DNA of 64,000 nucleotides from Candidatus Jettenia caeni (GTDB lineage Bacteria > Planctomycetota > Brocadiia > Brocadiales > Brocadiaceae). Below, piece after piece: positions 1-64,000 of the stretch (positions are counted from its first letter, which is position 1; every line of letters starts with the position of its first letter). The position numbers and the translations under genes were made by a program. Location of the stretch: contig BAFH01000003.1 of the NCBI GenBank assembly GCA_000296795.1, positions 558,401 to 622,400 on the forward strand, in the 5' to 3' direction. The notes beneath the pieces were generated by a model. That model was not told where the DNA came from, did not search any database, and saw only the letters and a program-made list of their open reading frames with translations.

Positions 1-102
1 TTGGAAAAGAAGGATGATGATATACCAAAATACTATGAGTATTCGAATACTAAGGTATTTGTTATATTTTTGCATCGTTCTTTGGTATTGTTCAATAGGT
101 AA
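1..102 (+). CDS. possible 3' end of an unidentified gene
   Basis: The frame is open from the first base of the window to a TAA at 100-102 (33 codons, ending ...VLFNR). It has no start inside the window, so if real it is the tail of a gene lying upstream. There is no recognisable motif and the piece is short, so it may be chance. It would be convergent with the TonB receptor that ends at 121. Confidence 0.2.
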   Translation: MEKKDDDIPKYYEYSNTKVFVIFLHRSLVLFNR

Positions 103-120
103 TAATTATATTCTGCCGTG

Positions 121-2325
121 CTAAAATTGATAACTCAACTCAACAAAAAATGTCCTTCCCGGCCGGGGTAAATCTTCTGGTATGGAAATAGGTCCTGGAT
201 CATTATAATCTTTATCCAGCAAGTTGAATACCGTACCCTGTATCTGCATAGTTTTGAAGAATTTTTTCCCAATGACGGAAAGATTCAGCAATGCATAAGC
301 AGGCAGATCATCTCTGTGGTCGCCATCTTCTCTGGAACGTTTTCCGCTAACGAAGGTGTACAAGTTTGTGTTAATGTAGTTCCAATAATGCACATTTACA
401 CCAAAATTACCCTTATGCTGAGCAACAAATGGTAAATCATTTCCATTATCATCTTCTGGATTTTGAAAGGTATAATTCATAAAAATGTAATTATCTTTGT
501 AAATATCCACCTTAGTTTCCATCTCGATACCCTGGATATGTGCATCTCCAAAATTCTCAAATTGTGAAGTCGTTGTGGTGGTACGCAAAGATATAAGATT
601 ACTGATGTCATTGTAAAAATAATTGATAGAGCTTGTAACATGTTTATTGAACCTGTAACTTAATCCAATTTCGTAGGTTTTAATAGTTTCCGGGTTTAAA
701 TCCTCATTTCCCTGAATAGCAGGTTGATTTGTAGTAAACATCTCTTGAAAACTTGGCGCTCGGAATGCTTTACCGTAAAGGACTTTTAATGATGCATCTT
801 TCATAAATAACCATGTTATTCCAATGCGCGGACTCGTTGCACCTCCAAAATCGTTGTACTGATCATGCCGTACCCCAAGGGTAAGATTTACGGTATCAAT
901 AATGTCCCATGTATCCTGCAGATAAACTGACCATATCCTGCGTGTGGTCTCTTTTAAGAAGGGAAATGAATCTGAAAAATCCTGGATAGAAGGCAATGGC
1001 TCCAGTGTTAATGGATGAAAGTTACTAAAAAAATGAACATTCGTTTGGTTAATTAAACGATATTCCAGACCCAGAGTAATAATATTGCCATCGAACAACT
1101 CATAATCAAATGGAATCTCTGTGCCAACAATCTTTTCAATTACCTTGCCGTTACCGATAAGTCCGTCAGGATAAAGAGTATCGGGCACACCGTCTCCATT
1201 CCTATCTAGAGTTCCACCCTCTGGCAATGATTCGATAAAGAGATTATCGTCAAATTGATCGTAATAAACTCTGGGCTTCATGGTAAATTTTTCCTCGAAA
1301 GTTTTCCTATACCCTGCTTCGGCAAAGACATAGTTTGTTTCCATATCAGATTCGTCAGTTAAGGCAAATTGAGGACCAATAAAAGGCCCTTTGTTTTTAT
1401 TTATGTACAATCCCTCAACATAAAAATCTTTGTAAACTGCTTTAAGGTTTAAATCATATTCCCGCCTCCAGTCATCAACCCTTCCCGGTGCCTGTGAGGC
1501 TGGCGGGAAATTGAAGGGTGGGGGCATAGGAGAACTGATGTTATCGTTTATTGTTTGACTATCGCTTGTAACAATACCATCAAAACCATTGGTTTCCCTA
1601 TAACGAACCGATCCGGAGATGCTGACTTTCCCATAGAGTTTTCCAAATACAATATTTCCTTCTTTGGTATCGAAACTTCCGTAACCACTGCTAACTATTA
1701 CACCATCAACATCTTTTGCATCGAAGGTAATAATATTTATTACTGCCAAAAATGCATTTTCACCATACATGGCAGAACCCGGCCCTCGGATGATTTCTAT
1801 CCTTTTTATATTTTCCACAGGAAAATCATCAAAGAGGGTAAAAGCTCCACCGGAGAAAGGATTATTCACCAGATGTCCATTGAGCATAACCCTTACTTTC
1901 TCTGAGCCTGTAAGACCTCGTACGGCAGGAGACACAGCTCCAAAGGCTTCGTCCTTTAAAAGTTCAAAACCAGGTATTATCCTCAAGATTTCGACGAAGG
2001 TACGGAATCCTGAGTTCTTGATCTCTTCGCCAGTAATTACAGTAATAATACTGGGTGCTTTGCTAATTTGGGTTTCATGTCTTGTTGCAATAGTTACTTC
2101 TTCATCAAATCCAAACCAGATAGCTTCCGTTTCAAGACCTTCTGCTACGGCAGTATCTATAAAAGAGATGTTTTCGCTGGCGTAAGAATTCGCCTCTGGC
2201 ATTTGAGATGTTTCAGTATCTTTGGCGAGAGTTATGGAAGAATCTAAGGCAGCAAGGTTTAACAAACTCCAAAGGTTGAAGAAGAAAAACAACAATCCCT
2301 TTTTGTTGCTTAACCTCTCAGACAA
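121..2325 (-). CDS. TonB-dependent outer-membrane receptor
   Basis: 734 aa. A hydrophobic signal peptide (about residues 1-34) is followed by a TonB-box-like stretch EEVTIATR (75-82), a plug domain (about 85-200, with VRVMLNGHLVNNPF and the conserved IEIIRGPGSAMYG segment) and a long C-terminal 22-strand barrel ending in an aromatic residue (...VELSYQF), as outer-membrane barrels do. The family takes up siderophores, cobalamin or other large ligands with energy from TonB/ExbBD. The substrate cannot be read from sequence; the DRNGDGVPD stretch in a barrel loop is a possible calcium-binding loop. It stands alone, with no ABC transporter nearby. The roughly 340-bp region upstream carries no obvious Fur box or cobalamin riboswitch that I can recognise. 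Confidence 0.93.
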   Translation of the reverse strand: MSERLSNKKGLLFFFFNLWSLLNLAALDSSITLAKDTETSQMPEANSYASENISFIDTAVAEGLETEAIWFGFDEEVTIATRHETQISKAPSIITVITGEEIKNSGFRTFVEILRIIPGFELLKDEAFGAVSPAVRGLTGSEKVRVMLNGHLVNNPFSGGAFTLFDDFPVENIKRIEIIRGPGSAMYGENAFLAVINIITFDAKDVDGVIVSSGYGSFDTKEGNIVFGKLYGKVSISGSVRYRETNGFDGIVTSDSQTINDNISSPMPPPFNFPPASQAPGRVDDWRREYDLNLKAVYKDFYVEGLYINKNKGPFIGPQFALTDESDMETNYVFAEAGYRKTFEEKFTMKPRVYYDQFDDNLFIESLPEGGTLDRNGDGVPDTLYPDGLIGNGKVIEKIVGTEIPFDYELFDGNIITLGLEYRLINQTNVHFFSNFHPLTLEPLPSIQDFSDSFPFLKETTRRIWSVYLQDTWDIIDTVNLTLGVRHDQYNDFGGATSPRIGITWLFMKDASLKVLYGKAFRAPSFQEMFTTNQPAIQGNEDLNPETIKTYEIGLSYRFNKHVTSSINYFYNDISNLISLRTTTTTSQFENFGDAHIQGIEMETKVDIYKDNYIFMNYTFQNPEDDNGNDLPFVAQHKGNFGVNVHYWNYINTNLYTFVSGKRSREDGDHRDDLPAYALLNLSVIGKKFFKTMQIQGTVFNLLDKDYNDPGPISIPEDLPRPGRTFFVELSYQF

Positions 2326-2809
2326 GGAAAGTCTCCTACTAACCCATAAAATGTTTACTACATGGATTTTTATTAGATTTGCTATTAATTCATAACTGGA
2401 GACAATAAATGCATTTCCTAATTACCAAATTTGTTATTCTATGTCAAGTATTCTTTCACATAATGTATGAAAACGGTATTACTTCTTTCCTGTAAAAGTA
2501 TTATGATGAAAATTAAGATAAACAAAGACTGAATTTATCTTACAGTAAATTTACCTTGCATTTTTATTCATGTTGGGATAATTTAAATAAATCTCATGAA
2601 ATGTTTATTACCGGGATGGTAAATTACCTATTCAGTTTATAAGATTTAGCATCAGCAAGAGTACTTGGTTGATTACTGAATACCATGTAATTCGTATTCA
2701 ACCAACCACCAACCTGCCTGTGCTTTGTACCTGTAATGTATTTTATCTTTACAAGCAGATTTCGATACGGAGAAATTTTTCTAATAATCAAAATTGGTCC
2801 TTTTTCTTT
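2326..2809. other. divergent AT-rich intergenic region
   Basis: This stretch separates the TonB receptor (leftward) from the GNAT fusion gene (rightward). It is AT-rich and must hold both promoters. The rightward frame is open from 2669, but the 47 extra N-terminal residues it would add (Cys/Phe-rich, no homology recognised) look non-coding. No RNA gene or riboswitch was recognised. Confidence 0.4.
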
Positions 2810-3823
2810 ATGGTTTTTGTCATTGAGAATCTCAAAGAATCCGATGTAGAAACAACTATAGGCCTTTTCCATAGCAGTATAAATGAATTACATGCTGAGA
2901 GCCAGGAGGTTGAACGCCTGCACTTTAAGGATAGGTATCCTGTGGAAGAGGTTAAGAAGCGACTCAATAATAAAGACTGTATTTATCTCATTGGCAAAGA
3001 AGATGGAAAGATCGTAGGGTTTCTGTTTGCCTGGGTCTCAGAAGGTGTGGGTAATATTCATTGGATGGGCATAGGCCCGGGATATAGAAAGAAGGGATAC
3101 GGGGATAAAATCTTACAGGAGACCCTGAGGCTCTTTATGGAAAGAGGTTGTTATGAGGCAAAGCTATTTACCTATCCCTCTGAGAAAGCAGCGTATCATC
3201 TTTTTCAAAAGCACGGATTTAAAGAGATAGCTTTTATTGATGATCGATTTTTTGGTGTGAATATTATTCTTATGGTGCGGAAGGTTGCCAGGGTACCAGA
3301 GGAGCATCGTTCAAAAAAGATTGTACTGGCAGGTGAGGCAGGTCAGGGAATTAAGCTTATGGCTCATGTACTGGCCAGTATTTTAGCGAAATTGGGAAAA
3401 GAGGTCTCCCTGAACCTTATCTATGATGCCACGGTACGTGGCGGCAATATTCGGGCAGAGATTGTATATTCAGATGATAAGATCGATGTTCCCTTTTTTG
3501 AAGAGGCAGATATTGGGCTTCAGCTTTCAAAAATACTCGATCCTTCAGTTAAGGCAAAACTTGTACTCATCGAATCATCTGCCTGTGATGCGGAATGTAA
3601 AAAGTGTGAACTCCGTTGTCCTGCAAGTGATCGTATTCCATTCGAGAGACTTGCCATAGAGCAATTTAACAGCCCTATCTTTGTTAATATGATTGCCCTT
3701 GGCAGGGTACTCAGCAAGATTGGTATTAATATTGAGACAGTAAACTTTGCTTCCGAATTTCCATCACAATTTTTCGATGAGAATATAAAGGCAGTACGCT
3801 ATGGCTATACGTACCAGGATTAG
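2810..3823 (+). CDS. GNAT acetyltransferase fused to 2-oxoacid:ferredoxin oxidoreductase gamma domain
   Basis: With the ATG at 2810 the protein is 337 aa; an in-frame start at 2669 would add 47 unconvincing residues. Residues about 5-155 form a GNAT fold, with the acetyl-CoA loop seen as IGPGYRKKGYGDKIL and the later AAYHLFQKHGFKEI helix. Residues about 167-337 match the gamma subunit/domain of pyruvate/2-oxoacid:ferredoxin oxidoreductases (GEAGQGIKLMAHVLA, then VRGGNIRAEIVYSD and VPFFEEADIG), plus a CDAECKKCELRC cysteine cluster. No alpha or beta catalytic subunit lies nearby, so the gamma part is an orphan here. It overlaps the fumarase alpha gene by 23 bp, which implies co-transcription and perhaps a shared role in reductive TCA or 2-oxoacid metabolism (inference). 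The role of the acetyltransferase half is unknown. Confidence 0.8.
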   Translation: MVFVIENLKESDVETTIGLFHSSINELHAESQEVERLHFKDRYPVEEVKKRLNNKDCIYLIGKEDGKIVGFLFAWVSEGVGNIHWMGIGPGYRKKGYGDKILQETLRLFMERGCYEAKLFTYPSEKAAYHLFQKHGFKEIAFIDDRFFGVNIILMVRKVARVPEEHRSKKIVLAGEAGQGIKLMAHVLASILAKLGKEVSLNLIYDATVRGGNIRAEIVYSDDKIDVPFFEEADIGLQLSKILDPSVKAKLVLIESSACDAECKKCELRCPASDRIPFERLAIEQFNSPIFVNMIALGRVLSKIGINIETVNFASEFPSQFFDENIKAVRYGYTYQD

Positions 3824-4658
3824 CGCATCCGAAATAATTGAAAAGGTGGCTCAGCTTTGCATAGATGCCAACTTCAATTTAAATGGCGATGTTTCTACTG
3901 CCCTGGAAGATTCATATGAGGCGGAAGGATCTCCTGTTGCAAAAGAGATACTTGCAGAGTTATTAGAGAACGCGAGAATTGCCCGTACATGCCAGATGCC
4001 AATATGCCAGGATACCGGAGTTGCAGTTGTTTTTGTAGAATTGGGCGAGCATGTAGAGGTTACCGGGGGACGTCTTTATAATGCCATTCATGAAGGTGTC
4101 CGTAAAGGATATACGGAAGGTTTCCTGCGAAAATCGATTGTTACAGACCCTCTCAACCGAATCAATACGGGCGATAATACACCGGCTATTATCCATACAG
4201 AGCTTATACCTGAAGATTATCTAAAGATTACTCTTATGGCTAAAGGTGGCGGATGTGAGAATATGAGCCGTATTGCTATGCTAACACCATCTGATGGCAA
4301 AGAAGGTGTAATCAATTTTGTAGGAGAAACCGTAAAGATAGCACAAGCTAATCCGTGTCCACCTATTATTGTAGGTGTTGGGATTGGTGGTACATTTGAT
4401 TATGCCGCCCTCTTGGCCAAGAAGGCACTATTGAGAGATCTGGGGACGAAGCATAGTGATCCTGATACTGTTGCGTTGGAACAAGAGATGTTGGGGCGGA
4501 TAAACAATTTGGGCATTGGTGCACAAGGACTTGGCGGCTGGATTACGGCTATGGCTGTCCATGTGGAGCGCTACCCATGTCATATTGCAAGTTTACCGGT
4601 AGCTGTGAATATCGAATGCCATGCTCATCGGGTTAAAACCGTATTATTAGGAAAATAG
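3801..4658 (+). CDS. class I fumarate hydratase (or L-tartrate dehydratase-like) alpha subunit
   Basis: 285 aa, the length of the alpha subunit/N-terminal half of [4Fe-4S] class I fumarases. Cysteines expected to bind the cluster are in CQMPICQDTG (residues 64 and 69), GGGCENMSR (about 150) and NPCPPIIVGVGIGGT (about 185). It catalyses reversible hydration of fumarate to malate together with the beta subunit one base downstream. The two-gene form is typical of anaerobes and archaea. The start lies 23 bp inside the preceding gene, so translation is probably coupled. Tartrate dehydratase (TtdAB) is homologous, but fumarase is the more likely role in a central-metabolism setting. Confidence 0.92.
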   Translation: MAIRTRISASEIIEKVAQLCIDANFNLNGDVSTALEDSYEAEGSPVAKEILAELLENARIARTCQMPICQDTGVAVVFVELGEHVEVTGGRLYNAIHEGVRKGYTEGFLRKSIVTDPLNRINTGDNTPAIIHTELIPEDYLKITLMAKGGGCENMSRIAMLTPSDGKEGVINFVGETVKIAQANPCPPIIVGVGIGGTFDYAALLAKKALLRDLGTKHSDPDTVALEQEMLGRINNLGIGAQGLGGWITAMAVHVERYPCHIASLPVAVNIECHAHRVKTVLLGK

Positions 4659-4659
4659 T

Positions 4660-5217
4660 ATGTCAGAGATACTGTATCTAAAAACATCTATGATAGAGAA
4701 TGATATTCCCCTTCTCAGGATTGGGGATAAGGTTATGATTAGCGGAGTTATTTATACCGCCAGGGATGCAGCACATAAACGGCTTGTGGAGCTTATTGAT
4801 CAGGGTAAAGAACTGCCTTTTGATGTGCGGAATCAAATTATCTATTATGTCGGCCCAAGCCCCTCCCGCCCTGGCAATCCTATTGGTTCTTGTGGTCCAA
4901 CCACGAGCTACCGAATGGACGTATATACACCTCAATTATTGTCAAAAGGTCTCAAGGCAACCATAGGGAAAGGTAATCGCTCTCAGCGTGTTATTGAGGC
5001 TATGGTACATTACAAAGCTGTTTATTTTGCTGCTACAGGCGGTGCGGCTGCTTTGCTGGCAAAAGCCATAAAAAAGGCAGATGTTATTGCCTACAAAGAC
5101 TTGGGTGCTGAAGCTATCATGAGACTTGAAGTTGAGAATTTTCCCGTAGTAGTTGCTAATGACATATATGGGAATGATTTGTACAAAGAAGGGGTTACAA
5201 AATATGTTAGGATATAA
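4660..5217 (+). CDS. class I fumarate hydratase beta subunit
   Basis: 185 aa, matching the C-terminal/beta portion of class I fumarases. The hallmark segment GPSPSRPGNPIGSCGPTTSYRMD (broken here as PGNPIGSCGPTTS plus YRMD) forms part of the substrate pocket, and ATGGAAALLAKAIKKADV follows. The ATG is one base after the alpha-subunit stop, so the two are made together. A dispersed palindromic repeat follows at 5295. Confidence 0.92.
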   Translation: MSEILYLKTSMIENDIPLLRIGDKVMISGVIYTARDAAHKRLVELIDQGKELPFDVRNQIIYYVGPSPSRPGNPIGSCGPTTSYRMDVYTPQLLSKGLKATIGKGNRSQRVIEAMVHYKAVYFAATGGAAALLAKAIKKADVIAYKDLGAEAIMRLEVENFPVVVANDIYGNDLYKEGVTKYVRI

Positions 5218-5294
5218 TACGGCTATAGATACCTTAAAGAGAAACACCCCTGGTTGTTGTTCTTTTACTCTGTAGTTACATAGATCATTATGTA

Positions 5295-5340
5295 TAGGGC
5301 GAGGCTTTAGCCTTGCTTCCCGCCTGAATGTGCACGTGGG
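5295..5340 (+). repeat. dispersed palindromic repeat, copy 1
   Basis: Core TAGGGCGAGGCTTTAGCCTTG followed by CTTCCCGCCTGAATGTGC. The same core recurs at 21665, 43294 (inverted) and 50134 (inverted), always between genes. The core is an inverted repeat that would fold into a hairpin as RNA or ssDNA. It resembles REP- or MITE-type intergenic elements. No transposase is associated in this window. Confidence 0.7.
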
Positions 5341-5424
5341 ATAACAATCCTTTGGTCTCATTTACTTTATAATTTGTGAAGTTTGTAGTTGCACGAGAGA
5401 AAGGCTATGAGGAGATTATTAGCT

Positions 5425-6723
5425 ATGAAAAAAATTTTATATATTGTATTGGATGGACTCGGGGATGGAAAGTATCCTTGTAAAGAGCTTGATAATCGTA
5501 CACCTTTGGAGGCAGCATCTACCCCTACTATGGATACGCTGGCAAAAGAAGGGCAGACCGGGGTGATGTATACGGTAGGAAAAGGCATCGCACCTGAATC
5601 TGACATTGCGGTGATTAGTATCCTGGGATATGATGCCATGAAATATTATACCGGGCGAGGCCCTTTAGAAGCGCTTGCTGCAGGAATAAAAATCAGCGAT
5701 GGTGATCTTGCCTTTCGGGCAAATTTTGCTACAAGAGGAAGCGGAAGGGCTATAAAGGATCGTCGTGTCGGAAGAAATCTTTCTACAGAAGAGGCAGCGC
5801 AACTCTGTAAAGAAATTAACAAAAAAGTAAAATTGACTTCCGCTCCTTCTACCTTTCAATTAAAAAATACCCTTGAATATAGAGCTGTATTAGTCATCCG
5901 CGGTGTAAAGAAGAAGCTTTCCGGATATGTTACCAATACGGATCCTGCATATACAAAACATGGTCTCCTGGGAGTTGCAAGAGAAACGGGGAGTTTTGAG
6001 AATATTGTTGAGTATTGTACGCCGACAAAAGACTGTCCGGACACCGGGGCTGCATATCGTTCTGCATTACTGGTAAATGAATTTACCCTTAAAAGTTGTG
6101 AGGTGTTGGATCAATCCGAAATTAATAAAGAGCGTATAAAAAAGGGGTTTCTTCCCGCAAATCTTGTTCTTCTGAGAGATGCCGGTGATCACCTTCCGAA
6201 ACTTCCTGCTATGAAGAGTAAATTTAAGAAGAATTTTGGATGTTTTGTAGAGATGCCGACCGAGGAGGGTATTGCGTTATTGACGGGTATGAAGATAGTT
6301 CCTCTTCCTCCTCCCACACAAGATCTGGAAAAAGATTATACTTTACGCTCCGAGATGACGATAAAACATATGAAAAAGTACGATGGGCTTTACATTCATA
6401 TTAAGGGACCAGATGTGCCTGGGCATGATGGTGATGCATTGAAGAAAAAAACGGTGATTGAGACGATTGATCAGTATTACCTTGCACCCTTAATTAATCA
6501 TATAGACCTTGATAAAACTATTGTTGCAATCACCGCCGACCATTCAACTCCTTGCAAACTAAAATCACACTCAGATGATCCCGTTCCTTTACTTATTTGT
6601 GGTGGGGGCATTAAACCAGATAATACAAAATCCTTTTCAGAAAAGGTTTGCAGTACAGGGAAGATTGGGAAAATACTCGGTGTTCAGCTTTTGCCATTGC
6701 TGGTCAAATATGCAAATAAGTAA
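5425..6723 (+). CDS. apgM: cofactor-independent phosphoglycerate mutase, archaeal (ApgM) type
   Basis: 432 aa from the ATG at 5425, which has a GAGGAG ribosome site 10 bp upstream; an ATG at 5389 in frame is less likely. The protein is an alkaline-phosphatase-superfamily metalloenzyme interconverting 3- and 2-phosphoglycerate. Visible motifs are the N-terminal metal-binding LDGLGDGKYPC, the region of the catalytic serine SDIAVISILGYD, HIKGPDVPGHDGD, and the C-terminal metal ligands TADHSTPCKLKSHSDDPVP. This is the short archaeal type, unlike the roughly 510-aa bacterial GpmI, and is frequent in Planctomycetes and deep-branching bacteria. The end overlaps the AsmA-like gene by 14 bp. Confidence 0.92.
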   Translation: MKKILYIVLDGLGDGKYPCKELDNRTPLEAASTPTMDTLAKEGQTGVMYTVGKGIAPESDIAVISILGYDAMKYYTGRGPLEALAAGIKISDGDLAFRANFATRGSGRAIKDRRVGRNLSTEEAAQLCKEINKKVKLTSAPSTFQLKNTLEYRAVLVIRGVKKKLSGYVTNTDPAYTKHGLLGVARETGSFENIVEYCTPTKDCPDTGAAYRSALLVNEFTLKSCEVLDQSEINKERIKKGFLPANLVLLRDAGDHLPKLPAMKSKFKKNFGCFVEMPTEEGIALLTGMKIVPLPPPTQDLEKDYTLRSEMTIKHMKKYDGLYIHIKGPDVPGHDGDALKKKTVIETIDQYYLAPLINHIDLDKTIVAITADHSTPCKLKSHSDDPVPLLICGGGIKPDNTKSFSEKVCSTGKIGKILGVQLLPLLVKYANK

Positions 6724-7825
6724 TGAAGGAACTTTATTAAAATGGATTGTAATCTCTTTCGGCACGGTATTTTGTATCGCTTTCATTACGATCTTAACAG
6801 TTCCGCTCGGTATTTCTGAAAGTTTTGTAAGACGAAAGGTTGCTCAGGCATTGGGAGATAGATTTGAATCTATCCATGAAGTCGGACCGATCTCCTTTCA
6901 TTGGCCTAATCAAATTACTATCTCATATCTTATTATTCAAAAACAAGAGATAAAAGAAACGTCTCCCATACGATTAGAGGAGATACATGGTAAGGTAAAA
7001 TTGCTCTCGCTTCTTACAAAAGAACTTTTTCTGAAGAAAATTTCTATACAGCAGATCAACTATGAAAATCAATTCCTGATAGAAGATCTCGTTACAGACA
7101 AATTTTCATTCAAAAACAATATTGTCTTTATCCATGCAAGATTGCGTGTGAATGATGGTCCTACTACGATAAAGGGAACAATTGACCTCCATGAAAAAGA
7201 ACCAGTATTCGATATTTTTATTGATGCGAAGGATGTGTATATTACTCAGGATATACAGGTTGTTCGCCTCCTTCCGTTATTTACTATGAAAGAGGGTGAA
7301 ATAGGCGGTATTTTGAGTTTGAGCGGTTACCTAAAAGGTAAAGGTCTGAACAAAAAAGTAGTCAATGAAGAATTGGCTGCAGATATACATATTAAAGTAA
7401 GGGATGGGTATGTCCGGGGAAATAAACTATTTTCTTCCTTATTAGGGATTGCAGGGATAAAGGATACGTATTCATTTGATTTCGTGGAAGCATCAATACG
7501 GATCAAAGATGGTAAAATATATACTCAAAAAATGGAGATGAAAGGCCCATTGATGAGCATGAATGCATCTGGTATGGCTGAGCTTGAAGGTGCGATATCG
7601 TATGATATTGCTGTTACCTTTCATAAAGAACATTTGGGTAAGGATATTGAAAAAATTGCAAGTGTGGTTTTAGGACAAAATGCATTGCCGGTAGAAATAC
7701 GGGGTACAACAAAAGATCCGGAGGTTTCGGTTAAATTACCCAGGAATAATTTAGAGCATCTTCTTCATGATCTGGTGAATGATTTTTTGGCTACTTCAAA
7801 GAAGAAACAGAAAAAGGAAAAATAA
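6710..7825 (+). CDS. AsmA-like/DUF748-type membrane-anchored protein
   Basis: 371 aa from the ATG at 6710, overlapping the mutase gene by 14 bp. One N-terminal transmembrane helix (about residues 10-32) anchors a large beta-rich domain with alternating hydrophobic residues. The C-terminal third (GYVRGNKLFSSLLGIAGI, then MKGPLMSMNASGMAELEG and a basic tail) resembles the AsmA_2/TamB-like C-terminus of bridge-type lipid-transfer proteins. It probably acts in the envelope in lipid or outer-membrane homeostasis (family inference). Assignment to a specific family needs profile searches. It is followed 7 bp later by a CvpA-like gene. Confidence 0.6.
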   Translation: MQISNEGTLLKWIVISFGTVFCIAFITILTVPLGISESFVRRKVAQALGDRFESIHEVGPISFHWPNQITISYLIIQKQEIKETSPIRLEEIHGKVKLLSLLTKELFLKKISIQQINYENQFLIEDLVTDKFSFKNNIVFIHARLRVNDGPTTIKGTIDLHEKEPVFDIFIDAKDVYITQDIQVVRLLPLFTMKEGEIGGILSLSGYLKGKGLNKKVVNEELAADIHIKVRDGYVRGNKLFSSLLGIAGIKDTYSFDFVEASIRIKDGKIYTQKMEMKGPLMSMNASGMAELEGAISYDIAVTFHKEHLGKDIEKIASVVLGQNALPVEIRGTTKDPEVSVKLPRNNLEHLLHDLVNDFLATSKKKQKKEK

Positions 7826-7832
7826 TTCAGGA

Positions 7833-8399
7833 ATGAATTGGATTGATTATACAATCTTTACGCTCGTATTTTTTGCCGCTATCTTTGGGCTTTCCAATGG
7901 ACCTGTTATCCAATGTATAAGGATTGTGTGTTTGCTAATCTCCTTCTTTACAGCCGTTTTCTTTTATGGTATTTTGAGTAATATCTTAAGAGGTGTTTTT
8001 GTTCCACCGACAGCAAATATGTTAAGTTACTTTATCATTTTTGGGACGGCGCTTATTATTACCTACATCATCACCGATATTATAAAGAGAGCCTTAGATG
8101 CATGGAGTATGGGAATTGGGCTCCGATTGTTTGGCGGACTATTAGGAATTATCAAAGGAATTATCTTTTGTGGTGTAATTATTTTTGGAGTCTTGTCATT
8201 TTGCAGTAAGCCAACGAGTGACACGATTGCTACATCAAAGATTGCAACTCAGATAGGGAAAGGCATGCAGACGACGGTCTCTCTCATTCCTGAGAGTATT
8301 CCAAACAAGATAAGGGGTGATGAAGAAGAGGCAAGGGGAAATAAGGCGCCAAAAGAGACGGAATCAACAAACGATGAGGATTTTAAGGTAGCGCAATAA
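7833..8399 (+). CDS. CvpA family membrane protein
   Basis: 188 aa from the ATG at 7833, which has CAGGA just upstream; the open frame extends back to 7779 inside the preceding gene. The protein begins MNWIDYTIFTLVFFAAIFG, the usual CvpA opening, and has four hydrophobic segments (about 5-22, 28-48, 63-84, 100-123). The glycine-rich GLRLFGGLLGIIKGIIFCG segment is characteristic of the family. A charged, Glu-rich cytoplasmic tail follows. CvpA proteins are linked to colicin V export and envelope stress; the molecular function is not settled. It is the last gene of the apgM-asmA-like-cvpA run. Confidence 0.82.
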   Translation: MNWIDYTIFTLVFFAAIFGLSNGPVIQCIRIVCLLISFFTAVFFYGILSNILRGVFVPPTANMLSYFIIFGTALIITYIITDIIKRALDAWSMGIGLRLFGGLLGIIKGIIFCGVIIFGVLSFCSKPTSDTIATSKIATQIGKGMQTTVSLIPESIPNKIRGDEEEARGNKAPKETESTNDEDFKVAQ

Positions 8400-8568
8400 G
8401 CAGACTATCATTGTTAGGTTCACGAGACCTTTTCATCTTGGAAGCTTCTTGTTACTCAGATAAATAAAAACTTCCAGAGTATAGTAAACTATCTCTTCAG
8501 GTTCATGCAACTATTTATTTTTTATTATCTGAGTATGGTTATGATATAGTATAAACCTCTAGCTTTAC

Positions 8569-9036
8569 CTATCTGATCAGTTTTTTCATTATATCTCCTA
8601 ATCGATAGTAAAAACCTGCTGTATGTAAACTTGATGGTAATTTGAGCACTTCATAATCGTAATGATGCATAAACTCATGAATCAGGGTATCGAGAAATGT
8701 TTTAGGGGCGACGACTGTTTGCCGTATTGCTGTCTTATTATTGATCGTAATATTTCCTGCTTTATAAGTTCCGTACGTCTTCTTCATGAGCTTACCATCT
8801 TTCAAAGAGTGATTCTGACGCTTATCGTATACGTTAAGTTGTGGAGGAGGAATTGATAAAGATTGCGATATCTCATTAAGTAATTTTTGACCCAGAACTT
8901 GCCGTTCTGCAGCGTCTGCTGAAATTAAGAGTCTTTTTGCATACATCATGGTAGTTTTATTTGGTTTGAATAACGTATCTTTTATGCTATTGGATTTTTT
9001 ATAAACGGCCTTATTCTTACTTTGCTGCCAAGTCAT
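8569..9036 (-). CDS. small putative zinc metallopeptidase-like protein (HExxH)
   Basis: 155 aa from the ATG at 9036, which has GGAG 6 bp upstream; TTG/ATG codons at 9048 and 9042 are alternatives. The C-terminal third carries HEFMHHYDYE, a gluzincin/SprT-like HExxH motif followed by an acidic residue. It is preceded by a beta-strand region (GTYKAGNITINNKTAIRQ) like the edge strand of minimal zincins. The N-terminus is basic and has no signal peptide, so it is probably cytoplasmic. I do not recognise a named family; it resembles SprT- or minigluzincin-type proteins. It is a single gene between convergent and divergent neighbours. Confidence 0.65.
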   Translation of the reverse strand: MTWQQSKNKAVYKKSNSIKDTLFKPNKTTMMYAKRLLISADAAERQVLGQKLLNEISQSLSIPPPQLNVYDKRQNHSLKDGKLMKKTYGTYKAGNITINNKTAIRQTVVAPKTFLDTLIHEFMHHYDYEVLKLPSSLHTAGFYYRLGDIMKKLIR

Positions 9037-9152
9037 GTGCATCTCCAAATATTTTATAAATTAAGCACAACAAGAGATATTTTTGAAATGGATATAAGTT
9101 AATAAATATCTCATATTACTCTTTTTGACATTGTATCATGATAATTTTTTGT

Positions 9153-9180
9153 TTGACAATCCATATTTTTAATATATTCT
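9153..9180 (+). promoter_or_regulatory. sigma70-type promoter candidate
   Basis: TTGACA (9153-9158), a 16-bp spacer and TATTCT (9175-9180) lie about 85 bp before the 129-aa membrane protein. The call rests on consensus similarity only. Confidence 0.45.
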
Positions 9181-9263
9181 AATTTTTTCGATATTTTTGT
9201 GCTTGTATATTTTTAAGGTATTTATTAAGCCGGTCGGGGGTATTAAAAAGGAGCCTTTAACGT

Positions 9264-9653
9264 ATGAGTCCGCTTTCTAAAAATTTTGTGCGTGCAAGCC
9301 TGATTTATTTTTTCATCGCGGCTATTCTTGGTATTATTATGGTCTCTATGAGAAGCTATCCAGCACAACTCCTGTTCGTCCATGTACATTTAAACCTTTT
9401 AGGGTGGATGTCGATGATGATTTATGGAGTTGGATATCATATCTTGCCTAGATTTTCAGGAACACCGCTTGCCTATCCCAAAATAGGTACTCTTCAATTC
9501 TATCTTGCAAATATCGGTCTTGTAGGCTTGGTATGTTTCCGCCCAATACATCCGGTTGCAGAAATCTTCGCTGGTCTGGTAGTGATTTCTGTAGGTTTGT
9601 TTATATTCAATATCTGGATGAGTATGATACCACCCAAGCCCGAGCCTGAATAA
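9264..9653 (+). CDS. short haem-copper oxidase/NorB-like membrane protein
   Basis: 129 aa with four predicted transmembrane helices (about 8-28, 34-58, 72-91, 98-120). Helix 2 contains HVHLNLLGWMSMMIYGVGYHI, with histidines at 40, 42 and 59. This resembles the start of cbb3-type oxidase subunit I or NorB, where the H-x-H and GxxYH-type residues bind haem, but the remaining eight or so helices and the copper site are absent. It could be a haem-binding membrane protein or a b-type cytochrome-like sensor. A clear RBS (AAAGGAG) precedes the ATG. The acyl-CoA dehydratase genes follow 28 bp later, so it may be in their transcript. Confidence 0.65.
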   Translation: MSPLSKNFVRASLIYFFIAAILGIIMVSMRSYPAQLLFVHVHLNLLGWMSMMIYGVGYHILPRFSGTPLAYPKIGTLQFYLANIGLVGLVCFRPIHPVAEIFAGLVVISVGLFIFNIWMSMIPPKPEPE

Positions 9654-9681
9654 CCACTGTAAATAAAGGAGATTTCGTAGA

Positions 9682-11589
9682 ATGTATACGATAGGAATCG
9701 ATATTGGTTCGATGTCGACGAACGGGATTTTGTTAAATGAAAAAAAAGAGATTCTTTCTTCTGTAATTATTCCAACTGGTGCCAGCAGTAAAAAAGCAGC
9801 AGATAAAACATATCATCAGATACTTACGGAAAATAAATTATCAGAAAAGGATATTGATTATATTATTGCTACAGGATACGGACGTATAAAAGTACCATTT
9901 GCTCATGAAGTTGTAACGGAGATTACCTGCCACGCCAAGGGGGCTAATTATTATTTTCCCAAGGCCCGGACTATTATTGACATCGGGGGGCAGGATAGTA
10001 AGGTTATTAAGGTTGATGCAAATGGAAACGTCCTTGATTTTGTTATGAATGATAAGTGTGCTGCAGGAACGGGCCGGTTCCTGGAGGTTATGGCCAGGAC
10101 ATTAGAAATAGATCTGGAAGATATGGGCGGGCTTTCACTCAACGGAAAAGAGAATGTTTCTGTTAGCAGTCTCTGTACGGTTTTTGCGGAATCTGAAGTA
10201 GTATCTCTTATTGGCGCTGACCATAAAGCAGCAGACATCTGCCGGGGATTACATATTTCTATTGCTAAACGTATCACTGCACAGGTCAAGAGAATTGGCC
10301 TGGAAGAAGAAATTGTTATGACGGGTGGAGTTGCAAAAAATATTGGTGTTGTAGCGGAGTTAGAGAGAAATCTTGGTTGTAAGATCAGGATATCGGAAGA
10401 ACCTCAAATCAATGGGGCGCTTGGGGCTGCATTGATCGCCCTGGAAAAGGCACGATCAAAAGTCAGTACCTCCACATCCGTTTCCGGAAACACCTCAACG
10501 GAAATATCCATTGCGGAGTTTTCGGTAGAAGATCATAATTTGCCTAAGATTGGATATTTTTGTTCTTATACCCCGGTAGAACTTATTCGTGCTGCAGGAT
10601 TTCATCCCGTCAGGATTAAGGGCGCTGAAAAGGAATCGTGTGCTGCTAATGAAGTGCTTTGTGGCAATATTTGCCCCTATATCAAAGCGGTTGTTGATCA
10701 AAAAATCAACGGTAATCTGGAAGATTTTAAAGGCATGGTATTCGTTAATTCATGTGATGGAATGCGCAGGCTCTATGATGCATGGATTCGATTGGACGAA
10801 GGGAAAAAGACATTTAACTATATCCTGGATATTCCAAAAAATACCGATGATGCCGCAGTTTATTACTATGCAAACCTGCTAAAAAATTTAAAGGAAAAGC
10901 TCGAATCGTATTTTACCTTGAAAATTCACCATGATGATATAAATCATAGTATTTCCCTGTATAATGCAGCCCGGGAAAGGGTACGGTTGTTTTTACAAAA
11001 GTACTGGAGCGGATACATCGGACAATCTGGATATGAAATATTTTCCTTATTAAAGAAGGGTGTTAACGTCCTTCCAGAGAAATTCAATGTATACCTGAAT
11101 CATGTTATGAAGCAGAAAGGTGATGTTCGCGATACACGGGATATACCCCGGCTCTTTATCTGGGGTAGTATCATGGAGAACGAAAAAATTATGAAGGTCA
11201 TTGAAGATGCTGGCGCCAAGGTCGTTGCCGAGGATTTATGTAACGGCAGCAGATACTTTGATGCCCAAATTAGCATGGGCAATGACCCCATTTTCTCTAT
11301 TGCCAAAAGATACATCACGCGCGCTCCATGTTCCCGTATGGTAAACATCTTCGAGAGAATTAACAATGTATTAGCGATAATGCAGGAAAAATCGATTCAT
11401 GGGGCAATTTACCATACCCTGAAGTTTTGCGATCATAATCTCTTGGATTATCCGGTGATTAAAAAGACATTCCACGAGAAAAATATTCCGCTCCTTCATC
11501 TTAATTGTGATTATACTGCAAGCAGTGAAGGGCAAATCAAGACACGTGTCGAGGCATTTCTCGAACAATTAACCAGCACTCCTAAGTAA
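9682..11589 (+). CDS. 2-hydroxyacyl-CoA dehydratase activase fused to a dehydratase D-type subunit
   Basis: 635 aa, two domains. Residues 1-260 are an ASKHA ATPase of the HgdC/BadF/BcrA type: phosphate-binding GIDIGSMSTNG, IDIGGQDSK, and the two cysteines that bridge the homodimer's [4Fe-4S] cluster, in DKCAAGTGRF (C126) and SSLCTVFAES (C165). MTGGVAKN is the adenosine motif. Residues about 290-635 match the HgdB/FldC-type dehydratase subunit (cysteine-bearing IGYFCSYTPVELIRAAG, NSCDGMRRLYD). The activase injects a high-energy electron into the dehydratase using ATP. The next gene supplies the second dehydratase-type subunit. The substrate is unknown: 2-hydroxyacyl-CoA dehydration or benzoyl-CoA-type reduction. 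Confidence 0.85.
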   Translation: MYTIGIDIGSMSTNGILLNEKKEILSSVIIPTGASSKKAADKTYHQILTENKLSEKDIDYIIATGYGRIKVPFAHEVVTEITCHAKGANYYFPKARTIIDIGGQDSKVIKVDANGNVLDFVMNDKCAAGTGRFLEVMARTLEIDLEDMGGLSLNGKENVSVSSLCTVFAESEVVSLIGADHKAADICRGLHISIAKRITAQVKRIGLEEEIVMTGGVAKNIGVVAELERNLGCKIRISEEPQINGALGAALIALEKARSKVSTSTSVSGNTSTEISIAEFSVEDHNLPKIGYFCSYTPVELIRAAGFHPVRIKGAEKESCAANEVLCGNICPYIKAVVDQKINGNLEDFKGMVFVNSCDGMRRLYDAWIRLDEGKKTFNYILDIPKNTDDAAVYYYANLLKNLKEKLESYFTLKIHHDDINHSISLYNAARERVRLFLQKYWSGYIGQSGYEIFSLLKKGVNVLPEKFNVYLNHVMKQKGDVRDTRDIPRLFIWGSIMENEKIMKVIEDAGAKVVAEDLCNGSRYFDAQISMGNDPIFSIAKRYITRAPCSRMVNIFERINNVLAIMQEKSIHGAIYHTLKFCDHNLLDYPVIKKTFHEKNIPLLHLNCDYTASSEGQIKTRVEAFLEQLTSTPK

Positions 11590-11604
11590 AGAGTAAGTGA
11601 AACT

Positions 11605-12945
11605 ATGATATCAATTCGTAAATTTAAAGTATTAATAGACCCGTTTCTACGCCGTATTTCTCCCATATTATTTAAAGAACTTTTACGGTTTCTTATGATA
11701 TATCATTTCTTTTATCGGGGAAATAAGAAGAAGGGGCTAATCTCTCTGAATGTTCAGACCCGTGTCGGCGTGAAGCATCTTTATAACACATTTACCCACC
11801 CAAAGCGAACGATCTGGACGACAATGTTTGTCCCTTCAGAAATTCTTTTCGCTATGGGGCTGTATCCATTTTGTCTTGAAATCGGTGCAGCGCTCTTTGC
11901 AGGTATTGGACAAAGTTCACGAGGGCTCTTAGAGGCAGAATCATACGGAGTTCCTACTGATATTTGTTCCTTTCACCGGTCTGCAATCGGGCATGTATCC
12001 AGAAATCTATTTCCTAAAAACATCCTTCAGGCTGCAACTACAACACTATGCGACAATAATACAAAGACGACAAAGATATGTGAGTCTATGACGGGGAAAG
12101 AAACTATTGTCCTTGATGTTCCGTACGAGGCAGATGATTATTCTGTTAACTATCTTGCGAAGCAACTTGAGGATTTCACGAAACGGCTAGAAATCGTAAC
12201 AGGTCAGAAGATGAGACAAGAGGCATTTGAAAGGGCGATAGAGTACTCAAATCAAACGCGAGAGAAAATGCTTGAAATCAATGAATTGAGAAAGGACCCG
12301 CATAGTCCTCTTCCCGGTAGTAATGCCCTGGGTTTTATGTTTCCCGGATACTTATTAATCGGTTCGCCTCTTTCAGTAGAGTTTTTTGCCAGCCTTGCCG
12401 CCGAGCTACGTGAAAAGATTGAAGAAAGCAAAAGAAATAACAGAATACCACCAAAAGATATTATAAGAATTCTCTGGCTAGAGCTAAAACCTTATTTTAA
12501 TGTTGATTTTTTGACAAAATTAGAGAGAGACCAAGGGGTAAGGATCGTCTTTGAAGAAACGAATTACGTTTATTGGGATGCGTTAGACCCTCAAAAACCT
12601 TACGAGAGTTTGGCAAAGAAACTCATTACCAGCCATTATAATGGGCCATTGGAACGGCGTATTGAGGTTACCAAGAGGCTTGCCAGGGAATATGAGGTGG
12701 ATGGTGTGATTGTTTTCTCAACATGGGGTTGTAGAAGAAATAACGCTGCTGTGCCTGCTCTAAAAAGAGAACTGAACAAAATGGGTTATCCACTGCTCAG
12801 CCTTGATGGAGATTGTGTGGATGATCATAACTATATGCCAGGACAGTTTTCTACAAGAATAGAAGGTTTTCTGGAAATGTTACGTGGAAGAAAAGCTACT
12901 ACCACCAGTCCACACTATGAGACCTGTGCTGCTGGTGTGGCTTAA
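11605..12945 (+). CDS. 2-hydroxyacyl-CoA dehydratase family subunit
   Basis: 446 aa, starting 15 bp after the activase fusion, so almost surely the same transcript. It shares the dehydratase-subunit layout: WTTMFVPSEILFAMGLYPF near residue 72, cysteines in PTDICSFHRSAIGH (about 115-128) that could ligate an Fe-S cluster, a central NALGFMFPGY, and a C-terminal Rossmann-like half with VDGVIVFSTWGCRRNN and LSLDGDCVDDHNY. The cysteine spacing differs from textbook HgdA/B, so the cluster and substrate are uncertain. The N-terminal 60 residues are basic and hydrophobic, perhaps membrane-associating. Confidence 0.78.
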   Translation: MISIRKFKVLIDPFLRRISPILFKELLRFLMIYHFFYRGNKKKGLISLNVQTRVGVKHLYNTFTHPKRTIWTTMFVPSEILFAMGLYPFCLEIGAALFAGIGQSSRGLLEAESYGVPTDICSFHRSAIGHVSRNLFPKNILQAATTTLCDNNTKTTKICESMTGKETIVLDVPYEADDYSVNYLAKQLEDFTKRLEIVTGQKMRQEAFERAIEYSNQTREKMLEINELRKDPHSPLPGSNALGFMFPGYLLIGSPLSVEFFASLAAELREKIEESKRNNRIPPKDIIRILWLELKPYFNVDFLTKLERDQGVRIVFEETNYVYWDALDPQKPYESLAKKLITSHYNGPLERRIEVTKRLAREYEVDGVIVFSTWGCRRNNAAVPALKRELNKMGYPLLSLDGDCVDDHNYMPGQFSTRIEGFLEMLRGRKATTTSPHYETCAAGVA

Positions 12946-12984
12946 AGCAAATGTAATACGATACAAAAAATTGGTAGACTCTTT

Positions 12985-13890
12985 CTATTGTTTTGTTTCC
13001 TTAACTGACTTGTTTAATTTCAGCCAGTTTTCCAGATATGTATCCTGTCTAATTACTTGAACTCCTTGCATCTGTTTTATCTGGGAGAGTATATACTCGA
13101 AATTTTTCAAATTCTTATTTACCTGCTCCTTACGAAACGGACTTCCCTGAGAATTTACGTATAAATGCCATGGGTGGATCGCAAACAGAAAGAGACCTCC
13201 TTTTGCTAGCTCTCTTGCCCATAAAACTGCATCGATATATTCATGAGAGCTTCTTTTATCTTCAAAGATAGTCCATAAATAGGATGACATCTTTTTCCCT
13301 TTTCTATCAAGAAAAGAAGGAAGGGCTAGTTCTAAAAGATTCGAACCAAATGTATTCAGCGAAAATGGTTTGCCTGCCCATGTAGCACCGAGAGATACTG
13401 TTTCAGAGGAATCATACTGGAATCCCGCGTGTTCTAAAGCTTTTATCACCGTATGATTGACCCTTGTATAAGGCGCACGAAATCCCCTGATATTTCGCGC
13501 AAATATTTTTTCCAGAATTCCCTTTGCTTCCTTAATTATCTCTTCAACGATACCTTCTTCCATAGGCATTCCGGATATCTTTCCCAGAAAATCCTCATGC
13601 TTCAGAGAATGGCAAGCTACTTCGTGTCTTTCAGATAATTTGGGTAAATTTATTCCTTCAGCGCCGAGTATCTGTGCCGTTCGCGCCTCATAAAATAAAG
13701 TCGACTCTATGGTATATATATCCAGCAACTCAAATATCTTTTGCAGCCCTTTTTTACATGCATCTGTACTTATCTTACCGTGGCGTACCGGGGAGGAGAG
13801 GGCATCATATTGCCCTTTAACAGCAGCATTAGCATCGGGGTCAATATCGAGAGATATTGCAACATACAGGGGTTCGCCAGTATCTGTCAT
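12985..13890 (-). CDS. polysaccharide deacetylase (NodB-homology) family protein
   Basis: 301 aa from the ATG at 13890, one base after the lysS stop (an in-frame ATG at 13941 lies inside lysS). The fold is seen in AISLDIDPDANA (catalytic/metal Asp region), EVACHSLKHEDF (the H-S-x-x-H metal ligands), IRGFRAPYTRVNHTVIKAL (conserved R-x-P) and LFAIHPWHLY (C-terminal His). Such enzymes remove acetyl groups from amino-sugars of peptidoglycan or extracellular polysaccharide. There is no signal peptide, so either the substrate is cytoplasmic or export is unconventional. It is convergent with the dehydratase operon. Confidence 0.85.
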   Translation of the reverse strand: MTDTGEPLYVAISLDIDPDANAAVKGQYDALSSPVRHGKISTDACKKGLQKIFELLDIYTIESTLFYEARTAQILGAEGINLPKLSERHEVACHSLKHEDFLGKISGMPMEEGIVEEIIKEAKGILEKIFARNIRGFRAPYTRVNHTVIKALEHAGFQYDSSETVSLGATWAGKPFSLNTFGSNLLELALPSFLDRKGKKMSSYLWTIFEDKRSSHEYIDAVLWARELAKGGLFLFAIHPWHLYVNSQGSPFRKEQVNKNLKNFEYILSQIKQMQGVQVIRQDTYLENWLKLNKSVKETKQ

Positions 13891-13891
13891 G

Positions 13892-15322
13892 CTATTTTGG
13901 CTTGAGCGTTGGGAAAAGAATGACCTCCCGTATAGATACATTATTTGTTAAGAGCATGATAAGCCTGTCTATACCGATTCCAAGACCGCCGGCCGGAGGC
14001 ATACCATACTTTAAGGCGGTGAGAAAATCTTCATCTACTTTACCCGTAATATCAGCTTCTGTTCCCAATTGCTCATGGAATCGCTTATCTTGCTCAATAG
14101 CATCGTTTAGCTCAGAATATGAATTAGCCACCTCCATTGAAGAGATGTACAACTCAAATCGTTGGGCAAAACGATGATCATATTCACATACCTTTGTTAA
14201 TGGACAGATTGAGGTTGGATAGTCTAATACAAAAGTTGGATTGATTAAAGCTCGTTCCACTACCTGCTCAAAGATATTGTTAGCCATAGTATCTCTGTCA
14301 ACTCCTTGAGTCTCAAGTCCCAATTCCTTTGATTTCCTTATTAATCCTGATTCATCCTCAAGACTTACACCACTATATTCTTTCAATAATTCAGAAAAAG
14401 TAACGCGGTGCCAGGGTGGTGCCATATCAATCTTTTGTTCCCCAAAAGTGATCTCATATCCACCATACAGTTCCTTTACAAGCGATGTTATAAGGTTTTC
14501 TGTAAGCTCCATCATGCCATGATAGTCACTGTATGCCTGATACAACTCCATCATGGTGAATTCGGGATTATGCCGTGTAGAAATACCTTCATTTCTGAAG
14601 TTACGATTTATTTCATATACTCGCTCCATCCCGCCCACAAGTAACCTTTTTAGGTAAAGTTCCGGGGCAATCCTGAGATAGAGATCGATATCGAGGGCAT
14701 TATGGTGCGTAATAAAAGGCCTTGCAACTGCTCCGCCCGGAATAGATTGCATCATAGGCGTCTCTACTTCTACAAAACCACGATCATCTAAGAATCTTCG
14801 TATAAATTTCATGATTCTGATACGTTTAAGGAATGTTTCCATTACTTCGGAATTGGTAAATAAATCGACATACCGTTGCCGATGTCTTAATTCAACATCT
14901 TTTAGTCCATGCCATTTTTCTGGCGGTGTTAGTAAGGATTTTGACAGGATAGTAACATCATCAGCATATATGGTAATTTCTCCGGTCCTTGTTTTAAAGA
15001 GGGTACCTTCCACCCCTACGATATCACCCAGATCCAGCAATTTAAACATTTCAAACTTTTCAGGGCCGACCTTATCGAGTTTTATATAAACCTGTATCTT
15101 CCCCGTCCAATCTTTAATATCTAAGAATGCGGTCTTTCCATGCGGACGCATGGTTGAAATACGCCCGGCAGTTTTGACTTGTATATCGTCTCGTTCGGCT
15201 ACAAAGCTTTCTGTAATTGATTTTATAGATTGTGTATTATCGTAGCGTTTACCATAGGGATCTAGCCCTTTTTCACGCAATTTCTGAAGTTTATCAAAAC
15301 GTTCTTGTTCGAATTTATCCAT
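13892..15322 (-). CDS. lysS: lysyl-tRNA synthetase, class II
   Basis: 476 aa from the ATG at 15322 (MDKFEQERFDKLQKLREKG, the usual start); an in-frame ATG at 15346 is possible. An N-terminal OB-fold anticodon-binding domain (about 50-140) precedes the class II core: motif 1 around FLDDRGFVEVETPMM, motif 2 FRNEGISTRHNPEFTMMELY, motif 3 GLGIGIDRLIMLLT. It charges tRNA-Lys. Motif 3 is intact and close to the C-terminus, so the gene is full length. The deacetylase gene follows one base downstream. Confidence 0.97.
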   Translation of the reverse strand: MDKFEQERFDKLQKLREKGLDPYGKRYDNTQSIKSITESFVAERDDIQVKTAGRISTMRPHGKTAFLDIKDWTGKIQVYIKLDKVGPEKFEMFKLLDLGDIVGVEGTLFKTRTGEITIYADDVTILSKSLLTPPEKWHGLKDVELRHRQRYVDLFTNSEVMETFLKRIRIMKFIRRFLDDRGFVEVETPMMQSIPGGAVARPFITHHNALDIDLYLRIAPELYLKRLLVGGMERVYEINRNFRNEGISTRHNPEFTMMELYQAYSDYHGMMELTENLITSLVKELYGGYEITFGEQKIDMAPPWHRVTFSELLKEYSGVSLEDESGLIRKSKELGLETQGVDRDTMANNIFEQVVERALINPTFVLDYPTSICPLTKVCEYDHRFAQRFELYISSMEVANSYSELNDAIEQDKRFHEQLGTEADITGKVDEDFLTALKYGMPPAGGLGIGIDRLIMLLTNNVSIREVILFPTLKPK

Positions 15323-15346
15323 ATATTCTGTATCCAGGAAAAACAT

Positions 15347-15626
15347 ACAACAGATGTGAGGTAAAATAAAAATCCAAAGTTAACTCATTTTATCAGCAAT
15401 ACAAAGACAGTCAAGGAAAATGGACAAGAGTGAATTCCTGTCCAATAATTTGACTTGACAATGTTATTTGTGTAAAGTACTTTGCTCTTATTATGAGAAT
15501 CATAAAAATGAGGTAATAACGCAGATTTTTGAAAAGATTCAGGAGAAAAGAGAAAAAGTAGCAATAGTACTCCCTGAAAGGGCGATCTATTTGGAGAAAT
15601 TTTGGAGAATAATAGGGTTGTTGCAT
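15347..15626. other. intergenic region before the Dabb gene
   Basis: Lies between lysS (leftward) and the Dabb gene (rightward). TTGACA occurs at 15454-15459, with AT-rich DNA beyond it, so a rightward promoter is plausible. Nothing else was recognised. Confidence 0.3.
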
Positions 15627-15929
15627 ATGATTAAACATATTGTGATGTGGAAACTAAAGGATGTTGCTGAAGGGTCTGGTAAGATGGTAAACGCTCGGAA
15701 GATGAAAGATCTTCTGGAATCATTGAAGGGAAAAATAGGGGAAGTCAAACACATAGAGGTTGGCATCAATAGTGTTAAGACTGATGCTTCTGCTGATGTT
15801 GTATTGTATTCTGAATTTGCCTGTATGAAAGATTTGGACATCTATCAAAACCATCCGGAACATGTAAAAATTGTACAGTTTGTCAGGGAAGTATGTATGG
15901 AGCGAAGGGTGGTTGATTATGAAATATAG
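15627..15929 (+). CDS. Dabb (stress-responsive A/B barrel) domain protein
   Basis: 100 aa from the ATG at 15627 (MIKHIVMWKLKD, the standard family start); the frame is open back to 15468 but that part is not conserved. The central GEVKHIEVGINSVKTDASADVVLYSEF and the C-terminal DIYQNHPEHVKIVQFVREV are classic for the dimeric alpha+beta barrel family (PF07876). The family includes stress proteins and cyclase-like enzymes; the function here is unknown. The 3' end overlaps the convergent rnr gene by 13 bp. Confidence 0.85.
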   Translation: MIKHIVMWKLKDVAEGSGKMVNARKMKDLLESLKGKIGEVKHIEVGINSVKTDASADVVLYSEFACMKDLDIYQNHPEHVKIVQFVREVCMERRVVDYEI

Positions 15930-18085
15930 TCTTGTTCTCCTTTTTGATTATTGCAGTGGATAAAATCAACTTCTCGTTTTAAAAAGTCGATTTTATAGAT
16001 CTTTACTTTTACAACTTCTCCGATCCGATACATTCGTTTCCGTCGGGTACCGATGAGCGCCATATTCTTTTTATCTATTCGATAGATATCGTCTGCCAGG
16101 GTGCGAATGTGAACAAGTCCTTCCAGGAGGTATTTATTGAGTTGAACAAAAAATCCAAATTCCTGAATGCCCGTAATGACACCCTCAAAGGTGTTTCCAA
16201 CCTGATTTTCAAAGAACCGGAGTAATCGTAATTTAACAATTTCCCTCTCGGCGTCATCCGCCCTCCGTTCAGTCATAGAGCAATGTTTTGCCCATTCAGT
16301 TAAATGAGTCAACCATAAGTTCTGTATCACTGCAGACGACAGCTCGCCTGAAAAATATTGATCTAAAATTCTATGAACAATTAAATCTGGATAGCGGCGT
16401 ATAGGCGAGGTAAAGTGAGTATAGTGATCCAGCGCAAGTGCAAAATGCCTGCCTTCTCCTGCCGCATAAATTGCTTGTTTCATAGATTTCAAAAGTACCA
16501 GATTGATCGTATAAGCCTCAGGTTTCCCCCGTATTTTATCTAATAATTTTTGTAATTGCTTACTTTTAAAGGGGTCTATTTTTGTCTGTTCCAATCCACG
16601 AATAAAACTTGCAAACTCCCACATATCTTCTTCGTCGGGTTCCGGATGAGTACGGCACAAGAGTGGCATCTTTTTTTCAAACATGAACGTTGCTACCGTC
16701 TCGTTTGCCAGGAGCATACATTCTTCTATCAATTTATGAGAGATATCTTTTTCAACCTTTTCTACATCTTTAACATAACCATGATCATCTAATTTGAGTG
16801 ATACTTCAGGTAGATCTAGCTCTATGGCTCCTCGATTGAGTCTGTTTTCAAAAAGTAATTGAGCGAGGTGTGCCATATTGCGCAGCATGTCTGCAGCATC
16901 ATCAGCTATGCGTATGGTATTTTCGTTATTAAGAATGGCAGTGGCTTGATTGTATGTTAATCGTTTGGTTACCTTAATGATGGAGTGTTTAATCTCAGCC
17001 TTTATAAGATGTCCCCTATGATCGAGTGTTATAAGAACACTTTTCGTGAGTCGGTCCTCTCCTTCTCTCAAACTACAGATATTGTTCGATAGCACTTCAG
17101 GAAGCATGGGGATCACCTCTCCTGGTAAATAGACGCTGGTGCCCCGATACCGGGCTTCGTCATCAATAGCTGTATCGGGTTTTACATAATGTGATACATC
17201 GGCAATGTGTACACCGAGTAACCAGTTTCCGTGCTTATTTTTTTCGAGCGATACTGCATCATCAAAATCTTTGGCATCTTCAGGATCGATCGTAATCATG
17301 AGATTTTTGCGTAAATCGAGCCTATCCCCGGTTTCTTCCTGAGAGACGTAATGAGGAATATGTTTTGTCTCCTGTAGTACCTTTTGGTTGAAGGTATGCG
17401 GTAGTTTGAATTGATAGATAATGGAACGGAGGTCAACCCTGGGATCGCCTTCTTTTCCCAGTACTTCAGTTATTTCTCCTTCGGGATTAAGGTGTCTGGA
17501 CGGCCATTCGGTAATTTGAGCAACTACTTTGTCACCGGGTTCCGCACCCTTTGAAACATCTTCTGCAATATAAATATCTTTAAATAGCCTTGGGTTGTCA
17601 GGAGCAACAAACCGCATTCGTTTCGTTTTCTCGAAGGTGCCTACTACCAATTCATTTACACGCTTTAATATGTTAACGATTTGTCCTGATGTGCCTCTTT
17701 TTTTTTCAAATTTTTTTTTGGGAATCTGGGCGGTTGCGGGTAATCGTACTACCACGAGATCTCCATGCATAGCAGAACCCATATCTTCCTCATTGACGTA
17801 AACATCTTTACCAGTGCCAGCGCCCTTTTTAACCGGAACAACAAAACCAAATCCCCTTGGGTTGCATTCTAATGTGCCCACCATTAAATGTACCTTTTTG
17901 GGGTCAGCGTACTGTTTTTGTTTAATCTTTACAACTTCACCGGAAAATTCCAGATCATACAAAAGATTACAAAATGCTTGGTATTCTGTATCATCAATTT
18001 TAAAATGTTCTGCCAGCTCAGCGGCAGTCATAGGGCTGTATTTTTTGCTACGGATAAATTGAAGAATAGGGGTAGGATCGATCAT
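15917..18085 (-). CDS. rnr: ribonuclease R (RNB family 3'-5' exoribonuclease)
   Basis: 722 aa. Order: N-terminal helix-turn-helix (1-60), cold-shock-type OB folds (about 65-220), RNB catalytic domain with the Asp-rich active site TIDPEDAKDFDDAVSL (about 265-280) and YTHFTSPIRRYPDL, then a C-terminal S1 domain (FEGVITGIQEFGFFVQLNKY). It degrades structured RNA processively and helps rRNA/tRNA quality control. It lacks the long Lys-rich C-terminal tail of the E. coli enzyme. A second 3'-5' RNase gene (YhaM-like) lies just upstream on the same strand. Confidence 0.96.
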   Translation of the reverse strand: MIDPTPILQFIRSKKYSPMTAAELAEHFKIDDTEYQAFCNLLYDLEFSGEVVKIKQKQYADPKKVHLMVGTLECNPRGFGFVVPVKKGAGTGKDVYVNEEDMGSAMHGDLVVVRLPATAQIPKKKFEKKRGTSGQIVNILKRVNELVVGTFEKTKRMRFVAPDNPRLFKDIYIAEDVSKGAEPGDKVVAQITEWPSRHLNPEGEITEVLGKEGDPRVDLRSIIYQFKLPHTFNQKVLQETKHIPHYVSQEETGDRLDLRKNLMITIDPEDAKDFDDAVSLEKNKHGNWLLGVHIADVSHYVKPDTAIDDEARYRGTSVYLPGEVIPMLPEVLSNNICSLREGEDRLTKSVLITLDHRGHLIKAEIKHSIIKVTKRLTYNQATAILNNENTIRIADDAADMLRNMAHLAQLLFENRLNRGAIELDLPEVSLKLDDHGYVKDVEKVEKDISHKLIEECMLLANETVATFMFEKKMPLLCRTHPEPDEEDMWEFASFIRGLEQTKIDPFKSKQLQKLLDKIRGKPEAYTINLVLLKSMKQAIYAAGEGRHFALALDHYTHFTSPIRRYPDLIVHRILDQYFSGELSSAVIQNLWLTHLTEWAKHCSMTERRADDAEREIVKLRLLRFFENQVGNTFEGVITGIQEFGFFVQLNKYLLEGLVHIRTLADDIYRIDKKNMALIGTRRKRMYRIGEVVKVKIYKIDFLKREVDFIHCNNQKGEQDYIS

Positions 18086-18207
18086 CGTATTTTAGATTAT
18101 TGAATTCTATTTCTGTAAGTTTTCAAGATATCTGGCGTAGACTTCAGTTTTCTGTATCCATATTGCCACAATTTCATCCTTTTTTAAAGATAAATTCTCT
18201 GGAAAAG

Positions 18208-19152
18208 CTACTTTTTGTAAAGCCTGCGTTCAAACATTTTAACGTAATCTGTCCACAGGCTATTGGTGTCTTTATGCTCGACTATTGCCCTTGTTGCAGC
18301 TTGTATCTTTGCATCTAGGTTATCCAGGTGGTGGAGTGCAATAGCCTCAGGGATACCGGGTTTCACTGGCGATCCCCATTCATACTCACCGTGATGGCTT
18401 AAGACAAGATGAAAAAGGATATTGAGCAGATCGGGTGGAAAGTTTTCTATTTTGAGAGCTTTTTCATAGATTATAACAATGCCTGATGCGAGGTGTCCTG
18501 TAAGCTGTCCTTCATCGGTATATTGGAAACTGCGTTCACAGGATAATTCCCGTGTTTTCCCAATATCGTGCAAAATGACCCCGGTAATTAATAAATCCCT
18601 TTTTATTTCAGGATAATGGTTTGAGAAGCTGATTGCCAGTTTAGTGACAGAGAGGGTGTGTTCCAATAAGCCGCCTAAAAATGCATGATGGTTTTGCATG
18701 GCAGCGGGTACTGTGGAAAATATTTTGCAAAAGGACTCATCTGAAAAAAGGGCATTTAATAGCCTCGAAAGATACGTATCTTGAATCGTTTTGATGACTT
18801 GTTTGAGCTCGTTCATCATACCTGGTATATCTTTTTCAGTGCTAGGGATAAACTCCCCCATGGTAACTTGCATTTCGGCAACAGGACAGAGTTCGTTAAT
18901 TCGGATTTGCAAGGTATTATTAAAGGTCTCTACAACACCTTTTATTTTTATAAATTCATCCTTATGGAAGCTATCACAAAGTTGACGTGCTGCATCCCAT
19001 TTTCTTGCTTCAATAAAGCCGGACTTGTCCGCCAATTGTAAATTAAGATACGGTTTTTTTTCCCGTGTCTCTCTTACCTCCTTCTTCAATACAAGAAATA
19101 CCTCTTCTACCGTCTCACCACTCTTTAGGGTTGATATATATTTTCTGGACAT
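18208..19152 (-). CDS. YhaM-type 3'-5' exoribonuclease (OB-fold + HD domain)
   Basis: 314 aa. An N-terminal OB-fold nucleic-acid-binding domain (about 10-90: VEEVFLVLKKEVRETREKKP, FIEARKWDA) is followed by an HD phosphohydrolase domain with HHAFLGGLLEHTLSV, VILHDIGKTREL and LVLSHHGEYEWGSP. This is the YhaM/CBF1 architecture, which removes nucleotides from RNA and ssDNA 3' ends. It is probably transcribed together with rnr 122 bp downstream, giving a small RNA-turnover unit. Confidence 0.9.
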   Translation of the reverse strand: MSRKYISTLKSGETVEEVFLVLKKEVRETREKKPYLNLQLADKSGFIEARKWDAARQLCDSFHKDEFIKIKGVVETFNNTLQIRINELCPVAEMQVTMGEFIPSTEKDIPGMMNELKQVIKTIQDTYLSRLLNALFSDESFCKIFSTVPAAMQNHHAFLGGLLEHTLSVTKLAISFSNHYPEIKRDLLITGVILHDIGKTRELSCERSFQYTDEGQLTGHLASGIVIIYEKALKIENFPPDLLNILFHLVLSHHGEYEWGSPVKPGIPEAIALHHLDNLDAKIQAATRAIVEHKDTNSLWTDYVKMFERRLYKK

Positions 19153-19496
19153 CGTACCGTATACTCTATAAATATATTTTTAAGGAAATTTTTCCATATT
19201 ATTACTGCCGAAAATATTTGTACGGATTTTACGTAAGGAAGGAATCAATGTCAAGGAGTATATATCTCTACTGATCCTGCATTTTTTTGTTGAAATCAAA
19301 TATTGAACAGATTAATATCTTGTGTTTATTCTGAGCGATGGTAAGATACATCGCGGGAAAAGATTAAAGCAAAGAGGGTTAGGCATGCATCATGATGTGT
19401 ATGTCTTTGTCAGGATGTGCATCTCTAAATTGATGGATGATGCCTGCGATATTTTAAGGGATATTCATAAGAAACATATACGAGTATAATTCTAAC
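19153..19496. other. intergenic region upstream of glyS
   Basis: Divergent gap between the YhaM-like gene and glyS. It is AT-rich with several short ATG frames, none convincing. It does not hold glyQ, and I could not recognise a T-box leader. Confidence 0.35.
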
Positions 19497-21620
19497 ATGA
19501 CCGATGATCTACTTTTTGAGATTGGTACTGAAGAGATTCCTGCCGGTTATATTATTCCGGCGCTAAATCAGATGGGAGCCTTATTTACAGAACGGGCAAA
19601 AAAATATCGTTTAGAAATACGCTCTGTTTATTGTACGGGCACGCCCAGAAGATTGGCCTTGTTTGTAGAGGGTTTACCACAAAAGCAGGAAAGTGTTACA
19701 GAAGAAGTTCTGGGGCCCTCCGCAGCAATTGCGTTTGATAAGGCAGGAAATCCTACAAAGGCAGGCATAGGTTTTGCCAAATCACAAGGTATAGATACCC
19801 ATAACCTTCACATAAAAAAAATCTCCAAAGGTGAGTATTGTTTTGCAACAAAAAAAATAGAAGGCCAGGAGACGTTATACCTCTTACCGGATATTTTGGG
19901 TGAAATTATCAATGGTATTTCATTTCCTAAATCCATGAAATGGAAAGGGAATCATCTGTTTTTTGCCCGTCCCATACGTTCGCTTCTTGCGATCTTTGGG
20001 GATAAGGTTGTTCCTGTGGAAATCGATGGAATTAAGGCTAATAAATATACCTTTGGGCATCCTTTTTTATCGGGGAAGAAAATTGAAGTGCCAAAAGCGG
20101 ATGGTAATTTATACAGACAGTTACTGAAGCAGGAAAAGGTTGTTGTTGATGTTACAGAGCGTCGTGAGGCAGTGCAAACAAAAATAACACAGCTTATGTC
20201 GCCGTATGATGCAAGTATTGATAATGACGATTTGTTGGATGAGGTAACGAACCTTATAGAATACCCCAATGCCATAGAATGCAGTTTTGATGAAGAATTC
20301 CTTGATATTCCAGCCGATGTTATAGAAACAGCGATGGAAGAGCATCAGAGGTATTTTCCCGTAAAAAAAAGAGATGGGAAATTACTCGCAAAATTTATAG
20401 CGGTACTCAATCGCAGTGAGAGCAGCGCTCATACTACTATTCGCGGGAATGAACGTGTGTTGAAAGCGCGTCTTTCAGATGCCAGGTTCTTCTGGAAAGA
20501 GGATAAAAAAATTCAACTTGAAAAGCGGGTAGAAGATTTAAAAAACCTTTCTTTCCTTGAGAAATTAGGGAGTTACTATGATAGAACAAACAGGATCATG
20601 GAACTTTCCAGTTGCATTGCTCATACATTAATTAATGTTAATGTGTTAACGATAGAAGATGCTGCGTTAGTGAAACGGGCTGCGTTCTTGTGTAAGGCAG
20701 ATCTTTTAACACAAATGGTATCTGAATTCCCATCGCTGCAAGGAATTATGGGGAAGGAGTATGCCGGGTGGGATGGTGAAGAACCTGCTGTTGCTTTAGC
20801 AATTGCAGAGCATTATATGCCTCGTTATGCTACAGACAATATCCCTGCATCAAAGATTGGCGCAGTTGTAGGTTTATCTGATAAGTTTGATACCATATCG
20901 AGTTGTTTTGCCCTGGGTTTGATTCCAACAGGCTCACAAGATCCTTATTCCTTAAGAAGACATGCCTACGGTATTATCCGTATTTTGGAAGAACATGGGT
21001 TTACCTTAGAACTTAAGGATGTCCTTCATCGGTCTTTATCATTACTTCCTTTGTTCACAAAAGCAGATAGCGATTATATACTACACGAGAAATTAGTTCC
21101 TGATATAAAGGGATTTTTTAAGGATAGATTATTCCAGATAAACATAGAAAGAGGATATCGTTATGATTTGGTAAATGCTGCCTTGAATGCAGGGATAGAA
21201 TTTGATGATATTTATAACTTTTTACAAAGGTTAAAGGCTATAGCAAATATATCTCGGGAAAAATGGTGGCCTGAATTAGTTACCGTGGTAGAAAGGACAT
21301 TCAACATTGGTAAAAAGGCAAATACCACCGGGTCGGTAAATGAGAATTTGTTTCGGGATGCCGAGGAATATACTTTATGGGATATGTATAAAAAAGCTGA
21401 AGCAGATATCAGAAAACGGATAGATGAAAAAAAATACGAGGAAGCCTCTGAGACGTATTGTAATATCTTTGCTAAACCTGTTCATGCCTTCTTTGATAAG
21501 GTGTTTGTGAATGTTGAAGACGAAAGAGTGCGTAATAACAGACTGCTGCTCCTCAGGGAGATTAACGAGTTATATTCGAAAAAAATAGCTGATCTTTCCC
21601 AAATTATCATGCCCAGTTAA
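19497..21620 (+). CDS. glyS: glycyl-tRNA synthetase beta subunit
   Basis: 707 aa, full length for the beta chain of the heterotetrameric (alpha2beta2) bacterial GlyRS. The start MTDDLLFEIGTEEIPAGYI is the family signature. TGTPRRLALFVEGL, the central ARLSDARFFWKEDKK, ADLLTQMVSEFPSLQGIMG, and the C-terminal DALR-type anticodon-binding region (FDKVFVNVEDERVRNNRLLLL) are all present. It needs the alpha subunit GlyQ, which is not in this window; in many bacteria glyQ directly precedes glyS, so here the two are separated or glyQ lies elsewhere. Confidence 0.97.
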   Translation: MTDDLLFEIGTEEIPAGYIIPALNQMGALFTERAKKYRLEIRSVYCTGTPRRLALFVEGLPQKQESVTEEVLGPSAAIAFDKAGNPTKAGIGFAKSQGIDTHNLHIKKISKGEYCFATKKIEGQETLYLLPDILGEIINGISFPKSMKWKGNHLFFARPIRSLLAIFGDKVVPVEIDGIKANKYTFGHPFLSGKKIEVPKADGNLYRQLLKQEKVVVDVTERREAVQTKITQLMSPYDASIDNDDLLDEVTNLIEYPNAIECSFDEEFLDIPADVIETAMEEHQRYFPVKKRDGKLLAKFIAVLNRSESSAHTTIRGNERVLKARLSDARFFWKEDKKIQLEKRVEDLKNLSFLEKLGSYYDRTNRIMELSSCIAHTLINVNVLTIEDAALVKRAAFLCKADLLTQMVSEFPSLQGIMGKEYAGWDGEEPAVALAIAEHYMPRYATDNIPASKIGAVVGLSDKFDTISSCFALGLIPTGSQDPYSLRRHAYGIIRILEEHGFTLELKDVLHRSLSLLPLFTKADSDYILHEKLVPDIKGFFKDRLFQINIERGYRYDLVNAALNAGIEFDDIYNFLQRLKAIANISREKWWPELVTVVERTFNIGKKANTTGSVNENLFRDAEEYTLWDMYKKAEADIRKRIDEKKYEEASETYCNIFAKPVHAFFDKVFVNVEDERVRNNRLLLLREINELYSKKIADLSQIIMPS

Positions 21621-21972
21621 ATGAAGCTGCTTTTGGCAGCACCTCATAAAAAACAGAGTTGATGTAGGGCAAGGCTTTAGCCTTGCTTCCCCCGCCTGAA
21701 TACATGCGCGGGGATAGTCTCCTAAAGAATTGAAATGCCTATACATTATGTTAATGAAACATTGTTGAACCCCACATATCCCTTTATCCATACAAAACTA
21801 AGCCTGTTTGATACAGTGTATTTATCGCTATTACATTATTTTGTGGATGAGTTTCTCATTGACTGTTTCAGGAACATGGTATATATTCTTAACAGAGATG
21901 CTTGATAATAAGTAAAAGTATTGCCTCTTTTATGATTAGCAAATTAACATTTAAGAAAGCGAGGGCGTATAC
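21621..21972 (+). repeat. intergenic region with dispersed palindromic repeat, copy 2
   Basis: Bases 21625-21715 hold a longer version of the dispersed element: a CTGCTTTTGGCAGC hairpin, a conserved AAAAAACAGAGTTGATG segment and the core TAGGGCAAGGCTTTAGCCTTG, then CTTCCCCCGCCTGAA. The same block occurs inverted at 43294-43383. The rest of the gap (to 21972) is AT-rich and presumably carries the promoter of the 58-aa gene and ftsH. Confidence 0.65.
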
Positions 21973-22149
21973 ATGAAAAACGTGGAATTTTCTGTCGAGG
22001 GAGCTATACTCAATATAAAGATAGACTTATCAAAGGAATTTGGTCCTTCTTCATCAGGAAAAAATATTATTGTTGCATCAACGGAAGGAAACGTCACCAT
22101 ACCGAACCGTGAAGAAAAAATCGGTTTAAACGTCTACCGCAAAAAATAA
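21973..22149 (+). CDS. conserved 58-aa protein upstream of ftsH
   Basis: 58 aa with a GCGAGGG ribosome site. The sequence runs VEGAILNIKIDLSKEFGPSS, then SGKNIIVASTEGN, and ends EEKIGLNVYRKK. I recognise this pattern as a small conserved protein of unknown function that occurs in many anaerobic and photosynthetic bacteria. It is mostly beta, has no signal peptide or TM helix, and lies 10 bp before ftsH, so the two are co-transcribed. A small regulator or substrate-handling partner of FtsH is possible but not shown. Confidence 0.75.
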   Translation: MKNVEFSVEGAILNIKIDLSKEFGPSSSGKNIIVASTEGNVTIPNREEKIGLNVYRKK

Positions 22150-22159
22150 TCTTTACTAT

Positions 22160-24049
22160 ATGGAAAAAAAGCAAAGAGACAACTCCAAGGGCTCACAGTG
22201 GAGAGTATTCGTAAGCTTGGGGCTTTTTATTATTTTTTTTTATGGACTCATATACGGATGGCAATCCTTCTATCCTCAACAAACCCTCAATCAGCGTATC
22301 ATAAGCTATAGTCAATTCATTGAACAGCTCGATGCTGATAACATCGATTCTGTTTCCATGAAGAATTTGCACATAAAGGGGGAATTTCGCAAAGAAGTAA
22401 CCCTTCCGCTCCCGGATGAAAAGGAACCTGTTTCAGTAAAAAATTTTCAAACATTTTTACCTGTTTTTCAAGGAGAGGAGCTTATTGAAAAACTGAAAGA
22501 GAAAAATGTGATAATACATGTGGAACCACCCGAAGAACGATCCGTTTTCTGGCAGTTCCTTGTCGGGCTACTTCCGTGGATGTTTATTATCGGTATATGG
22601 ATGATCATGATGAGACGAGCCCAGCAAATAGAGGGAGGACCTGGAGGACTTTTTTCCTTCGGGCAAAGCAAGGCGATACTCTACGATGTGAAAAAACCGC
22701 GCATTACTTTCAAGGATGTAGCTGGTATGGACAATGTAAAACAGGAATTGAAAGAGGCGATAGAATTTCTTAAAGACCCTGGTGTATTTAAGAGAATCGG
22801 TGCCAAAGTGCCCAAAGGTATGCTCCTTATCGGTGCTCCGGGAACCGGGAAAACACTTCTTGCGCGTGCAACGGCAGGAGAGGCTGGCGTCCCTTTCTAT
22901 AGCATTAATGCATCAGAATTTATTGAGATGTTTGTAGGTGTAGGGGCCTCGCGTGTCAGGGATATGTTCCGGAAGGCTAAGGCATCTCACCCCAGCATAA
23001 TCTTTATTGATGAAATTGATGCTGTTGGGCGCACACGAGGTGCAGGTCTGGGCGGGGGACATGATGAAAGGGAGCAAACGCTTAATCAGCTTTTAGCTGA
23101 AATGGATGGATTTCATCCAAACGAAGAAGTTGTTGTAATGGCGGCGACCAACAGGCCTGATGTGCTTGATCCGGCGCTTCTCAGACCAGGAAGGTTTGAC
23201 AGGCAAGTTGTGCTGGATAAGCCCGGATGGAAAGAACGAAAAGCAATTCTTGAAATACATGTCAGGAATAAAAAATTGAAGGAAGACATCAACCTTGAAA
23301 GCATAGCGAAAGGGACCCCTGGCATGACAGGCGCTGACCTCGAAAATCTTGCAAATGAAGCTGCATTAATTGCAATTCGAAAAAAGAAAGATGTCATTGA
23401 TCAGAGTGACTTCGATGAAGCGCGTGATAAGGTCCTTATGGGAACTATAAGGGAGGAAACTATTAGTGATCTGGAGAAACGGATAACAGCTTATCACGAG
23501 TCTGGACATGCCCTTGTTGCCCGCATGCTTCCGGGTACAGATCCTATCCATAAGGTTAGTATTGTACCTCGGGGAATGGCTATGGGGGTTACGCAACTTT
23601 TACCAGAAGAGGATAGACATTTTTATCCTAAGAATTACCTTATGAACAAACTTGCCGTAGCCCTTGCTGGTAGAGTTGCTGAGAAGCTTAATTTTAATGA
23701 TGTTAGCACCGGGGCGCAGAATGACCTCAAGGAGGCAACTACCCTTGCTGAGAAAATGGTTGCACAATGGGGGATGAGTGATAAGGTGGGGCCTCTCAAT
23801 CTTGGAAGGGGAGAAGAACATCCTTTTTTAGGGAGAGAGCTTGCACAACCGAAACGATACAGCGAGGATATGGCATGGCTTATGGACCAGGAAATACAAA
23901 AGTTAATTGTTGATGCTGAAATGAGAGCGGAAGAAATACTGAGGAATAATAAAAGCACCCTGGTTAATTTGGCAGAAACCCTTATAAAAGAGGAGTCTTT
24001 AGGCAGAGAAGAAATTGAGCGGATAATAAAGAATTTACCAAAAGGTTAG
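22160..24049 (+). CDS. ftsH: ATP-dependent zinc metalloprotease FtsH
   Basis: 629 aa, full length. TM helix 1 (about 17-37), a periplasmic FtsH_ext domain, TM helix 2 (131-152), then the AAA module with Walker A GAPGTGKT (225-232), Walker B IIFIDEID (280-287), the second region of homology [20 protein letters not shown], and the zinc protease motif HESGH (446-450). It is a membrane-bound hexamer that degrades membrane and regulatory proteins. The Glu/Arg-rich C-terminal helix is normal. Planctomycetes often carry several ftsH copies; this one is complete. Confidence 0.97.
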
Positions 24050-24091
24050 TATATCAAACCAATTTAATGTAGAGGAATTTCAAAGCGATTC

Positions 24092-24121
24092 TGTAGTGGC
24101 AAGGCGCGCCTTGCCACTACA
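24092..24121. repeat. perfect 30-bp palindrome
   Basis: TGTAGTGGCAAGGCG followed by its exact reverse complement CGCCTTGCCACTACA, 40 bp after the ftsH stop. As RNA it would form a very stable hairpin, though no T-run follows immediately. It contains the GGCAAGG/CCTTGCC motif of the other dispersed repeats, so it may be a minimal member of that family, or act as a terminator or mRNA stabiliser. Confidence 0.75.
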
Positions 24122-24308
24122 CGTCTTTACGATTGAAAAGTCGCTGAAGGCCTAATTAATCCTTGAATTACAAAACAAATTCACTTCCTCCAAAATAATA
24201 TCACATTTAAACACCTTACCATCTTTTATTCTTTGCCTCTTAATTCTAATATCAATTTTTCCTCATACAGAATACAGATGATAGGAAGAAGCATGCACAG
24301 AAACAGGT
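24122..24308 (-). pseudogene. possible coding remnant on the minus strand
   Basis: Reading leftward from about 24265, 37 codons stay open (GKIDIRIKRQRIKDGKVFKC and onward to ...NSRIN stop) with protein-like composition but no start codon after the preceding stop. It may be the remnant tail of a lost gene, or chance in AT-rich DNA. Confidence 0.2.
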
Positions 24309-24536
24309 GTGCAGGTACTTGTTGCACGAAGCGAAATTAACCTGGAAAGAGAAGAAATTCCAAAGAGCATACGGGAAGCCCTCAAATGTACCGATAGAGA
24401 GAAACAACAACAGTATCACACGGGTACGCCACCTATTTCAAACGAAACATCTGTTATAGGTGGTGACGGGCAGCTATATTTCATGGTCATGGGGAAGATA
24501 TTGAGAGGCGAAGAAGTATATCCTGGAATACTTTAA
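24309..24536 (+). CDS. small hypothetical ORF
   Basis: 75 aa with a GTG start and no clear ribosome site. It is rich in charged residues (NLEREEIPKSIREALKC) and ends GGDGQLYFMVMGKILRGEE-VYPGIL. No family recognised. It sits alone between ftsH and the kinase gene, may be a fragment, and is not well supported. Confidence 0.3.
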   Translation: MQVLVARSEINLEREEIPKSIREALKCTDREKQQQYHTGTPPISNETSVIGGDGQLYFMVMGKILRGEEVYPGIL

Positions 24537-24688
24537 TAAACTCGATAAAGGTTTACATGAATTGCTTCGTGATGCAAGTTTTTAGATTTTTTTCTTTTGA
24601 TTGTAGTTTTTCTATTCTATGATAGTAACAGTGCCCACTGTAGAACGTTATTCTTTATACACACCTATTCATGAGAGAAGGAGTGAAA

Positions 24689-25642
24689 ATGAATATTCTT
24701 GTTTCTGGCTCATTGGCTTATGACAGGATTATGGACTTTCCGGGAAAATTCTCTGACCATATACTTCCCGATAAGGTACACGTATTAAATGTATGTTTTA
24801 TGATAAATGGTTTAAGTGAAAATTTTGGAGGAACTGCAGGTAATATTGCTTACGCCCTCTCGCTTCTTGATGAAAACCCAACCATAATAGCTACGGCTGG
24901 ACGTGATTTTGATCCTTATAGAAATTGGTTAACGAAGAATAAGATTTCCACAAACCATATTAAGATCATCGATGAAGAACTAACTGCGGGCGCCTATATA
25001 ACTACTGATCAATCGGATAATCAGATAACGGCATTTAATCCGGGTGCAATGAAATGGAGCGCCGATTTTCATTTTGATTCTCTTGCATCTGAAAAAGCCC
25101 TTGCAATTGTTGCGCCGGGGAATTTGGACGATATGATAAGCCTTTCAACACTCTATAAAAAGAAGAAGGTTAATTATATTTTTGATCCGGGTCAGTCCCT
25201 TCCCGCCTGGAAGAAAGAGCTTTTGATTGATATGATACAAGGATCAAAGATATTTATTTGCAACGATTATGAGTTACAGTTAACTCAGGAAAAAACCTCC
25301 ATGACGCTTAACGACATCCTGGAGAAGACTGAAATATTGATAGTAACAAAAGGTGAGTTTGGTTCTGTGGTAATGCAGAAAGAAAATACGGGAATAAAAA
25401 GTTTTGATATTCCGGCAGCGAAAGCGCATGAGATATGCGATCCTACCGGAGCTGGTGATGCTTACCGGGCTGGACTTATTAAGGGGCTTGCAATATCAAA
25501 AGATGATATCATTCATGCTGCAAAAATAGGATCCGTTTGTGCTGTTTATGCGGTAGAAGTATATGGCTCCCAAAATTTCCATTTTACCCCCGAATCGTTC
25601 AATAAACGCTTCAAGGATGTTTTTGGGGGAGAGGCTTTTTAG
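24689..25642 (+). CDS. PfkB-family carbohydrate/nucleoside kinase (adenosine kinase-like)
   Basis: 317 aa from the ATG at 24689 (AGGAG 6 bp upstream; an earlier in-frame ATG at 24671 is less likely). The ribokinase fold shows NFGGTAGNIAYALSLL (substrate-binding GG) and the PfkB signature DPTGAGDAYRAGLIKGL, where the Asp is the catalytic base. The start MNILVSGSLAYDRIMDFPG and the overall pattern resemble bacterial adenosine kinases, but sugar kinases share it, so the substrate is inferred. It appears to be a single-gene unit. Confidence 0.88.
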   Translation: MNILVSGSLAYDRIMDFPGKFSDHILPDKVHVLNVCFMINGLSENFGGTAGNIAYALSLLDENPTIIATAGRDFDPYRNWLTKNKISTNHIKIIDEELTAGAYITTDQSDNQITAFNPGAMKWSADFHFDSLASEKALAIVAPGNLDDMISLSTLYKKKKVNYIFDPGQSLPAWKKELLIDMIQGSKIFICNDYELQLTQEKTSMTLNDILEKTEILIVTKGEFGSVVMQKENTGIKSFDIPAAKAHEICDPTGAGDAYRAGLIKGLAISKDDIIHAAKIGSVCAVYAVEVYGSQNFHFTPESFNKRFKDVFGGEAF

Positions 25643-25736
25643 GGTATGGTTATTAATCATAACTACATATATTCTTTCTCCGCCGAAATTTAAAAATCCT
25701 TTTGATTCATAACAAAATGATCACTATAATCCTTAT

Positions 25737-26672
25737 ATGATCGACAAATGTATCAATAGTCCTTTTAGATATGCAGGTGGTAAGTTCTACGCAAGAAAAC
25801 TAATTTTACAACATATACCGCCACATAAACATTACATAGAACCTTTTGCAGGTGGAGCAAGCATTTTTTTTGCAAAGAAAAAAGTTCTGCATAACCAATT
25901 AAATGATTTGGATAAAGAGTTAATTAATGTATATAAGGCAATACGAGATTATCCAGACAAACTCATTCTTTTTTTAACAAAACAACCTCCAGAAGTAAGT
26001 CGTATCCCACAAAATCTTATTACGAATATAAATATAGGAGACACTCTTCCGGCAACGAAAGAACTTCATTTTTTCTTTAAAAAAGAATTTAATCCTGTTG
26101 ATGACATTGAAAGAGCTGGTCGTTGGTTTTATCTAAACAGAACTTCTTACAGTGGTATAATGAATATTCAAAATATGTATTGGGGATACGGAGATAAATA
26201 TTCAATGCAACCTAAGAATTGGGCAGCCAATATCCATCGTACAAGTTACAAACTTCAAAATGTACAGCTTACTTCTCTAGATTTTGAAAAGATTATTGAT
26301 AAAGCACCTGATGGAGCTTTTTTATTTATTGACCCACCTTATTTCAATGCAGATCAAGATAAATTCTATAGTTGCATATTCTCGAAGGCAGATCATTTCA
26401 GGCTTAAAAAATGTTTGCAGAGAAATACTCATCGCCTATTGATTTTTGTAACTTATGATAATTCACCGGAGATTAAGGAATTATATAGTTGGATGAAAGA
26501 AATTCACGATAAAGAATGGAATTATTGCATTCAGCGCACGGATGATCAAAGAACAAAAATTCCTCGTAAAGGCACACGTTATAAAGGTAAAGAGATCTTT
26601 ATTTTAAATTATTCATCACATGGCCTTGGTTATAAAACTGTATACCAAAAAAAGTTGTTATTTACAAATTAA
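25737..26672 (+). CDS. D12-class N6-adenine DNA methyltransferase
   Basis: 311 aa. Motif X/I order of the alpha (Dam/DpnM) class: FRYAGGKFYARKLI at residue 10, the AdoMet-binding EPFAGGASIFF, and the catalytic motif IV DPPYFNADQDKFYS (about residue 198). It methylates adenine in a specific duplex site that cannot be read from the protein. The gene faces the restriction endonuclease gene tail to tail with a 4-bp overlap, so it is the protecting half of a type II R-M system. The locus is more AT-rich than its neighbours by eye, which fits horizontal arrival. Confidence 0.92.
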   Translation: MIDKCINSPFRYAGGKFYARKLILQHIPPHKHYIEPFAGGASIFFAKKKVLHNQLNDLDKELINVYKAIRDYPDKLILFLTKQPPEVSRIPQNLITNINIGDTLPATKELHFFFKKEFNPVDDIERAGRWFYLNRTSYSGIMNIQNMYWGYGDKYSMQPKNWAANIHRTSYKLQNVQLTSLDFEKIIDKAPDGAFLFIDPPYFNADQDKFYSCIFSKADHFRLKKCLQRNTHRLLIFVTYDNSPEIKELYSWMKEIHDKEWNYCIQRTDDQRTKIPRKGTRYKGKEIFILNYSSHGLGYKTVYQKKLLFTN

Positions 26673-27436
26673 CTTCTTCGTCGCAGATTATTACGTCTCA
26701 TTTTTACTACTTCTGTCAATCTTTTCTCTATTTCATTTATAGGCCTCCAATGTGGATCGTTTATCAACTTAACATACGGAGTACGGGGAATAAAGCCATT
26801 TTCTGCGATATCCTCAGGAATGCAATATAGCCAATCGATTGAACATGCTTTAATTAAGTTTTCATCATTGTCAACACTATATCGTTTATAAAGCATTTCT
26901 TTTATTTTTATATCATTAATTATTTCAAAAGTTTCTCCTATTGTATTTCCTTCAAAAATTGCATTAAGTGGATTAGTTAAAACAATATCGAAACAACCGA
27001 GAGCGTATCTATCATTACTTGTTCCAGCAAGTTTGATATTACTTCTCGACCTGTGACATTTAACTTTAAAATGTGAACAATCAAGAATTCTTGATCGGCT
27101 ACCATCACTAATACTTCCTCTTACAGCGCTTTTACTTTCAACTTTTAATATTACTCCACTTCTTCTATGAGTTATGCTTATATCCTCGTCATAAACGCCA
27201 GGTTGAGCATTCAAGTTTAATTTTTGTACACTCCATATACTTTTAGGTAAATTTTTATCTAAAAGCAAAAAAGCGTTATATTCCATTGCTTTTCCACGTA
27301 TCATCGGAGTTACTTTTTGATCTTCCAGTATTGCAAAAAGGAAATTGCGAGGAATATCGAATTTGTTGCAATAATCAGTTATTCTCTTCTTAAGCTCTCG
27401 TAGTTCTTCAAGCTCTTGTAGTTCTTTTTCAGTCAC
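26669..27436 (-). CDS. type II restriction endonuclease (PD-(D/E)XK candidate)
   Basis: 255 aa. A plausible PD-(D/E)XK core is seen as D85 in YDEDISITHRRSG and E100-S-K102 in VILKVESKS, followed by a basic segment KCHRSRSN. I do not recognise a named isoschizomer family. Identification rests on the core motif plus position: it lies between an adenine methyltransferase (convergent) and an XRE controller gene whose end overlaps its start by 8 bp. Expression is probably coupled to the controller, giving the usual delay after entry into a new host. Confidence 0.75.
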   Translation of the reverse strand: MTEKELQELEELRELKKRITDYCNKFDIPRNFLFAILEDQKVTPMIRGKAMEYNAFLLLDKNLPKSIWSVQKLNLNAQPGVYDEDISITHRRSGVILKVESKSAVRGSISDGSRSRILDCSHFKVKCHRSRSNIKLAGTSNDRYALGCFDIVLTNPLNAIFEGNTIGETFEIINDIKIKEMLYKRYSVDNDENLIKACSIDWLYCIPEDIAENGFIPRTPYVKLINDPHWRPINEIEKRLTEVVKMRRNNLRRRS

Positions 27437-27665
27437 ATGGAATTCCTTTGGTTAATTGAGCAATATCACATGATAAACACTTAGCAATCGTAGACAGTGT
27501 TAAAAAACTTACATTACGCTCACCCCGCTCTATCCCTCCAATATATGAGCGATCAATACCAGTTTTAAAAGCTAAACTTTCTTGTGTAAACCTTTTCAGT
27601 TTTCTTAAGTTTCTAATATTTTGTCCCAATTGTATTAAATCGGGGTATTTTTTACGGTTTTTCAT
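27429..27665 (-). CDS. XRE-family controller (C) protein of the R-M system
   Basis: 78 aa from the ATG at 27665 (MKNRKKYPDLIQLGQNIRN); the frame is open to 27716 but that would put the start inside the putative operator. The helix-turn-helix is FTQESLAFKTGIDRSYIGGIERGERNVS, here split as FTQESLAFKTGIDRSY and IGGIERGERN. This is typical of R-M controller proteins, which first activate and then repress their own C-R operon. Its stop overlaps the endonuclease start by 8 bp. Confidence 0.85.
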   Translation of the reverse strand: MKNRKKYPDLIQLGQNIRNLRKLKRFTQESLAFKTGIDRSYIGGIERGERNVSFLTLSTIAKCLSCDIAQLTKGIPCD

Positions 27666-27679
27666 GTAGATATGATAAT

Positions 27680-27718
27680 AAATGGGTATTTTAATTCCAC
27701 AGACTATAATACCCATTT
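27680..27718. promoter_or_regulatory. inverted repeat, putative C-protein operator
   Basis: AAATGGGTATT (27680-27690) and its exact reverse complement AATACCCATTT (27708-27718), spaced 17 bp, end 14 bp before the controller start codon. Position and symmetry fit an autoregulatory operator. The half-sites differ from the well-known GACT/AGTC C-box. Confidence 0.6.
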
Positions 27719-27980
27719 TATTAAAACTTATTGATATAGTTTATTGAATAATACAAAGGTTTTAGAATACGGTAGCCAGAGGATTTGAAATATTTTTGGT
27801 ATCTTTGAAATTTCTCTGCCAATGTGATTGCTTTTATAATGCTGTAGTGCTATCATCTTCTGAAAGCAAATGATAGGCACTTTGAAAATATTGAAGACTT
27901 TTTGCTTTTTCCTGATGAGGGATTCATAAGGAAACAATGATTACAGGTATTTTCAAAATATTTTTTCGGAGACAAGTTGC
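27719..27980. other. intergenic region between R-M system and ettA
   Basis: AT-rich, with a 69-codon open frame on the minus strand (27728-27937) that is Lys/Phe/Ile-rich and unlike a protein. It must hold divergent promoters for the C-R operon and ettA. Nothing else was seen. Confidence 0.3.
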
Positions 27981-29666
27981 ATGAGTAATCAACCAAACAA
28001 AGTTATCTATTCCATGTTCAAGGTAAGCAAATATTATGATAAGAAGCCCGTGTTGAAGGATATTTCCCTTTCGTATTTTTACGGCGCAAAAATTGGTGTG
28101 CTGGGTTTAAATGGTTCAGGAAAGAGTTCTCTTTTGCGCATTCTTGCTGGAGTAGATAATGACTTTAACGGACAGGCAACCCTTTCCGCAGGCTACACAG
28201 TTGGATTTCTCGAACAAGAACCGTTCCTGGATGGAACAAAAACGGTGCGTGAGATTGTGGAGCAGGGTGTTCAGGAATTGGCAGACCTTCATAATGAGTA
28301 CAACCAGATTAACGAGCAATTTGCCAGGCCGATGTCAGATGAAGATATGAATAAGCTGATAGAACGGCAGGGGGAAGTGCAGGAAAAAATTGATTCACTG
28401 GGAGCGTGGGATTTGGATTCTCGTCTGGAAATGGCTATGGATGCCTTACGTTGCCCTGAAGGGAGCACACCGGTAAAGGTATTATCCGGAGGAGAACGAC
28501 GCCGTGTTGCACTTTGCCGGTTATTATTACAAAAGCCGGATATTCTGCTTTTAGACGAACCGACGAACCACCTTGATGCCGAATCAGTAGCCTGGTTAGA
28601 GCATCATTTGCAAAATTATGAGGGAACCGTAATTGCGGTAACCCATGATCGTTATTTTCTCGATAATGTAGCCGGTTGGATATTAGAGCTGGACCGGGGG
28701 TATGGAATTCCATGGAAGGGGAATTATACGTCGTGGCTTGAGCAAAAGCAAAAGAGATTGCAGCAGGAAGAAAAGCAGGAAACAGAACGACAGAAGACTT
28801 TACAGCGCGAGCTGGAATGGATCAGGATGACGCCGAAAGGCAGACATGCAAAATCAAAGGCGCGTATTAACTCTTATGAGGTACTTCTTGAACAACAAAA
28901 TGAAAAACGAATAAAGGAGTTAGAGATCTACATTCCACCCGGCCCAAGATTGGGTAATTTAGTTATTGAGGCAGACCGGATCTCCAAGGCATACGGGGAT
29001 TGTATTTTGGTGGAGGGGATGACGTTTTCTCTGCCGCGGGGAGGCATTATTGGAGTTATCGGCCCTAATGGTGCCGGGAAAACTACGCTATTCCGAATGA
29101 TAACTGGTCAGGAGAAACCGGATACCGGCACAATTCGAGTGGGAGAGTCGGTTAAGCTTGCGTACGTTGACCAGAGCCGGGAAACCCTCGATCCGAATAA
29201 GACCGTATGGGAGATAATTTCCGGAGGCCGGGATACCATCCGGCTTGGCAGCAGAGAGGTTAATTCCCGTGCTTATGTAGCGCGTTTTAATTTTTTTGGG
29301 GCAGACCAGCAAAAACTGGTGGGAGCCCTATCCGGGGGAGAACGGAACAGGGTACACCTTGCCTGCATGTTGAACGATGGCGCCAATGTGCTTCTGTTGG
29401 ACGAACCCACGAACGATCTTGATATAAACACTATGCGAGCCCTTGAAGACGCCCTGGAAAACTTCTCCGGCTGTGTCGTGGTAATTAGCCATGACCGATG
29501 GTTCCTGGATCGAATTGCTACCCACATTCTTGCTTTTGAGGGTGATAGTAAAGTTATCTGGTTTGAAGGAAATTATTCCGAATACGAGGCAGATCGAAAG
29601 AAACGTCTCGGCGCTGCAGGCGACCAACCTCATCGCATTAAATATCGACATTTGACAAGGGCTTAA
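27981..29666 (+). CDS. ettA: energy-dependent translational throttle protein EttA (ABC-F)
   Basis: 561 aa. Two ABC ATPase domains: Walker A GLNGSGKSS and signature LSGGERRRVALC in the first, GPNGAGKTT and LSGGERNRVHLA in the second. The linker rich in Lys/Arg/Glu (LEQKQKRLQQEEKQETERQK) and the length fit EttA rather than Uup or YheS. It binds the ribosomal E site and gates entry into elongation by ATP/ADP ratio. There are no transmembrane domains, so it is not a transporter. Confidence 0.95.
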   Translation: MSNQPNKVIYSMFKVSKYYDKKPVLKDISLSYFYGAKIGVLGLNGSGKSSLLRILAGVDNDFNGQATLSAGYTVGFLEQEPFLDGTKTVREIVEQGVQELADLHNEYNQINEQFARPMSDEDMNKLIERQGEVQEKIDSLGAWDLDSRLEMAMDALRCPEGSTPVKVLSGGERRRVALCRLLLQKPDILLLDEPTNHLDAESVAWLEHHLQNYEGTVIAVTHDRYFLDNVAGWILELDRGYGIPWKGNYTSWLEQKQKRLQQEEKQETERQKTLQRELEWIRMTPKGRHAKSKARINSYEVLLEQQNEKRIKELEIYIPPGPRLGNLVIEADRISKAYGDCILVEGMTFSLPRGGIIGVIGPNGAGKTTLFRMITGQEKPDTGTIRVGESVKLAYVDQSRETLDPNKTVWEIISGGRDTIRLGSREVNSRAYVARFNFFGADQQKLVGALSGGERNRVHLACMLNDGANVLLLDEPTNDLDINTMRALEDALENFSGCVVVISHDRWFLDRIATHILAFEGDSKVIWFEGNYSEYEADRKKRLGAAGDQPHRIKYRHLTRA

Positions 29667-29687
29667 TTAATAGAGAATAAAGATTTA

Positions 29688-30410
29688 TTATTTACTATTA
29701 GTTAGATTCTGAATTAACTGAAAAGCCTCATCTGCCGTGTTCACTAAATGGTAGATGTGCATATCTTCCGGATTTATAGCATTATTTTTTTTGTATATCT
29801 GATTTTCTATCCACTCTAAAAGCGGTGACCAATATTCTCTGTTTATTAAAATAATGGGAATTGGTTTGCTCTTTTTTGTTTGAACCAGGGTAATCAATTC
29901 AAAAAATTCATCGAGAGTTCCAAAGCCCCCTGGGAAAAAAATATAGACCTCTGAAGCAAATGACAACATTAATTTACGTATAAAAAAGTGATTAACTGCT
30001 ATAGATTCTATGACATATGGATTGGTCTTTTGCTCAACAGCTAATTGGATATTAATCCCGACAGATTTGCCGCCTGCATCATATGCGCCTCGATTGGCCG
30101 CTTCCATTACACCCGGGCCTCCACCCGTAATTACGGCAAAACCAGCCTTGGCCAATTTATATCCTAATTTTCTTGCCTCTTTATAAATTTCATCTTTAAA
30201 TCCGCGGCGAGCCGAACCAAATATACTGGCTGACAAAGGATAATTTCTTAGGAATTCATAGCCACTAACAAACTCACCTATAATCTTAAAAATTCGCCAG
30301 GATGAGGTTTCCTCAACATGGCCTTCTATAACTTTGTCTATTCGGTGGTCAGGGGTTATTGAAGCTTCTTTTGTCTTTCTTTTTGTTTTTTCCTTTTTTT
30401 TTGATGACAT
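29688..30410 (-). CDS. LOG-family (TIGR00730) nucleotide phosphoribohydrolase-like protein
   Basis: 240 aa. A Lys-rich N-terminal 45 residues precede the Rossmann-like domain with the two family signatures GGGPGVMEAANRGA and PGGFGTLDEFFE. LOG proteins cleave nucleoside monophosphates (cytokinin riboside-type) to base plus ribose 5-phosphate. In bacteria the role is often general nucleotide salvage or unknown. It is convergent with ettA, 21 bp apart. The family assignment is secure; the physiological substrate is not. Confidence 0.88.
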   Translation of the reverse strand: MSSKKKEKTKRKTKEASITPDHRIDKVIEGHVEETSSWRIFKIIGEFVSGYEFLRNYPLSASIFGSARRGFKDEIYKEARKLGYKLAKAGFAVITGGGPGVMEAANRGAYDAGGKSVGINIQLAVEQKTNPYVIESIAVNHFFIRKLMLSFASEVYIFFPGGFGTLDEFFELITLVQTKKSKPIPIILINREYWSPLLEWIENQIYKKNNAINPEDMHIYHLVNTADEAFQLIQNLTNSK

Positions 30411-30506
30411 AGATTGTTCTTCCTTTATTATTATGTGCCTTACATGAGTTCAAGAAAGTGTAACTGAGAAGGAATATAAAATTACGATATAATGTGTTCT
30501 ACATAG

Positions 30507-30573
30507 AGTATCCTCAGTATGAAACCGAACATACCGATTCAACCCCGAAGGGGTGAAATGATTATAGATTCTC
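30507..30573 (+). repeat. dispersed ACCCC-GAA-GGGGT repeat, copy A
   Basis: Includes TCAGTATGAAACCGAACATA then TTCAACCCCGAAGGGGTGAA and ATGATTATAGATTC. A close copy lies at 57946-58012 (TCTGTATGAAAACGAACATA, TTCAACCCCAAAGGGGTGGA). The ACCCC/GGGGT arms form a small hairpin. It is an intergenic interspersed element with no coding potential. Confidence 0.7.
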
Positions 30574-30770
30574 CAAAAATTATGAAAATACTGCTTTGTT
30601 TAAGGGAAAAATAAACATCAGGAAGGGAGCCGTTAATGAGAAGGGTAGTAAATATCGAAGGGAAAATCAAGGTAAAAAAGAGAAGTTCGTTTTGTATTTT
30701 CATACGCAATTTCCTAATCGGACAACACTAACCTTATTTACCTTTTTTCCATGAAAAGCGCATCAAAAAG

Positions 30771-30830
30771 TGTGACATGACACACTTAGGGTATGACATG
30801 TCACGCTTAAAGTGTGACATGACACGCTTT
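30771..30830 (+). repeat. three tandem 21-bp iteron-like repeats
   Basis: Units begin at 30771, 30792 and 30813: TGTGACATGACACACTTA, TATGACATGTCACGCTTA, TGTGACATGACACGCTTT, each followed by a 3-bp spacer. The exact 21-bp period is two helical turns, so the same face repeats. Each unit has a near-palindromic GTGACATG(A/T)CAC centre. This is the layout of a cooperative protein-binding site (operator, iteron or partition-like site). Confidence 0.75.
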
Positions 30831-30998
30831 TTGACTCATTCGTTTGAATGAATGCGTGGTCATTTATTTTTTTTATAGATATCTATTCCTAACTGTAATC
30901 ACAACATACTATGAATTTTCTTCATACACTCGCTTTATTTTAATTTCTGGTATCTGTATTGCCCTTAATTTTTTAATTTATGGGAAAATAGAAAGATA

Positions 30999-31157
30999 AT
31001 GACACTTACTGACATTATGGGTTTCCCGGTAGTCTATCTCTTTATTGTGGAAGCATCTGAGATAGAACGCCAGCTTTCCTGGGTTCCATTGCTGAATGCC
31101 GCACTACTCGTTTTTTTCATACTTTTTCAAAGAAGGAGGTGTAAAAATATGATATGA
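30999..31157 (+). CDS. possible small membrane peptide
   Basis: 52 codons: MTLTDIMGFPVVYLFIVEAS, then a hydrophobic stretch (WVPLLNAALLVFFILF) and a QRRRCK tail, which suggests a single-pass membrane peptide. The ribosome site is weak and no family is recognised, so it could be chance. Confidence 0.22.
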   Translation: MTLTDIMGFPVVYLFIVEASEIERQLSWVPLLNAALLVFFILFQRRRCKNMI

Positions 31158-31272
31158 AATACAATCAAGATTTCTTGTGGTAAAAGGTGCATGAAATGAA
31201 AAGTAGTATGTATCGGAGTTATATCTGGAATAATTATAAATGTTAACAATTTTTATAACGGAGAATAATATT

Positions 31273-32076
31273 ATGAGAATTGTTTCGAATTATTGGCGAG
31301 GTGCAACTGTTCTATTTGGAATTTTGTTTGCGCTTGTAGTTCTTGCGACTCCAACACTTGTACAAGGCAGAACTATACAACGGCCAATCCAGGATTTTGT
31401 AACTCAACAAGGAACCTTTTGCATTGATGATGGCGCGAGCGGATGTTTGCTCTTCGTTCCTCCCGACCCCAACTTCATTGGCTGGTCAAATGATTTTGAT
31501 AAAGATAACGACGGCGTTCAGGATAAGGCAGCTCTATTCACAGGGATAGATTATGCAGGTTTGGTAGATGCCTATCCTGATGGAAAAGAACCTAAAATAA
31601 CGGGAACTGTCACCGAGCGCAGATTAAAAGATGGTCGTGCAGAAGTTACTGTGTTACTCCATACAAAAAATGCGAATGTATGGGTAGTCGAATTAGATCT
31701 CGCAGGAGATGTTTCTGATCAGATTGCGAATAAAGCTACCCTGTTTGGCCACCGGCCTGTTGATGTACTTAACGGCGAGGGGCAGGCTTTAGCCGATACA
31801 TTCCTGCATGTTGTCTTCATCAACACTGCACCGGGTGCTCCCCTGCCGGACTTGATCCGGTTCGTAGTCGGAGCTACTGAGCCTGGGCAGGAGTTGAAAT
31901 TCCTTTCCTTCAGCGCGCATGCACAAGGTCCATTGACCACAGAATTTGGTGTCCCTGAGGGTACCCCGGGCAAATGTACGGTTATACAAACTGGTCTTTT
32001 CATGACGCAGGGGCAAGGTCTTATTCCGGATTCCTTTCCCGCAGAGGATATAAATCTTAATGTAATAGGACACTGA
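31273..32076 (+). CDS. secreted hypothetical protein
   Basis: 267 aa from the ATG at 31273 (GGAG 10 bp upstream); an in-frame start at 31240 is less likely. A signal peptide (about 1-32, ending LVQGRT) is followed by a mature domain with a DFDKDNDGVQDKA loop of the type-3 thrombospondin/dockerin calcium-binding kind and Pro/Gly-rich beta segments. Two cysteines (CIDDGASGC) near the mature N-terminus could form a disulfide, and another Cys is near the C-terminus. No family recognised. It is a single gene in an accessory region. Confidence 0.65.
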   Translation: MRIVSNYWRGATVLFGILFALVVLATPTLVQGRTIQRPIQDFVTQQGTFCIDDGASGCLLFVPPDPNFIGWSNDFDKDNDGVQDKAALFTGIDYAGLVDAYPDGKEPKITGTVTERRLKDGRAEVTVLLHTKNANVWVVELDLAGDVSDQIANKATLFGHRPVDVLNGEGQALADTFLHVVFINTAPGAPLPDLIRFVVGATEPGQELKFLSFSAHAQGPLTTEFGVPEGTPGKCTVIQTGLFMTQGQGLIPDSFPAEDINLNVIGH

Positions 32077-32085
32077 ATAGTAGCT

Positions 32086-32196
32086 ACTTCAGTCTTGTAG
32101 GTTGGAGTTGAGGAACGAAGCCCATCGGTTCCTTAAATGCTATGAGCGGTTGATGTTTGTTTTGCTCATGCTCGACCCCACCGACAAGACTGAAGT
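32086..32196. repeat. 111-bp element with 13-bp terminal inverted repeats
   Basis: ACTTCAGTCTTGT (32086-32098) and its perfect reverse complement ACAAGACTGAAGT (32184-32196) bound about 85 bp; pairing continues imperfectly inward (GGTTGGAGTTGAG against CTCGACCCCACC). It could be a MITE-like element or a large transcription-terminating hairpin after the secreted-protein gene. Confidence 0.6.
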
Positions 32197-32365
32197 GTTT
32201 AAGAAACTTGTTTATAGTGAAATAAATCAGGTTTCCGAGATTTGAGTACCAGTTTTAAAAGCCTTGAGATACGAAATGCAATTTGTATGATAATAAGGGA
32301 GGTGATGAAATATGAGCAAATGAGATAAAAACGGACCTTTTATAAAATAGAAAGGGGGTGAAAAT

Positions 32366-32482
32366 ATGTGCCAAGTTTGCGGATGTACGCCATGTAATAA
32401 ATGTGGCAAGCCTATTGAGAATGGCGTTTGCAGTGGATGTGGCAAAGAATCTGGTAATTGTACCTGTAAAAGGAAAGAATAA
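32366..32482 (+). CDS. 38-aa nine-cysteine metal-binding miniprotein
   Basis: MCQVCGCTPCNKCGKPIENG followed by VCSGCGKESGNCTCKRKE. Nine cysteines, arranged as CxxCxC, CxxC, CxxC and CxC, suggest one or two zinc or Fe-S sites of the rubredoxin/zinc-ribbon-knuckle kind. A strong ribosome site (AAAGGGGGTG) ends 5 bp before the ATG. I recognise very similar short proteins in other anaerobes, so it is probably real and conserved despite its size. The function is unknown. The surrounding gap (32197-32798) holds nothing else convincing. Confidence 0.8.
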   Translation: MCQVCGCTPCNKCGKPIENGVCSGCGKESGNCTCKRKE

Positions 32483-32798
32483 CTCTGGCGAAAAAAAGAT
32501 AGGTCACTATCGATAGTTAAAAAGAATGATAACCAGGGCATATTACTAAGGGGAGTATGTAATAGCTTGCACCGATCAATTGTAAAACAGTAAAATAAAT
32601 CTGTAATTAAGCTTCTTTCTCAGATGAAACGAGAACTTAGGTATCAAATGTTATAAACTATTATATGCTTCCCTTGGCAATCCTTGTAATAATGGTTCAC
32701 CAATTATCCATAACGGATAAGCAACCCTTTGGGTGATCCACATTCGTTCGGTCGTGTTAATGAAATGTTAGATCATATTAAAGAAGAAAGGGAAATCT

Positions 32799-33059
32799 AT
32801 GAGAGTAGCCGTCTATGATACCTATGTCGTAAAGAAAAACGGGGTGACAATGCATTTTGATATTATCGTTCCAGGGGATCAGCCCCATGAAAAGGTCCTT
32901 CAATATGGTCATGAATACCTAAAAAGAGTGGGACAAGAGGGACAACCACTTACAACGAAAGAATGTCGCTTCTGTCATACGGAAGAGGCATCAGAGGATG
33001 TTGAAAAGGCCATTAAAGAGAGCGGTTATTACATTTACAAAATGGAAGGATGTAATTGA
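32799..33059 (+). CDS. DUF2024 family protein
   Basis: 86 aa. MRVAVYDTYVVKKNGVTMHF, DIIVPGD and the conserved ECRFCHTE segment identify DUF2024. The CRFCH is part of the family pattern, not a haem site (no signal peptide). The RBS GAAGAAAGG is upstream. Function unknown. The gene is followed 34 bp later by an aldo/keto reductase. Confidence 0.88.
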   Translation: MRVAVYDTYVVKKNGVTMHFDIIVPGDQPHEKVLQYGHEYLKRVGQEGQPLTTKECRFCHTEEASEDVEKAIKESGYYIYKMEGCN

Positions 33060-33093
33060 GAAACACCCCATCCGATTTTAATGAGAGGCTAAC

Positions 33094-33945
33094 ATGGAAT
33101 TCAAGAAGCTGACAGATAGTATTACAATATCCGTTATAGGTCTTGGGACATGGACTATTGGTGGAGGGGATGAGGCAGATACCACGTATGATAAAGAAGA
33201 TATTTCTGCAATAAAAACTGCAATCAAACTTGGAATAACACATATTGACATCGCTGAATCGTATGCCGAAGGCCATACAGAAGAACTGGTTGGAAGGGCA
33301 ATCGGTGGTTTTGATAGAAAAAGTCTATTTATCACTTCGAAAGTTTCACCGGAGCATTTAAGCTGCGATGATCTCCTTGCTTCTGCAAAAGGAAGTCTGA
33401 GAAGATTAAATACGGATTATATTGATTTATATCTGATTCATGCACCAAATCCGGACATCCCCATACAGGAAACCATGAAGGCAATGGATTCTTTAGTTGA
33501 ACAGAAACTGATTCGGTGTATGGGGGTAAGCAATTTTTCGGTTGAACAAATAAAAGAAGCTCAGAAATATACCAAGAATAAAATCGTTGCTAATCAAATT
33601 GAATACAACCTGCTTGTGAGAGATAAAGGTAGAGTTACGGAAAATATGGAATCTAAAATAATTCCCTATTGCCAGGAAAATAATATTCTCATTATCGCAT
33701 GGAGACCCCTTGCAAAAGGTGAGCTTGCAAAACCCGGTTTAAGGATTTTAGATGAACTGGTTAAAAAATATAACAGGACGCAGTCTCAAATTGCGATAAA
33801 TTGGTTAATTTCCAAGAGGGGGATTGTTACCATAACGAAATCAACAAAACTTGAACACCTTAAGGAAAACCTGGGTGCGATCGGCTGGAAATTACAGCAA
33901 GAAGATATTGAACGATTAAATAACGAATTTATAACTTCAAGCTAA
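33094..33945 (+). CDS. aldo/keto reductase
   Basis: 283 aa (beta/alpha)8-barrel NAD(P)H-dependent oxidoreductase. Signatures: LGLGTWTIGGG-like opening (IGLGTWTIGGG), ITHIDIAESYAEGHTEELVG with the catalytic Tyr and Asp, the Lys in FITSKVSP, DLYLIHAPNPDIP with the catalytic His, and MGVSNFSVEQI. The substrate is unknown; it probably reduces aldehydes or ketones. The reading frame of a decayed cytochrome gene begins directly after its stop. Confidence 0.92.
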   Translation: MEFKKLTDSITISVIGLGTWTIGGGDEADTTYDKEDISAIKTAIKLGITHIDIAESYAEGHTEELVGRAIGGFDRKSLFITSKVSPEHLSCDDLLASAKGSLRRLNTDYIDLYLIHAPNPDIPIQETMKAMDSLVEQKLIRCMGVSNFSVEQIKEAQKYTKNKIVANQIEYNLLVRDKGRVTENMESKIIPYCQENNILIIAWRPLAKGELAKPGLRILDELVKKYNRTQSQIAINWLISKRGIVTITKSTKLEHLKENLGAIGWKLQQEDIERLNNEFITSS

Positions 33946-34239
33946 CACTCGGCTTAAAAATTGGCTAAAAAAGCAGAAGGGCACGACATGGATCAAGTAT
34001 GATGGGTCCTGATTATACTCACTGGCATGGCATGTACGAGGTGGCAAAGCACTATTATTATGCAGGTTTTACCTGCCATAATTAAGGCCGCTGCCCAAAA
34101 GAGTGATGAGATAAAGACAAAATACGAACAAAAAATTGAGGAATTGTTGCAACAGGAAGAATATTTGTGGATGAAGGGTCTTCCTGAAGAAGAAATAAAA
34201 GTATTAAAGTCTGCATACGAAAATTGTTATAATGAATAA
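33946..34239 (+). pseudogene. C-terminal remnant of an octahaem hydroxylamine-oxidoreductase-like cytochrome
   Basis: Three frame segments joined by shifts read like the C-terminus of HAO-type octahaem cytochromes. They are LGLKLAKKAEGHDMDQV (33949-33999), then MMGPDYTHWHGMYEVAKHYY in another frame (33999-34058), then LPAIIKAAAQKSDEIKTKYE onward to ENCYNE stop at 34239, back in the first frame. The PDYTHWHGMYEV segment is the hallmark; its Tyr is the residue that cross-links to haem in trimeric HAO. At least two frameshifts and no upstream haem-binding part make it non-functional. It is the most specific pointer to an ammonium-oxidising or anammox relative. Confidence 0.7.
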
Positions 34240-34448
34240 ACAGGTTTTAACCGTATGATTCTATAAATATGAGTGCTTTTTATCCCATTACTCTTTGTGG
34301 TAATCTATGATTCCGATCAGGCTAGTTTGAGCAAAAGAAGGAGTATTGCCAAATGTTTGGAACAAAGTGGTGGAAGGGAAAGTTATCATTATTGATAATC
34401 AATTGAATATTGAAAGTAAAAAGGATTTAAGAAAGGGGGATGATCAGG
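34240..34448. other. intergenic region before the hemerythrin cluster
   Basis: About 200 bp, AT-rich, with a short TTATCATTATTGATAA dyad at about 34383-34398 that could be an operator or weak hairpin. No gene was seen. Confidence 0.3.
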
Positions 34449-34931
34449 ATGGTAAAACTAGATCCCATTGCAGAATTCAGGGAAGACCACAGAAAGGTAA
34501 GGGACGGATTGCTTGAATTAATGGAAGCCTTGCAATCAAAGGATGTCGTCAGGGCAAGGACAATTCTTGGCAAGATAAACGTAGTTGTCGGTCCACATTT
34601 TCGATATGAAGAAGAGACCCTTTATCCCGCACTCCGTGTACTGTTGGGTGAATATGTAGACCAGTTACTCAAGGAGCATGATGGTGTAATAGCTACTGCA
34701 CGTTCTTGTGCCGAGCTGTTAAAGAGGGATCGCCTGACAGATGAAGAGGCAAAGCAGGCCGTTTCGGCGGCAAGAGCACTCCTGATCCATGTCTCAAACT
34801 GTGACGGTCTGTCGATACTTTCTGAAAGATTAAATAAAAAAGAAATAGATACTTTAAGCGAGAAACTTACTACCGCGAGAAAGGCGGGTGTACCTTTATT
34901 AGATTGGGCTGATACTATAAGAAACAAATAA
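34449..34931 (+). CDS. hemerythrin HHE-domain protein
   Basis: 160 aa from the ATG at 34449, which is well spaced from GAAAGGGGG; an ATG at 34440 sits too close to it. Four-helix hemerythrin cation-binding pattern: FREDHRKVRDGL, GPHFRYEEETLYPAL and LLKEHDGVIAT supply the His/Glu ligands for a di-iron site. The later LIHVSNCDGLSILSERL segment replaces the usual HxxxE helix with HVSNCDG, as in several HHE proteins. It may bind O2, NO or iron. The DsrE-like gene follows 5 bp later. Confidence 0.85.
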   Translation: MVKLDPIAEFREDHRKVRDGLLELMEALQSKDVVRARTILGKINVVVGPHFRYEEETLYPALRVLLGEYVDQLLKEHDGVIATARSCAELLKRDRLTDEEAKQAVSAARALLIHVSNCDGLSILSERLNKKEIDTLSEKLTTARKAGVPLLDWADTIRNK

Positions 34932-34936
34932 AATAC

Positions 34937-35350
34937 ATGGAAACAGATAAGAAAGGTTTGTCGATAATATTTCATAGCGGTTCTTACGACCGCATGTATC
35001 ACGGGTTTTCCATTGTCCTTGTAGCCCTGGCATTAGGCAGAGAGGTAAGATGTTTTTTTACCTATTGGGCATTACAATATCTGGTAAAGGGAAAATCCGT
35101 GTTCCAACTTAATGAAGAGGGACAGATTCACAGGAAACTATTAGAAGATCATATGAAAAAAGGCCATATTCAGGAAATATCTGAAATTTTAACCCAAGCG
35201 AAGGCTATGGGCGCGAAGTTTTATGTCTGCACCAATTCTATGGGCTTGTTAAATATATCCCGGGACGAACTTGTAAATGAGGTTGATAAGAGTATGGGGT
35301 TGACCACATTTCTTGCGGAGACTGGCCATGATCAAATTTTATTTATCTAA
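34937..35350 (+). CDS. DsrE/DsrF-like family protein
   Basis: 137 aa. IIFHSGSYDRMYHGFSIVLV, then ALALGREVRCFFTYWAL and AKAMGAKFYVCTNSMGLL show the DsrE fold with a cysteine (YVCTNS) at the site used for sulfane-sulfur or peroxide chemistry in some members. It lies between two hemerythrin-like genes with short spacers, so it is probably part of one operon for redox or reactive-nitrogen stress (inference). No partner DsrF/DsrH is present. Confidence 0.85.
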   Translation: METDKKGLSIIFHSGSYDRMYHGFSIVLVALALGREVRCFFTYWALQYLVKGKSVFQLNEEGQIHRKLLEDHMKKGHIQEISEILTQAKAMGAKFYVCTNSMGLLNISRDELVNEVDKSMGLTTFLAETGHDQILFI

Positions 35351-35364
35351 TAAGGAGATCAAGG

Positions 35365-35928
35365 ATGACGAGCAACAACCCAATCCAGATGCTTGAGGGC
35401 GAACATCTTATTATTGCCAAAGTGATCAGCGTAGTTCCAGTGCTGGCAGACCGGCTGGAAGCGGGCCAGGTAGTGGACTTGAAAACGCTTCATGGAGTAA
35501 TTGAATTCCTGCAAACCTTCGCCGATAAATGTCATCACGACAAAGAAGAGGATTTGCTATTCCCAGCTTTGGTTAATAAGGGTATCTCAAAACAAGGCTG
35601 CCCCATAGGAATGCTGACGGCCGAGCACAAGCGCGGCCGGGTGCTCGTTAAAGAATTGGCCGATGCGGCAGATACCTACCAAAGCGGTGATCCCGATGCC
35701 AAAAAGGCGGTGGTAAAGAGCCTGAGAGAGCTTGCCGCGCTATATCCCAATCACATTTGGAAGGAAGATTATCTACTGTTTCCGCTAACTAACAAGGTAC
35801 TAAGTCTGGAGGAGCAGCAAGCCTTGTATCGGCAATTTGAACAGGTGTGGGAACGGGTGGGCCTGGATGTGCATCACCACCTGGAACAGTTTGCCGAAGG
35901 GCTTTCCGAAAGTACTCAAGTTTGTTAA
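35365..35928 (+). CDS. hemerythrin HHE-domain protein, second copy
   Basis: 187 aa with an AAGGAG ribosome site. Di-iron ligands are visible in MLEGEHLIIAKVI, FADKCHHDKEEDLLFPAL, GMLTAEHKRGR and YPNHIWKEDYLLFPL, the full five-helix pattern. It is more canonical than the first copy. It resembles DUF-type hemerythrins of strict anaerobes that protect against O2 or NO. Codon use looks somewhat more GC-rich than the gene two upstream, which may mean a separate origin. Confidence 0.87.
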   Translation: MTSNNPIQMLEGEHLIIAKVISVVPVLADRLEAGQVVDLKTLHGVIEFLQTFADKCHHDKEEDLLFPALVNKGISKQGCPIGMLTAEHKRGRVLVKELADAADTYQSGDPDAKKAVVKSLRELAALYPNHIWKEDYLLFPLTNKVLSLEEQQALYRQFEQVWERVGLDVHHHLEQFAEGLSESTQVC

Positions 35929-35931
35929 AAA

Positions 35932-36087
35932 TTAAGCGGCAAGTTTTTTCTTAAGCCTTTTAGATTTGATTTTGAAATAGCCATCAGCAAGTTTTTCGTT
36001 CTTTGGTAATGCACCTATCGAAGAGAATTCAAGCGGAGATAAAGTGATAAACCAAGAGTAAATATTAGTCGCAAAGTATTAAATAAT
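35932..36087 (-). pseudogene. C-terminal coding remnant, unidentified
   Basis: A minus-strand frame of about 51 codons without a start ends LEFSSIGALPKNEKLADGYF then KIKSKRLKKKLAA and stop. The composition is protein-like with a basic tail. It probably represents the tail of a lost gene, possibly of a mobile element. The identity is unknown. The rest of this gap (to 36159) is AT-rich. Confidence 0.3.
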
Positions 36088-36159
36088 CAGAAGTTGTGCC
36101 TGACCCTACTTACGACTTAAAAATATTTTCTTACAAACGTTTTTCAGCAAAATAATGTT

Positions 36160-38031
36160 ATGTTACCATATATCTGGACAAAAATAAGACTATTTTCTCT
36201 CAGTAAGACCATATGCTGGCTCAATCGTCAGCAATTCTCCGAATCAGTTGCTCTTGCTGTAATAGCGATACTCGTTGGCCTCACGAGCGGCATAGGAGTA
36301 TGGCTCTTCAAACAACTGTTTAACATGATATATCGGTATGCATTCGAAGGGATAGATACACCCCTGGGCCTTTTGCATCGCAAAGAAATCGCCCTTCGAT
36401 TTTTCCAAGATTTGGCAAATTGGGCAGGATTTGACAGCATAGGAGCAATGTTGGGTTCCATAGGAAATTGGATGATCTTCTTTGTACCTGTCATCGGTGG
36501 TCTCGCTGTCGGACTGATTTCCCATTTTCTTATTGGTAAGGAACGATATCTGGGCATAGCAGGTATTATGGAATCCGTGGCATTAGGAGGTGGACGGCTG
36601 CCATATCGAAAAATACCAACCAAAACAGTTGCCGCTGCATTATCCATCGGTTCAGGCGCTTCAGTGGGTCCTGCGGACCCTTCGGTTCAGATTGGCGCAT
36701 ACTTAGGATCAATGTTTGGGCAACTCTTGCGCCTTTCTGATGAACGAATCCGTGCACTCGTTGCATCGGGAGTTGCAGGGGGGATAGCCGCAGCCTTCAA
36801 CGCACCTATTGCCGGCATATTCTTCGCTTTAGAGATTATTATAGGCGAACTGAATGTAAACGCCTTTGGGATCGTTACATTAGCAGCTGTGATCTCATCT
36901 GTGTTTACTCAGGCCATATCAGGGCCTCAACCTGCATTTCACATCCCTCCCTATGCTTTTAACTCAGTATGGGAACTGCCGCTCTACTTTGGGTTAGGTG
37001 TGCTGTCCGGACTCGGTGCGGCATTCTATATTCGGTTGCATCATTTCACGCGGGGTATCTTTGATACATGGAATGCCCCGCGCTGGCTTAAACCAGCAGT
37101 TGCTGGTCTCGCCGTTGGCCTCGTTGGAATGCATCTGCCGCAGGTGTTTGGCACAGGCTATGCCACAATTGAAAATATTTTACATGGCAAGCCGATGGAA
37201 GTGACTCTCCTGCTTTCGCTGGCGTTAGCCAGACTGGTGCTAACACCAGTTTGCATCAGCAGCGGTTTCCACGGAGGTGTATTTGCGCCTGCCCTTTTTT
37301 CCGGTGCCGCGCTTGGAGGCGCTTATGGACTTGTTGCCAAACAGGTTTTTCCTTCTCTCAACATTTCACCGCCTGCCTTTGCGATGGTAGGGATGGCTGC
37401 CGTCCTTGCAGGTACGATACATGCGCCGATTACCTCGTTCATCCTATTATTTGAAATGACCCATGACTATCGGATTATTCTGCCACTGATAGCTGCAGTA
37501 AATGTTAGCCTGTTTCTTTCATGGCATTTACAACACGATTCAGTATATACCTTGGGACTGACGCGTAAGGGTATACGTCTGCAACGAGGACGCGACATTG
37601 ACGTGCTGGAAACAATTATGGTAAGTGAAGTCATGGAGACTGAAATCGTTACTTTGCGGGAATCTGATTCGTTGATAGTAGCAACCGATTTGCTTATACG
37701 AAAAAGACAGCACGGCTTACCAGTGCTTAATAATGCAGGCGAATTGACTGGTATTATCACTGTGCAAGACATTGACCGCGCTCAGGATGACGATAGCGGC
37801 ATAGTGCGTACTGTTGGTGAAGTCTGCGCACGAGAGTTGCTCCTGGCATATCCCGACGAGACGATTGGCGCCGCGTTGCGGCGTATCGGAGTGCGCAATG
37901 TTGGTCAGTTGCCAGTCGTTGCCCGCAACAGTTTGCATAGTTTAGTGGGTTTACTGCGCAATACTGATATCGCACGCGCCTACGATCTGGCAGTAACCCG
38001 CCGTGCGGCGATTCGGCAACGCACGCATTAA
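36160..38031 (+). CDS. ClC-family chloride channel/transporter with C-terminal CBS pair
   Basis: 623 aa. About 10-12 membrane helices (25-460) with the ClC selectivity motifs GSGASVGPADPSVQ (164-177), GVAGGIAAAFNAPIAGIFFA and GFHGGVFAPALFSGAALGG, then two CBS domains (about 487-600) that usually bind adenine nucleotides. The position of the gating glutamate of ClC exchangers (E in G-x-E-x-P) is Ala172 (codon GCG, 36673-36675), and the proton glutamate after FALE is Ile. This predicts passive or uncoupled anion conduction, if the family rules hold. The gene is complete and followed by an NDH-2-like gene. Confidence 0.92.
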   Translation: MLPYIWTKIRLFSLSKTICWLNRQQFSESVALAVIAILVGLTSGIGVWLFKQLFNMIYRYAFEGIDTPLGLLHRKEIALRFFQDLANWAGFDSIGAMLGSIGNWMIFFVPVIGGLAVGLISHFLIGKERYLGIAGIMESVALGGGRLPYRKIPTKTVAAALSIGSGASVGPADPSVQIGAYLGSMFGQLLRLSDERIRALVASGVAGGIAAAFNAPIAGIFFALEIIIGELNVNAFGIVTLAAVISSVFTQAISGPQPAFHIPPYAFNSVWELPLYFGLGVLSGLGAAFYIRLHHFTRGIFDTWNAPRWLKPAVAGLAVGLVGMHLPQVFGTGYATIENILHGKPMEVTLLLSLALARLVLTPVCISSGFHGGVFAPALFSGAALGGAYGLVAKQVFPSLNISPPAFAMVGMAAVLAGTIHAPITSFILLFEMTHDYRIILPLIAAVNVSLFLSWHLQHDSVYTLGLTRKGIRLQRGRDIDVLETIMVSEVMETEIVTLRESDSLIVATDLLIRKRQHGLPVLNNAGELTGIITVQDIDRAQDDDSGIVRTVGEVCARELLLAYPDETIGAALRRIGVRNVGQLPVVARNSLHSLVGLLRNTDIARAYDLAVTRRAAIRQRTH

Positions 38032-38142
38032 GCATATCCTGGAGGGTTTGACGTCGTGAAAACTCTTTGATTCAAATTGGTGGTATAGAAATATTGTTTG
38101 TTTCAACCAGAATCGTTTTGGATTTATCCGAAAGTATCAATC

Positions 38143-39351
38143 ATGGAAGTCAAAAAGAATATTGTTGTTATAGGGGCAGGCTATGGAGGAATTACTGCTG
38201 CATTGAGGTTAGCAAGGTTGTTCCGTCAGCATCCCGAATATCAGATACATCTCATCGATAGAAACCCTTACCATACGCTCAAGACACAATTACATGAGGC
38301 AGCTGTTCGAAAAACAGAGATATCCATTCCTATTGACCGCATTATACAAAGACAAAATATCGTTTTTCATCCTGGAGAAGTAACCAGAATTGATTCCAAT
38401 GAGCGTATCGTTCATATGGAAAGCGGATCTTTGTCATTTAACTACCTGATAATAGCGCTTGGAAGTCAGGTAAATTTTTACAATATCCCTGGATTGCAGG
38501 AAAACTCTTTCCCGCTTCAAACTTTGAGAGACGCTCATCTGATCTGCGACTATATTGGTCAACTCTGTATGCGTGCGGCATCAGAACCGGTTGAAGAGCG
38601 GCGAAGAGATATGCTCCGGTTTGTCATCGGCGGTGGTGGTTTGTCAGGAGTAGAATTCGCTGCTGAACTTGCTGACCATGCAGCACAGTGTACCCGTAAT
38701 TCACGGGTGGATCCCCGTGAGGTTGAAATCATCATTGTTGGACCGGGTAGTCGCGTAGTTCCGAGAATGGATGAATCCTTTGCGACACGTATTCATAAAA
38801 AACTCCTTGAAAAAGGTGTAAAAATCATACCAAGATCAAAAATCATAGGCCGGACACCGGACGCTGCAACCCTTTCATCGGGTGAAGTGTTGAAAACAAA
38901 AACTTTAATTTGGACAGGAGGCATTCGGGTCAGTGAACTTGCAAGAGAAAGCGGGTTGAAAATCGGAGAATCAGGGCGTATCGTTGTTGATGAGTTTCTT
39001 CGGGCAGAAGGTTATCCTTTCATTTATGCCATTGGTGATAGTGCCCTTGCAATAAATCCCTACACAAAAGAACCTGTTCCCGCCGCTGCCCAGTTTGCAT
39101 TGCAGCAAGGACGATTGGCAGCATACAATATCTACACGGATATTTCTGGAGGTGTGAGGAAACCGTACCATCCAAAGGTCTTGGGTGAGGTGGTCAGTCT
39201 GGGAAGGCATCTTGCTGTGGGATGGTTGGCACTCCCCTTCTTGAAGAAAATTACCTTTGTTGGTTTTTTGGGAAGTCTTCTTAAAACAGCCATTCAGGAA
39301 AAACACATCTTTCTCTTAAGAAAAGAGAGTAGAAAATGGATAACTTATTAA
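38143..39351 (+). CDS. type II NADH dehydrogenase-like FAD oxidoreductase
   Basis: 402 aa from the ATG at 38143 (MEVKKNIVVIGAGYGG); the frame is open back to 38098. FAD-binding GAGYGGITAAL at the N-terminus, NAD-binding IGGGGLSGVEFAAEL in the middle (about 155), and FAD motif FIYAIGDSALAINP. The C-terminal segment (VVSLGRHLAVGWLALPFLKK, then AIQEKHIFLLRK) resembles the amphipathic membrane anchor of NDH-2. It would oxidise NADH to quinone without pumping protons. Sulfide:quinone oxidoreductase is homologous, but the redox cysteines are not seen. Confidence 0.85.
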   Translation: MEVKKNIVVIGAGYGGITAALRLARLFRQHPEYQIHLIDRNPYHTLKTQLHEAAVRKTEISIPIDRIIQRQNIVFHPGEVTRIDSNERIVHMESGSLSFNYLIIALGSQVNFYNIPGLQENSFPLQTLRDAHLICDYIGQLCMRAASEPVEERRRDMLRFVIGGGGLSGVEFAAELADHAAQCTRNSRVDPREVEIIIVGPGSRVVPRMDESFATRIHKKLLEKGVKIIPRSKIIGRTPDAATLSSGEVLKTKTLIWTGGIRVSELARESGLKIGESGRIVVDEFLRAEGYPFIYAIGDSALAINPYTKEPVPAAAQFALQQGRLAAYNIYTDISGGVRKPYHPKVLGEVVSLGRHLAVGWLALPFLKKITFVGFLGSLLKTAIQEKHIFLLRKESRKWITY

Positions 39352-39389
39352 CAAGTTTTCTTTAAGAATTTTTGAATGGAGGTAACGGT

Positions 39390-41063
39390 ATGTCAAATGA
39401 GAGTAAACACCTGGTAATCATCGGTGGCGTGGCGGCTGGAATGAAGGCGGCAGCAAAGGCGCGGCGCGAGTTGCCCATGATGAATATTACTGTGGTAACA
39501 GATGAACAATACATTTCGTATGCAAGCTGCGGTACGCCGTATTTCATTGGAAATATCGTCAAGGATTCTAAAAAGCTGCTCATCAGAGAGCCTCCGTATT
39601 TTAAGAATATGCATAATATTGATGTCCTTACCAGGCATCAAGCCACGTCCATCGATACTAAGTCCAAACAGGTCAAGGTCAAGGGTATTGAAAAGGGACG
39701 AGACATTATCTTCAATTATGACAAGCTTATTATTGCCACAGGAGCACAGCCCATTATTCCTCCACTGCCGGGAATTTCACTGGGCAATATCTTTACGCTG
39801 AGAACCGTTAGCGATGCATTCAAGATAAAGTCATGCGTAGAGAGCGGGAAGATTAAAAATGCCGTGATTGTTGGCGGTGGGCTCATTGGTCTGGAAATGG
39901 CGGAGAATCTTGTATTGAGAGGTATTAAGGTGACGATAGTCGAACTTCTCGACCAAATCCTGCCGCCCCTGGATAAGGATATGGCACTGATTGTCCAAAA
40001 GTACCTGGAAGAGAAGGGTGTCGGGATCATCACGTCGGATGGGGTAAAATCTTTTGAGGGAAACGGCGATAGTGCTGTAACAAAAGTAATTACGGGTAAA
40101 CGACAGTTACTAGCCGATATGGTCATCCTCTCCATTGGCATCAGACCCAATACTAAACTAGCCCAGGAGGCAGGTATAGAGATCGGTACCACACGCGCCA
40201 TAAAGGTAAATGAGCGGATGGAAACGAATATCCCTGATGTATATGCCATTGGCGATTGCGCTGAAAATATTCATCTCGTAACCGGAAAACCTGTATGGAT
40301 TGCTTTAGGCTCTACAGCGGCCAAGATGGGTCGTGTTGCGGCAATTAATGCTACAGGCGGCGCCGATACTTTTAAAGGTGTTTTGGGTACGCTGATCGTG
40401 AAGGTTTTTGAGTTGAATGTCGGGAAAGTCGGGCTTTCCGAACGGGAGGCAATTAAGGAGGGTTTTAAGATCGAATCCACAATCGTCCCCGCATCTGATA
40501 TGTCCCATTACTACCCTGGTGCAAAAGACATTATTATTAAACTCATTGCTGATGTAACTACCAGGAAACTCCTGGGTGCGGAGATCGTTGGAGATGGTAT
40601 CGTTGACAAACGCATTGATATTATTGCAACTGCCTTAACCTTCGGTGCAATGGTTGACCAGGTTTCTAAACTGGATCTGGCCTATGCCCCACCCTATGCC
40701 ATGGTGATGGATGCCATCCTCGTAGCCGCAAATGTCCTGAATAATAAATTAACAGGAAAGGCAACAGGCATCCTTCCCCAGAAGGTTGCGGAAAAGAGCG
40801 ACCGAGGTGAGGATTTTATATTGCTTGATGTGAGGACAGATATGGAATACAAGAGCGGTCATATTAAAGGATGTCAATACATCCCACTGGATAAACTGGC
40901 ATCACGAACCCATGAACTCGATGGCTCGAAGGAAATTATCACTTACTGCCGCAGTGGCTTGCGTGCTGTCCAGGCCTATCGCATCTTGAAAAATGCAGGC
41001 TTTAAAAATGTAAAGTACATGGATGGCAGCATCCTGGCATGGGCGTATGGATTGGAGAAATAA
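39390..41063 (+). CDS. CoA-disulfide reductase family oxidoreductase with C-terminal rhodanese domain
   Basis: 557 aa from the ATG at 39390 (GGAGG 9 bp upstream). N-terminal FAD/NAD(P) module with GGVAAGMKAAAKARR and the single active cysteine C47 in YISYASCGTPYF, the CoADR/Npsr hallmark; NADH site VGGGLIGLEMAENL; FAD motif VYAIGDCAE. A dimerisation domain (about 330-440) precedes a rhodanese domain (about 465-557) with the catalytic loop YCRSGLRAVQAY. This fusion typically acts as CoA-dependent NADH persulfide/polysulfide reductase in sulfur and redox homeostasis. Confidence 0.93.
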   Translation: MSNESKHLVIIGGVAAGMKAAAKARRELPMMNITVVTDEQYISYASCGTPYFIGNIVKDSKKLLIREPPYFKNMHNIDVLTRHQATSIDTKSKQVKVKGIEKGRDIIFNYDKLIIATGAQPIIPPLPGISLGNIFTLRTVSDAFKIKSCVESGKIKNAVIVGGGLIGLEMAENLVLRGIKVTIVELLDQILPPLDKDMALIVQKYLEEKGVGIITSDGVKSFEGNGDSAVTKVITGKRQLLADMVILSIGIRPNTKLAQEAGIEIGTTRAIKVNERMETNIPDVYAIGDCAENIHLVTGKPVWIALGSTAAKMGRVAAINATGGADTFKGVLGTLIVKVFELNVGKVGLSEREAIKEGFKIESTIVPASDMSHYYPGAKDIIIKLIADVTTRKLLGAEIVGDGIVDKRIDIIATALTFGAMVDQVSKLDLAYAPPYAMVMDAILVAANVLNNKLTGKATGILPQKVAEKSDRGEDFILLDVRTDMEYKSGHIKGCQYIPLDKLASRTHELDGSKEIITYCRSGLRAVQAYRILKNAGFKNVKYMDGSILAWAYGLEK

Positions 41064-41105
41064 CCTGGATAACCCCGGAGGGCTCGACCTTTACGCAATT
41101 TCCTG

Positions 41106-41411
41106 TTAGCCATTCTCTTTCTTTATTTGCATAGCACTATACCACATAAGGGCTTCTTTGTATCTTTTTTCACTGACATGCGCCAGGAATGCCAGTTTTG
41201 CTGCCTCTGGGGAGTTTTTGAGACGCCATGACCTGAGCGCATGATTGAGCGCATCCTGAGGATTTCTCATCCGTAATTTATTCTTGCTGATTGAGATCTC
41301 AGACTCGGCAGCCTGCAGGATTGCCTGTAACGTTTGCAGCTCGCAGCCGCACCGGACGCAGGTGGAGGAATCCGAATTTGTTTTTTTACACGAGGGACAT
41401 TGAATTTCCAT
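41106..41411 (-). CDS. zinc-ribbon protein at the end of the chaperone operon
   Basis: 101 aa. An N-terminal zinc ribbon (MEIQCPSCKKTNSDSSTCVR, i.e. CPxC then CVRCGC) is followed by helices with a TPR-like pattern (LNHALRSWRLKNSPEAAKLA, EKRYKEALMWYSAMQ). Its ATG overlaps the Hsp70 stop by one base, so they are translationally coupled. No named family recognised; possibly a substrate or client adaptor of the Hsp70. Confidence 0.75.
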   Translation of the reverse strand: MEIQCPSCKKTNSDSSTCVRCGCELQTLQAILQAAESEISISKNKLRMRNPQDALNHALRSWRLKNSPEAAKLAFLAHVSEKRYKEALMWYSAMQIKKENG

Positions 41412-43171
41412 TAGTCCTCCAGATAAAAGATCATGTCTTCAAGGGATGTATTTATTTCACTCAAACGTTTTGTATCGCCGGCGTTTACCGCATCACGACT
41501 TTTATCCAGTAAATCGCGTATCTCTTGTGCATCTTCTTGTCCGATAGAATTCAACAATTTTTCTGCCCGTTTGCGGAGGTCTTTTGCTTTCATAAGAAGC
41601 GGTTGTTTTTCTGTTTCTTCGCCTTCTACAATTTCAAAGTGAGCATCAGAGACCTCTGCTTCTTCATCTTCAGCCTCATCAGTCAAGAAAGAAGCTATAT
41701 TCTTTTGAGCTGCTGCAATATCTAAGTGGGTTTTGATATTTTTGGTATCCATCGTCACAACTTTTGAAAGTCCCGTACATTTTTCAATAGCAGTGACCTT
41801 CAAGATGCCATTAATATCAAGCTCAAGATTTAATACAATTTCATTTCCCCCCGGAACCTTGCTCAATCCTTTAACGAGAAAATTACCGATGAAGATATTG
41901 TCCTCCGCAAGAGGTTCCTCTCCCTGATAAATATTTACATCTACCTCCTCCTGATTATCAGCCACGGTATAAAAAACCTCTCCTTTGCTTACGGGTAAAG
42001 GGGTATTTCGCTTGATGATGGGAACAAAGACATCGAGGTGCGTCTGCCCATCGTATTCTCCTATTGCGCTGGTGCCGAAAGTATAGGGAGTAATATCAAC
42101 CAGGATAGAATGTGTTTTGTAACCGGCAATAACACCACCTTGAATGGCAGCGCCCATGGAAACGATCAGGTCCGGGCTGATTTCATAATGGGGTTCAATC
42201 CCGATTTCGCTTTTGATGATCTCATGTACCAAAGGGGTTCGGGTTGCTCCGCCAACGAGAATGATCTTATCTATCTCTCTTGGCAGGATCGATGCATCCT
42301 TGAGACACATTTGGATACAATTCAAAGTCTTTTGCAAAAGAGGCCGGATCATTTCTTCGTAGTTACTTCTGGATATCTCTATATCGAGATGCAGATCTTT
42401 GTACAGGTACTCTTCCCGTATCCTTGCAAAAGGATGATCGGAAAGCTCCCGCTTGGCCTTTTCTGCGGATACCAGAAGCCGTCTCCTTGCCCGGAGATCC
42501 TCGTTTAAATCAATACCGTGCCTGGTTTTGAAGTCCTGTATAATATGGTTAATCAATAACTGGTCAAAATCATCCCCGCCAAGTTTGGTATCTCCATGGC
42601 TTGCCTTAACCTCCACAACGCCGTTTTCAACTACCACAAGAGAGACATCAAACGTACCGCCGCCAAGGTCATAAACCAGGAGTTTGTGGTTCTCTATATG
42701 CCCTGCATCATATGCAAGGGCAGCGGCAGTTGGTTCATTGATAATCCTGACTACGTCGAGTCCTGCCAATAAACCTGCATCTTTTGTTGCCTTTCTCTGG
42801 CGGTCATCAAAGTAAGCCGGAACGGTAATGACAGCTTTCTCTATTGTTTTCCCAAGATACCTTTCTGCGTGCTTCTTTAGCTCCAGGAGAATGAAGGAAG
42901 ATATTTCCTCCGGGGAAAATTCCTTATTACCCAACCTGACCCGGATGTGTTCTCCCATTTTTCGTTTTATGGATAATACTGTGGATTCAGGGTCTGAGAT
43001 TATTTGATTCTTCGCCGCCTTTCCGACGATAAGTTTACCGCTTTTGTCAATGCCAACACACGAAGGCATGATGGGATCGCCATCAATAGTAATAACCTTT
43101 GGTTTTCCATCCTCCAGGAGAGAAATTTCTGAGTTGGTGGTACCCAGATCTATTCCGACAATTGTTTCCAT
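41411..43171 (-). CDS. Hsp70-family chaperone (DnaK/HscA-like)
   Basis: 586 aa, shorter than DnaK (about 640). The ATPase domain has all phosphate motifs: GIDLGTTNSEIS, AVITVPAYFDDRQRKATKDA, YDLGGGTFDVSL and ILVGGATRTPLV. The substrate-binding domain follows (about 370-490: DITPYTFGTSAIGEYDG, FVPIIKRNTPLPVSKGEVF). The helical lid is short and very acidic in part (DEAEDEEAEVS). There is no EEVD-type tail. The gene is part of a run with its own GrpE-like and J-like genes, so it is probably a dedicated rather than general Hsp70. Confidence 0.93.
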   Translation of the reverse strand: METIVGIDLGTTNSEISLLEDGKPKVITIDGDPIMPSCVGIDKSGKLIVGKAAKNQIISDPESTVLSIKRKMGEHIRVRLGNKEFSPEEISSFILLELKKHAERYLGKTIEKAVITVPAYFDDRQRKATKDAGLLAGLDVVRIINEPTAAALAYDAGHIENHKLLVYDLGGGTFDVSLVVVENGVVEVKASHGDTKLGGDDFDQLLINHIIQDFKTRHGIDLNEDLRARRRLLVSAEKAKRELSDHPFARIREEYLYKDLHLDIEISRSNYEEMIRPLLQKTLNCIQMCLKDASILPREIDKIILVGGATRTPLVHEIIKSEIGIEPHYEISPDLIVSMGAAIQGGVIAGYKTHSILVDITPYTFGTSAIGEYDGQTHLDVFVPIIKRNTPLPVSKGEVFYTVADNQEEVDVNIYQGEEPLAEDNIFIGNFLVKGLSKVPGGNEIVLNLELDINGILKVTAIEKCTGLSKVVTMDTKNIKTHLDIAAAQKNIASFLTDEAEDEEAEVSDAHFEIVEGEETEKQPLLMKAKDLRKRAEKLLNSIGQEDAQEIRDLLDKSRDAVNAGDTKRLSEINTSLEDMIFYLED

Positions 43172-43382
43172 TTTTAACCTCTTTCATTCATTTTCCGTTT
43201 GTGAAAATCTAACCACAGAGGACACAGGGTATTTCTTTCGTGTATTCTGTGGTTTCCTCTGTATATAGGGTAAACCTTTGGGTTTGCATCCTTGCAAGGC
43301 TAAAGCCTTGCCCTACATTGACTCTGTTTTTTCATGAGTGGGAGGAGCAGGTTTCGAACCTACCCTTGCTGTCAAAAGCAGC
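43172..43382 (-). repeat. intergenic repeats and tRNA 3'-end-like fragment inside the chaperone operon
   Basis: Contains a loose inverted repeat ACCACAGAGGACACAGG ... TTCTGTGGTTTCCTCTGT (43213-43263), an inverted copy of the dispersed palindromic element (core 43294-43317), and at 43338-43364 (minus strand) GGTAGGTTCGAAACCTGC then TCCTCCCAC. The last resembles a tRNA T-arm plus 3' acceptor strand, but no D-arm, anticodon arm or 5' acceptor strand can be found; the DNA 5' of it is the end of the GrpE-like gene. Confidence 0.55.
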
Positions 43383-44060
43383 CTAATTTTTTGCTATTCT
43401 AACCTCGGCCGGTTTTATGCTATATCCTTTATATAAAAAGCCGGGGGATATTTCTTCTACGACCTGGTTAACTGGATACCTTTCTGTGTGTTCAACGGCA
43501 ACGGCTGTCATGCATGTAGGATCAAAAGGCATTCCAACCGTTTCTATCCTCATAATTCCTTCCCTGTTTAATAAACTATCTAAATGAGAATAGGTAATAT
43601 CAAATCCATCTTTAAAACTATTCCATGCATTCCTCCAATTGGTATCGTTTTTAAAGAATGTCTTTTTAGGAGGAGATGATAATCTCTTCTTTAGTCTTTC
43701 CATTCTTTCCAACACATCAACCAATAGGATAAAAAGGTGCTTACGCGAGAGGAATTCACTTTCTTCCTTTTCTTTATCCATCTGGTATAGTTTATTTTGG
43801 AGGCCAGTAATAGTCTTCTGGAAATCGGACAAGCTTTCTCCGAAACGCGTAAGAACTTCCTGATTCCGCCTTCCTCCCACGCGAAGTTCATTTCTGAAAA
43901 CGCACAATTCCTGGTAAAATGAATATAAATCTGGTTCCTCAGGCAGGGGATTAACTTCCGGAATCGTGGTTAATTCGCTGATCCATTGTTTAAATTCGCG
44001 TTCAATATTGGATTTCCATGATTCAAGATTGCTGTCGGCGTTCGCTACTTCATCATACAT
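43383..44060 (-). CDS. GrpE-like nucleotide exchange factor
   Basis: 225 aa. The last 65 residues carry the GrpE beta-domain signature EGIMRIETVGMPFDPTCMTA followed by VAVEHTERYPVNQVVEEISPG (kept here in parts), close to the E. coli GrpE consensus (G-x-x-FDP-x-x-HEAV). The middle is a long coiled coil (about 80-130). The N-terminal 70 residues are acidic and not conserved. It would release ADP from the neighbouring Hsp70. It overlaps the J-like gene by 8 bp. Lower similarity in the N-terminal part suggests a specialised partner rather than the housekeeping GrpE. Confidence 0.82.
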   Translation of the reverse strand: MYDEVANADSNLESWKSNIEREFKQWISELTTIPEVNPLPEEPDLYSFYQELCVFRNELRVGGRRNQEVLTRFGESLSDFQKTITGLQNKLYQMDKEKEESEFLSRKHLFILLVDVLERMERLKKRLSSPPKKTFFKNDTNWRNAWNSFKDGFDITYSHLDSLLNREGIMRIETVGMPFDPTCMTAVAVEHTERYPVNQVVEEISPGFLYKGYSIKPAEVRIAKN

Positions 44061-44349
44061 TTCCGAGTAACTCCTTTAATGTGGTAAAGTCCGGTGGTTT
44101 TCTTTTCCCTGCCCTTTTCATTTGCAGCGATAATGCCTCGAAAGGATGGTTTATGGGGATATCTTTATTGAATAAATAAAATTCTAACCGCCTTTTTTCA
44201 TCTTTTACCGACTCGTATGCATTTGCTATCTCTTTAAACCGCTCTGGTTCTCTATCAGGTGAATAGATCTTTATTAATTCCAGGTATGCCCTGCGAATCG
44301 TTTTATCATCAGCAGTTGGATCGATACCTAATAATTCATACGGTGTCAT
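44053..44349 (-). CDS. J-domain-like co-chaperone with SPD in place of HPD
   Basis: 98 aa. MTPYELLGIDPTADDKTIRR, AYLELIKIYSPDREPERFKE and IANAYESVKDEKRRLEFYLF match helices I-IV of a J domain almost throughout, but the invariant HPD is SPD (S30-P31-D32, codon TCA at 44260-44262). In classical J proteins the His is essential for stimulating Hsp70 ATPase. Position in a run with GrpE-like and Hsp70 genes supports a real co-chaperone of altered activity. The C-terminal 40 residues are basic and short; there is no zinc or client-binding domain. Confidence 0.82.
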   Translation of the reverse strand: MTPYELLGIDPTADDKTIRRAYLELIKIYSPDREPERFKEIANAYESVKDEKRRLEFYLFNKDIPINHPFEALSLQMKRAGKRKPPDFTTLKELLGNV

Positions 44350-44423
44350 AGAGTATATTCCTTCATGAAAAAAGCTTATTGTAAAACATAAAGAGGCTAA
44401 AAACAGAGAAAAAGAAAGGGTAG

Positions 44424-46862
44424 CTAACGTTTTCCCCTCCCACGTCCACCCATTGTTCGTTGCATCTCTTCAAATAATTCTTCTAAAATTTCCATATCCA
44501 TATTCAGGTTCGTATTCGTACCACTCGTGTCAAATGCACCACCATAATTCAGTGTATCCTCTACCTTGAGTATTTCTTCCAACGCCTTGATTCTTTTTCT
44601 TAAATCCCGCACCAATTCTCTATTGTTTCTCTTTTCTGCAAGGTGAAGAATGCGATTCAGTTCTTCAATACCTTCTTTTCCTGGCAGACGGCGGCTGTTC
44701 ATTATTTGTAATTGGTATTTCAAATAGTGAAATTGAGGATCTTCCCTGTCTTTTTCCAGCATTTTTTTGATATATACATCGCCTAATTTATGCGCTTGTT
44801 TATCAGGCAAGGCAAAAGAGACAATACCGAGGGCATCATTCCGGGAGCATGGTTTGTCAGAAGCATCAAGAGCATACAGGACAACCCTTTTCATTTCTGC
44901 TTTTAACCAGGCAAAACCCAAAGTATTGATATAGCTGTAAATCATCAATAAAGCTACAGCGTTCTCCGGAGTCGGTGGAAGACTCCATTCCCGATCGACT
45001 TCTGCGTTCAGTTTTTGCAGAGAAGTATCAGGAAGCTCATAACATCGGGAAATTAATTGAGTGAAGTAAAGAAGAGGAAGTAATTTTTCTGCCTTCCCAC
45101 GGGCAAGTTGTAACTTTTCATTGGCTGCGTCCTTGTTCTCGTTTTTTAATTCAAGGACAGCCCATCGGGCATAAATATATGCGTATCCTCTATTGAAATC
45201 ATGGGCATTCGATACTCCATTCTTTAATGCCTTTTCGAATATATTCCTTCCCTGGTCCATCTGTTTTTTATCAAAATAAACACGAGCAGCTTTTAGATAA
45301 GAAAAACCAAGATGATCTTTTATGGTGCTGTCCAGAGGATCCCTCTGAGTAGCCTGTTCAAGATATTTCATTCCCTTTATGTATGACTTGCGCTCAACAC
45401 AACTGACGCCAGCCCGGGTCAGAATGGCTGAATCATCGGGGAAAAGAGGGATTAATCTGTCCAATAATTTATTTGCCTTTGATTGATTATAGGTCTTTTC
45501 ATATACTTGTAATAATCCCAGATATGCATCCTTGTTATTCTTATCCATGCTTATACTTTTATTGAAATAGTGCTCAGCAAGATGCGCACTCCTCAGAAGG
45601 TCTTTATTTTTCCTAACGGGCAACCAGGGGAAAAGGGGAGGTTCTTGCGGTTTCTCAACAGCAAACAACGAACCAAGGCGGAAGTAAACAAGGGATTCCA
45701 ATTTGTTATTACTACCAAAAACCTTTCTGTAAGTCTCTAAAAAACACTCCCACACCTGAGCGCAGTCGCTGTCATCTTCATCATCATCTACCAGTTTATT
45801 TTCAAAAAACAGGCTTTCTGCTTTGCAAATGAGTACCTTCTCAAGATTGTATTCAGGAGAGGCAACCGTATCGTTTTTTAGTAAATCATCGAGATATTTC
45901 ATTGCTGCTTTGCCGGGTAAATGGTGAATACTATTAAAATAGAACCGTGTAAGTGTACCCGAAATATCGGAACTTTCTTCAGGAAAGGTCTTCATGGTGT
46001 TACGGATATGGCAGTAAGAATCGTAGTAACGTCCTGCCTTCCAGAGAGAATCGGCTCTTGGCAGAATGGATACAAGGTCTGGATATCCGGCTACTATACA
46101 CATTTTTTTTACAAATGATTCATGTATGGTATTTCGATCAATAATTTTACTGTTCAGGAGCGCCATATACGGTTGCGCAATATCCCGTAAGAGTGTATTT
46201 GAGGAGATACGTCCAAGGGCTTCAAGCGCCCTCTGATCCTCTTTTTTATAAAAGGCAATGAGTCCCTTAATAAACAATTTCCAGTGGGAAAAAAGAGAAT
46301 GTACCGCAATTTTCTTTGCCTTTAGCCATGCTTCTTCATATCTTTCTGCGGAAATGTCTTCCAACGCATGCTGTACAGCGCATAATTCTTCGTCTATTTC
46401 AGGACAGGCTGATTTTAGCTGGGGAAATTCCTGAAATACGATAACCAGGGCATCGGCTACCCGTGGTAATTCTTGAATATTTGCTAGATTTTTTCCCCGT
46501 GATAAGAGATCGGCATATATCCTTGCAACCGCATCATAATCTTTCTTTTTCATGGCAATCAAAATATCCAGAGTCCCTTCGTCTTTATCTCCCGTGAGCG
46601 CTTTTATATTATCAATAATTTGAGCTGCATCCGACAATTGTCCGTTTTGGATCATCTGATTTGCCAGACCGTGGTAACATTCCAAAAGTTTGGGAAGATA
46701 TTTTTCTTTGTCAAGCTTGCAGAGTTCCTTAAAACCGTCTTTCGCCTGGCGAAATTTTTTCTTTTCCAAATCATCTCTTGCCTGTTCTTCTATAATCTCA
46801 GGAGAGAAAAACGTTTTTTGATGAACAAAACTTTCCCTCCCTTTATTCTTTCCTTTTGACAT
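44424..46862 (-). CDS. large TPR-repeat protein of the chaperone operon
   Basis: 812 aa from the ATG at 46862 (GGAAA upstream; an earlier in-frame ATG at 46913 is possible). Almost all helical, with many TPR-like pairs, for example DAYLGLLQVYEKTYNQSKAN, ERKSYIKGMKYLEQATQRDP and STIKDHLGFSYLKAARVYFD. A basic N-terminus (MSKGKNKGRESFVHQ) and a Gly/Arg C-terminal tail (TMGGRGRGKR) may touch nucleic acid. There are no membrane segments. It probably serves as scaffold or client receptor for the Hsp70 machine encoded downstream (inference from context). Confidence 0.75.
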   Translation of the reverse strand: MSKGKNKGRESFVHQKTFFSPEIIEEQARDDLEKKKFRQAKDGFKELCKLDKEKYLPKLLECYHGLANQMIQNGQLSDAAQIIDNIKALTGDKDEGTLDILIAMKKKDYDAVARIYADLLSRGKNLANIQELPRVADALVIVFQEFPQLKSACPEIDEELCAVQHALEDISAERYEEAWLKAKKIAVHSLFSHWKLFIKGLIAFYKKEDQRALEALGRISSNTLLRDIAQPYMALLNSKIIDRNTIHESFVKKMCIVAGYPDLVSILPRADSLWKAGRYYDSYCHIRNTMKTFPEESSDISGTLTRFYFNSIHHLPGKAAMKYLDDLLKNDTVASPEYNLEKVLICKAESLFFENKLVDDDEDDSDCAQVWECFLETYRKVFGSNNKLESLVYFRLGSLFAVEKPQEPPLFPWLPVRKNKDLLRSAHLAEHYFNKSISMDKNNKDAYLGLLQVYEKTYNQSKANKLLDRLIPLFPDDSAILTRAGVSCVERKSYIKGMKYLEQATQRDPLDSTIKDHLGFSYLKAARVYFDKKQMDQGRNIFEKALKNGVSNAHDFNRGYAYIYARWAVLELKNENKDAANEKLQLARGKAEKLLPLLYFTQLISRCYELPDTSLQKLNAEVDREWSLPPTPENAVALLMIYSYINTLGFAWLKAEMKRVVLYALDASDKPCSRNDALGIVSFALPDKQAHKLGDVYIKKMLEKDREDPQFHYLKYQLQIMNSRRLPGKEGIEELNRILHLAEKRNNRELVRDLRKRIKALEEILKVEDTLNYGGAFDTSGTNTNLNMDMEILEELFEEMQRTMGGRGRGKR

Positions 46863-46983
46863 AGTACTATTTCCTGCGATATACAAGTTGTTTAAAAATC
46901 GGGTAGTAAACAAAGAAGATATACTTTACCTTGATCTTTGCTTGCTTTTGTAAACTGCTCATTACTTCTGGAAGGCAGTATTA

Positions 46984-47499
46984 TTAACCTTTCAATAAAT
47001 CATATCCTCTTTTATTTGCAAATCCCAGCTTAAAAATTCTATCAGCGAGGGCATCTTTTGTAAGCCTCTTGTTGGCTGTTATATTCATTTTTAAGGATAA
47101 TTCAAGAAGGGTATCCTTTTTGTGCTTTGTAAGTTGTTCAGGAATCTGCTCTGTGGGTAGTTCCTCCAACTGTTGCTGTAATGCAGCAATATCGATCGCG
47201 ATGCTTTTAGGCTTTTTTGCCTTTGCTTGTTTTGGGAAAAGGCTTTCGGCAAGAAGAGGCCTGTCTTTTAAGGTTTCGAAAAATGATGCAAGGGTAGTAA
47301 TGGCGCTGGATATTTGTTCCATCTCAGACGTATCGGGAAAATGATTGATATTTTCCCGTAACGTCTCAAGTTCTTTTCGTATTTCGGAGATACTTTGCAT
47401 TATTCTTTGCCGGTCTTCATTTCCTGGCAATAACAGAAGGTATTCTTTTATTTGTAGTAATGCATTATTCAGGTTATATTTTTTTCTTATTTTTGCCAT
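46984..47499 (-). CDS. coiled-coil/SAP-like protein paired with ParA
   Basis: 171 aa. N-terminal basic segment (MAKIRKKYNLNNALLQIKEY), a central coiled coil (about 30-75), and a C-terminal helical region KDTLLELSLKMNITANKRLT then KDALADRIFKLGFANKRGY that resembles SAP/Rho-N-type DNA-binding helices. It starts 2 bp after the ParA stop. By analogy with ParA partners it could be the DNA-binding or adaptor component (inference). No named family recognised. Confidence 0.65.
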   Translation of the reverse strand: MAKIRKKYNLNNALLQIKEYLLLLPGNEDRQRIMQSISEIRKELETLRENINHFPDTSEMEQISSAITTLASFFETLKDRPLLAESLFPKQAKAKKPKSIAIDIAALQQQLEELPTEQIPEQLTKHKKDTLLELSLKMNITANKRLTKDALADRIFKLGFANKRGYDLLKG

Positions 47500-47501
47500 A
47501 G

Positions 47502-48509
47502 TTAGTTACCATCAACTTTTTGTAAAAACTCATTTGTTACTTCTTTATATTCCGATGCTACCCGAATTGAGTTGCTGTCGTTTGCTAAAAAAACAGGTAA
47601 CGCAGATGCGGCAGCTTCTGTGTATCCGGTGCCCAACGATATATACTGTTCAAAACAGAGAGTATGGTAATCTTTACGGAGCGATTGCATTCTTTCTTTC
47701 AAGGTACTTACAATATTTGGGCCAGATTTACGAATCATCGTAAATAATAAGCCTTTCAAAATAACGGATTTTGCATTCGACCCTATAATACGGTATTTTT
47801 GAGTAATAGCGGCATTTAAATCAGTAATTTTTTTGATAAGGATACTTATTCCGATCGTTGATAGATGATCCGGGATTGTTGTTATCATATAATAATCACT
47901 GGTAAACACTGAATTCTGGGTTACAAGGTACAAATTTGGAGGGCAATCAATAAGTATGTAATCATAGATGTCTTTTATCCTATCAAGTGCTTTTCTGAGA
48001 ATATGGCGTTGTTCTATATAAAAAAAAGCATCCCGAAAATCACAGGAAGTATCGATACCCAATTCGTTTTTGATCTTCTTGATTGTTCGTCTGAGGATAT
48101 GGATCTGTTCCTGATAAAATCCCTTTTCATTTTTCATTTTTGTTTTTGCAGCCAAATCAATATCGATGCCTAATAACTCAACATCGGATGGAATCAGGTC
48201 AAGGTTTGGCACAGCTTCCTTTGTTGCCTGTTTAATGGGTGATTTCCATATGATTTTTTCAATGTCAAAAGAGTTTGCGGTATCCTTTAAATAGGAGTTA
48301 AACAATTCTGAGATAGTCCCATGATTTCTTTTAAATATCTCCCATTGTTCTGGTATAGTACATAAAAAGGTTAAGTTTGCTTGGGGATCTGTATCGATGA
48401 GTAAAATTTTCTTGTTATGATACAAAGCTAAGGCACATCCAATATGATATGTGGTGGTTGTTTTACCAACTCCGCCCTTATAGTTGATAAATGAGATAAT
48501 CTTTCCCAT
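47502..48509 (-). CDS. ParA/Soj-family P-loop ATPase
   Basis: 335 aa. Deviant Walker A KGGVGKTTTTYHIG at residues 10-23, A' LLIDTDPQANLTFL, and Walker B YILIDCPPNL are intact. An insertion after the A' motif (about 70-150) is larger than in minimal ParA. Such ATPases position plasmids, chromosomes or protein cargos by ATP-dependent nucleoid binding. There is no ParB homologue; instead a SAP-like gene follows at once and a TPR/Hsp70 set further down. It is the first gene of the minus-strand block, with its promoter in 48510-48969. Confidence 0.92.
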   Translation of the reverse strand: MGKIISFINYKGGVGKTTTTYHIGCALALYHNKKILLIDTDPQANLTFLCTIPEQWEIFKRNHGTISELFNSYLKDTANSFDIEKIIWKSPIKQATKEAVPNLDLIPSDVELLGIDIDLAAKTKMKNEKGFYQEQIHILRRTIKKIKNELGIDTSCDFRDAFFYIEQRHILRKALDRIKDIYDYILIDCPPNLYLVTQNSVFTSDYYMITTIPDHLSTIGISILIKKITDLNAAITQKYRIIGSNAKSVILKGLLFTMIRKSGPNIVSTLKERMQSLRKDYHTLCFEQYISLGTGYTEAAASALPVFLANDSNSIRVASEYKEVTNEFLQKVDGN

Positions 48510-48969
48510 GATTGGCCCTCTCTTTTATATTACTGATGATAAGGGTTGATAAAATCCGGATATTGATTTTTTTGTGCCATGTTACTTGTTTCTAAAATAC
48601 CCACAGAATTCCTCTTTTTTAAAGGGGCGAAATAAAGGGATTATTACCGGTAAACGAACGGGTATTGTAACCATAACCATAGAGATGATAATTTAATGGA
48701 ACCAATATGCCGAATATTACTACGGAATTGATGTGTGGTCAAGGGAAAATCGGGTTTCTATAATGAGAAAGATTCTGTATCCAGGTGTATAAGAACATTG
48801 AGGATACAGATGTGTTTTTAGAAAAAAGTTTGTTTTCATTTCATTAGGGTCTTATAATTGAATAAAAGTGTATCTTTAAAATGATTATGTATTTGTTTGG
48901 AGAAAGATCATCGAACACATCCATAGCATAGATTATTACAAGACAGAAGATGAGCATGGGCATAGACAT
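48510..48969. other. divergent intergenic region between parA-like and CDF genes
   Basis: 460 bp, AT-rich, presumably with both promoters. An open frame continuous with the CDF gene extends back to at least 48901 (including a His-rich EDEHGHRH stretch) but without a standard start. No repeat or RNA gene was recognised. Confidence 0.35.
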
Positions 48970-49875
48970 GTGTACAGGGCTCATGAGCGAAAAAAGCTCA
49001 TTCTCACGAGTTTTATAACTGGTGGTATCTTTATCTTTGAAGTAATCGGTGGAATTATCACCAATAGTCTTGCCCTGATTAGCGATGCAGGTCACATGCT
49101 TACTCATATATTTGCTTTGTTGATAAGCTTATTTGCCTTATTATTTGCAGCACGACCGCCTACGGTAAAAAAAACCTATGGTTTCTATCGTTTAGAGATA
49201 TTAGCAGCATTATTTAACGGTGTGATTCTTTTTGTAATTACCCTGTGGATATTTTACGAGGCCTATCACCGTTTTATGCATCCTGAAACTATCTCCAGCG
49301 GGAAGATGTTTGTTGTTGCATGTGTGGGTTTGATTGCCAATGTAGCTTGTGCTTATATTCTTATGAAAGGTGGTCATGATCACGGGGGGCACAGTCTGAA
49401 TATCAAATCTGCATTTATTCATATGATCGGCGATACCATTTCCTCTATAGGTGTCATAGTCGGGGCTGTAATTATCTATTATACTCACTGGTTTATTATT
49501 GATCCCATTATCAGTGTTATGCTCTGTGTGCTTATCCTTATCTGGTCTTATAAACTAGTGATGGAGTCTGTGGATATCTTATTGGAGGCTACTCCGAGAG
49601 AGATTAATATTGATAAAGTAGCCGAGAGCCTCAGGCAGATTCCCGGAATTGATGATGTGCATGATATTCATATCTGGACGATTACCTCCGGGATGTACTC
49701 TATGAGCGCCCATATCGATACAAAAGATATGATGATCAGTGAGACTACAAAACTTTCTAAAATGATTAATTGCGTTTTGAGCGACAAATTCAGGATTGGA
49801 CATACGGTTATTCAATTCGGCTGTGAGTGTAAGATCAATAATGAACACAATAACCACGACCATAACCATAGGTAA
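48970..49875 (+). CDS. cation diffusion facilitator (CzcD/ZitB-like) metal exporter
   Basis: 301 aa from a GTG at 48970. Six TM helices; the metal-site residues are seen in ISDAGHMLTHIFALLISLFA (HxxxD-type) and AFIHMIGDTISSIG (HxxxD). A His-rich loop GGHDHGGHSL sits between TM4 and TM5, with a C-terminal cytoplasmic domain VHDIHIWTITSG and a His-rich tail (NNEHNNHDHNHR). It exports Zn, Co or Cd in exchange for protons. The upstream in-frame codons read EDEHGHRHV, a His-rich N-terminus expected for the family, so the true start may be further upstream at a non-standard codon. Confidence 0.93.
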   Translation: MYRAHERKKLILTSFITGGIFIFEVIGGIITNSLALISDAGHMLTHIFALLISLFALLFAARPPTVKKTYGFYRLEILAALFNGVILFVITLWIFYEAYHRFMHPETISSGKMFVVACVGLIANVACAYILMKGGHDHGGHSLNIKSAFIHMIGDTISSIGVIVGAVIIYYTHWFIIDPIISVMLCVLILIWSYKLVMESVDILLEATPREINIDKVAESLRQIPGIDDVHDIHIWTITSGMYSMSAHIDTKDMMISETTKLSKMINCVLSDKFRIGHTVIQFGCECKINNEHNNHDHNHR

Positions 49876-50026
49876 TTTTTAGCACAAGACGTATTGGTTA
49901 ACTTGGATCAAATGGAAGCTATATTAAATGACAATAAGTATAAATTAATACATTATGTAACTACAAAATTTTCCTTGGTTTCTCTTCCTTACGTGGAGGA
50001 TTTAGCATATTTGTTTGAGCTGTTCA

Positions 50027-50052
50027 CACTATTTTGCAATTGCAAAATAGTG
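50027..50052. repeat. perfect 26-bp palindrome
   Basis: CACTATTTTGCAA followed directly by TTGCAAAATAGTG. A gapless palindrome of this size is unlikely by chance; it suits a dimeric DNA-binding protein or a target or relic of a mobile element. Confidence 0.7.
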
Positions 50053-50133
50053 ACTCATCTGTATAATCAAACTAGTTTAAAAAAAAATTACAAAATAAGT
50101 TTGCTCAGGTAATATTTCGGAAATTCAATTATA

Positions 50134-50186
50134 TAGGGCAAGGCTAAAGTTTCGCCCTACACTGGCTCTGCCAAAGGCAGCCTCAT
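50134..50186 (-). repeat. dispersed palindromic repeat, copy 4 (inverted)
   Basis: TAGGGCAAGGCTAAAGTTTC, GCCCTACA, then TGGCTCTGCCAAAGGCAGCC. It has the same two-part layout (core palindrome plus a GCTGCC/GGCAGC hairpin) as copies at 21625 and 43294. Confidence 0.65.
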
Positions 50187-50544
50187 GTAATTTACATTAT
50201 ATCTTTGGAGTTCAATAATGATCCGGGAGGAATACATGTTACTTAAGTATGGGTGAGTACACCTGTTAAGGTGGCGGTGCCATTCCCGGATTTTGTGGAT
50301 AAGGTAAGGACTCTTCACAATCTGCCTTTTTTGTATCTCTCAAAATCTCAAGGATGTTTTTAGTTTATAACTTACATACTATCCAGCGAGAGATATAGTC
50401 CCCATTCATTCTCAGTACCATCCCCAAGGGAAAGATACCGCCCTCCTTCCAATAGTTAATTGGATAATGTTTTTGTACTTCGCTTTAAAAATTCATCGAA
50501 GCTTTGTTTCTCAACATCTATAACTATACATGGAGAATATAACT

Positions 50545-53235
50545 ATGGTATCTTTATTCATTGATGGTAAGAAGGTAGAGTCGGAATCTTTTCAAACAAT
50601 TTTACAAGCAGCCCAAAAAGCTGGAATTCATATCCCTACTTTGTGTTACGACCCACGTTTAGCTCCTACGGGAGCTTGCCGCATGTGTGTAGTGGAGGTC
50701 GAGGGTGCACGGTCTCTGGTGGCATCCTGTGCAACTCCGGTATCTAAAGACATGAAGGTCTCTACCCGCAGTGAATCAGTTATGCGTGCGCGTAAACTTA
50801 ATTTAGAACTTATCTGGTCTCATCATCCCAATGATTGTCTTACCTGCGATAAAACCGGGGAATGTCAGCTTCAGAAGCTCATGTATGAATATGAAGTGAA
50901 AACCTCAAGGTTTATGAACTGTAATCCATCGCCTGTACCTGATGACTCGAATCCGGCTATTTACCGGGATATGAGTAAATGCATACTTTGTGGAAAATGT
51001 GTCAGGATTTGTGATGAAGTACAGAATCAGCATGTCTGGGAATTTTCGAGTCGGGGAATGGGGACTTCAGTTGCAACTGCCTTTGAGAAACCATTAAAAA
51101 ACTCCGGTTGTGTATTTTGCGGACACTGTGTTTCCGTATGTCCCGTCGGCGCTCTCATGGATAAGCCTGCAGTAAAGAAAGGCCGTCCATGGGAAACAAG
51201 AAAAGTGCGTACCGTTTGTTGTTACTGTGGTGTGGGTTGCAGTCTTGTCCTTCACATAAAGCAGAATGAAATCCTGAAGGTAACGGCAGATACCCATTCA
51301 CCTCCTAATTATGGCAGCTTATGTGTTAAAGGGCGATACGGCTTTGAATTCCATAAAAGCACTGATCGATTGAAGTCGCCTCTGATTCGCGATCACCTGA
51401 ATCAACCTTTCAGGGAAGCAAGCTGGGAGGAGGCCATTCATCTGGTTGCCAGAAGATTTATGGAGATCAAGTTGAAATACGGACCTGATGCTTTTGGATG
51501 TCTTAGTTCCTCAAGAGGTACAAACGAGGAGAATTATCTAGCTCAAAAATTTACTCGTGCCGTGATGGGCACAAATAATATGGATAATTGTGCGCGGGTA
51601 TGTCATGCGCCATCGGTTACAGGACTCAGGGCTGCATTGGGAAGCGGAGCGGCCACCAATTCTCTTGCTGATATTGAGGGTGCAGAAGCGCTTATTGTCA
51701 GTGGTTCAAATACTACTGAAGCACATCCGGTAGCAGCTCTGAAGATAAAAAAGGCGGTACGGCAGAACGGAGCTAAATTGATTGTAATCGACCCGCGTGA
51801 AATAGAACTTGTCCAGTACGCAACGGTATGGCTCCGTTTGAAACCGGGCACCAATGTGGCTCTTATTAATGGCTTGCTCCATGTCATTTTAAAAGAGGAT
51901 TTGGAGAATAAAGAGTTTATCCAGCAACGTACGGAAAACATAGATATGCTGAAACAAGTGGTCGTACAGTATACACCTGAAAGAGTAGAAGAAATTACAG
52001 GGGTTCCTCAGGAGGATATTATTAAGGCTGCCAGGATCTATGCGGGTACAAGGAAGGGTATGATCGTCTATGGATTGGGAATGACCGAGCATAAGGCCGG
52101 TTCGCATGGTGTTATGTCTCTTGCAAATTTATCTTTGATTACCGGAAACATTGGGAGGCCCAATACCGGTATCAATCCTCTCCGTGGGCAAAATAATGTT
52201 CAGGGTTCTTGTGATATGGGTGCCTTGCCTGATGTTTATCCTTGCTATCAAAAAGCAGATGATCCTATTGTTCATAAAAAGTTTTCTGAAGCATGGGGCT
52301 GTCAACTTCCTGTGAAACCAGGTTTAAAGGAACCTCAAATGTATAGAGAAGCCCTGGCAGGAAAGGTAAAGGCAATGTACATCATTGGATACGATCCTGC
52401 GGCAACACAAGCGAATACCCATCATGTGGTTTCTGCCATGAAAGAGTTTGAGTTTCTTGTGGTACAGGAGCTTTTTATGACAGAAACAGCTAAATTAGCC
52501 CATGTAGTCCTTCCTGCCAGCTGCTTTTTTGAGAAGGAAGGTACTTTTACCAATGCGGAGAGAAGAGTCAGGCGATTGAACCAGGCTATACCACCGCCAG
52601 AAGGGATAAGGCATGATTGGGAGATTATGTGTTTCATTGCTAATGCGATGGGATATCCGATGCATTACAACCATCCAGGCGAAATTATGAGGGAAATTGC
52701 CAGCCTCACCCCAGAATTTGCAGGAATTGATTATGAACGGCTTGAGGGGGATGGGCTGGTATGGCCAGTATGGGATAAGAAGCATCCTGGTACGCCCATT
52801 TTGCACAAAGATACCTTTACGAGAGGAAAAGGACGGCTCAATGACCTCTTGTATACCCCTTCAGAGGAATTACCTGATAATGACTATCCTTTATATTTAA
52901 CAACAGGCCGCCGTCTCTATCATTATAATAACGGTTCGATGTCACTTCGGAATCCGGAGATTCGTTCAATCAGTTCTGAAGAATTTATAGAGATACATCC
53001 CAGTGATGCTGAGCCACTTGGTATAAAAACAGGAGATATCGTGAGAGTAACATCGCGACGGGGATCGTTGGAAGTGCAAGCAGATGTTACAACGAAGTCC
53101 AGACCGGGGAGCGTGTTCCTATCCTTTCATTTCCCGGAGACCCCAACGAATGTTTTAACTGGTCCCGGAGAGGATATATTGGCGCTTACCCCTGAATATA
53201 AGGTATGTGCTGTAAAAGTGGAGTTGCCTTCATAA
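50545..53235 (+). CDS. formate dehydrogenase alpha subunit (NuoG-like N-terminus, Cys-type)
   Basis: 896 aa from the ATG at 50545 (GGAGA 8 bp upstream; ATG at 50530 also in frame). Order: [2Fe-2S] ferredoxin domain (CRMCVVEV), His-Cys cluster HHPNDCLTCDKTGECQ, two [4Fe-4S] sites CILCGKCVRICDE and CVFCGHCVSVCPVG, then the molybdopterin oxidoreductase with CCYCGVGCSLV and the metal-ligand cysteine in NCARVCHAPSVTGL (Cys, not selenocysteine). C-terminal Molydop-binding domain (TTGRRLYHYNNGSM). It oxidises formate, or reduces CO2, with electrons to NAD or ferredoxin through partners not encoded here. It is probably first gene of a corrinoid one-carbon operon. Confidence 0.93.
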   Translation: MVSLFIDGKKVESESFQTILQAAQKAGIHIPTLCYDPRLAPTGACRMCVVEVEGARSLVASCATPVSKDMKVSTRSESVMRARKLNLELIWSHHPNDCLTCDKTGECQLQKLMYEYEVKTSRFMNCNPSPVPDDSNPAIYRDMSKCILCGKCVRICDEVQNQHVWEFSSRGMGTSVATAFEKPLKNSGCVFCGHCVSVCPVGALMDKPAVKKGRPWETRKVRTVCCYCGVGCSLVLHIKQNEILKVTADTHSPPNYGSLCVKGRYGFEFHKSTDRLKSPLIRDHLNQPFREASWEEAIHLVARRFMEIKLKYGPDAFGCLSSSRGTNEENYLAQKFTRAVMGTNNMDNCARVCHAPSVTGLRAALGSGAATNSLADIEGAEALIVSGSNTTEAHPVAALKIKKAVRQNGAKLIVIDPREIELVQYATVWLRLKPGTNVALINGLLHVILKEDLENKEFIQQRTENIDMLKQVVVQYTPERVEEITGVPQEDIIKAARIYAGTRKGMIVYGLGMTEHKAGSHGVMSLANLSLITGNIGRPNTGINPLRGQNNVQGSCDMGALPDVYPCYQKADDPIVHKKFSEAWGCQLPVKPGLKEPQMYREALAGKVKAMYIIGYDPAATQANTHHVVSAMKEFEFLVVQELFMTETAKLAHVVLPASCFFEKEGTFTNAERRVRRLNQAIPPPEGIRHDWEIMCFIANAMGYPMHYNHPGEIMREIASLTPEFAGIDYERLEGDGLVWPVWDKKHPGTPILHKDTFTRGKGRLNDLLYTPSEELPDNDYPLYLTTGRRLYHYNNGSMSLRNPEIRSISSEEFIEIHPSDAEPLGIKTGDIVRVTSRRGSLEVQADVTTKSRPGSVFLSFHFPETPTNVLTGPGEDILALTPEYKVCAVKVELPS

Positions 53236-53289
53236 ATTTATTGTAAAATAATAAGCTTCATATTTGGAGTTTGCCATTAGGAGGTGTTT

Positions 53290-54006
53290 ATGCAAAGGGA
53301 AAAAGCAGATATTTTAACTACATTAGCCCAGGCCGTAATTGATATGGACATAGACTGCGCTAAGGAAGCGGCCGCTGAGGTGATACGATGCAAAGTCGAC
53401 CCTTATACGGCAATAATGGATGGGCTTGCAAAAGGAATGGATAAGGTCAATGAGTTATTCGAAAATGAGGAATATTTTGTTCCGGAAATACTCCTCTGTG
53501 CCGATGCCATGTATGCAGGGATTGAGGTACTCAAACCTTATCTGCCAAAGGAAACTGCATGGAGTAAGAAAAAGGCCGTAATCGGTGTTGTTAAAGGTGA
53601 TACCCATGATATTGGGAAGAACCTGGTCAAGATAATGCTGGATAACGCCGGATTTGAAATGCATGATTTAGGCAGGAATGTACCGTATGCAAAGTTTGTT
53701 GATACTGCAGGAGAGTTACAGGCAGACCTTGTTTGTCTTTCTACTCTTATGACCACAACTATGGATGGTATGCAGGTGGTTATTGAAGGCCTTAAGAAGG
53801 CTGGTATAGCCTCCAGGGTTATGGTTGGTGGTGGACCAATATCTCCAGGGTTTGCAAGAAATATAGGGGCAGATGGATATGCAAAGAATGCTGCCGAGGC
53901 AGTTAAGGTTGCCAATGACATAGTGCAGCGTATTCCTTTCAGTCCTCTCATACTGAAAACGCCGGAGCTTGTAAGTGTTAAACGAGGGCAGGGAGGAACA
54001 CGATGA
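53290..54006 (+). CDS. corrinoid (B12-binding) methyltransferase protein
   Basis: 238 aa from the ATG at 53290 (AGGAGG 5 bp upstream; the GTG at 53284 overlaps that site). N-terminal four-helix cap (about 1-85) then a cobalamin-binding Rossmann domain with the base-off signature GDTHDIGKN (His107 as lower axial ligand) and the usual STLMTTTMDGMQ and VMVGGGPIS. Same architecture as MtaC/MttC/MtbC and the corrinoid proteins of O-demethylases. It carries the methyl group between two methyltransferases. The stop overlaps the next gene start (ATGA). Confidence 0.95.
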   Translation: MQREKADILTTLAQAVIDMDIDCAKEAAAEVIRCKVDPYTAIMDGLAKGMDKVNELFENEEYFVPEILLCADAMYAGIEVLKPYLPKETAWSKKKAVIGVVKGDTHDIGKNLVKIMLDNAGFEMHDLGRNVPYAKFVDTAGELQADLVCLSTLMTTTMDGMQVVIEGLKKAGIASRVMVGGGPISPGFARNIGADGYAKNAAEAVKVANDIVQRIPFSPLILKTPELVSVKRGQGGTR

Positions 54007-55055
54007 ATTCTCGGGATGAAATGACACCTAAGGAGAGATTACTGGCAGCCATACAGGGAAAGGAGATTGACAGGCTTTTGGTAAGCCCCCTGATTCTTAA
54101 CTTTGCATCCAGGAGTTTAAATCTGACTGTCAGGGACTTTTGTACAAATGGGAAGAATATGGGAGATGCCAACATTGCATGTTTTAAAAAATACCGGCAT
54201 GACATTGTGTATATCTTTTCTACCACTTCTACACTGGCTGAAGCTATGGGCACCAGAATGTACTTTCCAGAAGATGACGCACCACAGGTAGAAACTCCGT
54301 TTATACAAACGAGGGAAGACCTGAAAAAGCTCAAACCAGTAGACCCGGGAAAGGATGGCAGGATCCCCGTATACCTGGAAGCAATAAAACGATGTGTAGA
54401 TGCTATCGGGAATGATGTCTTTATCGTACCAGTTATCGGGGCACCGTTTACGACCTCAGCAGCCTTACGAGGAACGGAGAGATTTATAAAAGAACTCTAT
54501 ACAGATCCTGAATTAATACACACCCTGATGAGAGTTGCCACTCAATCGGTCAAAAACCTTGTCGATGCTTATGTAAGAGCCGGCGGTGTGCCAGTTACTG
54601 TTGAACCTATAGCTACCGGCTCGATGATAAGCGAAAAACATTTTAGAGAATTTGTCTTGCCCTATCTTAAAGAGGTGTACTCACACATCCATTCTTACAA
54701 CCTTCCGGGTGTGCTCCATATCTGTGGAAAGACAAAAAGGGTAATACAATGCATGGCTGAAAGTGGAGCCGACATCCTGAGTATTGATACTATCGATCTT
54801 TTAGAAGCTAAGGAATTAGTAGGAGAGCAGGTTTGTTTAATGGGAAATCTGAGTCCTGCTGATGGCATGCTGAAAGGAAATCCGGAGATTATAACTGCTA
54901 TGGTCAAGGATTGCCTAGCAAAGGCAGCAGACAATCCGAAGGGATATGTGGTAGCTACAGGATGCGAGGTTCCTATAAAAACACCTCATGAGAATATGAT
55001 TGCATTTCTCGAGGCAGGAAGAAGATTTGCCCGGCTTCCAATTAACTTGAATTAG
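54003..55055 (+). CDS. URO-D/MtaA-type corrinoid methyltransferase 1
   Basis: 350 aa. Uroporphyrinogen-decarboxylase fold; MtaA-like zinc site ligands H-x-C in VLHICGKT and a C-terminal Cys in VATGCEVPIKTPHENM. It lacks the arginine-rich substrate pattern of true UroD, so it is a methyltransferase acting on the corrinoid protein whose stop codon it overlaps. It could be the substrate demethylase (as in O-demethylases) or the one that passes methyl to tetrahydrofolate. Which is which with respect to the next gene cannot be read directly. Confidence 0.9.
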   Translation: MNSRDEMTPKERLLAAIQGKEIDRLLVSPLILNFASRSLNLTVRDFCTNGKNMGDANIACFKKYRHDIVYIFSTTSTLAEAMGTRMYFPEDDAPQVETPFIQTREDLKKLKPVDPGKDGRIPVYLEAIKRCVDAIGNDVFIVPVIGAPFTTSAALRGTERFIKELYTDPELIHTLMRVATQSVKNLVDAYVRAGGVPVTVEPIATGSMISEKHFREFVLPYLKEVYSHIHSYNLPGVLHICGKTKRVIQCMAESGADILSIDTIDLLEAKELVGEQVCLMGNLSPADGMLKGNPEIITAMVKDCLAKAADNPKGYVVATGCEVPIKTPHENMIAFLEAGRRFARLPINLN

Positions 55056-55119
55056 GTATTCATAAATTCTATTCAAGAACGTTATTGATAGGAAACTCTT
55101 TTCGAATCTCTTAATAACT

Positions 55120-56151
55120 ATGATAGAAAAAGAAAGACTTCTTAAAGTTCTTCAAGGCAAGCATGCCGATAGAACCCCCGTTATTTGTCCGGGTGGTATG
55201 ATGACTATGGCTAGCAGAGAGGTTATGGTAAAAACAGGTTGCCGATGGCCAGCAATCCATAGGGATGCGAAAAAAATGGCTGAACTTTCGATTGCTATGC
55301 ATAATGAAACAGGAATGGAGAATCTGGGTATTCCTTTTTGCATGACTGTAGAAGCTGAAGCTTTGGGTGGAGAGGTGGAGGACGGTGACGAGATTACGGA
55401 GCCTAGTATGGTTCATTATCCATTGAAGTCAGTAAAACAGTGGAGGGATCTAAAAGAAATCGATCCGTATAAAGATGGACGTCTTCCAACAATTCTTGAA
55501 TGTACAGCAATTGTAAGCCAAAAGATTCCAGACGTCCCTGTCATAGGTAATTTAGTCGGTCCTTTCAGTCTTGCTACCTCTCTGATTGATGCAATGATAC
55601 TGTTTAAAGCACTCAGACAGGAACCTGAAGATGTTCACGGTTTACTCTCATTTTTGATAAAGAACAGTATCAAGTATGGTGAGGCGCTTATCAAAAACGG
55701 CGCTGATCTTATTGTGATATCCGATCCTTCTGCAACTGGTGAGATACTCGGACCAAAACTATTCAAAGAGTTTGCAATTCCATATTTGAATAGAATGATA
55801 AACCATATCCATATGTTTGAGAAACCCGTTATCGTACATATATGTGGAGATATAAGCGCTATCTACGGCCCTCTCAATGAGCTTGGCGCTGAATGCATAA
55901 GTGTAGACTCTGCAGTAAACATAAAAGAGGCAAGGGCTATGATTCCAGGAAAAAAGCTTATGGGTAATGTAAGTACTATACTCTTACAAAATGGTCCCAT
56001 TAACACGATACAAAAGATATCAAAAAATCTTTTAGATTTCGGTATCGATATCCTTGCCCCGGCATGCGGTCTCAGTGCTAAAACGCCCGTTAGACATATA
56101 AAAGCTATGACAGAAATGGTAGCATCCAACTCTTATAAGAACAATTGCTAA
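55120..56151 (+). CDS. URO-D/MtaA-type corrinoid methyltransferase 2
   Basis: 343 aa, paralogous to the preceding gene but diverged (start MIEKERLLKVLQGKHADRTP, typical of MtaA/CmuA relatives). Zinc ligands in VIVHICGDI and PACGLSAKTPVRHI. With MT1 and the corrinoid protein it makes a complete methyl-transfer set. The RBS is weak, and 64 bp of AT-rich DNA separate it from MT1. Methyl donor candidates include methoxylated aromatics, methanol and methylamines; the specific MtaB/MttB catalytic subunits are absent, which favours the O-demethylase-like model (inference). Confidence 0.88.
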   Translation: MIEKERLLKVLQGKHADRTPVICPGGMMTMASREVMVKTGCRWPAIHRDAKKMAELSIAMHNETGMENLGIPFCMTVEAEALGGEVEDGDEITEPSMVHYPLKSVKQWRDLKEIDPYKDGRLPTILECTAIVSQKIPDVPVIGNLVGPFSLATSLIDAMILFKALRQEPEDVHGLLSFLIKNSIKYGEALIKNGADLIVISDPSATGEILGPKLFKEFAIPYLNRMINHIHMFEKPVIVHICGDISAIYGPLNELGAECISVDSAVNIKEARAMIPGKKLMGNVSTILLQNGPINTIQKISKNLLDFGIDILAPACGLSAKTPVRHIKAMTEMVASNSYKNNC

Positions 56152-56160
56152 GGTAACTAT

Positions 56161-57849
56161 ATGACTCATCATGTAAAACTGACTTTTTATCCCTCCAGAA
56201 TAACAGGATCTGTACCAAAAGGAATTACGATCCTTGAGGCAGCAAGAAAGCTTGGTGTTACTATTGAAGGTCCGTGCGGTGGTACCGGGAAGTGCGGGAA
56301 GGACCTTGTACAGATAAGAGTAAATAAGACCCTTACTACAGCGCTTGCCTGCAGAACTGTCGCAGAAACTGACATGGAAATTATCATCCCTTGTTATGAA
56401 AAGAAGACCATGAAGATTGTTGATGGCTTTTATACAGAGAATACAAGGAAACGAAATATCAATCCTTCTGTATGGAAAGATATGTTTTATAATGATCAGG
56501 GTGCTTGTTTTACAAAGGTATACATGAACGATAGACCCGTAGCTATTGAAGAGGGTGATACGGGATCTCAGATGTATGGAATTGCTTTAGACATTGGTAC
56601 AACAACATTAGTAGCATCACTTGTTAACCTTATCAATGGTGAAATAGCAGGCGCTGCTTCAACACTGAATCCCCTCGTATATTATGGTCATGATGTTATG
56701 TCACGGATAAAGTATTCAACATCACATCATGATGGCCTTCTCAGAATGCACAAAGAGCTTATATCCGCTATTAATCTTTTAATTTCTTTTGTATCATCTG
56801 AAAAAGGTGTAAAGCCAGAAAATATCTATCAAATCGTAGCATCCGGTAATACTACGATGCAGCATATCTTTTTAAATAAGGAAATCAAGGGAATTGGTGA
56901 GTATCCATATAAGGCTGAGGTGCTTAATACCTTTACCACGACAGCGAAAGAGCTTTCTATTCATAGAGCAGTATATGCCACAGTAACAACCCTTCCCTGT
57001 ATTTCAGCCTATGTTGGCGGGGATATAGTTTCCGGTCTTGTAGCTATTGACCATATGGTACACGGGCAGGCAAACCTGTATGCGATATCCAGAGATTTTA
57101 AAGATACTAAATTACCAGCCCTTTTTGTTGATATCGGCACCAATGGTGAAATGGTCCTTTTGCTGGAGAATGGAATGGTAGCGACATCCACTGCTGCGGG
57201 ACCGTGTTTTGAGGGGATGACCATAAGTTCGGGTATGAGAGCCGGAGAAGGTGCAATCGAGCATGTCTGTCTGGGAGATAAACTTTTCCTGGAAGTAATA
57301 GGGAATAGTCAGCCAAGGGGTATCTGTGGAAGCGGGCTTTTGGATATCGTTTCAGAACTTATACGGGTTGGACTTGTGAATTCTAAAGGGCGATTGCAGG
57401 GTAAGGAAGGCAATGGACTGCCTGAAGGGTATAAAAAATGTCTGTTCGAGAAAAACGGGAAACGGCATTTCCAATTATCAGATGACGTGGCAATATCACA
57501 GGAAGATATTCGGCAGGTTCAACTGGCGAAGGCGGCTATCAGGGCAGGTGTTGAGATTTTACTTGCCACCTGCAATAGGAAGCCAGAAGAACTTAGGGCG
57601 GTTATCATTGCAGGTGCATTTGGGTATCACTTGAAGCAAGAGAGTCTGTTCAGGGTCGGTTTTTTTCCGGAACTAAAAAATACAAGATTCTTTTTTGTTG
57701 GTAATTCAAGCCTGGAAGGCGCTGTAGGAATAATTCTGAATAAAGATTTAATAGATAAAGCAGCTCGTATTGCCAGCATTACACAGGTTATGGAACTCTC
57801 CCAAATTGCGGAATTTGAAGGCGTTTATATTAGGGAGATGCATTTTTGA
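56161..57849 (+). CDS. RACE protein (ASKHA ATPase, corrinoid reductive activator) with altered ferredoxin
   Basis: 562 aa. An N-terminal ferredoxin-like domain (C39, C45, C64) is followed by a linker and a large ASKHA ATPase (about 140-562: IALDIGTTTLVASLVNLING, FVDIGTNGEMVL, GICGSGLLDIVSEL, AGAFGYHLKQESL). Proteins of this kind (RamA, RACo) use ATP to drive electron transfer from low-potential reductant to inactivated Co(II) corrinoid. The third cluster cysteine, expected in CGKC, is Asp48 here (codon GAC, 56302-56304). It closes the FDH-corrinoid operon, 10 bp after MT2. Confidence 0.93.
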   Translation: MTHHVKLTFYPSRITGSVPKGITILEAARKLGVTIEGPCGGTGKCGKDLVQIRVNKTLTTALACRTVAETDMEIIIPCYEKKTMKIVDGFYTENTRKRNINPSVWKDMFYNDQGACFTKVYMNDRPVAIEEGDTGSQMYGIALDIGTTTLVASLVNLINGEIAGAASTLNPLVYYGHDVMSRIKYSTSHHDGLLRMHKELISAINLLISFVSSEKGVKPENIYQIVASGNTTMQHIFLNKEIKGIGEYPYKAEVLNTFTTTAKELSIHRAVYATVTTLPCISAYVGGDIVSGLVAIDHMVHGQANLYAISRDFKDTKLPALFVDIGTNGEMVLLLENGMVATSTAAGPCFEGMTISSGMRAGEGAIEHVCLGDKLFLEVIGNSQPRGICGSGLLDIVSELIRVGLVNSKGRLQGKEGNGLPEGYKKCLFEKNGKRHFQLSDDVAISQEDIRQVQLAKAAIRAGVEILLATCNRKPEELRAVIIAGAFGYHLKQESLFRVGFFPELKNTRFFFVGNSSLEGAVGIILNKDLIDKAARIASITQVMELSQIAEFEGVYIREMHF

Positions 57850-57945
57850 TAAACAACTCGCGTATATGAAAGGATTGTTTTCTTGCCATCAACGAGGAGT
57901 CACATCATACCTGTCTGGTAAACCAGATAGTAATCCGATTCTATA

Positions 57946-58130
57946 GTACTCTCTGTATGAAAACGAACATACCACATTCAACCCCAAAGGGGTGGAATGA
58001 TTTTAGAAGCCCCAGGCCGGGTGGCACGGACAAACGGGTTTGTCCGTGCTTATTTACTTACGTACATGGATATGGATTACAAAACACTGACAAACAAAGT
58101 TTGTCAGTACCACCCCAGGTACCGGTTTAC
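57946..58130. repeat. composite repeat region with strong hairpins
   Basis: Copy B of the ACCCC/GGGGT element (57946-58012), then GCACGGACAAAC-GG-GTTTGTCCGTGC (58024-58049; 12-bp stem, 2-nt loop) and ACTGACAAAC-AAA-GTTTGTCAGT (58086-58108). It lies between convergent operons (RACE and DUF4197), so the hairpins may terminate transcription from both sides. Confidence 0.7.
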
Positions 58131-58141
58131 AGAGTATGAAC

Positions 58142-58879
58142 TTATTGTGATACGTTCTTAAAAACCTCTCTGAGAAGTTTTGTTACTCTTGCTGCCGGGT
58201 CTTTACGGATTTTACTTTCTTCTTCACCTAATACGTAAAATAATCCATCAAGAGCCTTTTGTAATACATAATGATCCAAATCAAGCGCCATAAATTTTTT
58301 TACAAACGGGATAGATTCATATTTATCTACAACCTCGTTGTATTTTTTGGTGACATTATATTCAGCTAATGCCTCTTTTACTGTTGGTTGGTACTTCTCT
58401 GCAAGTTTGCTATACGTCTTTTCTTTAAGATAATCAGTGGCAGCTGTATCGCCACCTTTATAAACTGTTAGTACATTTTCAAACGTCATATCGAAAATTG
58501 CATCAAGAAATATATCCTTAGCTTCCGGCGCTGCTTTTTCTGCAGCTCTATTCATACTTAAAATAAACTCATCAAGTTTCTCTCCTGCGCCTATCGTACG
58601 CAGGGTTTTATCAAGTATTTCGAATTTTTCAGGTAGCAATATCTTAATCGATTCATTGTTAAAATACCCATTAGGTTTGCCCGTTGTTTTAATTGCATTC
58701 TGAATGCCAACCTTGAGGGCTTCTTTTAATCCAGAGACGATCTTTTTATCACTGAGGTGTTTTTGAGGGTTAAAAATTTCAGAAAGCCAATCAAATTGAG
58801 CGGAAGCCTTGAATGCCGTAATGAGAATAAAAAAGAGAATTACGAAGGATTGAAAAAACTTTTTTTGTAGTAATTTCAT
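58142..58879 (-). CDS. DUF4197 domain secreted protein
   Basis: 245 aa. Signal peptide about 1-28 (...ILITAFKASAQ). The mature part matches DUF4197: KKIVSGLKEALKVGIQNAIK, GYFNNESIKILLPEKF, KPL-like EKFEILDKTLRTIGAGEKLD, FMALDLDHYVLQKALDGLFY. All-helical periplasmic protein of unknown function, found widely in Gram-negatives. Single gene; promoter in the 58880-59346 gap. Confidence 0.9.
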   Translation of the reverse strand: MKLLQKKFFQSFVILFFILITAFKASAQFDWLSEIFNPQKHLSDKKIVSGLKEALKVGIQNAIKTTGKPNGYFNNESIKILLPEKFEILDKTLRTIGAGEKLDEFILSMNRAAEKAAPEAKDIFLDAIFDMTFENVLTVYKGGDTAATDYLKEKTYSKLAEKYQPTVKEALAEYNVTKKYNEVVDKYESIPFVKKFMALDLDHYVLQKALDGLFYVLGEEESKIRKDPAARVTKLLREVFKNVSQ

Positions 58880-59346
58880 ATGTATCCCTTACTTTAATGA
58901 AAAGAATGATTAACAAATTCGGGATGATTAACTCATTTTTACTATAACTTTTTTACATCGGATATTCAATAAATAAGAATGATGAAATAAGAATTTATTC
59001 CCGTTTTTTTACAGGTTTATAGAATAATTTTCTAAAGCTTTAGAAAAATTTTCATCATAGGGGAAAAAATCACTCAAAATAAAGATACCCTGAAAATTAT
59101 TTAAATCTGATAGCAATCTCATAGATTTTGATATCATAACTTTTAAATCCTTGAATATTTAGATAATAATGCTTATTAGTTCTAAATATATTTTAAAGAT
59201 GTATTTACCAGTTAAAAATTTGTAAACATAAAGATGGTACAGTGTTTGCCTATTATGATAATCGCATAAATCTTGAGTGTATAGGAGTTGGTCCTTCTCA
59301 CGGGAAAATTATTTTATAAGAGAATTTTAGAAAGGGGGGGTATAGT
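58880..59346. other. AT-rich divergent promoter region
   Basis: 470 bp, very AT-rich, between DUF4197 (leftward) and the first DUF11 lipoprotein (rightward). A dyad TTTTCTAAAGCTTTAGAAAA occurs at 59027-59046. The rightward RBS is AAAGGGGGGG (59331-59340). No gene or RNA gene recognised. Confidence 0.45.
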
Positions 59347-60942
59347 ATGAAGTGGTTTGAATTGAATAAGTCGTATCTGGTTTTATTTGTAATATTTTTG
59401 TCAGGAATTTATGGATGTAGCTATAAAGGAACTGAGGTTGAAGAAAAACCGCCTTATGCACATGGGCATATCGAAGAAGAACCGCCACCCAGGCATCAGG
59501 TAATGCATAAACAGAAAGAGCCGGCTAAGGCAGAATCAGATATGCTGGTAATTATGGGAGCATTTCCCACAGGGGATCCGCACAGTAGTGTAATCCTTGT
59601 GGAAACAATGGTTCCTAGAATGGGTCAGGTTAATCAGCCATATGAATATCTTATCAAGGTTACCAATCTTACACAAGTACCCGTTAGAGATGTTGAAGTT
59701 GTTCAAACACTTTCAGAAAAATTCCAAATTAAGAAATCTGATCCTGAGATGCAAAAACCTCTCAAAGAGGGTGTTGCTAAATGGTTAATAGGGGATATTA
59801 ATTCGAAAGAGACTAAGGTAATAAGGGTCACCGGTGTACCTACGACAGAAGGTGAAATACCGTTTTGCACGACCGCAACGTACAACTTGCCGGAATTTTG
59901 TGTAACCCCGGTGATTGTGCAGCCGAAGTTAAGCCTTGCCAAACGTATGCCGTCTGAAGTTTTAATCTGTGATCCCATTCCTGTAACTCTTATCATAAGC
60001 AATACCGGTACTGGAGTTGCTCAAGATGTTCAGATTAAGGAATCTTTGCCTTCAGGATTAACAACTGCGGATGGTAAGGCGAGTATAATGCAGACAATTG
60101 GCTCGTTGCAGCCAAAAGAGTCACGTGAAGTTTCATTAACCCTTAAGGCAGAAAAGACCGGTCAGTATACCAATGTTGCAACAGCGTCTGGTGTGGGTGG
60201 ATTAAGTGCTGAATCTAATTCTACTACAGTTATCGTGAAACAGCCGATATTAGCAATTGAGAAAACAGGTCCCGAAAAGAGGTATGTAGGCCGAAAAATT
60301 ACTTACGATATTGAAGTTAGTAACGAAGGTGATGGCCAAGCAGCATCAACAGTTATTGAAGACACTATACCTGCCAATGCATCATTTGTAAGTGCAAGCA
60401 ATGGAGGTACATTTGCTGGCAATACTGTTAAATGGAATGTAGGGACTCTGCAACCTAAAGATTCTGAAAAAGTAAGTGTAACACTTCGTGCCGAAAGTAT
60501 AGGAAAGGCAGAAAACAAAGCGGTTGCAAAGGCCGTTTGTGCCGAGGCTGTATCTGCATCGGCTGTGACTCAGGTATTAGGTATACCCGCGATCTTACTT
60601 GAGGTAATAGATGTTGAAGATCCGGTTGCCGTTGGCGATTCTGTAACCTATGTGATAACGGTAACCAACCAGGGTTCTGATACAAGCACAAACACGGAGA
60701 TTACCTGTACATTAGAAGATACCATGCAATACGTATCATCAACTGGACCTACAAAGGCAATCGTAGAAGGGAAAGAGGTAAGTTTTGGTCCACTACCAAC
60801 GTTAGCCCCGAAAGCACAAGCAAGCTGGAAGCTTATCGTCAAGGCTGTGGATGAAGGCGATGTTAGACTTAAGGTTAGTTTGATGGAGGATTGTTTAGAG
60901 AGACCGGTTGAAGAAACAGAAGCTACTAACTTCTATCAATAA
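59347..60942 (+). CDS. DUF11-repeat surface lipoprotein 1
   Basis: 531 aa. Lipoprotein-like signal with Cys24 (SGIYGC), then a His/Glu/Pro-rich segment (about 35-65) and four or so Ig-like DUF11/OmcB-type repeats, each with a segment like VTNLTQVPVRDVEVVQTLSE, VSNEGDGQAASTVIEDTIPA or VTNQGSDTSTNTEITCTLED. Such repeat proteins are cell-surface or outer-membrane structural proteins (chlamydial OmcB relatives, planctomycete envelope proteins). The cysteines in the repeats may cross-link. Strong RBS. A paralogue follows after a terminator. Confidence 0.85.
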   Translation: MKWFELNKSYLVLFVIFLSGIYGCSYKGTEVEEKPPYAHGHIEEEPPPRHQVMHKQKEPAKAESDMLVIMGAFPTGDPHSSVILVETMVPRMGQVNQPYEYLIKVTNLTQVPVRDVEVVQTLSEKFQIKKSDPEMQKPLKEGVAKWLIGDINSKETKVIRVTGVPTTEGEIPFCTTATYNLPEFCVTPVIVQPKLSLAKRMPSEVLICDPIPVTLIISNTGTGVAQDVQIKESLPSGLTTADGKASIMQTIGSLQPKESREVSLTLKAEKTGQYTNVATASGVGGLSAESNSTTVIVKQPILAIEKTGPEKRYVGRKITYDIEVSNEGDGQAASTVIEDTIPANASFVSASNGGTFAGNTVKWNVGTLQPKDSEKVSVTLRAESIGKAENKAVAKAVCAEAVSASAVTQVLGIPAILLEVIDVEDPVAVGDSVTYVITVTNQGSDTSTNTEITCTLEDTMQYVSSTGPTKAIVEGKEVSFGPLPTLAPKAQASWKLIVKAVDEGDVRLKVSLMEDCLERPVEETEATNFYQ

Positions 60943-61013
60943 TACTGCCGAATTTGACGTATAGGTAGTTTAGGATTAAAGTTTGATTTTTCATAAATGT
61001 GCATTTTATTAAT

Positions 61014-61053
61014 AAAAAGCCGGGGCGTTTTTTAACGCAACGGCTTTTTTTAT
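61014..61053 (+). terminator. Rho-independent terminator after lipoprotein 1
   Basis: AAAAAGCCG (61014-61022) pairs with CGGCTTTTT (61041-61049), with an inner GCGTT/AACGC stem and a downstream T-run. It lies 72 bp after the stop of the first DUF11 gene. Confidence 0.88.
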
Positions 61054-61118
61054 TTATAAAAGATGTATCAATGCTATATGTTTACATTTTTAAATTTTTT
61101 AATAAAAGGATTATATGT

Positions 61119-62708
61119 ATGAATAGAGGGTATGGGGTAAATTCTTTACTATTTTTATTACTTACCTTAACAACGAGTATATGTAGTTGTGGATATCAAA
61201 GAAGTGGTACCAGAGAAGATACGAAGATGTATGCATATGGCCATTCGGGAGATACATTATCATCATCTGCAAGCCGCAAATATCTGTCTACAGAAAGAGA
61301 TACAAATAAACGTGGAACTTACGATACATTTACTGCTGGCAATAAAAGTCACGGTGTTATCTTTATAGAGAAGCATGTTCCTTCGGAAGTCCGTGCCGGA
61401 CAACTTTTTAATTATAGTATTAACGTTACGAATGTTACAGATATGAACATAAAAGACGTTGAGTTAATTGAAACAATTTCCCATAAGTTCAAGGTAGAAA
61501 ACTCGATTCCTAAAATGAAAGACAATATAAGGGAAGGTGCTGCGCAATGGTTTGTAGGAAATTTAGGTCCTCGAGAGACCAAAGTAATTCGAATTACGGG
61601 AATTGCTATGGAAACAGGGGAGATACCTTTTTGCACGGATATTGCATATAAATTACCGCCGTTTTGTGTTACTACAACAGCGGTAGAACCAAAACTGAAT
61701 CTCACCAGGCGCATGCCTTCCGAGGTTATGATGTGTGATACAATACCAGTAACTTTTGTCGTAAGCAATACGGGTACAGGTGTTGCCAGAGATATTCAGA
61801 TTAAGGAAACTTTGCCACCAGGGTTAAGTACCGTAACCGGTGAAACGAACGTAATTCAAGAGATAGGTGCATTACGAGCGGGAGAATCACGTGAGGTTTC
61901 GTTAACCCTTAAGCCGGGCAAAACTGGTAGATATACCAATACTGCAACGGCTACTGCGGAGGGTGGATTAAGCGCCAAATCTAACGCAGCTACAGTCTCC
62001 GTAAGAAAACCAGTATTGGCAATTACAAAGACAGGTCCCGATAAGAGATTCATTGGTCGAAAGATTACCTATGATATTGTTGCAAGCAATAAGGGCGATG
62101 GGCCAGCAGTATCAACAAGTATTGAGGATATCATACCTGATGAGACATCGTTTGTAAGTGCGAGCGACAGAGGTTCATTAACCGGAAAAAATGTTTCATG
62201 GAACTTGGGAACTTTACAACCTCAGGAGTCTAAAAAAGTAAGTGTAACACTTCGCGCTGAGAGTAAAGGAAGGGTAATAAACAGAGCAATGGTAAAGGCC
62301 GTTTGTGCCGAGCCTGTCTCTGCATCGGCTATAACTGAGATCCTGGGTATTCCGGCAATTCTTCTTGAAGTAGTTGATACCCTGGACCCAATAGAGGTTA
62401 ATGAAACCGAGGCATATATTATTACGGTGACTAACCAGGGTTCAGATGTTAGTACAAACATCAAAATTACATGCACGTTAGAGGACTCAATGCAATATGT
62501 ATCATCAACCGGACCCACAAGGGGAATCGTAGAAGGGAAAGAGGTAAGTTTTGGTCCACTACCAACATTAGCCCCGAAAGCGCAAGCAAGCTGGAAGGTT
62601 ATTATCAAAGCACTGAATCCCGGAGATGTTCGGTTTAAGGTCAGCATGATTGAGGATTGTCTTGCCAGACCAGTTGAAGAGACGGAAGCAACGAATTTTT
62701 ATAAATAG
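61119..62708 (+). CDS. DUF11-repeat surface lipoprotein 2
   Basis: 529 aa from the ATG at 61119 (the frame is open to 60999, across the terminator, so the upstream start is unlikely). Cys24 (TSICSC) aligns with Cys24 of the paralogue. The same repeat order follows, with the last repeats most similar (VTNQGSDVSTNIKITCTLED, then GPTRGIVEGKEVSFGPLPTL). An arisen-by-duplication pair; the Ser/Lys-rich N-terminal region differs. Probably outer-membrane or cell-surface structural protein. Confidence 0.85.
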   Translation: MNRGYGVNSLLFLLLTLTTSICSCGYQRSGTREDTKMYAYGHSGDTLSSSASRKYLSTERDTNKRGTYDTFTAGNKSHGVIFIEKHVPSEVRAGQLFNYSINVTNVTDMNIKDVELIETISHKFKVENSIPKMKDNIREGAAQWFVGNLGPRETKVIRITGIAMETGEIPFCTDIAYKLPPFCVTTTAVEPKLNLTRRMPSEVMMCDTIPVTFVVSNTGTGVARDIQIKETLPPGLSTVTGETNVIQEIGALRAGESREVSLTLKPGKTGRYTNTATATAEGGLSAKSNAATVSVRKPVLAITKTGPDKRFIGRKITYDIVASNKGDGPAVSTSIEDIIPDETSFVSASDRGSLTGKNVSWNLGTLQPQESKKVSVTLRAESKGRVINRAMVKAVCAEPVSASAITEILGIPAILLEVVDTLDPIEVNETEAYIITVTNQGSDVSTNIKITCTLEDSMQYVSSTGPTRGIVEGKEVSFGPLPTLAPKAQASWKVIIKALNPGDVRFKVSMIEDCLARPVEETEATNFYK

Positions 62709-62800
62709 TTTTTGCTGTGCATAAAAATAGCTTTTTGAATTTTCTTTATTCCCAAATGCTTGTATTTAGTCTTCTTGCGGGCTCAATTTTGCAAATTGGC

Positions 62801-63240
62801 GTGCCCAGCGAAGGGTAGTGCTTACTAACGGGTGAAAGACCTGTCATGGTAAAAGCCAGAAGCCATGTAGCCAGGATGGCAGGGGGTGAGGGAAACGTTA
62901 CCTTCTGAAGCCCATCGACAAAGGCCGCTCTAAGGCGGGTGAGCAACTCTCCGGGTTGTAACGAATGCGAACGGAGAAGTAGCCTCGTAACAAATGAGAA
63001 CCACTGGCCGAGCCTGTCAATGTGAGGTGAAGGCAAGATTCTTATCCAGGAACTGGCAATAAGGGAGAAGGACAGAGAGAAAGAAGGACGTGAGGAATTT
63101 CTGGAAGAGATAAGGCAGGAACTTCTCCAACGGTGGATAATGCCTTGTTGAGAAGAGAGCAGGAAAGCCGTATGAGGGAAAACCTCACGTACGGTTTGAC
63201 GAGAAGATACTGGAAATAGGGTATGGTTGTGATCATGTGA
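62801..63240 (+). mobile_element. ORF-less group II intron (or intron remnant)
   Basis: Bases 63165-63197 fold as a group II intron domain V: stem AAGCCGTA/TACGGTTT with the AGC triad, a CG bulge, upper stem TGAGG/CCTCA and a GAAAA loop. Upstream DNA looks like domains I-III (GGGTGAAAGACCTGTCATGG at about 62831, GTAGCCAGGATGGCAGGGGG). The 5' end GTGCCCAGCG near 62801 is close to the GUGYG consensus. A short domain-VI-like hairpin follows domain V. No reverse transcriptase gene is present, so mobility would need an enzyme from elsewhere. Ends are approximate. Confidence 0.7.
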
Positions 63241-63342
63241 CACTCTCAGAGGAAACGGAGAGAAACGGGGAACACAAACCTTTGCAAGGATTTTGAGACA
63301 GCGCAAAAAGTATGACTATTTTTAGTTACAATACAATAATTC

Positions 63343-63990
63343 TTACTTATCAGCCAGTTGTTCAACACCTATCCGGATTTCTCCCCCTACAACTTTGCCA
63401 TTCGGTTCTTTAACAGAAATATTTTGCCTTAATTGAGGAATAAACGAGGTTCCGTTCCTGGTTATTTCTTCTCTCGTATTCTTGTACGTGATCTTCATTA
63501 AGATATGGTATTTTAACTTTGTTCTTTGCTCCGTAGATAAGATGATATCTTCTAAATTGCTCATAACCTTTGATTTGTCCCATAAAAAAACAAAATCCTG
63601 AGAAGAAGAAAATTCTTTATCTAAGGTATCTAAGAGTTCCTCACATTCATCGATAAACTTGGCTTCTTTTAGCAGGGAAGGATCTATAACTATATGTATC
63701 TCATCCCATTCCTCATTGATTACTTTAGATTCAATTTTCAAAGATTGCTTAATCTCATGCGTCTTTAAAAATGTTACTGTATAAGGCTCGAATAGCTCAG
63801 CCTCCGGGCATGAGAAAAGGCTGGTTTTCAACTGTGGTTGTCTGCCATAAAGAAGACCAGCTTCGATTTGGCCAATAGCTTTAGCCTTAAGTTCAAAAAG
63901 ATAACTTTTGTTTCTTTCTATGAGTCTTGCCTGATCGATAAAAAGATATCCGTGTATTAATGGGTCCCGATGTTTAATTCCCAATCTCAA
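63343..63990 (-). CDS. unrecognised protein, probably 5'-truncated by the window end
   Basis: The frame is open to 64000 on the minus strand; the only start inside the window is a TTG at 63990, so the gene may begin beyond the edge. At least 215 aa, alpha/beta, rich in Glu/Lys/Leu, with no signal peptide and no recognised motif (segments FELKAKAIGQIEAGLLYGRQ, IHIVIDPSLLKEAKFIDECE, EIRIGVEQLADK). Codon use is protein-like. Function unknown. Confidence 0.6.
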   Translation of the reverse strand: MRLGIKHRDPLIHGYLFIDQARLIERNKSYLFELKAKAIGQIEAGLLYGRQPQLKTSLFSCPEAELFEPYTVTFLKTHEIKQSLKIESKVINEEWDEIHIVIDPSLLKEAKFIDECEELLDTLDKEFSSSQDFVFLWDKSKVMSNLEDIILSTEQRTKLKYHILMKITYKNTREEITRNGTSFIPQLRQNISVKEPNGKVVGGEIRIGVEQLADK

Positions 63991-64000
63991 TATATAAGAG

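What the first reader, a model, noticed from the sequence alone, without database searches (positions are those of the whole stretch)
2810..3823. Acetyltransferase fused to an orphan 2-oxoacid oxidoreductase gamma domain beside fumarase
GNAT and POR/KGOR-gamma domains share one uninterrupted frame; catalytic alpha/beta subunits are absent nearby, and the gene overlaps fumarase. The gamma domain could dock on a distant oxidoreductase while the GNAT half acetylates it or uses its acetyl-CoA product.
Basis: partly seen in the sequence, partly recalled or inferred. Interest (0 to 1): 0.5.

Follow-up and report, generated by a model that had tools for sequence, protein, structure and literature searches.

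The report
Acetyltransferase-tagged subunit of a TCA-cycle enzyme
In anammox bacteria and a few unrelated bacteria, the small third subunit of an enzyme of the central carbon cycle (probably 2-oxoglutarate:ferredoxin oxidoreductase) is made as one protein with an acetyltransferase; here it looks orphaned only because its partner genes lie elsewhere in the genome, and what the acetyltransferase part does is still unknown.

Summary
The fusion is real. Window 2810-3823 (+) encodes a 337-aa protein: GNAT domain (aa ~1-159) plus a 2-oxoacid:ferredoxin oxidoreductase gamma domain (aa ~168-337). It is no frame error: 47 of 59 genomes (own and relatives: Jettenia, Brocadia, Kuenenia, Scalindua, Anammoxibacter and others) carry it full length, as do one genome of another order and Acidobacteria/Aminicenantes records.

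It is not an orphan. In relatives it directly follows korB; in one family one gene string runs citrate-synthase-like - sucC - sucD - korD - korA - korB - [GNAT::korC] - fumA - fumB - apgM. In the window's family this is broken between korB and the fusion. The window genome's korDAB lie on another contig with no gamma beside them; gamma and korB co-occur (16 of 16 better-assembled genomes that have either).

Both halves are under purifying selection (median dN/dS 0.11 GNAT, 0.046 gamma), yet the GNAT half was lost twice while gamma stayed. So it is probably the gamma subunit of a split four-subunit 2-oxoglutarate oxidoreductase with a dispensable, built-in acyltransferase. That the GNAT acylates the complex or its ferredoxin is inference; a search for a tracking target lysine was null. 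My paper searches listed no description of it.

The parts
2810..3823 (+). GNAT::korC fusion gene (337 aa)
   Evidence: homologues align from the same Met
2810..3286 (+). GNAT domain, aa 1-159
   Evidence: Pfam PF00583; model aa 1-159 vs 3F0A Z 22.5, rmsd 1.8, 153 aligned
3086..3103 (+). acyl-CoA-binding motif A (R/Q-x-x-G-x-G/A): RKKGYG, aa 93-98
   Evidence: sequence; strict motif in 25 of 30 homologues; motif definition recalled
3311..3820 (+). gamma domain (POR, OFOR domain III), aa 168-337
   Evidence: PF01558; model vs 3ON3 Z 19.7, 6N2N_A Z 19.6, 8YS5_B Z 19.0
3584..3619 (+). Cys loop C259-x3-C263-x2-C266-x3-C270, followed by P271; lineage-restricted
   Evidence: four Cys in 17 of 30 rows, also in G064; pLDDT under 50 at aa 262-269
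3801..4658 (+). fumA, class I fumarase alpha subunit; starts inside the fusion gene
   Evidence: a 20-nt coding overlap is kept in 12 of 12 family f1 loci that show both genes (L073 shows no fumA)
4660..5217 (+). fumB, class I fumarase beta subunit
5389..6723 (+). apgM-type phosphoglycerate mutase, end of the conserved gene string
   Evidence: same order in family f2

Best explanation
The protein is the gamma subunit (domain III) of a four-subunit 2-oxoglutarate:ferredoxin oxidoreductase, KorDAB-C, carrying an N-terminal GNAT acyltransferase. In the window genome korD, korA and korB are encoded on another contig, so gamma is supplied in trans. Shown by sequence: the fusion, its conservation, its place after korB in relatives, the korDAB set without a neighbouring gamma, selection on both halves, and two losses of the GNAT half alone. 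Inferred: that gamma assembles with these KorDAB, and that the substrate is 2-oxoglutarate (sucCD neighbours, nearest solved relatives). Most likely mechanism of the GNAT half (inference, about 0.35): gamma docks as the wing beside the ferredoxin pocket and holds the GNAT next to the place where acyl-CoA is made, where it acylates the complex itself or its ferredoxin partner and so tunes activity to acyl-CoA level. It is accessory, since two lineages keep gamma without it.
For: Gene order: the fusion directly follows korB in 10 of 10 loci from other families of the order shown (L054-L058, L060, L061, L064, L066, L067), korA preceding in 9 of them; in the Acidobacteria and Aminicenantes loci; and in G064 (korB only). 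Own genome: 6 PF01558 and 6 PF01855 genes; by position five of each pair up, leaving this fusion and the korA of L080, which lies with korD, korB, sucC, sucD and an HMGL-type (citrate-synthase-like) gene. Co-occurrence of korB orthologue and gamma in 59 genomes: 46 both, 5 gamma only, 3 korB only, 5 neither (Fisher p 0.0022); in the 19 genomes with 90 or fewer contigs 16 both, 3 neither, none discordant. G009 lacks a korB orthologue and keeps only a 59-aa tail of the fusion. dN/dS medians 0.11 (GNAT) and 0.046 (gamma) over 14 unsaturated pairs of 253. Two GNAT losses with gamma intact, G011 and G017, at separate places of the gamma tree. KorA and KorB are nearest to 1YD7 and 8YS5 among solved chains. 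Domain III as wing beside the modelled ferredoxin: PMC5020499, passages only.
Against: No gamma-level NCBIfam cut-off is reached (TIGR03710 51.9 of 482.75 bits, TIGR02175 20.3 of 81.1), so the gamma half is divergent; KorA and KorB also stay below the cut-offs of the models they hit. No lysine of KorA, KorB or KorD clearly tracks the GNAT half, which speaks weakly against a fixed target in the complex. The strict acyl-CoA motif fails in 5 of 30 homologues and in both Acidobacteria/Aminicenantes rows tested. Flux work on Kuenenia stuttgartiensis found 2-oxoglutarate made oxidatively and an incomplete TCA cycle (PMC8027424, passages), so the enzyme's flux may be small there. 8 of 59 genomes are discordant for korB and gamma; all 8 have more than 90 contigs. 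No korA was found near the fusion in L066 or L189. Assembly in trans is not shown.
Confidence: 0.6

Rival explanations
1. The GNAT half is a working acetyltransferase with a target unrelated to the oxidoreductase (a small molecule or another protein, as for PaiA, YpeA or RimI-like enzymes); fusion only ties its amount to the TCA enzyme.
For: Best sequence and fold matches of the GNAT half are general GNATs: YpeA 2PDO, Ta0374 3F0A and PaiA 1TIQ. Losses of the GNAT half leave gamma intact. No target lysine tracks it.
Against: The fusion is kept at the same place after korB in Planctomycetes and in Acidobacteria/Aminicenantes, which favours a role at the enzyme.
Confidence: 0.3
2. The GNAT half does not transfer acyl groups but binds acyl-CoA as a sensor or CoA-delivery module for the oxidoreductase.
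For: The GNAT half drifts faster than gamma, and the strict motif A fails in 5 of 30 homologues (L024, L035, L066, L067, L069) and reads R-x-x-G-x-V in L161 and L162.
Against: 25 of 30 homologues keep the strict motif; no substrate or catalytic residue could be tested.
Confidence: 0.25
3. The gamma half is a relic without a partner, and the gene is kept only for its GNAT half.
For: korA and korB are absent from the window.
Against: gamma is the more conserved half (median dN/dS 0.046 vs 0.11), outlives the GNAT half in G011 and G017, and occurs with korB.
Confidence: 0.03
4. The fusion is an assembly or frameshift artefact.
For: None found.
Against: Full length in 47 of 59 genomes, among them single-contig G001, G012 and G024, and in records outside the phylum.
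Confidence: 0.01

Closest known systems
KorC/OorC gamma subunit of 2-oxoglutarate:acceptor oxidoreductase (Helicobacter OorDABC 8YS5; Campylobacter OorC 3G2E; Geobacter gamma 3ON3)
   Same: POR domain (PF01558), same fold over aa 168-337 (Z 18.4-19.7), partner subunit genes D, A, B present
   Different: N-terminal GNAT domain; gene separated from korDAB in this family; some members carry a four-Cys loop; no gamma-level NCBIfam cut-off reached
Two-subunit OFOR with domain order III-I-II (Sulfolobus StOFOR, PMC5020499; Magnetococcus OGOR 6N2N)
   Same: domain III corresponds to our gamma half (6N2N_A Z 19.6)
   Different: there domain III is fused to alpha (StOFOR); here to a GNAT domain
GNAT acetyltransferases of the PaiA/Ta0374/YpeA/RimI kind
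   Same: fold (3F0A Z 22.5), motif A in the window protein
   Different: not a stand-alone enzyme; RimI model TIGR01575 not reached (52.4 of 86.4 bits); substrate unknown

Membership tests
2-oxoacid:ferredoxin oxidoreductase gamma subunit (PF01558) | POR domain above the curated Pfam cut-off | tested here: met
   60.6 bits vs 27.4
2-oxoacid:ferredoxin oxidoreductase gamma subunit (PF01558) | gamma fold | tested here: met
   3ON3 Z 19.7 rmsd 2.3, 158 aligned; 6N2N_A Z 19.6; 8YS5_B Z 19.0
gamma subunits named by NCBIfam (PorC_KorC and others) | score above an NCBIfam gamma model cut-off | tested here: not met
   TIGR02175 20.3 of 81.1, NF006323 42.9 of 235, TIGR03710 51.9 of 482.75 bits
KorDABC complex | gene linkage with korA and korB | tested here: met
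   met in relatives, not in the window genome
KorDABC complex | alpha, beta and delta genes present in the same genome without another gamma beside them | tested here: met
   L080; gamma and alpha inventory
KorDABC complex | 2-oxoglutarate:ferredoxin oxidoreductase activity and physical assembly | not testable with these tools
   needs protein
GNAT acetyltransferase | GNAT domain above the Pfam cut-off and GNAT fold | tested here: met
   PF00583 59.1 vs 20.7 bits; 3F0A Z 22.5
GNAT acetyltransferase | acyl-CoA motif A R/Q-x-x-G-x-G/A (recalled) | tested here: met
   RKKGYG in the window protein; 25 of 30 rows of A1, failing in L024, L035, L066, L067, L069; L161 and L162 have V at the last position
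GNAT acetyltransferase | acyl transfer | not testable with these tools
   needs protein
RimI (S18-alanine acetyltransferase) | TIGR01575 cut-off | tested here: not met
   52.4 of 86.4 bits

The most novel reading that the evidence does not exclude
A TCA-cycle oxidoreductase with a covalently attached acyltransferase that reads the enzyme's own acyl-CoA output (succinyl-CoA, or the acetyl-CoA pool) and acylates the complex or its ferredoxin, giving a built-in feedback switch on low-potential electron flow in anammox bacteria and in some Acidobacteria/Aminicenantes.
Probability: 0.2. Interest if true: 0.75.

Novelty: new variant of a known kind. Interest (0 to 1): 0.48.

Why it matters
It explains an apparently orphan gamma gene as one half of a broken TCA operon, proposes the missing gamma of the predicted 2-oxoglutarate oxidoreductase in anammox bacteria, and points to a conserved acyltransferase on a central-carbon enzyme that two lineages have lost. 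Natural GNAT-less and GNAT-bearing sister species make the role of the domain directly testable.

Tried and rejected
Frame error: rejected. Orphan gamma: rejected. GNAT half as mere filler: disfavoured for family f1 by dN/dS (23 of the 26 full-length f1 genes, 253 pairs, 239 dropped because saturated or too close; the 14 kept are not independent; one pair, G026-G031, has GNAT dN/dS 0.31, and in G000-G002 gamma is higher than GNAT). Cys loop as a defining cofactor site: not general, absent from 13 of 30 rows. Target-lysine search: null. In one search I had counted L204 (G018, where no fusion was found) with the GNAT-bearing rows; one search repeats it without L204. Of 11 well-kept Lys columns, three in KorB change in some GNAT-less row: K144 (E in G011, V in the Woesearchaeota locus, K in G017), K224 (R in the Woesearchaeota locus only), K228 (R in G017 only); none changes in all three. 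Invariant C114 of the GNAT half looked special, but YpeA also has a Cys there (alignment), so I give it no weight. Gamma tree (one FastTree run): the GNAT-less Woesearchaeota gamma L164 groups with the Acidobacteria/Aminicenantes fusions (support 0.97), so loss there and transfer of the fusion cannot be told apart; several deep supports are weak. In the alignment the L161 sequence was cut about 10 residues late (its start is at 2740). The limit of 90 contigs was chosen by me after seeing the rows. The pdb_via list is filled mainly by GNAT chains; absence of a family there was not used. Paper searches: titles and starts of abstracts seen; (four terms) returned 0 papers, one search listed 15 of 150, 10 of 28, 10 of 101; nothing listed speaks of a GNAT-KOR gamma fusion, and only openly licensed papers are held, so absence from print is limited to these searches.

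Full report
Observation. Window 2810-3823 (+) is one open frame of 337 codons and a stop. A longer TTG-started frame from 2669 exists, but homologues align from the ATG at 2810. Pfam places a GNAT domain at aa 39-137 and a POR (gamma) domain at aa 177-333, both above the curated cut-offs. The gene ends 23 nt inside the fumarase alpha gene (3801-4658), followed by fumarase beta (4660-5217) and an apgM phosphoglycerate mutase (5389-6723). The AlphaFold model (30-row alignment, mean pLDDT 82.6, pTM 0.54) gives two domains: aa 1-159 match Ta0374 (3F0A, Z 22.5, rmsd 1.8) and aa 168-337 match solved gamma subunits or domains (3ON3 Z 19.7, 6N2N_A Z 19.6, 8YS5_B Z 19.0). The low pTM means that the relative placement of the domains should not be trusted.

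Not an artefact. In 59 genomes (the window's own and relatives), 47 carry the full-length fusion. Two carry pieces cut by contig ends (G027, G054), two carry gamma without an intact GNAT half (G011, G017), one carries a 59-aa tail (G009), and seven show no orthologue (G004, G018, G025, G034, G040, G041, G044) (assignment by me from its rows). Named records include Jettenia, Brocadia, Kuenenia, Loosdrechtia, Scalindua and Anammoxibacter. The window genome shares its genus with G002, whose contig C10 has the same length as a record of Candidatus Jettenia ecosi J2. In the class search, 1 of 13 genomes outside the order has the fusion (G064). In the phylum draw, 32 of 392 genomes matched, all 32 within the order. 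Outside the phylum it is in an Acidobacteria and an Aminicenantes record and in 3 of 396 genomes drawn from the latter's phylum, its own genome included (in which only some candidates of each genome are scored).

Where it belongs. In 10 of 10 loci from other families of the order shown the gene just upstream is korB, overlapping or nearly touching the fusion. korA precedes in 9 of them (not found in L066), and sucD and sucC upstream in 7 (not L057, which starts at a contig end, nor L064 and L066). korD lies just before korA in 7 of the loci that I checked for it (L054, L055, L058, L060, L061, L064, L067). In the Acidobacteria and Aminicenantes loci the order is korD-korA-korB-[GNAT::gamma]. 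In G064 korB precedes, but no korA was found in the stretch. In family f2 (L061, L067) one string runs HMGL-type (citrate-synthase-like), sucC, sucD, korD, korA, korB, fusion, fumA, fumB, apgM, with a few other ORFs between. The window's family has this string broken between korB and the fusion: the 5' half is L080 on contig C4 (HMGL-type, sucC, sucD, korD, korA, korB), the 3' half is the window. In single-contig G001, G011, G012 and G024 the two halves are 92 kb to about 2 Mb apart in linear coordinates; in G032 they are about 1.8 kb apart. That the unbroken order is the ancestral one is inference.

The HMGL-type gene reaches no NCBIfam cut-off. I call it citrate-synthase-like because a paper proposes a Re-citrate synthase beside a succinate-CoA ligase in Kuenenia stuttgartiensis (PMC8027424, passages), and another reports one in MAG nzgw511 (PMC8862662, passages), whose contig has the length of the contig of L061.

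Partner test. The window genome has six gamma-domain and six alpha-domain genes. By position five pairs sit together; the two left over are this fusion and the korA of L080. Across 59 genomes, korB orthologue and gamma are both present in 46, gamma only in 5, korB only in 3, neither in 5 (Fisher p 0.0022; two broken korB genes, G023 and G029, and the GNAT-less gammas of G011 and G017 counted as present). In the 19 genomes with 90 or fewer contigs there is no discordance: 16 both, 3 neither. The Fisher test ignores relatedness and assembly gaps. G009, rated 100% complete, has no korB orthologue and kept only the tail of the fusion.

Selection and loss. Over 14 unsaturated pairs of 253 (23 sequences of the family), median dN/dS is 0.11 for the GNAT half and 0.046 for gamma. 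The GNAT half has been lost at least twice with gamma intact: in G011 (congener of Kuenenia hertensis) homology to the fusion begins near its residue 145, and G017 (contig length equals Brocadia sapporoensis NZ_MJUW02000092) retains both ends of a GNAT half with its middle gone and the frame broken. They lie apart in the gamma tree. So gamma is the core and the GNAT half is useful but dispensable.

Substrate and mechanism. KorA and KorB are nearest to 1YD7 (E 1.7e-67) and 8YS5 (E 5.5e-57 for alpha, 9.5e-53 for beta) among solved chains, and sit beside succinate-CoA ligase, so 2-oxoglutarate/succinyl-CoA is the likely pair; this is inference. In a solved OFOR, domain III forms wings around a pocket into which ferredoxin was modelled (PMC5020499, passages only). 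A GNAT domain on gamma would therefore lie near that pocket (inference). Acylation of the complex or ferredoxin is the reading I prefer, at about 0.35, against a GNAT with an unrelated target and a non-catalytic acyl-CoA sensor. The strict acyl-CoA motif is kept in 25 of 30 homologues. No lysine in KorA, KorB or KorD (42, 46 and 41 rows) changes in all three GNAT-less rows; three KorB columns change in one or two of them.

Link to physiology. In Kuenenia stuttgartiensis labelling showed oxidative 2-oxoglutarate synthesis and an incomplete TCA cycle (PMC8027424, passages only). The words 'korA', 'fumarase' and 'acetyltransferase' do not occur in the main text of that paper. That G011 is this species is my recollection from its size, not a tool result.

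Verdict. The 'orphan beside fumarase' reading is replaced by 'gamma subunit of a split TCA operon'. The GNAT attachment is a genuine, conserved variant of a known enzyme subunit whose function remains to be measured.

Noticed in passing
3584-3619 (aa 259-270 of the fusion); also L189: Four-Cys loop C-x3-C-x2-C-x3-C-P in the gamma half, in 17 of 30 rows (all 14 f1 rows and three f4 rows) and in G064, missing in the other f4 and the f2 and f5 rows; could bind a metal or Fe-S cluster.
   Followed up: partly
L047 (G020:C1:691815-692198): A second, GNAT-only partial copy of the fusion (70% identical over aa 21-141), with two TAA stops when the match is extended upstream, in a genome that also has the full fusion.
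   Followed up: no
5389-6723; L054-L058, L060; L073: The gene next to the fusion string is an apgM-type phosphoglycerate mutase in families f1 and f2, but what looks by eye like a gpmI-type mutase in Scalindua-type genomes and beside the decayed tail in G009.
   Followed up: no
9682-12945: Two adjacent ORFs that look by eye like a 2-hydroxyacyl-CoA dehydratase activator and dehydratase subunit.
   Followed up: no
50530-57849: By eye a formate-dehydrogenase-like gene followed by a corrinoid protein, two methyltransferase-like genes and a corrinoid activator-like gene, a methyl-transfer cluster.
   Followed up: no
59347-60942 and 60999-62708: Two tandem, similar ORFs that look by eye like repeat-rich surface proteins.
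   Followed up: no
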